DNA of 39,985 bases from Cyanobacteria bacterium SIG28 (GTDB lineage: Bacteria > Cyanobacteriota > Vampirovibrionia > Gastranaerophilales > Gastranaerophilaceae): assembly GCA_015152525.1 (NCBI GenBank), contig SUTU01000006.1:1-39985 (forward strand). Reading direction: 5' to 3'. Positions 1-39,985 of the stretch are shown one piece after another. The stretch's first letter is position 1, and every line of letters begins with the position of its first letter. A model generated the notes under the pieces. The model searched no databases. It had not been told where the DNA came from and worked only from the letters and a program-made list of their open reading frames with translations. The position numbers and the translations under genes were made by a program.

Positions 1-117
1 GGTTATGGGTTGAATTTACCTTTACCAATTTTAGAACTCTTAGATATCAATCCTGAAACTGATTTGCTGGAAATAAATTTAGAAGAAAGAGATTTAAAAA
101 TCAAAAAAGCTATATAA
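1..117 (+). CDS. AbrB/MazE-like antitoxin, C-terminal fragment
   Basis: The window opens inside a reading frame that encodes 38 residues before a TAA stop. The visible part reads GYGLNLPLPILELLDINPET, then LLEINLEERDLKIKKAI. This fits the swapped-hairpin AbrB/SpoVT/MazE DNA-binding domain, in which a GNSxGIRIPK-like strand is followed by LxxLGIxxGDxVEI and a final IKKA. Such proteins are usually antitoxins that repress their own operon. Substitutions (N-L-P-L-P for R-I-P-K) make this copy divergent. No toxin gene follows; the next 650 bases are repeats. Any toxin partner, if there is one, must lie upstream or be missing. The N-terminus is outside the window. Confidence 0.6.
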   Translation, partial: GYGLNLPLPILELLDINPETDLLEINLEERDLKIKKAI

Positions 118-194
118 TTTTAAAATAAAATGTAGTATGATATGTATTTATATACATTTTTTTGTAAAAAGTATCTGATAAATAAACAAATCCT

Positions 195-290
195 GTCATT
201 GCGAAATTTTTTAGTTTGAAACAATCCAGCTGGTTGGCGTTAAAATTAGCTTGTCGTCATCCTCAAAACGTTAGTTTTGGGGATCCAGCC
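195..290 (+). repeat. Palindromic repeat pair, copy A1
   Basis: Two adjacent hairpin units. Unit 1 (195-230) starts GTCATTGCGAAA and ends GAAACAATCCAGC, with ATTG pairing to CAAT around AAA/TTT. Unit 2 (256-289) has stem ATCC (259-262), T, CAAAAC (264-269), loop gtta, GTTTTG (274-279), G, GGAT (281-284). Both units begin GTCAT and end ATCCAGC. The layout resembles the Neisseria dRS3-type ATTCCC...GGGAAT repeats and other REP-like elements. No coding potential. Confidence 0.75.
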
Positions 291-308
291 AATTGAAATA
301 TCATTAAA

Positions 309-410
309 TAAACAAATTCTGTCATTGCGAAACCTTTTTAGTTTGAAGTAATCCAGCTAGATTGTCATTCTCAAACCGTAAGGTTTGGGAATCCAGCTAT
401 TTGTTAAAAA
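309..410 (+). repeat. Palindromic repeat pair, copy A2
   Basis: Unit 1 lies at 321-356 (GTCATTGCGAAACC, then GTTTGAAGTAATCCAG). Unit 2 has stem ATTC (367-370), T, CAAACC (372-377), loop gtaa, GGTTTG (382-387), G, GAAT (389-392), followed by CCAGCTATTTGTTAAAAAATATG. This copy is nearly identical to the one at 5700-5810, including the flank that runs into the T-rich element at 405. The A and B elements therefore travel, or were duplicated, as a composite. Confidence 0.8.
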
Positions 411-612
411 ATATGTACTTTTTTTCTTCTTTATTTGCGAATCAAAGAAGCGTAGGGTGGGAAATGTGAATAAATGTGGTATTTGAATATGATATAAAAT
501 TCATTCCCACCTCAAAAGAAGAAAAGACGCAATTGTTTTTTACGTCTTCGCTTCGCTCAGCCGTTTTTGAGGGTTCGGTTTCACCGAATTTCTTTTGTCC
601 ACTTTTATGGGT
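405..612 (+). repeat. Dispersed element B, copy B1 (interrupted)
   Basis: This element matches copies at about 5800-5945 and 9663-9822. Its left arm GTACTTTTTTTCTTCTTT (415-432) should pair with an AAAGAAG... right arm. Here only AAAGAAG (444-450) remains before a foreign stretch of about 60 bases (451-513). Homology resumes at AAAGAAGAAAAGACGC and continues through a hairpin TTCGGT (574-579), ttc, ACCGAA (583-588), then a T-rich tail and ATGGGTACACTTCA. The short reading frames across it are not conserved between copies and look like chance frames. Confidence 0.75.
451..513. mobile_element. Small inverted-repeat insert inside element B1
   Basis: About 63 bases that have no counterpart in the other two B copies and replace the right arm of their long hairpin. 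The ends carry an inverted repeat: GGTGGGAA (456-463) against TTCCCACC (504-511), extended imperfectly by TGAAT/ATTCA. The interior is AT-rich and non-coding. It could be a very short MITE-like insert or simply local rearrangement. No target-site duplication is obvious. Confidence 0.35.
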
Positions 613-623
613 ACACTTCACCC

Positions 624-712
624 CCACCCTTATGACGCCAAGCCGGTAGTCCTGACCAATCAACCCCTACATTTACCCCACCCTTATGACGCCAAGCCGG
701 TAGTTTTGACCA
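624..712. repeat. 35-bp tandem direct repeat, period 54
   Basis: CCACCCTTATGACGCCAAGC followed by CGGTAGT and TGACCA occurs at 624-658 and again at 678-712 with only two C/T differences. The intervening 19 bases are unrelated. The repeat sits between element B1 and the start of the sensor-kinase gene, so it falls in or just upstream of that promoter region. Function unknown. Confidence 0.8.
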
Positions 713-776
713 TCCTCCAAAAAATATATATTTTTTTATTATTTCCTTTATTCTCATTTTTTGTTATTATATTTGT

Positions 777-2786
777 ATGACAAAATTTTTGTTGATTAGC
801 GAGGATAGTGAAAAAGAAAATATTATCAAAGATGTCTGTTCATCAGATGAAGTTATTACTTCTGTTGATGAAGTTTTGATTTTTGATATTTTGAAAGTTG
901 AAGAACCTGATATAGTGATTATTGACGGTGATTTCAAATCTATTGATTTAAAACCGCTTTGTCGAAAAATTAAACAATTTCCGGTTATAGTTTTAATGAT
1001 TATGGGTGAAACTTTTCATAATAAAGATATTACACATAATGTTAATCTTTTTATTAAATCTCCTATTGATAAAAATTTGTTATCTGCAACAATTGATTCC
1101 AGCTTAAAAACACGTCAAACATTGTTAAAGATGACTAAGTCTAACCAAGAATTGGCAAGAAGCTTATATCAACTTAACGTTTTATATGACACAAGTTCTC
1201 AATTAGCAGGCTCTTTGGATAAGGATAAGCTTTTAAAAATTATGACAGAAGGGATTGAAAAATCTTTAAACTTTGAGCTTTCTTGCACCTTGATGTTTCG
1301 TTCTGACAGAGAACCTGTTTTGTTGGTAAATTCACTTTATAAGGTTTCTGACAGATTATTAGAAGCCCTAAAATTACGGGCAATTTTGAGCTATAAATCT
1401 TTATTATCAGACCCGCCTTTTGATATTAAAATAGGAAACCTAAAAATAGAAAAAACTATTAAACATAATATCCAAGAGTACGATTTTTCTGTTTTGAGAT
1501 ATGATAATATGTTTGCACCTATTATGCTAAACGATGAATTTTTTGGATTTACGGAAATATATCGTGAAAAACCTTTTACTACAGAGGATGCGACTTGTTT
1601 TCAAACCCTTGTTCAGCAAGTAACAATACCTCTTAAAAGTGCATCTTTTACACAAGAGTTGAAAGCAACAAACAGAAAGTTACAGAAATTAGAACGGTTA
1701 AAATCTGAGTTTATCTCTATAGTATCCCACGAATTGAGAACTCCGCTTACTGCAATAAAAAATGCTATGGATATAATTCTTAGCGGTAAAGCAGGAGATA
1801 TGACTGAAAATATTCAAAAATTTGTAACGATGGGAAAACGCAACGCAATAAGATTGACAGGAATAGTTAACGATTTGTTAGATATTTCAAAAATCGAAGC
1901 CGGTAAAATGGATTTCAAATTTGAGCTTACTCATATTGAACCGGTTATAGAAGTTGTTAAAAATAATCTTGCGGAAGTTGCTCGAGAAAAAGAGTTAACG
2001 ATAAAATATGTTGCCGGTGATACAGCCGAAGTTTATGCTGATTCAAATAGGATTGAACAAGTTTTGACAAATCTTGTTTCTAACGCTATTAAATTTACAC
2101 CAAATGCAGGTGAAATAGAAATAACTTCTAAAATAGTTAACGCAAGAGATTTGCAGTATGACCATTGTTTTGAAGAAGATATAAAAAATCTTAAAGGAAA
2201 TTATTTACAAGTTTGTGTTGAGGACCATGGTATCGGTATTGAACGCAAAGATTTAAACCATGTTTTTGATAAATTTGCGCAAATTGAAAATTCACTTTCA
2301 CGTCAAGTAGGTGGTTCAGGTTTGGGATTACCGATTGCAAGACAGTTAATGGAATCTCATAATGGTGCGATTTGGTGTGATTCTGAGATTAATAAAGGTT
2401 CAAGATTTTATTTTGTTATTCCTGTAGCGAATGATAAAAGTAATTTTAACATGATAAAAAAACAGCTTATTCAAAAAGCTCGTTCAAGCGGGAATACTGT
2501 TGCTATTATCAAAATTAAATCAACAAAAACAGTGATAGAGAATTTGATAAGAGAAGAAAATCTTTTAAACAAAACATATATGTCAAATTCTTTGATAGAA
2601 GATGACGGAATGGTAGCATCTTTATCAATGGTTGTTGTTGATGGTGATAAACCTTCTGCTGAGTTTTTGAAAAAGAAAATAGATTCTTTAACTTTACAAA
2701 AGAAGAATGTTTACGGAGAATGTGATATAATGTATTCATACGAGATTGAAGGGGATACGCATGAAAAAGATTCTTATAGTAGATGA
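777..2786 (+). CDS. Sensor histidine kinase with receiver-like N-terminus and GAF-like domain
   Basis: A 669-residue cytoplasmic kinase with no membrane segment. Residues 1-110 look like a receiver fold, with possible phosphoacceptor D50 in DIVIID but a poor N-terminal acidic pocket, so it may be a pseudo-receiver. A coiled linker follows, then a GAF-like sensor region (about 140-290). The HisKA H-box is FISIVSHELRTP with H318. The HATPase has N436 (N box), DHGIGI (483-488) and GGSGLGL (512-518). Residues about 555-669 form an extra domain I do not recognise. The gene overlaps the response regulator by 26 bases, so the two are presumably partners. No Shine-Dalgarno precedes ATG 777; a TATATT (768-773) lies just upstream, so the transcript may start close to the ATG. 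Confidence 0.9.
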   Translation: MTKFLLISEDSEKENIIKDVCSSDEVITSVDEVLIFDILKVEEPDIVIIDGDFKSIDLKPLCRKIKQFPVIVLMIMGETFHNKDITHNVNLFIKSPIDKNLLSATIDSSLKTRQTLLKMTKSNQELARSLYQLNVLYDTSSQLAGSLDKDKLLKIMTEGIEKSLNFELSCTLMFRSDREPVLLVNSLYKVSDRLLEALKLRAILSYKSLLSDPPFDIKIGNLKIEKTIKHNIQEYDFSVLRYDNMFAPIMLNDEFFGFTEIYREKPFTTEDATCFQTLVQQVTIPLKSASFTQELKATNRKLQKLERLKSEFISIVSHELRTPLTAIKNAMDIILSGKAGDMTENIQKFVTMGKRNAIRLTGIVNDLLDISKIEAGKMDFKFELTHIEPVIEVVKNNLAEVAREKELTIKYVAGDTAEVYADSNRIEQVLTNLVSNAIKFTPNAGEIEITSKIVNARDLQYDHCFEEDIKNLKGNYLQVCVEDHGIGIERKDLNHVFDKFAQIENSLSRQVGGSGLGLPIARQLMESHNGAIWCDSEINKGSRFYFVIPVANDKSNFNMIKKQLIQKARSSGNTVAIIKIKSTKTVIENLIREENLLNKTYMSNSLIEDDGMVASLSMVVVDGDKPSAEFLKKKIDSLTLQKKNVYGECDIMYSYEIEGDTHEKDSYSR

Positions 2787-3132
2787 CGAGCAGGATATTG
2801 TTGAAAGCCTGAAATTCGTTCTCGAAGTATCAGGATACGTGTGTTATACTGCATTTAATGGCGAAGATGGGTTAAGACTGGCGAAAGAAATTATGCCGGA
2901 CTTGATTATTCTGGATGTTATGATGCCTAAAATTAATGGTTATAAGATTAGTCGTTTATTAAAATATGATAATAAGTATAAGGATATTCCGATAATTATG
3001 GTAACAGCACGTTCGCAATTGGAAGACAAAGCGATTGGTGAAGAAACCGGTGTTAATGAATACATTACAAAACCTTTCGAACTTGATGTTATTGTAAAAA
3101 AAGTTGAGGAATATTTAGGGAAGGAGAATTAA
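2761..3132 (+). CDS. Single-domain response regulator (CheY-like)
   Basis: A 123-residue stand-alone receiver. D8/D9 form the acidic pocket, D52 is the phosphoacceptor (LIILDVMMP), T82 and K104 (TKPF) complete the active site. There is no output domain, so it should act by binding a partner, as CheY and Spo0F do. ATG 2761 is chosen over a TTG at 2746 because AAGGGG sits at the right distance before it and the protein then starts MKKILIVDDE. The start lies inside the 3' end of the kinase gene. The downstream pseudo-PilB suggests a motility or secretion target, which is inference. Confidence 0.93.
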   Translation: MKKILIVDDEQDIVESLKFVLEVSGYVCYTAFNGEDGLRLAKEIMPDLIILDVMMPKINGYKISRLLKYDNKYKDIPIIMVTARSQLEDKAIGEETGVNEYITKPFELDVIVKKVEEYLGKEN

Positions 3133-3134
3133 TT

Positions 3135-3386
3135 ATGGGAAAAATTTTCGGTATTTCAGATTTACCGGTGTCTACAATTGAAACTGCTTTAAAAGGTGTA
3201 ACTCTTGAAGCGCCTAAAGTTTTTTCTGAAGCTGGTGGAAAAGTTGATGCTTTGAGCAAAAATTTCAATGCTTGTGATGAATTTGTTGCACAAAACAAAA
3301 AAGTTGTATCAAACCCTTTTGTTAAAGCTCGTAACGGAATTGGCAAATTAATGCAATCTTTTAGCAAAGTAGAGAAAAAATCATAA
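3135..3386 (+). CDS. Small protein of unknown function
   Basis: An 83-residue protein starting MGKIFGISDLPVSTIETALK. AAGGAG (3121-3126) lies 8 bases before the ATG, only two bases separate it from the response-regulator stop, and the next gene begins 3 bases after its own stop. It is therefore almost certainly translated as part of the operon. It has no signal peptide or membrane helix. The composition is Lys/Ala/Val-rich with a predicted helical centre and a basic tail (SFSKVEKKS). I do not recognise the family. Its position between a CheY-like protein and a PilB-like ATPase makes an adaptor role conceivable but unproven. Confidence 0.75.
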   Translation: MGKIFGISDLPVSTIETALKGVTLEAPKVFSEAGGKVDALSKNFNACDEFVAQNKKVVSNPFVKARNGIGKLMQSFSKVEKKS

Positions 3387-3389
3387 AAT

Positions 3390-4772
3390 ATGGAAACTAT
3401 TAATAATAAGACATTAGAAAAACTGAAATATGAACTCGTTCGTGATGGAATTGTTTCTTATGAAACATTAGAAAAAGCGGAAGAGCTTGCTAATGTTCAA
3501 AATATTAATATTGGTCAGGCGCTTATTAATTCAGGGATTTTAAATGAAGAAACTCTTCTTAAATTTTTAGAATCTAAACTTCATATTCCTTATGTAAATC
3601 TTGAGGATTATAATCCTGATCCAAAATGTTTCAACTATGTTGCATTTGCAGATGCAAGAAGATATAGAATTATACCGCTTTTTAAAATAGAAGAAGTTTT
3701 GACTGTTGCAATGGCTGACCCTTTGGACTTGTTTGCTATTGATAAGATTATTGAAACTGCAGAATGTTCAATTGAGCCTGTTATTGCTTCTGAGCAAAGT
3801 ATTGTTCGTAAAATTGACGAATATTATAAAGTTGCAGATACAGTTGATAACATAACTATAGCTTCTAATATTCAGGATTTTGATTGGACAGAAGAACTTC
3901 ATAAAGAAGATTCCGGCGAAGAACATATTCAAAGAGTAATTCGAGCAATATTAAAACAAGCTATTATTGAGGATATTCATGAGCTTAACTTTGAACAAGT
4001 TGAAGAAGGGTTGAAGGTTATATTCAAACAGAATGGTGAAATTCTTGATAAAGGTGTTATTCCTTCTATTTTGAATGCGTCTTTTGTTTCTAAACTTAAG
4101 GTGTTATCTAATCTTGACCCTACAGTTTGTGAAATTCCACAACTTGGCAAATTGTGTTTTAAGGTTGAAAATACAATACTTATTGCGTCAATTTCGTCTT
4201 TTCCTACAATTATGGGTGAAAGAATTTCGTTAAAAATTTATAAACCGCCGGCGGTTTTGGATAAGATTATATCTGACGAAAAACAGCGTTCAATATTGCT
4301 TAATGCTGTAGAAAAACCTGGTATTATCTTGGTTTGCGGTTCACCTTTGAGCGGTAAAACTCATATTATTTATTCTTTGTTAATGGAAACAACTGAAATT
4401 AAAAAGAATATTATGACTATTGAATCAATTGCAAAATATGATTTGAAGCATGTTAATCAATGTGAATTGAACGAAAATATCGGATTTAACATGGATAAAG
4501 CTCTTAGATTTGTAGAGTTTCAATCACCTGATATAGTTTATCTTGAAGGGATTAAAACTCGTGAAGCTTTTGAGTTTTTATCAGAGCTTTATTATAACGA
4601 TAAAACGGTTATTACTGAGTTTATGGCAAATAATATGACTGACTTAAGACAAAAACTCGCTTTTGATGATTTCCAAACTTTCAAAAGTCTTGTTTCTTGT
4701 TTGGTATTTATTCATTCTCGTGAGAGTATTGAAGTTTTTGATAAAACAACTTTACAAAAATATTTGGCTTGA
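3390..4772 (+). CDS. Degenerate GspE/PilB-family ATPase
   Basis: A 460-residue protein with the GspE/PilB architecture. Residues 10-145 form an MshEN-type N-domain (NIGQALINSGILNEETLLKF...IPYVNL), a fold that binds c-di-GMP in some homologues; the usual Arg of RxG is Asn here. In the ATPase half (about 175-460) the Asp box keeps DIH (195-197) and Walker A is intact, GSPLSGKT (317-324). The Walker B region reads PDIVYLEGIKT where working enzymes have PDIxxVGEIRD, so Gly and catalytic Glu are transposed. The His box reads TEFMANN and lacks His. The tetracysteine zinc motif is absent and the protein is about 100 residues shorter than PilB. It probably binds nucleotide but hydrolyses it poorly. 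ATG follows the preceding stop after 3 bases with a weak ribosome site, suggesting translational coupling. Confidence 0.8.
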   Translation: METINNKTLEKLKYELVRDGIVSYETLEKAEELANVQNINIGQALINSGILNEETLLKFLESKLHIPYVNLEDYNPDPKCFNYVAFADARRYRIIPLFKIEEVLTVAMADPLDLFAIDKIIETAECSIEPVIASEQSIVRKIDEYYKVADTVDNITIASNIQDFDWTEELHKEDSGEEHIQRVIRAILKQAIIEDIHELNFEQVEEGLKVIFKQNGEILDKGVIPSILNASFVSKLKVLSNLDPTVCEIPQLGKLCFKVENTILIASISSFPTIMGERISLKIYKPPAVLDKIISDEKQRSILLNAVEKPGIILVCGSPLSGKTHIIYSLLMETTEIKKNIMTIESIAKYDLKHVNQCELNENIGFNMDKALRFVEFQSPDIVYLEGIKTREAFEFLSELYYNDKTVITEFMANNMTDLRQKLAFDDFQTFKSLVSCLVFIHSRESIEVFDKTTLQKYLA

Positions 4773-4775
4773 TAA

Positions 4776-4855
4776 ATTGTGTGAAATCTTTTTAGGTTGA
4801 AGCAATCCAGTCGGATTGTCATTCTCGTGCGTAAGCACGGGAATCCAGCTATTTG
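4776..4855 (+). repeat. Palindromic repeat pair, copy A3
   Basis: This begins right after the pseudo-PilB stop. Unit 1 (4776-4810) is a decayed version, ATTGTGTGAAATC then GGTTGAAGCAATCCAG. Unit 2 has stem ATTC (4821-4824), T, CGTGC (4826-4830), loop gtaa, GCACG (4835-4839), G, GAAT (4841-4844), then CCAGCTATTTGTTAAAAAA. The flanks and loop equal copies A2 and A5, but the stem is completely different and still perfectly paired. It may also act as the operon's transcript end. Confidence 0.8.
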
Positions 4856-4900
4856 TTAAAAAACGCATGGATAAAATATAATATAAATAATCATTCAATA

Positions 4901-4934
4901 AGCTGGATCCCCAGCCTTCGGCTGAGGATGACGG
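4901..4934 (-). repeat. Palindromic repeat unit, copy A4 (inverted)
   Basis: A single unit-2 hairpin in the opposite orientation to its neighbours. Read on the plus strand it is GCTGG, stem ATCC (4907-4910), C, CAGCC (4912-4916), loop TTC, GGCTG (4920-4924), A, GGAT (4926-4929), then GACG. Read on the minus strand it has the family frame CGTCATCC...GGATCCAGC. With A3 it forms an inverted pair about 100 bases apart. The rest of 4856-5035 shows nothing else I can interpret. Confidence 0.75.
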
Positions 4935-5035
4935 TAAGCCAGTAAGAGCCACCAACCAATCAAAATACCTTTACCCCTAAAGTAATTTGGCTATTTTCAT
5001 TATACAGACAAGTTAATCGGCTATCAGATTATAAA

Positions 5036-5377
5036 TTATTTTTTATACCAAGGTTTAAAAGAATTGATGGAATTTGTTAAGTTATCAAAATTGCCGTCAA
5101 AATTAATACACCTATCATCAATGTATACCCATGCTAATTCTTTATTACTTGTAATGTCATCAAATAAATTATCAATATCGTTTTCAATAAGCCATTTAGT
5201 AGCAAGAATTTTATTTCTTGTCGTAAAAAGTTTTAAATCAAACTCAATAGCGAGTTTTTCTAAAAATTCCTTAGCTCCCAGTTTTATTGGTGGTATAAAA
5301 TCTTTGTCAAACTCACCTTTATATTCATTTAACACACCGTCTAAATCAATTAATATTGTTTTTTTAAAAGTTTTCAT
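5036..5377 (-). CDS. Small HAD-superfamily hydrolase
   Basis: A 113-residue single-domain HAD protein. Motif I is ILIDLDGVL, with the nucleophile/acid pair D11 and D13; motif II is the Thr of LFTTR (52-53); a basic residue in the ATKWL helix could serve as motif III; motif IV is YIDDR (D87/D88). There is no cap domain, so the substrate may be large or a phosphate on a macromolecule. Similar mini-HAD proteins occur in phages and mobile regions. AAGGAG precedes the ATG by 5 bases. It is transcribed divergently from an Xre regulator across a 64-base gap packed with palindromes. Repeats flank the pair on both sides, which suggests an acquired cassette. Substrate unknown. Confidence 0.8.
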   Translation of the reverse strand: MKTFKKTILIDLDGVLNEYKGEFDKDFIPPIKLGAKEFLEKLAIEFDLKLFTTRNKILATKWLIENDIDNLFDDITSNKELAWVYIDDRCINFDGNFDNLTNSINSFKPWYKK

Positions 5378-5389
5378 AATACTCCTTAC

Positions 5390-5431
5390 TACTGGAACAT
5401 ATCCAGTAACATTATGTTACTACATCCAGTA
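5390..5431. promoter_or_regulatory. Overlapping palindromic operators between HAD and xre genes
   Basis: Perfect dyad TACTGGA (5390-5396), 5-base spacer, TCCAGTA (5402-5408). It overlaps a second perfect dyad, GTAACAT-T-ATGTTAC (5406-5420). A third TCCAGTA half-site lies at 5425-5431, just before a TAAAAT (-10-like, 5430-5435) and the xre ATG. Xre-family regulators usually bind such dyads in their own promoters, so this is the likely autoregulatory operator controlling both divergent genes. Binding is inferred. Confidence 0.7.
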
Positions 5432-5441
5432 AAATAATCAA

Positions 5442-5657
5442 ATGGATGAAAATATTTTATATAAATTGTTAGGAACGAGAATAAAATATTTAAGAGAAAA
5501 TAAAGGACTAACACAAGAAAAACTTGCTGAAAAGTCTGGGTTAAGTATTGATTATATAGGAAAAATAGAAGTTAATATTAACAAACCTGGGTTGCGAGCA
5601 TTAATTAAAATAGCAAAAGCATTAGATGTTCATATAAAAGAACTTTTTGATTTTTAA
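5442..5657 (+). CDS. Xre-family helix-turn-helix regulator
   Basis: A 71-residue Cro/C1-type HTH protein. The core is LGTRIKYLRENKGLTQEKLA, then the recognition-helix region SGLSIDYIGKIE, and a tail KIAKALDVHIKELF. It is all DNA-binding domain with no ligand or dimerisation extension, as in phage Cro, restriction-modification controllers and small antitoxins. There is no Shine-Dalgarno. A TAAAAT 6 bases before the ATG would place the transcript start at or next to the start codon, so translation may be leaderless. It probably represses itself and the divergent HAD gene through the dyads at 5390-5431. A toxin-antitoxin-like role is possible but not shown. Confidence 0.88.
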   Translation: MDENILYKLLGTRIKYLRENKGLTQEKLAEKSGLSIDYIGKIEVNINKPGLRALIKIAKALDVHIKELFDF

Positions 5658-5692
5658 AAGGATGTTTATAAACGTAATCTTTTTAAATGCTG

Positions 5693-5800
5693 TATCTGAT
5701 AAATAAACAAATCCTGTCATTGCGAAACCTTTTTAGTTTGAAGCAATCCAGTCGGATTGTCATTCTCAAACCGTAAGGTTTGGGAATCCAGCTATTTGTT
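5693..5800 (+). repeat. Palindromic repeat pair, copy A5
   Basis: Unit 1 (5716-5751) is the cleanest copy: ATTGC, g, AAAC, ctttta, GTTT, gaa, GCAAT. Unit 2 has stem ATTC (5762-5765), T, CAAACC (5767-5772), loop gtaa, GGTTTG (5777-5782), G, GAAT (5784-5787). The upstream flank, GTATCTGATAAATAAACAAA, also occurs at 171 before copy A1. It runs directly into element B2. Confidence 0.8.
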
Positions 5801-5945
5801 AAAAAATATGTACTTTTTTTCTTCTTTATTTGCGAGCCAAAGAAGAAAAAAAGTACCAAAAAAAGAAGAAAAGACGCAATTGTTTTTTACGTCTTCGCTT
5901 CGCTCAGCTGTTTTTATTTTCGGCTTTGCCGAATCTTTTTTGTCT
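5800..5945 (+). repeat. Dispersed element B, copy B2, with long hairpin and terminator-like end
   Basis: Perfect 18-bp inverted arms GTACTTTTTTTCTTCTTT (5810-5827) and its complement (5839-5856) enclose the loop ATTTGCGAGCC. After AAGAAAAGACGCAATTG, GACG...CGTC and TTCGCTTCGCTCAGC comes the hairpin TTCGGC (5919-5924), ttt, GCCGAA (5928-5933), followed by TCTTTTTTGTC. On the plus strand this last part looks like an intrinsic terminator for the xre transcript. Frames across it are not conserved in the other copies. Confidence 0.78.
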
Positions 5946-5979
5946 ATTTTCAATTTTTAATTAAACTAAGCTGAAAAAC

Positions 5980-8900
5980 CTAAAACTTAAACAAATTTTT
6001 CAATTCATCAGCCGTATTTTTAAGAGCTTCTTTTTGAGATTTTACAGAATCAACCACACCTTGAACAGTGTTTGTCAAATCAGTATCTACAGTTGTTTTT
6101 AAACTCTTAATCGTTTCTGTTATATTTTGTTTTTCAATAGCTGAAACATCAACTTCACTCAACCATTTGAAAGATTTAACCGAACTTGTACTTTCTAAAC
6201 CGCCATTGAATGTTACTTTAAAATCCTTATAAACCGTACTTCCGTTAGCCAAAGCAGGAATTGCGGCAATATTTTCACCTGCAGGATTTGCGGTCATAAT
6301 ATTAACTATATTAGCAGTTAAACTTCCAAATTTAGGAATATATGATAACAATTTATCTGCTGATAACTCACCTAAAGGTCCTAAAAGAGCGATAATGCTT
6401 GAATCTAATCTTCCAAGAATTGTTACATTAGTTGTCATATTTATAAGGTTAAATTTACCGGAAACAAAATATGCAAGAGTCTGACCGGAACTTTTTATAG
6501 AACTCAAATTTGCCCAACCGTTAGAGAAGGTCATATCGCCTGTAATATAATCATATTTAGCAGTTTCTTTAATTTCTTTTATATTGGAAAGCGCCGAAAC
6601 TGTTGTTTTTAATATAGAATTGCTAACAATATTGCTTGCACCAAAGAAGTTTTCAATTCGTCCTATATTTCCGAAAGAACCGTCATCAATTCTAAAACTC
6701 AATTTACCTGTTAATGAACGCATCATATCTTCATAATCCAAAACTTGTAGGTTCAATTTTGTATTAAACCCTAAAGTTCCTGACAAAGCGTTTTTAATTC
6801 CAACAGCACCGGCAACAGCTTTTTCTGCATTCAAACCTTCACCTTTAAAATCAACAAAAGTCTTTGCGTTAAACATATTGTAAACAATATTACCGCCTAT
6901 TTTACCGTCAAAAGCTGTTCCTTTAAGGTTCTTAAGATAGAAATTTTCTCCTTTCATAGAAAAATCAGAAGTCAGATTTTCAGCAACAATACCGCCCGAA
7001 GCAAACTTACCGACAGTCGCAAATCCGTTAAGAATTACACCGTTAAGTTTTGCCGTCAAATTCTCCATAACAACAGGTATTTCCGGAATATTCATCGAAG
7101 GCACATTAACTGTTCCTGATAAAATAGGGTTCATCATATTGCCAGTAATAGCAATATTACCGTTAAATGTTAGCTTTGATTTATCAAACATAGGCACAAT
7201 TATTGTGGAGTCTTGAGTAGTTGCAAAAACTAGATTCAGTGTCTGTTTGATAACATTCATATCACCCTTAAGCGTTGATTTTATATCACCGGTTGTTACA
7301 AAATCCAACCCGATTTTTTCAGTCATATAATTTTTAATTTTACCTACAACATTGAAATTGATTTTTTCAACTGTTACAGGTGTTTGAGCAATTTCAATTA
7401 CATCAGGCAAAATATTAGCTGTAACTTTTGGTATGCTAACACTTGCAGCAGGATTTATTAGTTTAATATTTGAACTAACTGCACTTCCTGAAAAAGTTTT
7501 GCCGTCAGATAAAATATCCACGGATGTAGCAGGAAGTTTTATTGTTGTATTTGCAGGAACATTTTTAATATCAATATTGTTTAAAGCAAATTTTGCTGTT
7601 GGCTTTATGCTATCTAATTTTCCGACAATATCAGCATTTAAAGAAATCGTTCCTGAATTTACGTTATTATCCTTTAGCAAAACAGCTTGACCAAATGCCA
7701 CTAACAAACCTTTTAGTCCTAATTTATCCGCCACCAAATGCAAATTCATTGATGCATCTTGTTTAATAGTTCCATAGAATTTTAGCGGTTGGTTCAAAAC
7801 AGAAAATCCAATATTTTTAATATCTACATTGTTATTATTTAAAACAACATCTGCATTGATATCATCAATAGAAACGTTGTACAAACCATATTTTATCTGT
7901 GAATTTGGTACTTTTAAGTATCCGTTTGAATTAATTGTTTTTAAGTCTGATTTGATATTAAAATCAGCATCCAAAGCACCATTTGCACTCAATGTTTGTA
8001 AATCTTTTATATTAAATGTCATAGCAAAAGCATTAAGAATTTTTATTATATTAGCAAGTTGCACACCTGATTTAATATTCAAATCAACATTAGGATTTTT
8101 TCCTGTTTTCACACAACCTTTAATTGTAGAAACTTCGTTTTCTGCTGTATATAAATTTGTATCAATATCAATTTTATGACCTTTAAAATCCAAAACAGCG
8201 TTGCTTTCAGGTAATTTTAACCCTTTTGGCGAAATAGATAAATTATCAAGCTTTATATAACCTTTGTTACCGTCATTAGTAAGAGTAATATCGCTATTCA
8301 CATTTGCAGTAATTTTATAATCATAAAGCCCTTTAAATATATCTAAAATATTGATTTTAAAATCAGAAGTAGTTTTTTCAACATTTTCTTCTTCAACAGG
8401 TTCTTGGTTGAACAATATATTATGCAAATCTATATCAGGCATTATTTTATTATTAACCTTAAGATTATAGCCAAACTGTTCACGTTCATCTAAAATCGCT
8501 TTACCACTTGCTAAAATTTTAACGTGTTTATTTAAAACAAAATCAGTAATTTCAGTTTTATCACCTTCTATTTCATATTTTTTACCATTAGAAGAGTCCA
8601 CAAACTCAATATCATAACCGCCTATTATAATATCAGGAAGATGATTTGAAATTCTTAAACCAAAAGGTAATTCCATAGTTTGTGTTTGTGTTTCAGTTTC
8701 TGTTGGCTGAGTTTCAGCAGGTTTCGGTAAATATTTTTCAATCTCAAAAGAGCCGTCTTTATTGAGATTAAATTTAGCGTCAAAATCACCTAATTTTACC
8801 AAGTCTATCTCAATTTTTTTTGCAAAAAGCGGTAACAAAGACATTTTTACTTCAAAATCTTTTGCAGTAATTATTTCTCTATTATCAGGAGTCAGAACAG

Positions 8901-9129
8901 AAAATTTACCTAATCCGGCACCAACTGTGAGTTTAGGTGTGGTAATAATTCTAAAACCTTCTATTTTAGAATTTAGTCCTGTTGCTTTTTTAATCTCATC
9001 ATTAACCATCGGAATATAATTATTTGCAATCGGTGAAATTATAAACGGCGCAACTAAAAACAAAGCATAAACTAAACCTAAAGTTGAAGCAGTTATAATA
9101 CTTGCCTTCTTAAGAAATTTTATATTCAT
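5980..9129 (-). CDS. AsmA-like envelope protein
   Basis: A 1049-residue protein with one N-terminal membrane segment (about residues 8-33, ASIITASTLGLVYALFLVAP) and a long periplasmic part made of repetitive beta-strand units, as in the AsmA/TamB/YhdP bridge-like lipid-transfer group. Residues 33-110 match the AsmA N-terminal region (INPANN-like start, then LLPLFAKKIEIDLVKL). About 780-845 resemble the AsmA C-terminal domain (LTGKLSFRIDDGSFGNIG). A low-complexity TQPTETETQTQT linker lies near 140. Residues 1000-1049 form a polar helix. The likely role is lipid or outer-membrane homeostasis; the cargo is not evident. GAGG lies upstream of the ATG. It follows a small exported protein gene with a 26-base gap, so the two probably form an operon. 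Confidence 0.85.
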   Translation of the reverse strand: MNIKFLKKASIITASTLGLVYALFLVAPFIISPIANNYIPMVNDEIKKATGLNSKIEGFRIITTPKLTVGAGLGKFSVLTPDNREIITAKDFEVKMSLLPLFAKKIEIDLVKLGDFDAKFNLNKDGSFEIEKYLPKPAETQPTETETQTQTMELPFGLRISNHLPDIIIGGYDIEFVDSSNGKKYEIEGDKTEITDFVLNKHVKILASGKAILDEREQFGYNLKVNNKIMPDIDLHNILFNQEPVEEENVEKTTSDFKINILDIFKGLYDYKITANVNSDITLTNDGNKGYIKLDNLSISPKGLKLPESNAVLDFKGHKIDIDTNLYTAENEVSTIKGCVKTGKNPNVDLNIKSGVQLANIIKILNAFAMTFNIKDLQTLSANGALDADFNIKSDLKTINSNGYLKVPNSQIKYGLYNVSIDDINADVVLNNNNVDIKNIGFSVLNQPLKFYGTIKQDASMNLHLVADKLGLKGLLVAFGQAVLLKDNNVNSGTISLNADIVGKLDSIKPTAKFALNNIDIKNVPANTTIKLPATSVDILSDGKTFSGSAVSSNIKLINPAASVSIPKVTANILPDVIEIAQTPVTVEKINFNVVGKIKNYMTEKIGLDFVTTGDIKSTLKGDMNVIKQTLNLVFATTQDSTIIVPMFDKSKLTFNGNIAITGNMMNPILSGTVNVPSMNIPEIPVVMENLTAKLNGVILNGFATVGKFASGGIVAENLTSDFSMKGENFYLKNLKGTAFDGKIGGNIVYNMFNAKTFVDFKGEGLNAEKAVAGAVGIKNALSGTLGFNTKLNLQVLDYEDMMRSLTGKLSFRIDDGSFGNIGRIENFFGASNIVSNSILKTTVSALSNIKEIKETAKYDYITGDMTFSNGWANLSSIKSSGQTLAYFVSGKFNLINMTTNVTILGRLDSSIIALLGPLGELSADKLLSYIPKFGSLTANIVNIMTANPAGENIAAIPALANGSTVYKDFKVTFNGGLESTSSVKSFKWLSEVDVSAIEKQNITETIKSLKTTVDTDLTNTVQGVVDSVKSQKEALKNTADELKNLFKF

Positions 9130-9155
9130 TCTTGATACCTCATCCCTTTTTATAA

Positions 9156-9569
9156 TTATTTTATTTCTGTATGTAAGTTTATATCAATATATTTAAACAT
9201 GTTTATTAGAATTCCGGATGGAAAAAAATAAACATTATTACAAGGTGTTATTTTTAAAATAGAATTTGCAGAATCAATTCCGGCAATTGTTGCCAAATAT
9301 TTGTTATTAGCTGCTGAAAAAATTACATATCCATTTGAAGTCTGAATTTCATCAACTGAAAAATTATTTGCACTAATAGCACCCAAAGTTAAGTAAAATA
9401 ATTTTTCTTTATTAACTGCAAACATTTTAGTGCAATCTTCAAAAGCAATATTTTGCGATTGTATCATTGAAGTAACTTCTTTATTATCAGGCGTATTGAG
9501 ATTTTCTGCAAAAACGTTTTGCAAATTTAGTGCTGATAACAACAATATTAAGGTAAAAATAACTCTCAT
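9156..9569 (-). CDS. Small exported protein of unknown function
   Basis: I start this gene at ATG 9569, giving 137 residues that begin MRVIFTLILLLSALNLQNVF and then AEN, a clear Sec signal peptide with an A-x-A-like cleavage site. A longer TTG start at 9605 would add 12 charged residues before the signal and is unlikely. The mature part has two cysteines (FEDCTKMF and ITPCNNVYFF) that could form a disulfide in the periplasm, and an otherwise beta-rich composition. I do not recognise a family. It precedes the AsmA-like gene on the same strand, suggesting an envelope role. The ribosome site is weak. Confidence 0.7.
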   Translation of the reverse strand: MRVIFTLILLLSALNLQNVFAENLNTPDNKEVTSMIQSQNIAFEDCTKMFAVNKEKLFYLTLGAISANNFSVDEIQTSNGYVIFSAANNKYLATIAGIDSANSILKITPCNNVYFFPSGILINMFKYIDINLHTEIK

Positions 9570-9609
9570 AAGATATATTTTATCATCTTCATAGGTTTTA
9601 CACAATTAG

Positions 9610-9863
9610 ATATATATTTTGATGTGTTTGTATTAATAATATTTTTCATTTTGTATGTTTTATACTTGTACTTTTTTTCTTCTTTATTTGCGAGCCAAAG
9701 AAGAAAAAAAGTACCAAAAAAAGAAGAAAAGACGCAATTGTTTTCTACGTCTTCGCTTCACTCAGCCGTTTTTTTAATTCGGTTTTACCGAAATTTTTTG
9801 TCTACTTTTATGGGTACACTTCAAGAATAAAACTCAAAACTTAAAACACATCAAAATATATAT
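9610..9863. mobile_element. Element B3 enclosed by 20-bp perfect inverted repeats
   Basis: Third copy of element B. It has 18-bp hairpin arms at 9668-9685 and 9697-9714, the GACGCAATTG/TACGTC stretch, hairpin TTCGGT (9778-9783), ttt, ACCGAA (9787-9792), and the tail ATGGGTACACTTCA as in B1. The whole lies between ATATATATTTTGATGTGTTT (9610-9629) and its exact reverse complement (9844-9863), the pattern of a non-autonomous MITE-like unit about 254 bases long. A further arm TGATGTGTT follows at 9866-9874. No transposase is encoded. The terminal repeats are not seen around B1 or B2. This accounts for the gene-free stretch 9606-9896. Confidence 0.55.
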
Positions 9864-9896
9864 TCTGATGTGTTTCAAAAATTATATAATTCTAAT

Positions 9897-10331
9897 TTAA
9901 TAAGCTTTTATTAAAAAAACTTTAATTCCGTTATCAAGACGTTCAATTCTTTTTACATATTTATAATCGTTTAAACTCGTCAAAATCAACGCTACAGCCG
10001 GTTTTTTTCCTGTTAATTTTGAATAATAAAGCGATTGTCCAATAGATTCTGCCCATTTTTTTGCAAAATCAAACTCAATAGCATAATCCTTAGCCAAACA
10101 ATCAACCCTTGTCATATCCCACAAAACAGCTTCTCTTCTGCCAAAATCAGCAGTACACCACTGATTTACATAATACGACTCAACTTGATCCGGCATCATC
10201 GTCTGTGTTTCATACCATTTTTGCGGTACATAATTCAAACCATAATAATAAATACCGCTTGCCATTAATAAAAAGGTTAAAACAAAACTTATTATTTTAT
10301 TTTTTGAATTGCTCTTTTTCTTTCTTCCCAT
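9897..10331 (-). CDS. Membrane-anchored protein with conserved C-terminal domain of unknown function
   Basis: A 144-residue protein: basic N-terminus (GRKKKSNSKNK), one transmembrane helix (about 13-32, IISFVLTFLLMASGIYYYGL), then an extracytoplasmic domain. The segment RVDCLAKDYAIEFDFAKKWAESIGQ, continuing into SLYYSKLTGKKPAVALIL, recalls a compact conserved domain seen in many hypothetical proteins. Its E-x-D plus later K pattern is reminiscent of restriction-endonuclease-like folds, but I cannot confirm catalysis. Two cysteines (QWCTADF, VDCLA) are present. There is no Shine-Dalgarno. TATAAT ends 7 bases before the ATG, and a TTAATA lies 18 bases further upstream, so the mRNA may be leaderless. 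Confidence 0.75.
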   Translation of the reverse strand: MGRKKKSNSKNKIISFVLTFLLMASGIYYYGLNYVPQKWYETQTMMPDQVESYYVNQWCTADFGRREAVLWDMTRVDCLAKDYAIEFDFAKKWAESIGQSLYYSKLTGKKPAVALILTSLNDYKYVKRIERLDNGIKVFLIKAY

Positions 10332-10348
10332 AATAACGATTATAATAC

Positions 10349-10380
10349 AAAAACATTCCCGTATTAACGAGAATGTTTTT
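10349..10380 (-). terminator. Intrinsic terminator of pgk
   Basis: Inverted repeat AAAAACATTC (10349-10358) and GAATGTTTTT (10371-10380), with inner CGT/ACG pairing around ATTA. It lies 27 bases after the pgk stop, and on the minus strand the stem is followed by a T run. The same bases would overlap the -35 region of the next gene (start 10331). Confidence 0.75.
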
Positions 10381-10406
10381 GCTCAATTGGTTTTATAAGC
10401 TATAAA

Positions 10407-11603
10407 TTACTTATCATCTAAAGCTGCAACACCAGGAAGCACTTTACCTTCGATAAATTCTAAAGAAGCACCGCCACCTGTTGAAACGTGAGTGAAATCT
10501 TCTGCATTACAGAATTTCTTAGCTGCAGAAACTGAATCACCACCGCCAATAACAGATACAGCACCATTTTTAGTTGCTTCAACAATAGCAGCTAAAACAG
10601 CTTTTGTTCCTTCTGCAAATTTAGGATTTTCGAAAGCACCTACAGGTCCGTTCATCAAGATTGTCTTAGATGATTTAAGAACTTCAGCAAACGCTTTTCT
10701 TGATTCTTCACCTGCATCAACACCTTCAAATCCATCAGGAATTTCGTTGATAGCACAGAATTTGTTTGTTCCGTTACCAGAGAAATCATCTGTAACTAAA
10801 ACATCAGTTGCCATAACTAATTTAACACCTTTAGCTGCAGCTTTTGCTTCAATAGCTTTTGCAACTTCAATTTGATCATCCTCACAAATTGAGTTACCGA
10901 TTTTACCGCCATTTGCTTTAACAAAAGTATAAGCCATACCGCCACCGATGATTAAGTTATCAACTTTATCGATAAGGTTTTCTAAAACACCGATTTTAGA
11001 AGAAACTTTTGCACCGCCAACAACAGCAGTGAATGGTCTTACAGGATTATCAAGAGCTTGAGATAAACATCTTAATTCTTTTTCCATCAATAAACCTGAA
11101 ACAGCCGGTTTAACTAATTTAGCTAATTTTGCTGTAGAAGTGTGGTTTCTGTGAGCAGCACCAAAAGCGTCGTTAACATAGAAATCACCAAGTTTTGCTA
11201 ATTCTTCTGCAAAAGTCATATCATCATCTTTAGCTTCTTCTGCTTTGTAGTAACGAATATTTTCTAATAAAGCAATTTGACCGTCTTGAAGTTTAGCTAC
11301 ATAATCAGCTGCTTCTTCAACAGAAGGAATAAACACGATTTCTTCACCAAAAACTTTTGACATATATTTTGCAACAGGTGCAAGTGTAAATTCAGGATTC
11401 TTTTCACCTTTTGGTCTGCCTAAGTGAGCCATAAGAATAATTTTAGCTCCTTTTGCTTTTAATTCATTAACTGTAGGTACGATAGCTTGAATACGAGTAT
11501 CGTCAGTTACATTTTTGTTTTCATCCAAAGGTACGTTAACATCAACACGAACTAACGCTCTTTTACCTTTGATTTCGCCTAAATCTTTAATTGATTTTTT
11601 CAT
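10407..11603 (-). CDS. pgk: Phosphoglycerate kinase
   Basis: A 398-residue, full-length PGK, the first ATP-yielding step of glycolysis (1,3-bisphosphoglycerate + ADP to 3-phosphoglycerate + ATP). Family motifs are present: LVRVDVNVPLD near the N-terminus, the substrate-binding MAHLGRPKG, NDAFGAAHRNHTST, the hinge-side VVGGAKVSSKIGVLENL, NGPVGAFE, and the nucleotide-binding VIGGGDSVSA and STGGGASLEF near the C-terminus. It is cytoplasmic. AGGAAGAG lies upstream of the ATG. The gene stands alone: the TolC-fusion gene upstream has its own terminator, and no other glycolytic gene is adjacent. Confidence 0.98.
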   Translation of the reverse strand: MKKSIKDLGEIKGKRALVRVDVNVPLDENKNVTDDTRIQAIVPTVNELKAKGAKIILMAHLGRPKGEKNPEFTLAPVAKYMSKVFGEEIVFIPSVEEAADYVAKLQDGQIALLENIRYYKAEEAKDDDMTFAEELAKLGDFYVNDAFGAAHRNHTSTAKLAKLVKPAVSGLLMEKELRCLSQALDNPVRPFTAVVGGAKVSSKIGVLENLIDKVDNLIIGGGMAYTFVKANGGKIGNSICEDDQIEVAKAIEAKAAAKGVKLVMATDVLVTDDFSGNGTNKFCAINEIPDGFEGVDAGEESRKAFAEVLKSSKTILMNGPVGAFENPKFAEGTKAVLAAIVEATKNGAVSVIGGGDSVSAAKKFCNAEDFTHVSTGGGASLEFIEGKVLPGVAALDDK

Positions 11604-11620
11604 TGGACTCTTCCTTTCTT

Positions 11621-11640
11621 ATCGGATAAATAATACCGAT
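11621..11640 (-). promoter_or_regulatory. Short hairpin in the pgk leader
   Basis: ATCGG (11621-11625) and CCGAT (11636-11640) form a 5-bp stem in the untranslated leader, a few bases upstream of the pgk ribosome-binding site. A regulatory role is possible, but the stem is short and may be coincidental. Confidence 0.3.
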
Positions 11641-11686
11641 TTACTAAATTATAAAAAATAAAAATATCTTAGTTCAGTACAATTAA

Positions 11687-11695
11687 ATTATACCA
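11687..11695 (-). promoter_or_regulatory. pgk: Extended -10 promoter of pgk
   Basis: Minus-strand TGGTATAAT is a consensus extended -10 (TGn plus TATAAT). It would start a transcript about 75 bases before the pgk ATG. It lies between the upstream gene's terminator and pgk. Confidence 0.55.
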
Positions 11696-11724
11696 AAAAA
11701 AGAAAAGTCATGAATATTTAATAA

Positions 11725-11760
11725 AAAAAGAACTTCCTTCTTTTGAAGAAAGTTCTTTTT
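11725..11760 (-). terminator. Intrinsic terminator of the binding-protein/TolC fusion gene
   Basis: AAAAAGAACTT (11725-11735) pairs with AAGTTCTTTTT (11750-11760), with inner TTC/GAA. It lies just past the stop codon at 11779 and is followed on the minus strand by a T run. Confidence 0.8.
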
Positions 11761-11778
11761 AATCTGCAAAAAATGTAA

Positions 11779-14211
11779 TTACAAACTAAAGTCAGCTTCT
11801 GCAGGAAGAATACTTGGAATATTTTTAATCCAATTTTTAGCTTCTTCATTAGCAGTAACCCAGTTTGAAGCAACCAAACCTCTTTGAACCCAAATAAGTT
11901 CCTTAAAGAATTCGTATTGAGAATTAAGAGCTTCAACTTTTGCTTTTGTATACATATGTTGAGCATCCGAAAGCTGAACAATCGGTGATTCACCTCTCAA
12001 GTAACGAGCTTTAACCATTTGATAGTTTTCAGCTTCTGCAAACATAGCTTTGTAAGATTTTTCAATCATAAAGTATTTAGCAATAGCTCTGTTTACAACA
12101 CTTCTAACATTCATTTCAAGCTCAGTATTTACTTGTTCTAAATACATATTTAATTCGTTCAATTCAGATTTACATCTAGCGATTTCAGCTATTTTTGTAC
12201 CACCTTCAATAGGTTTCCATTGAGCTGCAACCATCACACGACCGGAATTTCTGTCAAACGGAACACCATAAGGACCGCCGTACAACATGCTGGTGCCCAT
12301 CATAAGTTTTTGCATTGAAGGTGCACTGTTCCAGTTGTGTGGTAAGTTTCTGTCAAACTGAGAACCATATTCTAAAGTTAATTTAGCATTTGGCATTACA
12401 AATTTTTGAGCATAGTTTGAAATTTCTGCTTTTTTCATTGCAATAGCTGCTCTCAATTTTGTAGTTTCAGGCGACATATAAATAACTTGTTCCACTAACA
12501 TATCAGTGAATTTTTGCAATTTTTCAGGTGTTCTTACGTGATCAATGATATGAAGATCAGAAGTAAAGAATGCCGGATCTTTTGCTGTTAAAGGATTAAG
12601 AACAAAGTTTTCTTTTTGATCCTTAAATAAGATTTTGTTAATATGAATTTTTACGTTTTTGTATTCAGCTTTCATGCTAAGAAGTTTCTTTTCAGCTTCA
12701 TTAACTTCACCTGCCCAACGTAAAACTTCTTCGTTTCCGCATTTACCCATTTGCTGACGAACTCTTGAAATTGCTAAGTTTTCACGAGTTTCTTGCAAAT
12801 ATTCTTCTTGAACTTTAATTATGTTTTCAAAAATTAAAGAATCAATATATAAAGTGCTTAATTCAAGACCCATATTTGCTTCTGTTAAAGCTTTTTCAGC
12901 TTTATCAAATTTTAATTTTTTGTGTTTAACAATGATATTAGTTACCAAATCAGGTGCATAAATCATTTGATCCATACCAACCACAAATTGACCTACACGA
13001 GTCGGAACATCTTGGTAAGAATAAGCATAGTCATTATTGTAAGATTGATGACCTAAATCTATTCTTAATGTAGGTAAGTATTTTAAATAAGCAGCTGTAG
13101 TTGCTCTACGAGCAGCATTAATTAATTGTTTCTTTCTTGCAATATCTAAGTTGTTTTCAAACATTGTAGTTAACACAGTGTTCAAATCATACTTAGTAAC
13201 AGGTTTGTGAGAGATAATTTCACAATTGTTTAATAGTCTTAACGGTGCTGCATAACCTAAAGCTTCACCGGTATCAGAGTTGTAGAAAATAATTTCATCA
13301 TCATAGAATGCAACTTTTTCTGTTTTTACGTTGTTACCTTTAAGAACACCATAGATATTGAAAGATGTAGCTTCTGCTAACTTTTTATCCAAATCTCTTG
13401 TTGATGTACCTAACAATGCACCTAAATCAACATCTTCACGTCCCAAACCGGAGAAAGAAGGTAATTTTTTAGCACTCAAGATGCTATATAATTCTTTTCT
13501 TTGTTCAGTTGATAAGTTGAATAAAGGTGTTACAAAAACTGAATCTACATCAGAAGGTAATTTTGCCAAAGAAGCTTTTACATCAGCATTAACAGGAATA
13601 ACTACAAAATCTTGATTACAACCTTTTTCTTTAAGTTTTCCTGCAATCAATGAAGTCCAGTCTTTTTGGGTTTTGTAAAAAGACTCGTTCATCAAAACTG
13701 CTGTTTTGTTGTGAGTCGGTACTAATTTGTTAAATAATACAAAGTCTTTAACATATTGTTGAATAGGATTAAAGAAATCTGTTCCGAAATCTCTTAAACC
13801 ATATTGATCAATAGTAACAACAAATTTGTTTTTATTTTGTTTTGCTGAATAGTAATTGCTGGACATATAACCCATAGAAATTACCATTGTTGCTTTTGAA
13901 GCCAAAGCTTTTTCTGATACATTCGCTGCACCTTTTTCAGTCCAATCACCCGTAAAAATTAATTCATTAGGGAAAGAAGCTTTGTAATCAGGTAACAATG
14001 ACCTTGTAATTGTACTTTGGAAAGTTTTTAAAACAGACGCATTTTTGTCAGAAGGTCCGTCAAAAACAAACGCAAAATCAATACTTCTTGCATTTGGTGC
14101 AGGTTGCATAACTCTCTGTTGCGGAGATGTTTGAATTGCAAGTGCACTGCTCATACCGGTAAAGCCAAATAACATAACAGTAGCTAATACCGTACTAATT
14201 GTTCTCTTCAT
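11779..14211 (-). CDS. Periplasmic-binding-protein-like domain fused to a TolC-like outer-membrane channel
   Basis: An 810-residue exported protein. I prefer ATG 14211 to 14220: GGAG is 10 bases away instead of one, and the signal peptide then starts MKRTISTVLATVMLFGFTGM, ending SALA. Residues about 42-315 look like an ABC-type substrate-binding fold of the ABC_sub_bind kind: IDFAFVFDGP, a helix-strand series, then LPSFSGLGREDVDLGALLGT and LAEATSFNIYGVLKG. From about 340 the sequence is a TolC/OEP channel: VLTTMFENNLDIARKK, long alternating coiled-coil helices (about 440-550 and 675-780), and two beta-barrel stretches (RIDLGHQSYNN, KLTLEYGSQFD and MVAAQWKPIEGG). Normal TolC proteins are about 450-500 residues. 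No adjacent inner-membrane pump or adaptor is present. The fusion suggests a channel with a built-in ligand sensor or cargo receptor. Confidence 0.82.
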   Translation of the reverse strand: MKRTISTVLATVMLFGFTGMSSALAIQTSPQQRVMQPAPNARSIDFAFVFDGPSDKNASVLKTFQSTITRSLLPDYKASFPNELIFTGDWTEKGAANVSEKALASKATMVISMGYMSSNYYSAKQNKNKFVVTIDQYGLRDFGTDFFNPIQQYVKDFVLFNKLVPTHNKTAVLMNESFYKTQKDWTSLIAGKLKEKGCNQDFVVIPVNADVKASLAKLPSDVDSVFVTPLFNLSTEQRKELYSILSAKKLPSFSGLGREDVDLGALLGTSTRDLDKKLAEATSFNIYGVLKGNNVKTEKVAFYDDEIIFYNSDTGEALGYAAPLRLLNNCEIISHKPVTKYDLNTVLTTMFENNLDIARKKQLINAARRATTAAYLKYLPTLRIDLGHQSYNNDYAYSYQDVPTRVGQFVVGMDQMIYAPDLVTNIIVKHKKLKFDKAEKALTEANMGLELSTLYIDSLIFENIIKVQEEYLQETRENLAISRVRQQMGKCGNEEVLRWAGEVNEAEKKLLSMKAEYKNVKIHINKILFKDQKENFVLNPLTAKDPAFFTSDLHIIDHVRTPEKLQKFTDMLVEQVIYMSPETTKLRAAIAMKKAEISNYAQKFVMPNAKLTLEYGSQFDRNLPHNWNSAPSMQKLMMGTSMLYGGPYGVPFDRNSGRVMVAAQWKPIEGGTKIAEIARCKSELNELNMYLEQVNTELEMNVRSVVNRAIAKYFMIEKSYKAMFAEAENYQMVKARYLRGESPIVQLSDAQHMYTKAKVEALNSQYEFFKELIWVQRGLVASNWVTANEEAKNWIKNIPSILPAEADFSL

Positions 14212-14270
14212 AAATTTCATACTCCATTAATAAAACATCAATAAAAAATTTAAAATTTTATGCAACTAGA

Positions 14271-14279
14271 ATTTTATCA
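14271..14279 (-). promoter_or_regulatory. Possible extended -10 promoter of the TolC fusion gene
   Basis: Minus-strand TGATAAAAT is an extended -10 about 60 bases upstream of the start at 14211. No strong -35 is visible. The rest of the 380-base gap 14221-14602 is very AT-rich, with possible promoters for both flanking genes (for example TTGCAA, 18 bases, TAAAAT near 14490-14520 on the plus strand). It contains no gene. Confidence 0.35.
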
Positions 14280-14602
14280 CGAAAAAAATCTTAAAAAAAA
14301 TATTTCTTAATAATTTGTTACTTATAATGAATTTATTCTCATAAATAGTATTATCTAATTTCAATTAATTTTAAAATGAACTTAACGTTATAAAGACTTA
14401 ACAACTTAATAGCCTTACTCCTTCTTTGTTAAATTTTGTTAAAAATTATTTAGAAATGAGCAATAAAAAACATTTACCTAACTTTATTGCAACGTAAACC
14501 TTAAAAAATGTAAAATTTTATAAACAGAAACAGATTAAATAGAAAATAAAAATTTTTTAGTGTATCATATACATTAGTTAAATTTATAGGAAATATAAAG
14601 AA

Positions 14603-16045
14603 TTGGCAAAAGAAACAAAAATCAACCACACAGTTAAGATTAACGAAGTCGTTAAAGTAAAAGCGCCTATTGTGGAAGCTTTAAAAAACGCTGTAGAGAA
14701 TCCTACTTATCAATTTCACATCCCAGGTCATACTAAAGGTCAAGCCGTTTATAAGGATTTTAAAAAACTTATAGGCGAAAAGGCTTTAAGCGTTGATACT
14801 ACCGATGAATTTGACAATTTAGGAACACTGCACCCAGCAACAGGACCTATTGCAGAGGCTCAAGAACTTGCAGCAGAAGCATTCGGCGCACAAAAAACGT
14901 TCTTTTTGCTTAACGGTTCAACTGCAGGAAATATGGCTATTGGTATGTCATTAACCAAAGCAGGTCAAAAAGTTATTATTAACAGAAATTGCCACCGTTC
15001 AGCTCTTACAGGTTTGATGATATCAGGCGCTGAGCCAATTTGGATTTGTCCTAACAGAATTGAAGATTGGTCAATCTGGGGAAATATTGACGCACAAACA
15101 ATAGAAAAACATCTTCAAGAAAATGATAATGTTGGTTTAGTTTGGATAACAAACCCTACTTATGAAGGAGTTGTATCTGATATTAAATCAATAAGCAAAG
15201 TTTGTAGAAAATACGGCGTTCCTCTTGTTGTCGATGAGGCACACGGTTGTTTATGGAATTTTAACAAACATCTTCCGGAAACTGCTTTAAAATTAGGCGC
15301 TGATGCGGTTATTCATTCACTACACAAAACCGGTGGAAGTATGTCGCAAAGCTCAATGCTTCATATTGCAAAAAATTCATTAATTAACTCTGACGCTGTA
15401 GAAAAAGCTTTAAAAATGTTGCATACAACAAGCCCTTCTTTAATGTTGCTTGCAAGCTTAGATGCTGCAAGAGCAACTCTTCAATCACGTTCAGGTCAAG
15501 CGATATTAGATAGAACCATTCAAAACGCTAAGTATTTAAGAAAAAGATTAGATAATATTCCAAAACTTCATCAATTAAAAAATGATTTTGGATACTTAAC
15601 TGATGTAACTAAAGTTTTTATCAAAATTGACGGACTTTCAGGCAAACGTTTGGAATCAATTTTGGAAATAGAATTTAATATTGAGGTAGAATCTGCTTCT
15701 GATATTGGTGTTTTAGTTCTTTGTAACCTTGGTAACAAACGTTCTGATTTTGTTTACTTAGCAGAATGTTTAGAAAAAATTGCAACAGGTGATTATAAAG
15801 ATATTTATTATCTTGAAAAAAGAAAACATATGCCAATGCTCGAACCTCAAATCAAAATGAGTTTAAGAGAAGCGTATTATGCAGATAAAGAAGTTATTGC
15901 AAAAGAAAATGCTATCGGAAGAATTTCCGCAGAACTTGTTGCAGAATGCCCACCGGGAATTTCAATACTTTTACCCGGAGAATTAATTACAGAAGAACAT
16001 TTACCATATCTGAATGATTATAAAACTTTAGAAGTTGTTAAATAA
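14603..16045 (+). CDS. speA: Orn/Lys/Arg decarboxylase, PLP-dependent (probably arginine decarboxylase)
   Basis: A 480-residue fold-type-I PLP enzyme of the short Bacillus SpeA-like class. Visible motifs are FHIPGHTKG, TDEFDNLGTLHPATGPI, the PLP-phosphate loop NGSTAGNMA, DEAHGCLW (D211 for the pyridine nitrogen, H214) and the Schiff-base lysine K242 in HSLHKTGGSMSQ. The C-terminal domain contains PPGISILLPGE. It decarboxylates a basic amino acid to a polyamine precursor (agmatine, cadaverine or putrescine); substrate choice cannot be read from sequence alone. The start is TTG, with AGGA about 11 bases upstream, so initiation may be modest. It lies divergent from the TolC fusion and 53 bases before a methyltransferase gene. 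Confidence 0.88.
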   Translation: MAKETKINHTVKINEVVKVKAPIVEALKNAVENPTYQFHIPGHTKGQAVYKDFKKLIGEKALSVDTTDEFDNLGTLHPATGPIAEAQELAAEAFGAQKTFFLLNGSTAGNMAIGMSLTKAGQKVIINRNCHRSALTGLMISGAEPIWICPNRIEDWSIWGNIDAQTIEKHLQENDNVGLVWITNPTYEGVVSDIKSISKVCRKYGVPLVVDEAHGCLWNFNKHLPETALKLGADAVIHSLHKTGGSMSQSSMLHIAKNSLINSDAVEKALKMLHTTSPSLMLLASLDAARATLQSRSGQAILDRTIQNAKYLRKRLDNIPKLHQLKNDFGYLTDVTKVFIKIDGLSGKRLESILEIEFNIEVESASDIGVLVLCNLGNKRSDFVYLAECLEKIATGDYKDIYYLEKRKHMPMLEPQIKMSLREAYYADKEVIAKENAIGRISAELVAECPPGISILLPGELITEEHLPYLNDYKTLEVVK

Positions 16046-16098
16046 AATTTTATTTTTTATTTACTAGCAAAAAATACTTTTAGAAGTTTTGAAGTATT

Positions 16099-17115
16099 AT
16101 GCGAGTAAATAAAATAACAACTAAATATAGTAATTATAATAATACGTTCAAAAGTTTGCGTTTAAGCAATGGTGAAAATGATTATAGTGATACTTCTTTC
16201 TTTAGGGACAGTAAAACTCTGGAAAAATCTGCAAACTTATTAAAAAGCACTTTTCCTCAAGGATGTGATATTTTAGATTTTGCAGCCTCAAACGGAGAAG
16301 AATCTATTTCGTTATATTCATATATTGGTGATGACAAATTTAAAATACATGCCTATGACAAATCAGAAAAAGCCATAGATTTAGGAAAAAAAGGAGTATA
16401 TTCCATTTTTAATATTTGGGCAAAAGACAGATTTTTAATTAATGATTCAGAATTAGAAGAAAAATCTGAACATAAAAAAGAAAGACAATTAAAGATAAGA
16501 GAACTTTTTAATAAGATTATGGAAAGAGTTTCTAAACCTGAATACGAAATAAATGATTCGGACTTTTTGGAAATGCTTGAACAAATCGAAGGTTCTGAAG
16601 TCCAGTATTTTAAACTCAAAGATAAATTCAGAGATAAATTTGAGTTTGATATTGCTGACATAAACCAAATTGAAGATTTGGCACAAGATAAAGAAGTTGG
16701 AGCAGTTTTATTCAGAAACGCAATGTACATTCCAACAGGCAATTTAGCAGTTAATGAATTTTCATTTGATATTGGCAAACCTGTGAATAAAGAAAAAGTT
16801 ATCGAAGGAATTGTTGAAAAAGTTTATAATGTTTTAAAACCAGGAGGATTATTTATTCTTGGAAATATAGAAAAAGATCACGTGTATCTAGCTGACGAAA
16901 ATGTTCCTCAAGAAGAAAAATACTTTTTAAATGATTATTTTGTAGATATTTATAAACAACCACCACTTTGGATTGCACTGGAAAAAAACAATAGATTTAA
17001 AGCTATAGGATATTCAAAAGTATCACAACCTCATTTACTTTTTCCAGATCAAATGCTACCTACAATCTGGCAAAAAACAAAGGATAGCAAGGTTTTACAA
17101 AAAGTTTTAATGTAA
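16099..17115 (+). CDS. CheR-like SAM-dependent methyltransferase
   Basis: A 338-residue protein with the CheR layout. SFFRDSKTLEKSANLL (33-48) matches the CheR FFRD helix, motif I is ILDFAASNGEESISLY (58-73), the motif II acid is in HAYDKSEKAI (D87), and LFRNAMYIPTG replaces the CheR FRNVLIYF strand. LKPGGLFILGN is the late Rossmann strand. An insertion of about 60 charged residues (115-175) separates the halves. The N-terminus, MRVNKITTKYSNYNNTFKS, is an unusual tail of a type shared with the protein at 18687. CheR enzymes methylate chemoreceptor glutamates. This one sits 12 kb from the MCP/CheA locus and lacks the tetrapeptide-docking beta-subdomain signature, so its target is uncertain. 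Confidence 0.65.
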   Translation: MRVNKITTKYSNYNNTFKSLRLSNGENDYSDTSFFRDSKTLEKSANLLKSTFPQGCDILDFAASNGEESISLYSYIGDDKFKIHAYDKSEKAIDLGKKGVYSIFNIWAKDRFLINDSELEEKSEHKKERQLKIRELFNKIMERVSKPEYEINDSDFLEMLEQIEGSEVQYFKLKDKFRDKFEFDIADINQIEDLAQDKEVGAVLFRNAMYIPTGNLAVNEFSFDIGKPVNKEKVIEGIVEKVYNVLKPGGLFILGNIEKDHVYLADENVPQEEKYFLNDYFVDIYKQPPLWIALEKNNRFKAIGYSKVSQPHLLFPDQMLPTIWQKTKDSKVLQKVLM

Positions 17116-17177
17116 AATTCATTTCTGTATTAACTTTGTGATAAAATAAAATCAAAAGAGTATTTTAGGAGAGTAAA

Positions 17178-18380
17178 ATGCAAAATATAAGAAAAGTTAC
17201 TGATAATATTTTTTATATCGGTTGCTCCAGTCGTAAGCAACAAATTTTCGAAGCGATTTACCCTATTGATAAGGGAATATCTTACAATTCATATTTTATT
17301 GACGATGAAAAGACTGTTCTTATTGATACTGTTGACAAATCATGTGCCGAACAGTTTTATGAAAATCTTGATAAGGTTTTAAGCGGCAGAAAACTTGATT
17401 ATATGATTATTCAGCACATGGAACCTGACCATGCTGCTTTAATAAACAATATCGCTACAAAATATCCGGAAGTAAAAATTGTTTGTACAAGTAAAACCGT
17501 TAATATGATTAAACAATTCTTTGATTTGGATATAAGCACATCAGCAATGATTGTAAAAGAGGGTGATAGCCTAAACAGCGGTAAACATGAGTTTCATTTT
17601 GTAATGGCACCAATGGTTCATTGGCCGGAAGTTATGGTTACATACGAAAAAAATAACGGTATATTATTCTCCGCTGATGCTTTTGGCTCATTTGGTGCAA
17701 TTAATGGTAATTTATACGATTCGCAAATTAATTTTGAAAGAGATTATTTGGATGAAGCAAGAAGATATTATACCAATATAGTTGGGCAATACGGCATGCA
17801 AGTACAAGCTCTTCTTAAAAAAGCTTCTACTATAGATATCAAGATGATTTGTCCGCTTCACGGTGTAATAGTTAAAGAAAATATTGGTTTATTTGTAGAA
17901 AAATACAACAAGTGGTCATTGTATGAACCTGAAAATAAATCTATAATGATTGCATACTCTTCCGTATATGGCGGAACAGAAAATGCGGTAAATATTTTAG
18001 CAGGACAACTTGCTGATAAAGGAGTTAATGATATCAAAATTTTTGATACATCAATTACTCACCCTTCACACATTCTTGCAGAAGCATTTAAAGCTTCGCA
18101 CATTGTAATAGCGACTACAACATATAATGCAGGAATTTTTGAAACAATGGATAGAGTTTTAAACTCTTTCAAAAAACATAATCTTCAAAACAGAAAATAT
18201 GTTATTATACAAAACGGTTCTTGGGCGCCAACTTGCACAAAACAAGTAAGAGAATTGATTGAAAGCATTAAAGGCTCAGAAATTATTGATGATTCAATTT
18301 GTATAACATCTTCTTTAAAAGAAGAACAAATAACAGAAATAGAAAGAGTGGCGGATTTATTGGTTAATTCGCTGAAATAA
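17178..18380 (+). CDS. Flavodiiron protein (A-type flavoprotein, O2/NO reductase)
   Basis: A 400-residue two-domain enzyme. The N-terminal metallo-beta-lactamase-like domain carries the diiron ligands H80-x-E82-x-D84-H85 (QHMEPDH), H148 (VHWPE), D167 (FSADAFG) and H228 (PLHG). The C-terminal flavodoxin domain starts near 256 ([13 protein letters not shown]) and contains TTTYNAGIF and NGSWAP for FMN. It reduces O2 to water, or NO to N2O, in the cytoplasm of anaerobes and takes electrons from rubredoxin, which is encoded 14 bases downstream. AGGAGAG precedes the ATG. A TGATAAAAT extended -10 is visible at 17139-17147. The two genes form an oxidative/nitrosative stress operon ended by the terminator at 18562. 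Confidence 0.95.
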
Positions 18381-18394
18381 AAAGGAGTGAAATT

Positions 18395-18556
18395 ATGGAA
18401 AAATACGTTTGCACAGTTTGTCATTATGTATATGACCCTGCAATAGGTGATGCTGATAACGGAATCTCAGCAGGAACATCTTTTGCTGATTTACCTGCAG
18501 ATTGGGTTTGTCCGCTTTGTTCTGTAGGTAAAGATATGTTCGAAGTTCAAGAATAA
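18395..18556 (+). CDS. Rubredoxin
   Basis: A 53-residue rubredoxin starting [19 protein letters not shown]. The four iron-binding cysteines are in C6-x2-C9 and WVCPLC. The aromatic core (Y4, Y11, Y13, W38) and [11 protein letters not shown] are typical. It is an electron carrier in the cytoplasm. GGAG lies 8 bases before the ATG. Its place immediately after the flavodiiron gene strongly suggests that it is that enzyme's electron donor. Confidence 0.97.
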
Positions 18557-18561
18557 TAAAG

Positions 18562-18591
18562 AAAAGGCTCAGTTTTAAACTGAGCCTTTTT
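18562..18591 (+). terminator. Intrinsic terminator of the flavodiiron-rubredoxin operon
   Basis: A perfect 14-bp stem, AAAAGGCTCAGTTT / AAACTGAGCCTTTT, with a single-base centre (in practice a small AT loop), ending in a T run. It starts 6 bases after the rubredoxin stop. Confidence 0.92.
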
Positions 18592-18627
18592 AGTAAAAAA
18601 TTTAGCTTAACATTTATACATAAATAC

Positions 18628-18656
18628 TTGCCAATATTTTAATAAAGGAATATACT
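18628..18656 (+). promoter_or_regulatory. Sigma-70-type promoter of the small Gly-rich protein gene
   Basis: TTGCCA (18628-18633), a 17-base spacer and TATACT (18651-18656). It lies between the upstream terminator and the gene at 18687, leaving a leader of about 25 bases that contains AGGAGG. Confidence 0.7.
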
Positions 18657-18686
18657 TAGTCAAAAGGAAATTAGGAGGTGTGTGTT

Positions 18687-19007
18687 ATGAGAGTTTCTGC
18701 AATCCAAAAATCAATGGTTAGACAAAATTCTGTTCAAAAACAAGCAACTAAACCAAGATGTTTAAAACAAGAACCGGAACAAATTCCTGAGCAAGCTACG
18801 GCAAATCCTGCTTTCAAAGGTAGTAATGGTGCTTTATTGGGATTAGGAGGCGGATTAATAACCGGTTTAGCTACTGTTGGTGGTGCAGCAATAGCAGGTG
18901 TATTAGTTCTTCCGGCTGCAATCGGTGGTTTAGCAATTGTTGCAACAGGCGCTGCAGGTGCTGCAGCAGGTAACAAAATTGAAGATAAAATTAAAGGTAA
19001 AAAATAA
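18687..19007 (+). CDS. Small Gly/Ala-rich membrane-associated protein with N-terminal FKG motif
   Basis: A 106-residue protein. ATG 18687 is preferred over GTG 18678 because AGGAGG (18673-18678) lies 8 bases before it. Residues 1-45 are polar and basic (MRVSAIQKSMVRQ...PRCLKQEPEQIPEQ) and lead to NPAFKG. Residues about 52-95 are a Gly/Ala/Leu-rich hydrophobic hairpin with glycine-zipper spacing (GLGGGLITGLATVGGAAIAG, then PAAIGGLAIVATGAAGAAAG). The tail is KIEDKIKGKK. It may insert in a membrane or oligomerise. No family is recognised. It has its own promoter and is not obviously in an operon. Confidence 0.75.
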   Translation: MRVSAIQKSMVRQNSVQKQATKPRCLKQEPEQIPEQATANPAFKGSNGALLGLGGGLITGLATVGGAAIAGVLVLPAAIGGLAIVATGAAGAAAGNKIEDKIKGKK

Positions 19008-19022
19008 TTAGACTTTGTTATC

Positions 19023-19052
19023 TTGTTAAAACCTGCTTAAATATGGTATAAT
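19023..19052 (+). promoter_or_regulatory. Promoter of the SF1 helicase gene
   Basis: TTGTTA (19023-19028), an 18-base spacer and TATAAT (19047-19052) preceded by TGG (extended -10). The leader of about 25 bases carries GGAGAG before ATG 19083. Confidence 0.7.
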
Positions 19053-19082
19053 TTCTTCATACATATAAGTATGGAGAGATAA

Positions 19083-22000
19083 ATGTTACAAGAAGCAACA
19101 AGAGCTATTAATTCTGCATTCAATAATAGTTTTATAAAAAAATTAAGCCAATATCTTCATGATTGCGTTCGTGAAGAGGTTAAGAGTTCAACTTTTAGAA
19201 ACTTAAAAGCTGATAGGGATAATAAGTGGATTTTCTTAGACCAAGAAGATACACTATTTACAAAAGGTCTTGAATATTTAAGACTGGAAGGTTCTGATGC
19301 AAAGTTAACAGAACTTATGATACAGTCTGAAACAAGTCAAAAAGATAAATATTTAATATACGGCTATTTATTTCTCGTAGGGAAAACAAAAACCGGTAAA
19401 AAGAACGAATTTTTAACTCCGCTACTTTATTCTCCTTGTCGTTTGGAAAGAAATGGCGTGAACATAAATTGTATTCTTACAGACGAATTTATCTCATTAA
19501 ACACCGGTGCACTAACTGCATTGATGAAAAAAAGTGATGATGAAGATGAAACAGAACAACTTTTAGAAGGTTTGCTGGATGTAGTACCTACTACTCCTAT
19601 TACGGAAGAGAAAATGAATATTTTCTTAACCACCCTAAAATCAATTGTTCCGGACATTGATATATCTTTAAATCACGAAATGGATGTACAAGAAGATAAC
19701 ATTTCAAAAGATTTTTATAATGAAAATTCAAGTATCAAAATAAATTCTGAAAACATTGATGAAATTATTGAAGAAGAGGAAAACGCTAAAAAAACAACAA
19801 TTGCACTTGAAAAAATACATTTGACAAACCAAAGCGCAATTATTTTAACAAAACGTCCTTCCGTAACTGCAGGTGTTTTACACGAATTAACCCAAATTGC
19901 AGAAAAACCTAGTGGTGTTTATAGAGAAACCGTTTTAAATCTGATTAACGAAGAATATACCCAATCAAAACCTACAGATTGTCAACAAAAAACTTTAGCT
20001 GATTTTTATCCTGTAACGCCGTTATCATTATCAGATGCACAGCTTAATGTAGTAAGAAATATAGAAAATACTAAATTGGTTTCTGTTTTTGGTCCTCCCG
20101 GAACGGGTAAATCTCAAACAATCGTAAACCTTGTAGCTCATCTTATTGCTAACGGAAAAACCGTTTTAGTTGCTTCCAGAATGGACAAAGCCGTTGATGT
20201 TGTAGCAGAAAGACTTAATTCACTCGGCGCACCATTTTTGGCTTTAAGAGCCGGTAGATTAAATTATCAAAGAGAATTAAGTATGCAACTCCAAGACTTG
20301 TTATCTAATAAAGTTGATTTAGATGACGGTATTGAAAGCTCTATTATGTGCGATGTTTCCGACATGGAAGCTCTTTTGAAATCAGTTAATGAAATGGAAA
20401 GAAAAGCAGAGCAAATTATTAAGCTTGAAAACGAATGGAATCTTATTAATGAACAAATTAAGCTCGAAGAACCTGCTCACAAAAATCATTATTTTATAAA
20501 AAATAATTTAAAAGGTGATGAAATAAAATCTATTGAAGAAATCATTTCAACACTTAACTCTAATCAAGAAAAATCAGGATTTTTAGCTAATTTTAAAAAT
20601 GCATCTTCAATCGGTAAATTAAAAAAGATACTAAAACTTTCCAATTTTGATGTTAATAACGAAAATCTAATGATTTTATCAACAGAGTTAGAGTTTGCAA
20701 AACTTATTTGTAAATCCAGAATGATTGAAACAGAAATTCAATCAATCGGAAATATACATATTATTTCTGAACAACTTAGAACAATGCGTAAAAAGCAACG
20801 CAAATTAGCTATTGATATTCTTAAATCAAAACGCAGAGAAGCACTTAAAGGTTTGATGAGAGATTCAATCAAACGTCAAAGATTATTTGTACACTCAAAA
20901 TCTCTTGTGGAAAGAAAGAAAAACCTTCAAAACAGATTACTTGAAACAGAAGATTTCAAACCTTTATTAGAAGCCTTCCCTTGCTGGTGCGTTACGACTT
21001 ATGCCGTTTCCGGCTCATTACCGCTTAAACCGGGATTATTTGATGTTGTAATTATTGACGAAGCTTCTCAATGTGATATTGCAAGTTGTTTCCCTATTTT
21101 ATACAGAGCTAAAAAAGCTGTAGTAGTTGGCGATGACAAACAATTACCGCATTTGTCATTCTTAGAAAAAGCAAAAGAACAATCATTCTTATCTCAATAT
21201 GGAATAAACGACAGATACCAATTAATGTGGCGATTTAGAACTAACTCTATGTTTGATTTAGCAAACTATTATTCTATGCATCCTGTTTTGTTGGATGAAC
21301 ATTTTAGAAGTTTACCGCCGATTATTAATTATTCCAACAAAGAATTTTACGGAAACAGAATTAAGGTTATGCGCAGAAACGACAATTCTTCTAAAGTTAT
21401 TGAAGCTGTTGTTGTTCCTGACGGAAAAGTTGATTCTGATGCAACAAGAAATCTTCCTGAGATAGAAGCATTGGTAAAAAGGCTTTATGATATCGTTGTT
21501 GAAGATGAAAGAACAAATCCGGATAAACCGGTCAGTATCGGTATAATTTCACCTTTTAGAGCGCAAGTTGAACAGTTGAAACTTTCGGTTTCCAAAGTTC
21601 TTTCCGAACATATGATGGAAAAACACCAAATTGAAATCGGTACGGCTCACACTTTCCAAGGTGATGAAAGAGATATTATGCTTATATCTTGGGCTTATGC
21701 ACAAAACAGTTATCCACAAAGCTTAATATTTTTACAAAAACCAAACTTGTTTAATGTTGCAATAACAAGAGCAAGATTTAAAACTATTAACTTCATCTCA
21801 AAAAATCCAAGAGAGTTACCGGAAGGTATTCTAAGAAGTTATTTTGGTTTTATTGAAGAATATGAAAATCGTTATTCTTTAATAAATTCTGATGATTTTG
21901 ATGAAAATATTTATAAAAACTCGTTTGAAAAAGAAGTCGCACAAGCTTTTCGTGATTTAGGACACAAAGTGGTTTGCGGTGATGAAATTGCAGGGCTTAG

Positions 22001-22196
22001 CGTTGACTTATTAATTGATGACAAATTTATAGTAGAATGCGACGGCGTTGAAGATAAAATTCCAAACAAAGTTTCTAATATGAAAAAACAAACAATTCTT
22101 GAACGTTCAGGACTTAAAGTTTCCAGAATTACTGCAAGAGAATGGAATTATTCGCCAAAAGCTTGTATTGATAGAGTTATTAACTCAAATCTATAA
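19083..22196 (+). CDS. Superfamily 1 (Upf1-like) helicase with C-terminal nuclease-like domain
   Basis: A 1037-residue protein. The N-terminal 300 residues are not recognised and include an acidic stretch (EIIEEEENAKK). The SF1B motor has Walker A GPPGTGKS (337-344), Walker B IIDEAS (about 657-662), motif III GDDKQLP (about 687), HFRSLPPI (motif IV region), AHTFQGDERDI (about 853) and the arginine-finger motif NVAITRAR (about 890). A helical/coiled insert (400-620) splits the first RecA domain. Residues about 940-1037 resemble Vsr/DUF559-type endonucleases: SFEKEVAQAF, SVDLLIDDKFIVECDG, then an ERSG-L-V-RIT strand, keeping D...E-C-D residues of a PD-(D/E)XK site. Such helicase-nuclease fusions occur in repair and in anti-phage systems. 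It stands alone here. Its stop overlaps the convergent gene's stop. Confidence 0.88.
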   Translation: MLQEATRAINSAFNNSFIKKLSQYLHDCVREEVKSSTFRNLKADRDNKWIFLDQEDTLFTKGLEYLRLEGSDAKLTELMIQSETSQKDKYLIYGYLFLVGKTKTGKKNEFLTPLLYSPCRLERNGVNINCILTDEFISLNTGALTALMKKSDDEDETEQLLEGLLDVVPTTPITEEKMNIFLTTLKSIVPDIDISLNHEMDVQEDNISKDFYNENSSIKINSENIDEIIEEEENAKKTTIALEKIHLTNQSAIILTKRPSVTAGVLHELTQIAEKPSGVYRETVLNLINEEYTQSKPTDCQQKTLADFYPVTPLSLSDAQLNVVRNIENTKLVSVFGPPGTGKSQTIVNLVAHLIANGKTVLVASRMDKAVDVVAERLNSLGAPFLALRAGRLNYQRELSMQLQDLLSNKVDLDDGIESSIMCDVSDMEALLKSVNEMERKAEQIIKLENEWNLINEQIKLEEPAHKNHYFIKNNLKGDEIKSIEEIISTLNSNQEKSGFLANFKNASSIGKLKKILKLSNFDVNNENLMILSTELEFAKLICKSRMIETEIQSIGNIHIISEQLRTMRKKQRKLAIDILKSKRREALKGLMRDSIKRQRLFVHSKSLVERKKNLQNRLLETEDFKPLLEAFPCWCVTTYAVSGSLPLKPGLFDVVIIDEASQCDIASCFPILYRAKKAVVVGDDKQLPHLSFLEKAKEQSFLSQYGINDRYQLMWRFRTNSMFDLANYYSMHPVLLDEHFRSLPPIINYSNKEFYGNRIKVMRRNDNSSKVIEAVVVPDGKVDSDATRNLPEIEALVKRLYDIVVEDERTNPDKPVSIGIISPFRAQVEQLKLSVSKVLSEHMMEKHQIEIGTAHTFQGDERDIMLISWAYAQNSYPQSLIFLQKPNLFNVAITRARFKTINFISKNPRELPEGILRSYFGFIEEYENRYSLINSDDFDENIYKNSFEKEVAQAFRDLGHKVVCGDEIAGLSVDLLIDDKFIVECDGVEDKIPNKVSNMKKQTILERSGLKVSRITAREWNYSPKACIDRVINSNL

Positions 22197-23285
22197 TTCT
22201 AAATCTTTGTTAATTTTATCAACAATCTTTTTATAATCCTTACTAACAGGAGTACTTTGTGATGTTTTAATAACATCCAGAAAAACTTTTTCATTGTGAT
22301 TAGAATTATTCAAAACCTTTGAAGCTTCGATATTTGCAGGAACTATTAAACCTGTTTTAGCAAAATATTGAGCACTTTTTTGTGAGCTTAAATAATTTAC
22401 AAATTTTTTTGCTGAATTTTTATGCTTAGAATTTTTCGAAATTGCCCAACCTGAAACATCTATATAATGCGGTGATTTCCCTTCAGGAAAATTTATCACA
22501 TACCAATTAAAATCAGCTTTTTCGGTAATTTTTGGATACATCCAACGACCGGAAAGATATAAACCGATTTTTTTATCCAAAAACATTTGTGCCAAAGTAG
22601 AACTGCCAACTTGACTTTTAGAAGGAGCAATACGATATTTTTTCACCAAATCTTTGTAAAAATTTATCCCATGCCGGCTATTTTGATTATCTATTATTAA
22701 ATTATAATTTTTATCAAAAATTCCGCCACCAAAATAAGTCAAATAAGGCATTGCCCAATAAATTTCATCTTCATAACTTATCCCGTATATATTATTTTTT
22801 GTTGCTTTTTGTGCAATATCTAACAACATATCTAAATCCCAGTTTTGAGAGATTTCACCAACGATATCGGAATTTACATAAAATACAAGGCTTGAAACAT
22901 CTCTGGGAATTGCTAATAGTTTATTATTATAACTTAATCCGTCTAATGCTTGAGAATAAAATTCACCGTCCAAAACCATATTGCTCAAATCTTCCAATTC
23001 TTTTTCATAAATCGGCAAATTCAAATTGTTTATGAATAACACATCCGGTGCAGTATTAGAAGCAAATAGCAAATGAATTTTTTGAAAATAGTTTTGAGGT
23101 ATATGCAAAAATTTAACTGAAATATCAGAATTTTCTTGTTCAAAATCAGCTATAATTTTTTTTAAAATTTTAACTTCTGTTACTGAACCCCAAGAAGAAA
23201 AAACAATCTCTTCTTTAGATGTTTTTGCAGAACAACCCGTTAAAAAATTTAAAACTAAAAAAACAGTAAAAAGTTTTTTTAACAT
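22191..23285 (-). CDS. Family 1 extracellular solute-binding lipoprotein
   Basis: A 364-residue ABC-type sugar-binding-like protein. The signal ends with the lipobox LTGC (about 15-18), so it should be lipid-anchored. The first lobe begins IVFSSWGSVTEVKILKKIIA, then FEQENSDISVKF and APDVLFINNLNLPIY, all typical of MalE/UgpB relatives. IPRDVSSLVFYVNSDI and SGRWMYPKI are conserved lobe-2 regions, and VSGWAISKNSKHKN fits the hinge motif. No permease or ATPase genes are adjacent. Instead it overlaps the FimV-like gene by 7 bases and ends a chemotaxis-type gene row, so it may feed a receptor and not a transporter. It shares CTATAA at its stop with the convergent helicase gene. Confidence 0.88.
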   Translation of the reverse strand: MLKKLFTVFLVLNFLTGCSAKTSKEEIVFSSWGSVTEVKILKKIIADFEQENSDISVKFLHIPQNYFQKIHLLFASNTAPDVLFINNLNLPIYEKELEDLSNMVLDGEFYSQALDGLSYNNKLLAIPRDVSSLVFYVNSDIVGEISQNWDLDMLLDIAQKATKNNIYGISYEDEIYWAMPYLTYFGGGIFDKNYNLIIDNQNSRHGINFYKDLVKKYRIAPSKSQVGSSTLAQMFLDKKIGLYLSGRWMYPKITEKADFNWYVINFPEGKSPHYIDVSGWAISKNSKHKNSAKKFVNYLSSQKSAQYFAKTGLIVPANIEASKVLNNSNHNEKVFLDVIKTSQSTPVSKDYKKIVDKINKDLEL

Positions 23286-25744
23286 AAATCCATCACATAT
23301 TTGATTTCATCTTCAGTAACGTCAATCACAAATTTGTTAAGTCCTATCCTTATTAAATATCTGGAAGTTTCATCCGATATTTTTTCACTTAACCTTGCTT
23401 GGATTTTTTCGCTTTTTAACGCATCATATTTTTTTATTACAGTTATTTTTTTATTCACATAGCTCAAAACAACATAACCATTTTCACCTTTCGCAAGATG
23501 ACAACCTTTTCTTCTGTCAATCTCAACAGAACTAACCACTACATAAGTTTCACCACCGACTACCATATCTATCTTTTTCTTAGCCGGAGCCGGTTGTTGT
23601 TTTGCACTTGCAGAAACAGGTTTTCTATCAGCTTGTATCGCAGGTCTAAGTTTTTCTTTTTGTGGCATTGCTTGTTTTTGAGGAACAACTCTTTTTAAAT
23701 CAGCTTCCACTGACGGTTTTTGAGCCTGATGTTTTATTTGTGGTTTAACAGGTTGTTTAACTTGAGGTTCCGGTTTTGCCTGTGATTGTTGAGCCTCAAC
23801 TTTCGGCTGTTGTGGAACTGCAGGTTGCGGTTTAATACCCTCTTGATTTGTTAACTGTTTATCCTTTTCTTCAATTGCTTTTTGTGGCTGAGAAACTTCA
23901 TTGTTAGCTGTTTCAGGTTTTTCAATTTGTTCTGTTAAAGATTTTTCGGAAACAATTTCTTCAATTTTTTCTTCTTCAACAACTAATTCGTCTGACAAAT
24001 CTTCAATATCATTTAAGATTTCAAAATCTCTTGTACCGTCATCAAAAGGCTTAAACTCAACATTTAATATGTTATTTAACAAAGCACTCTCATCAACAAC
24101 AACTTCTGGTTTTTCTTCTTTATATTTTTGAGGATTTTTTAAAGCATCTTCCAAATCAGGCAGTTCATCATTTAAACTTAGTTTTTCAACTTCATAGCTT
24201 GTATCAACATATTGAATAGAAGCTGACGGTTTAGATTTGTAAGCGTCTTTATTGTTTATTTCTTTCGATAAATCCGGTAATCCTTCCGCTATTGATAAGG
24301 TGCTTACTTCATAGCCTTCGCTAACATATATAACTTCACTTTGTTTTTTCTCTTGTACTAATTTCCCTTTTGCTTTATTTTCTAAAGCTTCTGATAAATC
24401 CGGTAACATGTCTTTAACATTTAGAGTTAACATAGAAGATTTTTTTCTCAAATGTTCTTTATCTGCTTCAATCTCTTTAGTCATTGTTTGAGTACGTTCA
24501 GGATTTGTTCTTAAATCAGTTACAAAATCACTATCCAACTCAACATGAATAAGATTATTTAAAGCTTCAATATCCTCAGGACTAAATGAAACGTTTCTTT
24601 CTATAGAATATGTTATAATTAAATCTTCTAAAATTTCTTTTTTTGATGGTCTTTTTTTAATAGGATTTGACACTAAATATTTATCAATATTACGGAGTGT
24701 ATCATCATTAATTTCATTATTTAATAACTTATTAATACGCACAGCATCATCATTAGTAAATTTTAAATCAGCATTATTTATTATTTCGTTATATAGTGCC
24801 TCATCATATAGCGGTAAATTCTCTTCGAGAACTTTTTCCGGTTCTATATCTTCATCAAATGAAAAACCTTGCAAAAATTCTTCAAGTGCTAAGTTTTCAT
24901 CATCATCCTCTTCTACTTCTGCTTCCGGATTTTCAACCTGAACCTGTTGCTTGAACAGTTCATCCATATCAACAGCTTTTGCTTTTTCAATAGTTATATT
25001 TTTTTCTTCTTCAAGTTTTCGCAATTTATCTAAATTCGAACTACCGGAAGATTGACTACTAAACCTTGAAATATCACTGTTTTTTCTCTGTACACTAACT
25101 ACAGGTCCTGTTTTACGTGGTTCAGGTTTTGGTTTTTCAGTTTTTTTAGCATCTTTAAAATCAACTTCTATATTATTATTATCACCAACTAAATCATTTA
25201 GTTTATCTCTTCCGTTTTTATACGCAAGAAGAATCAATAACATTACAACCAAAAAACCTAATATTAGCATTAAGTTAAATTGTGTATCTTGACCTGTTAT
25301 AGAATTTAATCCGGACCCGCCTTGTATCGCCGCTTGACCTTGTCCTTGACCTGATAAAAACAGTTGAGCCTTACCATACAAAGCTATTTCAGGGTTTACG
25401 GTTACAGTAATTTTTGTATAACCATCAGCTTCATTAGTATAAGGGAAAGTTTCTATTTTAACATCTTTAACACACCCGCCAACTTTACTTAAATTCGGCT
25501 GTTCTACAACACTATTAACATTAGGTAAATTCAATACATAAGTTTGAGAATTTATTTTGGTTGGAACAACTGCACCTGAATACACATCTTTTGTCTGTAA
25601 AACCATATTTATGCTTTTGTCCTTTCTTGGGACAAAATTTAATTCCATTAAGCTGTTTTTATATCTTTCCGACGCAAAAGAGCCAGCCACAGTAACAACT
25701 GAAGCAAGTACAAGTGCTAAAGTTCTCTTCTTGAAACGTTTCAT
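23279..25744 (-). CDS. FimV-like transmembrane scaffold protein
   Basis: An 821-residue protein with a signal peptide (KRTLALVLASVVTVAGSFAS), an extracytoplasmic beta-rich region (30-130, somewhat AMIN-like), a Gly/Gln linker, and a single transmembrane helix (157-175, LMLILGFLVVMLLILLAY). About 540 mostly acidic cytoplasmic residues follow, including three copies of an L-x4-LPDL-x2-AL-x-N motif (about 440-455, 484-500, 521-540). A Pro/Gln/Lys-rich stretch (630-720) leads to a compact C-terminal domain (about 725-821, starting VVGGETYVVVSSVEIDRR). The layout recalls FimV/TspA, which recruit pilus-regulating chemosensory proteins at the pole, but without clear LysM or TPR motifs. It lies between CheW and a binding protein. 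No ribosome site is visible. The homology is by architecture only. Confidence 0.6.
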   Translation of the reverse strand: MKRFKKRTLALVLASVVTVAGSFASERYKNSLMELNFVPRKDKSINMVLQTKDVYSGAVVPTKINSQTYVLNLPNVNSVVEQPNLSKVGGCVKDVKIETFPYTNEADGYTKITVTVNPEIALYGKAQLFLSGQGQGQAAIQGGSGLNSITGQDTQFNLMLILGFLVVMLLILLAYKNGRDKLNDLVGDNNNIEVDFKDAKKTEKPKPEPRKTGPVVSVQRKNSDISRFSSQSSGSSNLDKLRKLEEEKNITIEKAKAVDMDELFKQQVQVENPEAEVEEDDDENLALEEFLQGFSFDEDIEPEKVLEENLPLYDEALYNEIINNADLKFTNDDAVRINKLLNNEINDDTLRNIDKYLVSNPIKKRPSKKEILEDLIITYSIERNVSFSPEDIEALNNLIHVELDSDFVTDLRTNPERTQTMTKEIEADKEHLRKKSSMLTLNVKDMLPDLSEALENKAKGKLVQEKKQSEVIYVSEGYEVSTLSIAEGLPDLSKEINNKDAYKSKPSASIQYVDTSYEVEKLSLNDELPDLEDALKNPQKYKEEKPEVVVDESALLNNILNVEFKPFDDGTRDFEILNDIEDLSDELVVEEEKIEEIVSEKSLTEQIEKPETANNEVSQPQKAIEEKDKQLTNQEGIKPQPAVPQQPKVEAQQSQAKPEPQVKQPVKPQIKHQAQKPSVEADLKRVVPQKQAMPQKEKLRPAIQADRKPVSASAKQQPAPAKKKIDMVVGGETYVVVSSVEIDRRKGCHLAKGENGYVVLSYVNKKITVIKKYDALKSEKIQARLSEKISDETSRYLIRIGLNKFVIDVTEDEIKYVMDLC

Positions 25745-25745
25745 A

Positions 25746-25759
25746 GTTAATATATTAAC
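25746..25759. promoter_or_regulatory. 14-bp perfect palindrome at the start of the FimV-like gene
   Basis: GTTAATATATTAAC is a perfect dyad one base upstream of the ATG at 25744, where a ribosome site would be expected. A minus-strand TTGTCA, 18 bases, AATAAT promoter could sit just upstream, which would make the palindrome an operator or an initiator-region element. AT-rich palindromes also arise by chance, so this is tentative. Confidence 0.4.
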
Positions 25760-25833
25760 ATAATTATTAAAAAGAATATATCATTTTGACAAAAAATCAT
25801 CAATTTAGAGCATATATTTGTCAGTTTTATAAT

Positions 25834-26829
25834 TTACATATCAGTTATAATAATTTTTTTATCTGAAGAAATATGTTCAATATTTAAAACTGTATACAAA
25901 GTTTTGTTATAAATAAACTCATTTGCATAATAACTTTCAGAACGTTCATTATTTATAGTTTCTTGATAATCAAACAATTCATTTATTTTATCTATCAAAA
26001 GGGCAAGTTTTAATTCATTGCATTTGATTATAATTACAGGTTTTTTATCACTTATAACAGACTCCGGTAAAGACAAGAATTTTTTTAAATTCAATACCGT
26101 AATATAATCACCCCTAAGATTCATAATCCCTTCAATAAAATCCGGCGTTCCCGGAACATTTGTTATTGAAGTATCTTTTAAAACTTCTTTAACATAATCT
26201 AAGGCTATACAATAATAATCATTATTTAGATTAAAAGAAATGTATTTATTTTTAGCATGCAATTCTTCTGAAACCAATCTTAATGAAGATTTTTCAGCAA
26301 TAGATTTTGTCCTTTTAGCCATTATCTTCTTTGATGCTTCATCTTGAGGAAATAAAGCCTGTATATCTACTGTAGAATCTATTGAACTGTGTTGCTTTAA
26401 TAAATTTTCAAGTGCATATATATTAACAATAAAAATTGTTTCATTATTGTATTTGTATAAAGACTCAATTACCATTTTGGCATCAAAAAACGGAATTTGA
26501 TCAACCAAAGCAGAGTCAAAAGGTAAAATACCAATAATCTTATCTGTTATTATCCCAAAAATTACTTCATCTGTTTTTACAATCAAAAGTTCATTATGAG
26601 AATTATAAGGTGTTACATCAATATTGAGATAAAAACGAATATCAACTACATTTATTACAAAGTTGTTATATTTTAACAATCCGACAATATTATTCGGAAG
26701 CTTTTGCGGATAATCTAAAGCCGGAAGTTTCATAATTTCAAGAACGCTTGCCGTATTTATTGCATACTTACTATCACCTACTTGAAAATATAGGTGAGTA
26801 TTTTTCTTTTGCTCTAAGTAATTATTCAT
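25834..26829 (-). CDS. Double-CheW chemotaxis coupling protein
   Basis: A 331-residue protein made of two CheW-like beta-barrel domains (about 10-150 and 190-325), joined by a charged linker. Domain 1 has YFQVGDSKYAINTASVLEIM, NNIVGLLKYNNFVINVVDIR and LLIVKTDEVIFGIITDKI. Domain 2 has YISFNLNNDYYCIALDYVKE, VPGTPDFIEGIMNLRGDYIT and VLNLKKFL, the classic CheW pattern. Domain 2 is closer to consensus. CheW bridges chemoreceptors and CheA at the inner membrane, and a tandem version could alter array geometry. It overlaps the diguanylate cyclase gene upstream by 8 bases (ATGAATAA), so the two are co-translated. Confidence 0.88.
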   Translation of the reverse strand: MNNYLEQKKNTHLYFQVGDSKYAINTASVLEIMKLPALDYPQKLPNNIVGLLKYNNFVINVVDIRFYLNIDVTPYNSHNELLIVKTDEVIFGIITDKIIGILPFDSALVDQIPFFDAKMVIESLYKYNNETIFIVNIYALENLLKQHSSIDSTVDIQALFPQDEASKKIMAKRTKSIAEKSSLRLVSEELHAKNKYISFNLNNDYYCIALDYVKEVLKDTSITNVPGTPDFIEGIMNLRGDYITVLNLKKFLSLPESVISDKKPVIIIKCNELKLALLIDKINELFDYQETINNERSESYYANEFIYNKTLYTVLNIEHISSDKKIIITDM

Positions 26830-28273
26830 GTAAAATAACCCTATTTCTTCCGCTCTCTTTTGCTTTATATAAAGCTTCGTCCGCAGATTTCAACAAATCC
26901 GCCGAACTGTTAAATATCGGATAATTCATCGTTAAACCAATACTTACAGTTACTTTTGCCTTAACACCGTTATAATCAAAATTATATTCCTCAACCATTC
27001 TTCTTAATCTCTGAACAGGAATAGTTGCACCTTCGATATTAGTTTCAGGCATTATCATCACAAGCTCTTCACCGCCGTAACGATATAATAAGTCGGTTTT
27101 ACGAAAAGCTTGTTTCATTAAATCCGCAACAGTTTTTAAGACATAATCTCCATATTGGTGTCCGTAATTGTCATTAACCTTTTTAAAGAAATCAATATCC
27201 AAAATTGCCAATGAAAAATCAGAAGGATGCCTTTTAGTACGGTTAAATTCTTGCTCTAAACTTATTTCAAGCTGACGTCTGTTATACAATCCTGTTAAAC
27301 CGTCAAGAACAGACATAAATTCTTTCTCAGTATATTGATATTTCATTTTAAATATCGCAAGTAGCTCGCTAATCATAATATCAAAATATCTGAATGATGA
27401 ATAATCTATTTCTTGTCGTGTATAAAAACAAATTCCGCCAATAAGTTTTTTATCAAAAATTAAAGGAATAATAATTTTTGAAGTTAAATCCCCAAATTCG
27501 CACTCCAATTCTTTACCCAAAAGCATTCTTACAACTTCAAATTTAGAAGTTTTCATCGTTTTATGCTCTTCCATTTTTCGGAAAAAGTCATAATTAACAT
27601 CTGAAAGCAAACTTTTTGGCAAATTTCTGCCAAGAGTGTCTATATATAAAATATTCTCTGCAAAATCATCAGGTGAAGCAAAATAAATACCTGCAACATG
27701 GTATTCTACAAATGAACTCAAAAGCGAAAACATTTTTTCAACTAATATTCTTTCATAATTCAAAAAGTCGCTTAAGTTTCTAAATTCATTTGAAAAAGTA
27801 CTTTTCATTAACAAATCATTCAAAATAAAATTCAATCTGAATTGCGCTGAATTATCAGCACCGTCTTTTTGAATTAAAGCATTTTTATACTCATCAGTTA
27901 TAGGATATCTTCTGACTGTAGCATTAATATTTGTTGCTAATTCATTAATATCAATAAGTTTGGATAAAAACAATTGCGCACCCGCTTTTTTACCCCAAAA
28001 ACTATCAATTTTATTGTCTAATATTGTCAACAAAATAACCGGAATTTTTTTCGTTTCATCAACATTTTTGATTATTCTGCACAATTGATAACCGTCAATT
28101 GCAGGCATTACAATATCTGACACAACAATATCAGGCGCAGTTGAATACAATTTCCGATAAGCTTCAGAACCGTTTTGAGCAGTTTCTACTTCAAACCCGC
28201 ACTGAACAAGCCCTTCTTCTAAAAATTTAAGTTGAGTTTCATTATCTTCTACTAATAAAATTTTTATTGCCAT
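26822..28273 (-). CDS. Response regulator diguanylate cyclase (REC-GAF-like-GGDEF)
   Basis: A 483-residue protein. The N-terminal receiver has ILLVEDNE, phosphoacceptor D53 (VVSDIVMP) and LLTILD. A middle region (about 150-310) resembles a GAF domain. The C-terminal GGDEF domain starts near 318 with LDGLTGLYNRR, and has ILDIDFFKKVNDNYGHQYGD and active-site GGEEL (about 399-403). An RxxD inhibitory I-site (RKTD) lies five residues upstream, so it should make c-di-GMP and be product-inhibited. Phosphorylation by the neighbouring CheA is the obvious input. It is first in a minus-strand operon with CheW. The ribosome site is weak. An 84-base AT-rich gap separates it from the divergent MCP gene. 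Confidence 0.93.
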   Translation of the reverse strand: MAIKILLVEDNETQLKFLEEGLVQCGFEVETAQNGSEAYRKLYSTAPDIVVSDIVMPAIDGYQLCRIIKNVDETKKIPVILLTILDNKIDSFWGKKAGAQLFLSKLIDINELATNINATVRRYPITDEYKNALIQKDGADNSAQFRLNFILNDLLMKSTFSNEFRNLSDFLNYERILVEKMFSLLSSFVEYHVAGIYFASPDDFAENILYIDTLGRNLPKSLLSDVNYDFFRKMEEHKTMKTSKFEVVRMLLGKELECEFGDLTSKIIIPLIFDKKLIGGICFYTRQEIDYSSFRYFDIMISELLAIFKMKYQYTEKEFMSVLDGLTGLYNRRQLEISLEQEFNRTKRHPSDFSLAILDIDFFKKVNDNYGHQYGDYVLKTVADLMKQAFRKTDLLYRYGGEELVMIMPETNIEGATIPVQRLRRMVEEYNFDYNGVKAKVTVSIGLTMNYPIFNSSADLLKSADEALYKAKESGRNRVILHE

Positions 28274-28357
28274 GTATTCATATATTCCAATTTTTATAGT
28301 TTTAGTATAAAATAATTATATAATAAATGTTAAAAAAAAACTATAGGAGAGAAGAAA

Positions 28358-29404
28358 GTGCTTAATGATTGGAATTTTGGATTGAAACAGAAGTTTAGTA
28401 TAAAATGCAATGTTGATTTGCTTGTATTTTTCATAGTATTTGCAATGTTTGTAGTATTTGCACTAAAACATCATGTCGCACCGCACGAAGTTGTTGGTTA
28501 CTTTACAATAATTCTACTCTTATTCCTATCATCTCATTTAATAACAAAACAATGGATTACAAGAGCTATTAAAAAATCTTTAAACTACCAATCTGACTCA
28601 TTATCAGAAGCAACAGCTGATATAATTAACACTTTAAATTCTCAAAAACAGATACTTGAAGGACTTAATATTAATTCTAAAAATATTTCTTCTTTGATTG
28701 ATAAACTAAAAGGACTTTCAACAGAAGTTTTGGTAACTTCTAAAAACACCGAAAAACAAGTTAATCAGTCTATATTATTCTCTCAAAAAGAACACGAAGC
28801 TATTTCTGCAAATGCTGATAAAATGTTAGTTTTGCGTCAAAAAATTCAAATGATTGCAGAATTAATTCTTGAGCTTTCTGAACACACTCAACAAATCGGC
28901 AGCACAATCAGCGTTGTTGATGATATTGCAGAGCAAACCAACATGCTTGCACTTAACGCTGCTGTTGAAGCTGCTCGTGCAGGTGAACATGGTAAAGGTT
29001 TTGCGGTTGTTGCAGGTGAAATCAGAAAACTTGCAGACGAGTCTAAGCAAGCAATCACAAAAATCACATCTTTAACCAGCAACATTCAATACACTACAAA
29101 TTCAACCGTTATGGCAACAGAAGAAGGTTCTAAAGAAATTGAAAACGTTGTTAAAGATATCAATCTTGTTTCTTCAAATTCAGAAACTCTATTGAGCTTA
29201 ATAACAGATATTTTAGAATCACTTGAACTACTTAATCAAAATGCAGAAAAACAAAACAATATTATTGAAAGACTTAATGTTATTGATGATGAAAGTAAAA
29301 CAATTGCTGAAAATTTATCTCAAATAATGAATACAAATTCGGAAAAACTTACCAAATTAACCAATATATCAAACGAAATAAAAAATTCAGCAATAGAAGG
29401 TTAG
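28358..29404 (+). CDS. Methyl-accepting chemotaxis protein without periplasmic sensor domain
   Basis: A 348-residue receptor. Two transmembrane helices (about 20-37 and 45-62) are joined by a loop of only about 7 residues, so there is no ligand domain and no HAMP. The cytoplasmic coiled coil contains the conserved tip [20 protein letters not shown] (about 190-210), followed by [19 protein letters not shown]. Signals must come through the membrane, the cytoplasmic part or a partner protein; the lipoprotein and FimV-like genes opposite are candidates. It starts at GTG, with AGGAGA 7 bases upstream. The CheA gene begins 5 bases after its stop. Confidence 0.92.
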
Positions 29405-29409
29405 AATAA

Positions 29410-32370
29410 TTGAATTTTCAAGATAACGAAAACAATATCCAAGAATTAATGGCGATTTTCCAAACTGAATCGGAAGAAATTTTGGAAAGAATTTTCGAGA
29501 ATTTCTCAGAGCTGGAAAAAACACCTGAAAATAAAGAAGTTGCAGCAACACTTTACCGTGATTTGCACAGCTTAAAAGGTGCTGTGCGTATGGTTGGATT
29601 TAACAACATCCAAACAATTATTCACAAAATTGAAGACATAATGGATAAAGTTAACACTGAAAACAGAATGTTAACTGCAGAAAACTTCACAATAATAAAC
29701 AAAGCTTTATCTATTATTTCAAAATATCTTCAAGATTCGGTTAAAAATCATAGAGAAATAATAGGTGAAGAATATACTTCAACTTTATCTCTCTTAGAAT
29801 TTATTTGCGATGTTGAGTTTGAACAAGAAATTGAAAATAATTTACCTGAAATTATAAATAATGCAGAAAATAGCTCTAATAATAATGAAAGCTTAAGTAT
29901 TTATCAAGAAGAAATAAATATCGCTTTTAATAAAAGTTTTGAAATCATTGACAGTATTGTTCCGGAAGAAGAATCTCAAGACGTTGTAATACTATTGGAA
30001 GAAATCGGAAAAATATATGAATATTTAAAAGACTCCGATTTTTATGAAATAAAAACTTCACTCCAAAATGTTACAACTAAAATAGATTTTGTAATGCATG
30101 CCACTAATACTTTCACAATAACTGAAATCCTTGAATTAAGAAACGAATTAAGTTCGGCTGCTGCTAAATTTAACACTCTTTGTATCGATACTGTTTCTGA
30201 CAATACAACGTTCTTTGAAATAGCAGAAAAAGTAAACATGCTACAAGGAAGCAGTGTTTACGCTAACGAAATTAAAGAAGATGTATTAAAACTAAAAGAC
30301 AATATAGATGATAACAGCATTATTGAAATTATCAATATAATAGTAGAAATTCTTGATTTTATTATCGAAAATTCAGTTCAACTTGAAGATCAAATGACAC
30401 AAACTCTAAAAAGTGGGATTGAATATTGTGCATCACCTAATGAAAGTATTGACGGTGATTTGATTATCCAACAATTGGAAATCATGAAACAGTTACTTGA
30501 ATTAAACTTCAAAAAAGATTCAGGTATTACTGAAATAAAAAATCTGTCAACACAAAGTACAGCTTCTAATAAATCTACAACGACAACTGAAATTAAAACT
30601 TTACACGTTAACGCTCAAAAATTAGATTTATTAGTTAATCAATTAGGCGAATTAATTATCACAAAAATAAAAACAGAAAAAAGATTAGAGAAAATTGATT
30701 CCATAAAAAATGTTAATGAAAATTGCCAAAAAGATTTATTAAAAACATCAAATTATCTAAGATACTATAATCGTAAATACCTTCAAAACGGTCATTCTGA
30801 ACAATATACTTCTGCATTCGTAAAACAAGTATTTTCACTTTTATCAGATATAACTCAGAATGTTTCAAGAACTATTTACGACCTAAATTCACTATATCGT
30901 TCTTCTAAAGAAGATGATATGAAAATGCGTTTAATTATTGATGAAATGGAATCAATGGTTAAAAACATCCGTGTTTTACCTATTTCTACAGTATTTAATT
31001 CTTTTTCCAGAATGGTTAGAGATATTGCATCCGAAAAAGGTAAAGATATTGATTTTGAAATAGAAGGTAAAGATACTTGTGCTGATAAAAAGATTATCGA
31101 AGAAATCAAAACACCTTTAATCCATATTTTACGTAATGCTATTGACCACGGCATTGAATCAAGAGAAGACAGATTAATGGCAGGTAAAAGACCTGTAGGA
31201 AAAATCATTCTTTCTGCTAAACAAGACGATAACAAAGTTATTATAGACGTTGTTGACGACGGTCAAGGATTTAATCTTCAAAAAATCAAGGATAGAGCTG
31301 TATCCAGAGGCTTCTTAACCCAAGAAGATATTGAAACAATGTCAGATGAAGCAATAATGAATATTATTTTCTGGCCAGGATTTACAACAGGTGATTCTAT
31401 CACAAGTATTTCCGGACGTGGTATAGGCTTAGACGTAGTTAAAACAAAAATTTCTCAACTTAACGGTAAAGTTAAAGTAATATCAGAATTTGGTAAGGGC
31501 AGTTGTGTTCATATCGAAATCCCTGTTACATTGACAACTCTAAGAGTTTTCCTTGTAAAAATTTCTGAACAAATTTTTGCTATTCCAATCCAAATGATTA
31601 CAACTTTCATTCTAAAAAAACAAGATGAAATTAAAACTAACAACGGAACCCGTTCAATAGTTTATAACAATAAAATTTTGCCTTTATACTATCTTGCGGA
31701 CATTTTAGGTTTAGAACCTATTCCGAGAGGTGAAAAAGAAACTATTTTGATTATTGAATCCGATGAAAAAAGCATTGGTTTAGTTGTAGATAAATTATTA
31801 GGCGACCAAGATATCTTACAGAAAAAATTATCACCGCCATTATATAAGGTTAAAAACATTTCGGGTATAACTAATTTAGCTTCAGGCGAATTGTGTTTAA
31901 TATTGAACATGCAAGATATTTTGCACCACGATTTCAACAAAGCAATAACAGCAGGCAATTCACCTAAGTTGTTAACAAACGACATCTTAGCATATAAACG
32001 TATTTTGGTTGTTGATGATTCTATGACAACACGTTCAATGATTAAAAATATATTGATGAACCTGGGTTATGGTGTCGATGCGGCACTTGATGCTTCTGAA
32101 GCATTAGTTAAACTTAAAATCAATCATTATGATTTAATTATAACCGATTTAACAATGCCAAAAATTGACGGTTATACTTTTGTTGAACAACTTAAAAACG
32201 ATGAAATGTATATGGATATACCGGTTATTGTTATGTCATCAATAGCACGAGAAACTGCTATGCAAAAGCTTAAAAAATACAAAATAGAAAGTTATATCCA
32301 AAAAGACATATTTAACCAAACTTCATTTGTAGAAAAAATAAAAGAAGTTTTAACTAAATACCATATTTAG
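29410..32370 (+). CDS. cheA: Hybrid CheA histidine kinase with C-terminal receiver
   Basis: A 986-residue CheA. The N-terminal HPt domain has H53 in DLHSLKGAVRMVGF. A long divergent helical region (about 120-395) replaces the usual P2. The dimerisation domain begins near 398 (TLHVNAQKLDLLVNQLGELI). The ATPase has HILRNAIDHGIE (about 572-583), VDDGQGF and SGRGIGLDVV. A CheW-like P5 domain follows (about 710-840), then a full receiver (about 861-986) with ILVVDDSMTTRSMI and phosphoacceptor D near 911 (LIITDLTMPK). The layout is like PilL/ChpA and FrzE. It starts at TTG, with AGAAGG 8 bases before, right after the MCP. It overlaps the convergent coaD by 17 bases, and no separate CheY or CheB is nearby. 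Confidence 0.95.
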   Translation: MNFQDNENNIQELMAIFQTESEEILERIFENFSELEKTPENKEVAATLYRDLHSLKGAVRMVGFNNIQTIIHKIEDIMDKVNTENRMLTAENFTIINKALSIISKYLQDSVKNHREIIGEEYTSTLSLLEFICDVEFEQEIENNLPEIINNAENSSNNNESLSIYQEEINIAFNKSFEIIDSIVPEEESQDVVILLEEIGKIYEYLKDSDFYEIKTSLQNVTTKIDFVMHATNTFTITEILELRNELSSAAAKFNTLCIDTVSDNTTFFEIAEKVNMLQGSSVYANEIKEDVLKLKDNIDDNSIIEIINIIVEILDFIIENSVQLEDQMTQTLKSGIEYCASPNESIDGDLIIQQLEIMKQLLELNFKKDSGITEIKNLSTQSTASNKSTTTTEIKTLHVNAQKLDLLVNQLGELIITKIKTEKRLEKIDSIKNVNENCQKDLLKTSNYLRYYNRKYLQNGHSEQYTSAFVKQVFSLLSDITQNVSRTIYDLNSLYRSSKEDDMKMRLIIDEMESMVKNIRVLPISTVFNSFSRMVRDIASEKGKDIDFEIEGKDTCADKKIIEEIKTPLIHILRNAIDHGIESREDRLMAGKRPVGKIILSAKQDDNKVIIDVVDDGQGFNLQKIKDRAVSRGFLTQEDIETMSDEAIMNIIFWPGFTTGDSITSISGRGIGLDVVKTKISQLNGKVKVISEFGKGSCVHIEIPVTLTTLRVFLVKISEQIFAIPIQMITTFILKKQDEIKTNNGTRSIVYNNKILPLYYLADILGLEPIPRGEKETILIIESDEKSIGLVVDKLLGDQDILQKKLSPPLYKVKNISGITNLASGELCLILNMQDILHHDFNKAITAGNSPKLLTNDILAYKRILVVDDSMTTRSMIKNILMNLGYGVDAALDASEALVKLKINHYDLIITDLTMPKIDGYTFVEQLKNDEMYMDIPVIVMSSIARETAMQKLKKYKIESYIQKDIFNQTSFVEKIKEVLTKYHI

Positions 32371-32833
32371 AAACCAAGTATTCATTTACAACATCAGGCA
32401 CAAATTTAGAAATATCGCCTTTATTAACTAAAACCTCTCTAACCATAGATGATGAGATGTAGTTAAATTCCGGTTTTGTAATCAAAAAAATTGTTTTTAA
32501 ATTTTTATCAAGAGTATTATTTGTTTGAGATAACTGTAATTCGTATTCAAAGTCAAAAGATGTTCTTAATCCTCTTAGAAGAACTTGAGCACCTTTAGTT
32601 TTTGCATAATCTACAGTTAACCCTTGATAAGTATCAACTTCAACATTTGGAAACTTATTTACACATTTTTTTATCAAATCTACACGCTCAGCTATCGGTA
32701 AAAACCCTTCTTTATTAACGTTATAAGACACAGCTATAATAACTTTTTCAAATATTTCCGAACCGCTTTTTAAAATATCTAAATGCCCGTTTGTAAAAGG
32801 ATCAAAACTTCCAGGATATATTGCAATAGTCAT
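32354..32833 (-). CDS. coaD: Phosphopantetheine adenylyltransferase
   Basis: A 159-residue PPAT, the fourth step of coenzyme A synthesis (4'-phosphopantetheine + ATP to dephospho-CoA). The nucleotidyltransferase motif is YPGSFDPFTNGH, with T-x-G-H at 14-17, and ISSSMVRE is the C-terminal ATP-binding motif. RGLRTSFDFEYELQL is also typical. I start at ATG 32833 instead of GTG 32839, because AAGGTG lies 5 bases before it and the protein then begins MTIAIYPG. Its 3' end overlaps the convergent cheA. Confidence 0.96.
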   Translation of the reverse strand: MTIAIYPGSFDPFTNGHLDILKSGSEIFEKVIIAVSYNVNKEGFLPIAERVDLIKKCVNKFPNVEVDTYQGLTVDYAKTKGAQVLLRGLRTSFDFEYELQLSQTNNTLDKNLKTIFLITKPEFNYISSSMVREVLVNKGDISKFVPDVVNEYLVSKYGI

Positions 32834-32902
32834 AAGCACCTTTCTAATTTATTTTTTATTTTTTTTATTATAACATATTTATAGAGTTTAAAGGAGATAT
32901 TA

Positions 32903-33343
32903 ATGGATAGAGTTAGTTATATAGAAAACCTAAATAATAAAGCATATTATGCAAAATCCGTAATGGATAGAGATTCTTCATTATTTAATGAAAAAACAGA
33001 ATTTAGCAGAAATTGGGTAAAGGCTGCTTCAGAAGGTTACCAAGATTATTTGAAAGAAAAAGTTAAAAACCCTGTTGCTGCAACAATTGCTATGCGTGAT
33101 ACTGTTAGAAAATCACCTATACTTAATCCGGAAAGTTTTGTAGAAAACCAAGCTAAACTTGAAAGACAACCTGAAGTTGACCAATATATTTGTCAATTAG
33201 CGGCTAATGATTTAATGCAAGAAAAGACTGCATATGTCAGACAAGAAATTATAGCTAAAGACAGAATTAATCTAAACTCAGTAACACCAAAACTAAAAGG
33301 TGCGAAAAAACTTGCTTTTAAATTAGGGTTAATGTTCAAATAA
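32903..33343 (+). CDS. Small soluble protein of unknown function
   Basis: A 146-residue, largely helical, charged protein (MDRVSYIENLNNKAYYAKSV...). AAGGAG precedes the ATG at good spacing, and rseP follows 23 bases after the stop, so it is probably co-transcribed with it. There is no signal peptide and no membrane helix. The C-terminus is basic (KLKGAKKLAFKLGLMFK) and could contact a membrane or nucleic acid. No family is recognised; it may be specific to this lineage. Confidence 0.75.
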   Translation: MDRVSYIENLNNKAYYAKSVMDRDSSLFNEKTEFSRNWVKAASEGYQDYLKEKVKNPVAATIAMRDTVRKSPILNPESFVENQAKLERQPEVDQYICQLAANDLMQEKTAYVRQEIIAKDRINLNSVTPKLKGAKKLAFKLGLMFK

Positions 33344-33366
33344 AAAAATAAATTGGGAGAGATGTA

Positions 33367-34728
33367 ATGTCAATTTTAATAATGATTTTGTTACTAAGCT
33401 TATTGATTTTAGTTCATGAGGCCGGTCATTTCCTTGCAGCAAGAGCTTTTGGAATAAAAGTTGAAAAGTTTGGTTTTGGTTTACCTGTTGGACCAACTCT
33501 TTTTAGGACTAAATGTGGCGAAACAGAAGTTTTAGTTCATGCATTTTTATTAGGCGGATACGTTTCTTTTCCTGACGACGAAAAAGAGTCTGATGTTCCA
33601 CTATATTCGGAACAGAGATTTGCAAACAAACCTATTTGGCAAAGAGCAGTTGTTGTTTCTGCCGGTGTAATAGCAAACGTACTTTGTGCACTTGCACTTG
33701 TTATGTTTGTTGCATTATGGTCAAAACAACTTCCATCAGGTAATTATGAAATTTATACCGGTAGCATAAGCGCGCCAAAAGAAGCAAGCATTTGGGCTTC
33801 AGGGTTGGAAGTTGGCGATAGAATTTTGTCGGTTAACGGTTGTGAAATTAATAATGTTTATTCACTTGTAACTATTGTAAAAAACAGCGCAAAAAGTAAT
33901 GGCGTAATTTCTCAAAAAATTATCGATGAAAATTATTCTATGTTAAAAGCACTAAACCCAGGTTTAGAAAAAGATGAGATTATTCCAAATGAATTGTCAA
34001 TCAGACTTCCTGAACAACCGGCAGCTGATGTTATTACAATGGATAAATACGCAGCACGTGGCGCTAAATATTTTAAAAAAGAAGGATTAACCCTTGATGA
34101 CAGATTGAAATCACTAAAAAAAGAAATTGATGGAAAAACTGTTTATACATCAGACGGAAACTATAGTTTATATGACGTAGCTAAAGCTATTTCCGACGGC
34201 GTGCATCCTATTAATATAACAGTTTTAAGAGAAGGTAAAACTATCGAATTAAAATCAATTTATCCTGACGAAAAAGGATTAATCGGAATAGGCTTGAGCG
34301 CTAAACAAATAATGATTAAAACCGACTCTTTGGGCAAAATAATAACAAAAAGCACACACTATTTGGTTGATAATACCTATATGATGATGTATTCTTTAGG
34401 GCAATTGTTTACAGGAAATGTACCTTTGAAAGATATGCACGGCGTTGTTGCAATTACTAAAATCGGTGGCGATATGATTGAAAAAACAGGTAAATCTGCA
34501 GGGATTTTACTTGCAGCATTAATTTCAATGAACTTGGCTATCTTAAACATATTACCAATTCCGGCTCTGGACGGTGGTCATTTAGCCTTCTTGCTAATAG
34601 AAAAAATTAAAGGCAAGCCTTTAGATGAAAAAATCGTAGAAAAAATTTCAACCGTATTTTTTACATTGTTAATAATATTAATGGTATTCATCGTATTTAA
34701 TGATATAACGTTATTGGTTAGAAAATAA
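33367..34728 (+). CDS. rseP: Site-2 intramembrane zinc protease (RseP-like)
   Basis: A 453-residue polytopic metalloprotease. The first membrane helix holds the zinc motif HEAGH (H17, E18, H21), and the third zinc ligand is the Asp of NILPIPALDGGH (about 402). FGIKVEKFGFG and GGYVSF are family signatures. A PDZ region follows (VGDRILSVNG, about 150), then a longer than usual extracytoplasmic insert (about 175-300) before the last helices. In other bacteria it cleaves anti-sigma factors or signal-peptide remnants. A GGAGAG ribosome site precedes the ATG. It is often found with fatty acid and envelope genes, as here. Confidence 0.93.
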   Translation: MSILIMILLLSLLILVHEAGHFLAARAFGIKVEKFGFGLPVGPTLFRTKCGETEVLVHAFLLGGYVSFPDDEKESDVPLYSEQRFANKPIWQRAVVVSAGVIANVLCALALVMFVALWSKQLPSGNYEIYTGSISAPKEASIWASGLEVGDRILSVNGCEINNVYSLVTIVKNSAKSNGVISQKIIDENYSMLKALNPGLEKDEIIPNELSIRLPEQPAADVITMDKYAARGAKYFKKEGLTLDDRLKSLKKEIDGKTVYTSDGNYSLYDVAKAISDGVHPINITVLREGKTIELKSIYPDEKGLIGIGLSAKQIMIKTDSLGKIITKSTHYLVDNTYMMMYSLGQLFTGNVPLKDMHGVVAITKIGGDMIEKTGKSAGILLAALISMNLAILNILPIPALDGGHLAFLLIEKIKGKPLDEKIVEKISTVFFTLLIILMVFIVFNDITLLVRK

Positions 34729-34828
34729 GAACTCAATGTAAATTTTTATTACAAATATTCAAAAATAACTAAAGTTTTTCCTAATTTTGCCGATAACTAA
34801 AAGGTAAGATTAATGAAGGAGTTAAGTT

Positions 34829-35227
34829 ATGTTAAGAATAGATGAAGTAGGAAATGTTCCTGAACCTGAAAGAAAGTTGGCAGGAATATCTGACGAAGAT
34901 GCCAGAAAGAAAATTCAATGTATTTGGAGTAGTGATGCCGGTGCTAATAAAGAAGCTATCGACACTGAAGATGAATTATCAAATCTAGCTAACTATTTTA
35001 TTGGTAATTGGAATGATCTTAGTGATACTATACGCAAAGAAATAAAGGATGCGTACATAAAAGGTGCCGAAACCTTAGAAAAAGGACCTATGGTAAAAGA
35101 GTTTTTAAACTGGTTTGAACAAGGAAAAATTCTTAATCAAGAAATAGATAAAAAAGTTCAAGAAACACTTGAAGAGAAAGAAAAAGAGTTACAAGAAGAA
35201 AAAGAAAAAATAGATAAAAATTTATAA
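34829..35227 (+). CDS. Small coiled-coil protein of unknown function
   Basis: A 132-residue acidic protein. AAGGAG lies 8 bases upstream of the ATG, and a strong terminator follows the stop, so it looks like a real single-gene unit. The first 90 residues are mixed helical with SDEDARKKIQCIW and NYFIGNWNDLSDTIRKEIKD. The last 35 form a Glu/Lys coiled coil (ETLEEKEKELQEEKEKIDKN). There is no signal or membrane segment. No family is recognised. Confidence 0.78.
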   Translation: MLRIDEVGNVPEPERKLAGISDEDARKKIQCIWSSDAGANKEAIDTEDELSNLANYFIGNWNDLSDTIRKEIKDAYIKGAETLEKGPMVKEFLNWFEQGKILNQEIDKKVQETLEEKEKELQEEKEKIDKNL

Positions 35228-35231
35228 GAAT

Positions 35232-35265
35232 AAAAAAAAGACTGACATTAAGTCAGTCTTTTTTT
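35232..35265. terminator. Bidirectional intrinsic terminator
   Basis: GACTGAC (35240-35246), loop ATTAA, GTCAGTC (35252-35258), flanked by an A run on the left and a T run on the right. It can end both the gene at 34829 (plus) and rpmH (minus). Confidence 0.9.
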
Positions 35266-35285
35266 AAACTTATTTTTTTAAAAAA

Positions 35286-35438
35286 CTAAGCGCGTTTGCT
35301 ACCTGTGATAGCTAATTTATGTCTTCCTTTAGCACGACGTCTGTTAATAACTTCTTGACCGCCAGGAGTTGACATTCTAGCTCTAAAACCGCTTACACGT
35401 TGTCTTTTAATTTTTGTTCCTTCTAGTGTACGTCTCAT
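35286..35438 (-). CDS. rpmH: Ribosomal protein L34
   Basis: A 50-residue L34 of the large ribosomal subunit. The sequence starts [20 protein letters not shown], then [20 protein letters not shown]. The RTLxGT start is typical of cyanobacterial L34, whereas most bacteria have KRTYQPS. AAGGAAA precedes the ATG. Usually rpmH is followed by rnpA and yidC; here a terminator follows immediately and neither gene is present. Confidence 0.97.
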
Positions 35439-35480
35439 TGTTCTATTTCCTTTTCAGCTAATTTTACTTATAATAGCTTT

Positions 35481-35509
35481 ATAGTAAATAAAACATGATA
35501 ATTAGTCAA
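35481..35509 (-). promoter_or_regulatory. rpmH: rpmH promoter
   Basis: Minus-strand TTGACT (plus 35504-35509), a 17-base spacer, then TACTAT (plus 35481-35486), giving a leader of roughly 35 bases. Confidence 0.6.
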
Positions 35510-35541
35510 ATACATGATTACAAAATATGAAGAGGCTTAAC

Positions 35542-36348
35542 ATGAACAAAATCGGATTTATCGGCTCAGGGAAAATGGCAAGTGCTATTATTAGCGGACT
35601 TCTATCTAAAAAAGTGGTTAAAAATGAAGATATTATTGCTTCACAGGCAGAAACAGAAGGCATAGAAGAAAAGTCTAAACGACTTGGAATTGAAATATAT
35701 ACTGACAACAAACTGCTCAGCGAAAAATCAGATATTATTTTTATTGCGGTTAAGCCAAGCCAAGTAATCGGTGTACTTGAAGAAATAAAAGACTTTATAA
35801 CACCACAAAAACTAATTATTTCTATAGCTGCAGGTGTTACGACAGAAAAAATTGAATTTTATTTACCTACAAATACAAGAGTAATCAGAGTCATGCCTAA
35901 TACTCCTGCACTTGTAGGCGAAGGAATGAGCGGTGTTTGTGGCGGGAAATACGCAACAAAAGATGATATACAATATACTTTAAAGCTTTTGAACTCAATA
36001 GGTAAAAGCATAGTTGTTGAAAACGAAACTCAAATGGATATAGTTACAGCTATTTCCGGTTCAGGACCCGCATTTTTTTACAAAGTAATTAATGATATTG
36101 CCAGAGCGGGTGAAAAATTAGGATTAGATTACGAAAAATCTCTTTTACTAAGCATTCAAACAGCCATAGGCTCTGCAAAAATGGCTTTAAACAGAGAAAT
36201 TACAATGGAAGAATTAATTTCCAACGTGGCAACAAAAGGCGGATGCACAAGAGTGGGTATTGATAATATGGAAGAAGTTAATACTACAGAAATTTTCTAC
36301 AACGTAATAAAAAATACTACAGAAAAAGCGAGTGCATTGGGTAAATAA
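35542..36348 (+). CDS. proC: Pyrroline-5-carboxylate reductase
   Basis: A 268-residue enzyme for the last step of proline synthesis (reduction of pyrroline-5-carboxylate with NAD(P)H). The Rossmann start is KIGFIGSGKMASAIISGL. AVKPSQV, RVMPNTPALVGEG, ISGSGPAFFYKVI and a C-terminal GGCTRVGIDNMEE complete the family pattern. ATG 35542 is preferred to 35527 because AAGAGG sits 6 bases before it and inside the longer frame. It is divergent from rpmH. Confidence 0.96.
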   Translation: MNKIGFIGSGKMASAIISGLLSKKVVKNEDIIASQAETEGIEEKSKRLGIEIYTDNKLLSEKSDIIFIAVKPSQVIGVLEEIKDFITPQKLIISIAAGVTTEKIEFYLPTNTRVIRVMPNTPALVGEGMSGVCGGKYATKDDIQYTLKLLNSIGKSIVVENETQMDIVTAISGSGPAFFYKVINDIARAGEKLGLDYEKSLLLSIQTAIGSAKMALNREITMEELISNVATKGGCTRVGIDNMEEVNTTEIFYNVIKNTTEKASALGK

Positions 36349-36368
36349 TATTCGATTAGTTTTGTTTA

Positions 36369-36377
36369 TGATATAAT
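36369..36377 (+). promoter_or_regulatory. fabH: Extended -10 promoter before fabH
   Basis: TGATATAAT (TGn plus TATAAT) lies 20 bases after the proC stop and about 50 before fabH. No clear -35 is seen. It suggests that the fatty-acid genes can be transcribed independently of proC. Confidence 0.5.
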
Positions 36378-36427
36378 TCTCCTTGAGCTTTCTAAGCTTT
36401 AATAAAATAGAGGAGTATAAAAAATTA

Positions 36428-37438
36428 ATGATTAATAATGCAATTCCATTGAGAATAGCCGGCATAGGCTATAGCGTACCGGAAACTGTCGTTACAAACG
36501 AAGATTTAACAAAACTATATGACACTTCTGACGAGTGGATTTATACAAGAACCGGTATTAAAGAAAGACGACTTGTTTCAGGAAACGAGGATGCTCTATC
36601 TTTGGGTGTTGATGCGGCAAAAAAAGCATTAGATAAATCAGGATTAAAACCGGATGATATAGAACTTATAATAGTTGCATCTTCAGCACCGCCTCAATTA
36701 TATCCGGCTATCGGTTGTCGTATACAAACAGCTTTAAATATTCCTAATAATATTCCGGCTTTTGATATAACAGCGGCTTGTTCGGGCTTAATTTATGCTT
36801 TAAGCATTGCAAGAGGATATATTGCTTCAGGTATGTATAAAAACATATTGTTGGTTGCTACTGACAACAACTCAAGACTTTTGGATTGGTCAGACAGATC
36901 TTGTTCAATTCTTTTTGGCGACGGTGCAGGTGCTATGGTTGTAACAGCTTCTGACGATGGTGTTGATGATATTATATCTCTTGATATCAGAGCTGATGGT
37001 TCTATCGGTGATATTATTCAACTAAATTTACAAGGTAAAAACTGTCCGTTAGTAGAACAACGTGAAGAAAGTAATCAGTATATTCAGATGAACGGAAAAG
37101 AAGTTTATAGATTTGTTGCCCGAGTTTTGCCTGAATATGTTGAAAATCTTATTGCTAATGCAAATATGAAGGCTGAAGATATTGATTATTTAATACCACA
37201 CCAAGCTAATTTAAGAATTATCCAAGCTGTTCAAGAAAGACTTGGATATGCAAACGAAAAAGTTGTTACTAATATCGAAAAATACGGTAATACATCAGCT
37301 GCTTCAATTCCTTTGGCATTAGTTGAAGGTGTTGAAAAAGGTAAAGTTAAACTGGGCGCAACTGCAATTCTTACAGGTTTTGGCGCCGGAATGACTTGGG
37401 GCGGATGTATTGTTAGATTAAGAGAAGGTATATGCTAA
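36428..37438 (+). CDS. fabH: Beta-ketoacyl-ACP synthase III
   Basis: A 336-residue initiating condensing enzyme of type II fatty acid synthesis (acetyl-CoA + malonyl-ACP). The catalytic triad is Cys 118 (DITAACSGL), His about 258 (IPHQANLRI) and Asn about 288 (YGNTSAASIP). DEWIYTRTGIKERR and the C-terminal GFGAGMTWGG are hallmark motifs. ATG 36428 follows AGGAG by 12 bases, a long spacing, but no better start lies nearer and the upstream extension is not conserved-looking. It heads the fab gene run. Confidence 0.96.
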   Translation: MINNAIPLRIAGIGYSVPETVVTNEDLTKLYDTSDEWIYTRTGIKERRLVSGNEDALSLGVDAAKKALDKSGLKPDDIELIIVASSAPPQLYPAIGCRIQTALNIPNNIPAFDITAACSGLIYALSIARGYIASGMYKNILLVATDNNSRLLDWSDRSCSILFGDGAGAMVVTASDDGVDDIISLDIRADGSIGDIIQLNLQGKNCPLVEQREESNQYIQMNGKEVYRFVARVLPEYVENLIANANMKAEDIDYLIPHQANLRIIQAVQERLGYANEKVVTNIEKYGNTSAASIPLALVEGVEKGKVKLGATAILTGFGAGMTWGGCIVRLREGIC

Positions 37439-37441
37439 AAT

Positions 37442-37651
37442 ATGCTTGGAATTGGTAAAAAAGTATTAAAAGCTTCAATTAATACCGGTTTGAGAACTAC
37501 TGATACAATTAAGAATACAAAACTTAGTCAAGAAATTGTATCAACAAGATTTTTGTTTTCAAAGTGTAAAACTCTTGCTGATATAAGAAATGAATGGCAA
37601 AACAAACTTTATCCGGAAAAAGATATTTTTCAAAAAATAAACAAAAAATAA
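37442..37651 (+). CDS. Short basic protein of unknown function within the fab operon
   Basis: A 69-residue protein starting MLGIGKKVLKASINTGLRTT. It begins 3 bases after the fabH stop, with GAGAAGG about 13 bases before its ATG, so translation may be coupled to fabH. It is Lys-rich with two predicted helices and has no membrane segment. No family is recognised. A small ORF in this position is probably real but could be a chance frame. Confidence 0.5.
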   Translation: MLGIGKKVLKASINTGLRTTDTIKNTKLSQEIVSTRFLFSKCKTLADIRNEWQNKLYPEKDIFQKINKK

Positions 37652-37688
37652 TACAAACTGCAAAAATATAATACTAAGAAGAGGTAAA

Positions 37689-38387
37689 ATGGAAGAATAC
37701 AATAATAACAGCACAGCTAAATATTTTATAATATTCGCAATTTTACTGTTTATAATTTTTCAGAGAGTTTATTTTGATCAAACTGTTTTAACAAATGTTG
37801 AAATGGAACCATTTTCCGAACCAATACAAGAAATTATTCTTAACGGCAAAACTTTTGAACATAAAACCGCCGAAGGAGTTGCTGAAATTACGCCAATAGC
37901 TAATTATAAAATATACGGAAGAGTAATGGATAAGCACTTTAGACCTTCTAAATTGCAATGGGCTGCAATATATCCTTACGATGCTACAATTGCATTTGGT
38001 AAATTTAAGCACAAAGAAGTTTGTGATAATGTAAAATTTAGAATGGTGTCAACCGTTGTTTATTACAATTGGTCAAATTCAGCTTGGCATAAACATCTTA
38101 AAAAATATTTTAACAACCATTCTGAATTGATGTATAATATAACAAATAACCATATTTGTCCGGCTAATAAATATGTTACAAGAGGACTTAAAAAACTAAA
38201 AAAAAGAGATGTTGTTTATATTGAAGGGTATTTAATGAAATTTAAGTTAAAAACCAAAGATGGTAAAATCGAACAAGGTGTTTCAAGTACTTCAAGAAAC
38301 GACAGCTTTGGTGGTGATAACGGTTATGGAAACTGTGAACAAATTTATGTTACAAGAGTTGTTTCCAGACATGGCGATTTTAAATAA
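37689..38387 (+). CDS. Membrane-anchored protein of unknown function
   Basis: A 232-residue protein with one N-terminal transmembrane helix (about 11-27, KYFIIFAILLFIIFQRVYF) and a large domain that is probably extracytoplasmic. Features include ANYKIYGRVMDKHFRPS, YPYDATIAFGKF, a Trp/His-rich segment (YYNWSNSAWHKHLKKYF), NNHICPANKYVTRGL, then KKRDVVYIEGYLMKF. The pattern of a conserved N-N-H-x-x-P followed by a D-V-x-x-x-G-x-L strand recalls uncharacterised membrane proteins found in several phyla. AAGAAGAGG precedes the ATG. It lies between fabH and fabD, so a link with lipid or envelope synthesis is possible. Confidence 0.75.
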   Translation: MEEYNNNSTAKYFIIFAILLFIIFQRVYFDQTVLTNVEMEPFSEPIQEIILNGKTFEHKTAEGVAEITPIANYKIYGRVMDKHFRPSKLQWAAIYPYDATIAFGKFKHKEVCDNVKFRMVSTVVYYNWSNSAWHKHLKKYFNNHSELMYNITNNHICPANKYVTRGLKKLKKRDVVYIEGYLMKFKLKTKDGKIEQGVSSTSRNDSFGGDNGYGNCEQIYVTRVVSRHGDFK

Positions 38388-38421
38388 AAATATTACATCT
38401 AAATAAGGAGAAAAATAAAGT

Positions 38422-39366
38422 ATGAAAAAAATAGCATTCTTATTTCCTGGACAAGGCTCACAAGCCGTAGGCATGGGAAAAGATTTATATGAAAACTCTG
38501 ATGCTGCAAAAGAAATCTTTGAAATCTCAAATTCAACTTTGAACAAAAGTATTTCAAATCTTTGTTTTGAAGGTCCGGAAGAAAATTTAAAACAAACAGT
38601 TAATACTCAACCTTGCATTGTTACAATGTCAATTGCAGCAATGGAAGCTCTAAAAGAAAAAGCTAACATTATTCCTGATTTTGTTGCAGGTCATTCTTTA
38701 GGTGAATATTGCGCAATGTTTGCCTCAGGTGTAATGAGCTTGGAAAATACACTTAGAGCTATTCAAAAACGTGCTGATTTAATGAGCGAGGCTAAAGGTG
38801 GAGCAATGGCAGCAGTACTTAACGCAAGCGAAGAAGTTTTAAAAGCAGGTTTAGCAGAAGGTAGCAAAATCGGATATGTTGATGTTGCTAACTACAACTC
38901 ACCTGCTCAAGTTGTTATTACAGGCGCAGAAGATGCAGTTAAAGCTACTAGCGATTATTTACTTGCTAATGGTGTAAGAAGAGTTGTTCCGTTAGCAGTT
39001 TCAGGTGCATTCCATTCTAAATTTATGGAAAATGCAGGAGCTAGTTTTGCTGAATTTATTTCTGATGTTGAATTAAACGACGCATCTATTCCAGTTATAA
39101 CTAACGTTGATGCAGAAGCTACAACAAGCGCAGAAGAATTTAGAGTAAAAATGCCTAAACAAATTTATTCATCAGTATATTGGACTCAAACCATTGAAAA
39201 AATGGTAGCTGAAGGTGTTGATACATTTATTGAAATAGGTCCGGGTAAAGTTCTTGCAGGACTAAACAAGAAAATTGCACCTGATGCTCAGGTTTATAAT
39301 GTGTTTGATTTAGCGTCTTTAGAAGCTACAGTTGAAGCATTGAATTCTGAATTGGCTAAAGTATAA
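38422..39366 (+). CDS. fabD: Malonyl-CoA:ACP transacylase
   Basis: A 314-residue enzyme that loads malonate onto acyl carrier protein. The N-terminal FLFPGQGSQAVGMGKDL, nucleophile Ser 92 in GHSLGEY, an Arg in QKRADLM, catalytic His 198 in SGAFHSKFM and C-terminal FIEIGPGKVLAGL are all present. AAGGAG lies 11 bases before the ATG. It is cytoplasmic and followed by fabG. Confidence 0.97.
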   Translation: MKKIAFLFPGQGSQAVGMGKDLYENSDAAKEIFEISNSTLNKSISNLCFEGPEENLKQTVNTQPCIVTMSIAAMEALKEKANIIPDFVAGHSLGEYCAMFASGVMSLENTLRAIQKRADLMSEAKGGAMAAVLNASEEVLKAGLAEGSKIGYVDVANYNSPAQVVITGAEDAVKATSDYLLANGVRRVVPLAVSGAFHSKFMENAGASFAEFISDVELNDASIPVITNVDAEATTSAEEFRVKMPKQIYSSVYWTQTIEKMVAEGVDTFIEIGPGKVLAGLNKKIAPDAQVYNVFDLASLEATVEALNSELAKV

Positions 39367-39383
39367 AGATAAAAAAACAGTAG

Positions 39384-39434
39384 GTCAGGCATTGCCTGAC
39401 AAAAAATAGGTTAGTAGGTTGGGTGAAACCCAAC
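39384..39434 (+). repeat. Two tandem variant hairpins between fabD and fabG
   Basis: Hairpin 1 is GTCAGGC (39384-39390), att, GCCTGAC (39394-39400). Hairpin 2 is GTTGGGT (39418-39424), gaa, ACCCAAC (39428-39434). Both are preceded by AGTAG and followed by A. The two share the frame AGTAGGT...ACxxA but have different, fully paired stems. Hairpin 1 is followed by an A run, not a T run, so it is not a classic terminator on the plus strand. They could be repeat units or processing/stability elements between the two coding sequences. Confidence 0.8.
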
Positions 39435-39456
39435 ATCAAAATAAGGAGAATTAAAA

Positions 39457-39985
39457 ATGACAGAAAGAAAAATTGCATTAATTACAGGCGGTTCAAGAGG
39501 TATTGGACTTGCTTGCGCTTTAGAATTAGCTAAAGCTGGTTGCGACATCATCATCAACGATATTTGTGATGCTGAAAAAGCTCAACCCGCAATCGATGAA
39601 ATCAAAGCTTGTGGTGTAAACGCTTATTTCTACAGCTTCGACGTATCAAATTATGATGCAGTTAAAGAAAATGTTGATAAAATGATTGCAGAACACGGAA
39701 AAATCGATATTTTATTAAACAACGCAGGTATTACAAGAGATGGTTTATTCTTAAGAATGGATGCAAACCAATGGGAAAGTGTTATCAAGGTTAACTTAAC
39801 ATCAGCTTTCTGTGTAACTAACGCTGTTATTAAATATATGTCAAAAGCAAGACAAGGTTCTATCATCAATATGTCAAGTATTGTTGGTCGCCACGGTAAC
39901 GTTGGTCAAGCCAACTATTCTGCTTCTAAAGCCGGTATGATTGGTTTAACTCAAACTCTTGCTAAAGAATTTGGTTCAAGAAATA
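39457..39985 (+). CDS. fabG: 3-oxoacyl-ACP reductase, 5' part (runs off window)
   Basis: The first 176 residues of FabG, the NADPH-dependent ketoacyl-ACP reductase. The cofactor loop is ITGGSRGIGLA (T-G-x3-G-x-G), NNAG follows (ILLNNAGITRDGLF), then the catalytic Ser (NMSSIVG) and Y-x3-K in NYSASKAGMIG. AAGGAG lies 10 bases before the ATG. The frame is open to the last base, so the C-terminal third is missing. Acyl carrier protein and fabF would be expected next. Confidence 0.95.
   Translation, partial: MTERKIALITGGSRGIGLACALELAKAGCDIIINDICDAEKAQPAIDEIKACGVNAYFYSFDVSNYDAVKENVDKMIAEHGKIDILLNNAGITRDGLFLRMDANQWESVIKVNLTSAFCVTNAVIKYMSKARQGSIINMSSIVGRHGNVGQANYSASKAGMIGLTQTLAKEFGSRN

Follow-up and report, generated by a model that had tools for sequence, protein, structure and literature searches.

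A TolC-type outer-membrane channel fused to an N-terminal type I substrate-binding domain in Gastranaerophilales, with relatives in two other phyla

The window analysed here, a 39,985-nucleotide stretch from the 1.89-Mb genome of the Gastranaerophilaceae member Cyanobacteria bacterium SIG28, a gut-dwelling relative of cyanobacteria, encodes a single chain in which a type I substrate-binding domain of ~290 residues precedes a complete channel of the TolC family. We consider it probable (at roughly 60%) that this protein is the outer-membrane factor of a tripartite efflux system, that its periplasmic N-terminal domain binds a ligand or a partner, and that it borrows an adaptor and a pump from unlinked loci. 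Sequence, predicted fold and relatives together document the two folds, their fusion, its conservation, the grouping of the fused channels, and the pump operons in which divergent relatives are encoded. A first-pass annotation had described the product as one exported chain joining a binding-protein-like lobe pair to a complete channel, with no pump or adaptor adjacent and no characterised protein of this layout. The unbroken frame, the signal peptide and the recovery of both folds bear out that description; inspection of the gene neighbours in the window revealed no adaptor or pump gene adjoining the fusion; and a literature search, with subscription journals mostly outside its scope, returned no paper on such a fusion. 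Both halves are known families, and the layout is already present in databases under plain product names.

The positions of the gene and of its parts are collected in Table 1. A GGAG, which resembles a ribosome-binding site, lies 10 nt before Met4 and 1 nt before Met1, which favours Met4, the start that the first-pass annotation had used. A hydrophobic N-terminus comparable to the signal peptide of the fusion is present in the aligned relatives, and we infer that the chain is exported and trimerises in the outer membrane. The hairpin beyond the stop codon scores -21.6 kcal/mol with its flank (z -5.8 relative to shuffled sequences). The downstream neighbour, by sequence a phosphoglycerate kinase gene, starts 175 bp further on, and the upstream neighbour is a divergent Orn/Lys/Arg decarboxylase gene. 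Given the terminator-like hairpin after the stop codon and the divergent gene upstream, the fusion gene is probably monocistronic and not co-transcribed with the phosphoglycerate kinase gene. A promoter scan returned sites no commoner than in shuffled sequence, and no ABC importer permease or ATPase genes adjoin the fusion in the window.

Table 1 Features of the fusion gene and its product, in window coordinates.
Feature	Position	Strand	Remarks
SBP-TolC fusion gene	11779..14220	-	813 codons/aa from Met1, stop-free frame; full length kept in relatives
Start choice, Met4	14211	-	Gives 810 aa; better supported than Met1
Signal peptide, residues 1-29	14134..14220	-	From sequence; without lipobox cysteine
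Type I (cluster B) substrate-binding domain, residues 45-335	13216..14088	-	Two alpha/beta lobes; AF2 model, structural and profile matches
TolC-family channel, residues 343-792	11845..13194	-	Two OEP repeats, four barrel strands, long periplasmic helices
Periplasmic tip 1, residues 485-506	12703..12768	-	Equivalent hairpin contacts adaptor in TolC
Periplasmic tip 2, residues 735-757	11950..12018	-	Conserved residues in divergent fusions
Variable surface loop, second barrel hairpin, residues ~631-657	12250..12330	-	From alignment; low pLDDT at 632-654
Terminator-like hairpin	11725..11765	-	Directly 3' of fusion stop codon; 16-bp stem then T-run

Elsewhere in the window, a signalling cluster (22191-32370) begins with an SBP_bac_8 solute-binding protein and further comprises an 821-aa protein without a Pfam family that has a membrane anchor and a long low-complexity region (23279-25744), a CheW-like protein (25834-26829), a response regulator-GGDEF protein (26822-28273), an MCP (28358-29404) and a CheA-CheW-receiver protein (29410-32370). 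A 1037-aa SF1 helicase with a C-terminal MTES_1575 nuclease domain (19083-22196) shows NCBIfam similarity, far below the cut-offs, to the anti-phage proteins ProA, Hhe and PLuB, and its gene is possibly a defence gene. A 1049-aa AsmA/YhdP-like protein (5980-9129) is a candidate for a role in inter-membrane lipid transport.

The N-terminal domain, modelled alone with AF2 (pLDDT 83, pTM 0.76), has both lobes complete. Its best structural matches (VIA-align) are 3lkv (VC_1101; Z 20.2), 3lft (SP1069/TrpX with Trp; Z 19.6) and 6hni (CD0873 with Tyr; Z 19.4), each aligned over 267-269 residues at 3.4-3.8 A, whereas full-length type I binders of other families reached Z 14.7 or less; a short Rhodothermus binding protein, which covers one lobe, gave Z 16-17. 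Searched against the PDB, a profile built from nine divergent fusions (A5) retrieved the same three proteins (E 5e-9 for 3lkv, 4e-7 for 6hni and 1e-6 for 3lft), and PF04392 scored above its cut-off both in a fusion from Sulfuricurvum, described below, and in an order-level relative, each of which also matched OEP. Searches nearer to the window were less productive. The N-terminal half of the window protein had no match in Pfam, PF04392 included; the NCBIfam TrpX model (NF041285) gave E 7e-5 and 22 bits, far below its cut-off of 390; the window protein, used alone as a PDB query, returned nothing useful; and a profile of 64 close N-terminal domains had no substrate-binding-protein match in the PDB, its matches to Tyw1 (E 0.3 or worse) being weak and taken as chance. 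Since a PF04392 search of the window's genome recognised no gene, the fusion itself included, this model evidently misses the window clade. The first-pass annotation had called for separate searches of the two parts and had expected a type I binding protein at the N-terminus. PF02321 identified the channel directly, and the binding domain, which Pfam failed to detect in the window protein, was recovered through relatives and the model, with Z 19-20 to binders of the TrpX branch. On the structural matches, the divergent-fusion profile and the PF04392 match in Sulfuricurvum, we firmly assign the predicted domain to the type I substrate-binding fold, closest to the TrpX/ABC_sub_bind branch. The type I cluster B fold of TrpX, CD0873 and VC_1101 (PF04392; 3lft, 6hni and 3lkv) extends over both lobes, with homology visible by way of the divergent fusions.

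These three relatives serve amino-acid ABC importers as free binding proteins, and they differ from the window domain in their pocket as well as in standing alone. The clefts of CD0873, VC_1101 and SP1069 hold Tyr, Phe and Trp, respectively (PMC6816091). The Asp of a (T/I)DN loop, situated at the cleft in the second lobe of TrpX, CD0873 and VC_1101, where it presumably contacts the ligand, is absent in every fusion examined. The window clade keeps Asn235 and Pro232 without exception and, in our reading of the alignment, Glu263 of CD0873, the residue that recognises the Tyr hydroxyl, aligns with the invariant Gly260. Judged from these sequences, the aromatic-amino-acid pocket of the known kind is not kept in the fusions. 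Because the (T/I)DN Asp is missing in all of them, amino-acid binding of the known kind appears unlikely, and the N-terminal domain has likely come to bind a different ligand or to serve as a scaffold.

A scaffold role would mean that the domain binds no small molecule and acts as a structural or protein-binding module at the equatorial belt, docking peptidoglycan, a lipoprotein or the adaptor. The loss of the signature pocket Asp is consistent with such a role, as are cleft residues that differ strongly between lineages, the partial loss of the second lobe in Cetobacterium (see below), and the appearance of the LpoA C-domain among the Foldseek matches. The type I fold of LpoA activates a peptidoglycan synthase. 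A further precedent is YbjP, which decorates TolC and is bound between the equatorial belt and the membrane (PMC13082787). However, conservation of the binding domain is close to that of the channel (mean top-residue frequency 0.79 versus 0.80), both lobes of the domain are complete in Gastranaerophilales, and conservation there peaks at residues 49-57, 113-120, 137-144 and 225-232, at the ends of predicted strands that, from the fold, would line the inter-lobe cleft. Moreover, in structural matching the three amino-acid binders come first and outscore LpoA by a wide margin. We therefore regard a purely structural or docking domain as possible, though on balance unlikely.

The C-terminal half is readily recognised as a channel, with two stretches matching PF02321 (OEP) at E 2.7e-27 and 96.2 bits against a curated cut-off of 22. 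In the predicted model of the whole chain (41 sequences; mean pLDDT 74), each protomer contributes two strand pairs and long paired helices in the TolC arrangement, with barrel strands at residues 384-393, 408-421, 611-625 and 658-667 (DSSP of the model), and the channel part matches TolC models and structures with Z 26.5 over 403-415 residues (4.3 A at 415 residues). At a whole-chain pTM of 0.56, the model does not fix with confidence how the two domains sit relative to each other. The same OEP repeats, strands, helical barrel and tip hairpins are found in the outer-membrane factors of type I secretion and efflux (PF02321; E. coli TolC, 1ek9; Salmonella ST50, 5bun; OprM), but in TolC, ST50 and OprM the signal peptide leads into an N-terminus that is short or lipidated, where the window chain has its binding domain. 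Gly492 of the first periplasmic tip is invariant across 11 divergent fusions, and Tyr740, Gly743 and Ala753 of the second are at least 90% conserved among divergent fusions. Both tip hairpins keep a glycine-centred pattern and, by analogy with TolC, may dock an adaptor. The alignment suggests that the loop of the second barrel hairpin is exposed and free to vary. Three long relatives (L010, L014 and L004; up to 945 aa) carry Ala-rich insertions in the loop aligned to window residues 631-657, as well as a segment rich in Lys, Gln and Ala that separates the signal peptide from the binding domain (window residues 30-44).

In all seven of the more divergent loci that we read, the fusion lies in a pump operon that also encodes an adaptor and an energised pump. 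The gene order is FUSION-MFP-RND, with genes that adjoin or overlap, in four order-level genomes (G034, G040, G050 and G035), and two fusions of Cetobacterium somerae (Fusobacteriota) are followed by MFP and then RND; RND-type operons with the fusion occur in two sister families and in Cetobacterium. The operon of Sulfuricurvum kujiense (Campylobacterota) reads TetR-FUSION-HlyD-RbbA/ABC-2-permease, so that here the fusion, unlike the lone window gene, is accompanied by HlyD and ABC-2 exporter genes. Across 77 loci read in the window clade, the fusion is never found within four ORFs of an adaptor, an RND pump or an ordinary channel, and generic ABC ATPases are near it in three. Reading of the sequences assigned a MarR-like gene directly upstream of the fusion in five of these loci and a divergent TetR-like gene beside it in four; the clade has no conserved neighbourhood beyond these scattered genes. 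Regulators of both kinds are common beside efflux genes. In one f6 genome (G038, L129:9451-14412), an Omp85/BamA-like and then a Skp/OmpH-like gene follow the fusion on the same strand, possibly an outer-membrane biogenesis context.

The window's genome encodes three other channels, three adaptors, one RND pump and one unlinked MacB-type permease. Each adaptor adjoins one of the other channels, so that the fusion, if it works in a tripartite system here, must share an adaptor. In G000, a MacA-like adaptor and its channel (C16:39860-42580) have no MacB beside them, and the sole MacB-type permease found is on another contig (C9:117980-118657); an unlinked pump of this type could possibly share channels. 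Because the 77 loci are without a linked adaptor or pump, the case for a pump partnership in the window clade rests on the relatives. The first-pass annotation had proposed that a built-in receptor could gate efflux or capture a ligand. As a stand-alone receptor-gated channel, the fusion would, in Gastranaerophilaceae, dispense with adaptor and pump, its binding domain opening the duct for a ligand to leave or enter. The 77 isolated loci accord with this, as do the gene's own terminator and monocistronic layout and the pairing of every adaptor found in the genome with another channel. Yet E. coli TolC is unlinked to most of its pumps, and missing linkage is hence weak evidence; the adaptor-docking tips are kept; and divergent relatives in three phyla encode the fusion with an adaptor and an RND or ABC-2 pump, at seven of seven such loci. 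We consider a stand-alone channel distinctly improbable.

Within the order, the binding domain is present in 83 of 286 genomes, one copy each, and no stand-alone copy was met among the 286. In 79 of the 83 carriers it is fused in an uninterrupted frame of 788-945 aa; of the remaining four genes, two are truncated at contig ends and the other two are interrupted. Full-length relatives in Gastranaerophilales, from independent assemblies, share 47-80% identity. The contig scan used close-clade patterns and returned the close clade only. Across 386 genomes of the phylum, coverage of the N-terminal domain was confined, among the matches listed, to families f1 and f6; in the photosynthetic cyanobacteria of this survey, the channel part matched alone. 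A search outside the phylum, which covered plasmids, identified the fusion on pSULKU01 of S. kujiense over 95% of the query at 22% identity; its product (WP_041667226.1, 'ABC transporter substrate binding protein') has the same SBP-OEP layout. The Cetobacterium 'TolC family' proteins (WP_330112282.1 and WP_240222000.1; 726 and 723 aa) have a homologous N-terminal domain (profile comparison with the fusions: 96.3% probability, E 2e-9 over 261 columns) and differ from the window protein in their reduced, partly lost second lobe and in the adaptor and RND pump encoded downstream.

A tree built on the channel part alone, from 16 fused channels of three phyla and eight ordinary channels, has one branch that parts the fused, Cetobacterium included, from the ordinary (support 92/89, short of the strict threshold). 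Of the pump-linked relatives, the one encoded in the RND operon of G050 comes closest to the window clade (94/94). The separation of fused from ordinary channels agrees with a single origin of the fusion but does not prove it. A frame error, an assembly chimera or a chance apposition of two genes can be rejected: the same intact frame recurs in nearly all carriers of the order and in independent assemblies, the fusion occurs in two other phyla, and no free-standing copy of the domain was met among the 286 genomes.

In the reading that we favour, the fusion would be the outer-membrane exit duct of a tripartite efflux system, with a chain that starts with a periplasmic domain of the TrpX/ABC_sub_bind branch. 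The N-termini of TolC/OprM-family proteins lie at the equatorial belt, at mid-height on the alpha-barrel and not at its tip (compare PMC8277102, PMC13082787). Three N-terminal domains would accordingly ring the barrel at this belt, near the peptidoglycan and the docked adaptor; the periplasmic mouth, where the first-pass annotation had placed them, is an unlikely site. The cleft of each domain would bind a small ligand or a partner, and the loaded domain would hand its cargo to the adaptor funnel, in effect collecting cargo for the pump; alternatively, the ligand-loaded domain may favour opening or assembly of the duct. In Gastranaerophilaceae, the gene would have left the pump operon, its product sharing an adaptor and a pump encoded elsewhere. 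Because the same fused chain occurs with RND and with ABC-2 pumps, its role more likely concerns the duct, or some class of cargo, than any single pump. CusF/SilF of Cus/Sil efflux is likewise a periplasmic binder that works with a tripartite pump (compare PMC10656224), although the likeness is one of working only: CusF/SilF is a small, separate metal-binding protein that is not homologous to the N-terminal domain and lies off the channel chain. A more specific proposal, which we find rather doubtful, is that of a ligand-sensing duct, in which the N-terminal domain, by closing around a metabolite or drug in the periplasm, would open or recruit the channel, the outer-membrane part would select the cargo as well as the inner-membrane pump, and the Gastranaerophilaceae duct would be shared by unlinked pumps or act alone.

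Which substrates a tripartite system exports is attributed mainly to its inner-membrane pump and adaptor. The occurrence, in three phyla and alongside RND as well as ABC-2 pumps, of a TolC-type duct that carries a substrate-binding domain suggests that the outer membrane may be a second site of selection or of control by a ligand. One shared architecture has been hidden under the names 'ABC transporter substrate binding protein' and 'TolC family protein'. Since the N-terminal domain can be made alone, its ligand is open to direct search. The fusion looks like an unstudied variant of the efflux pump, one that may sense or collect its cargo.
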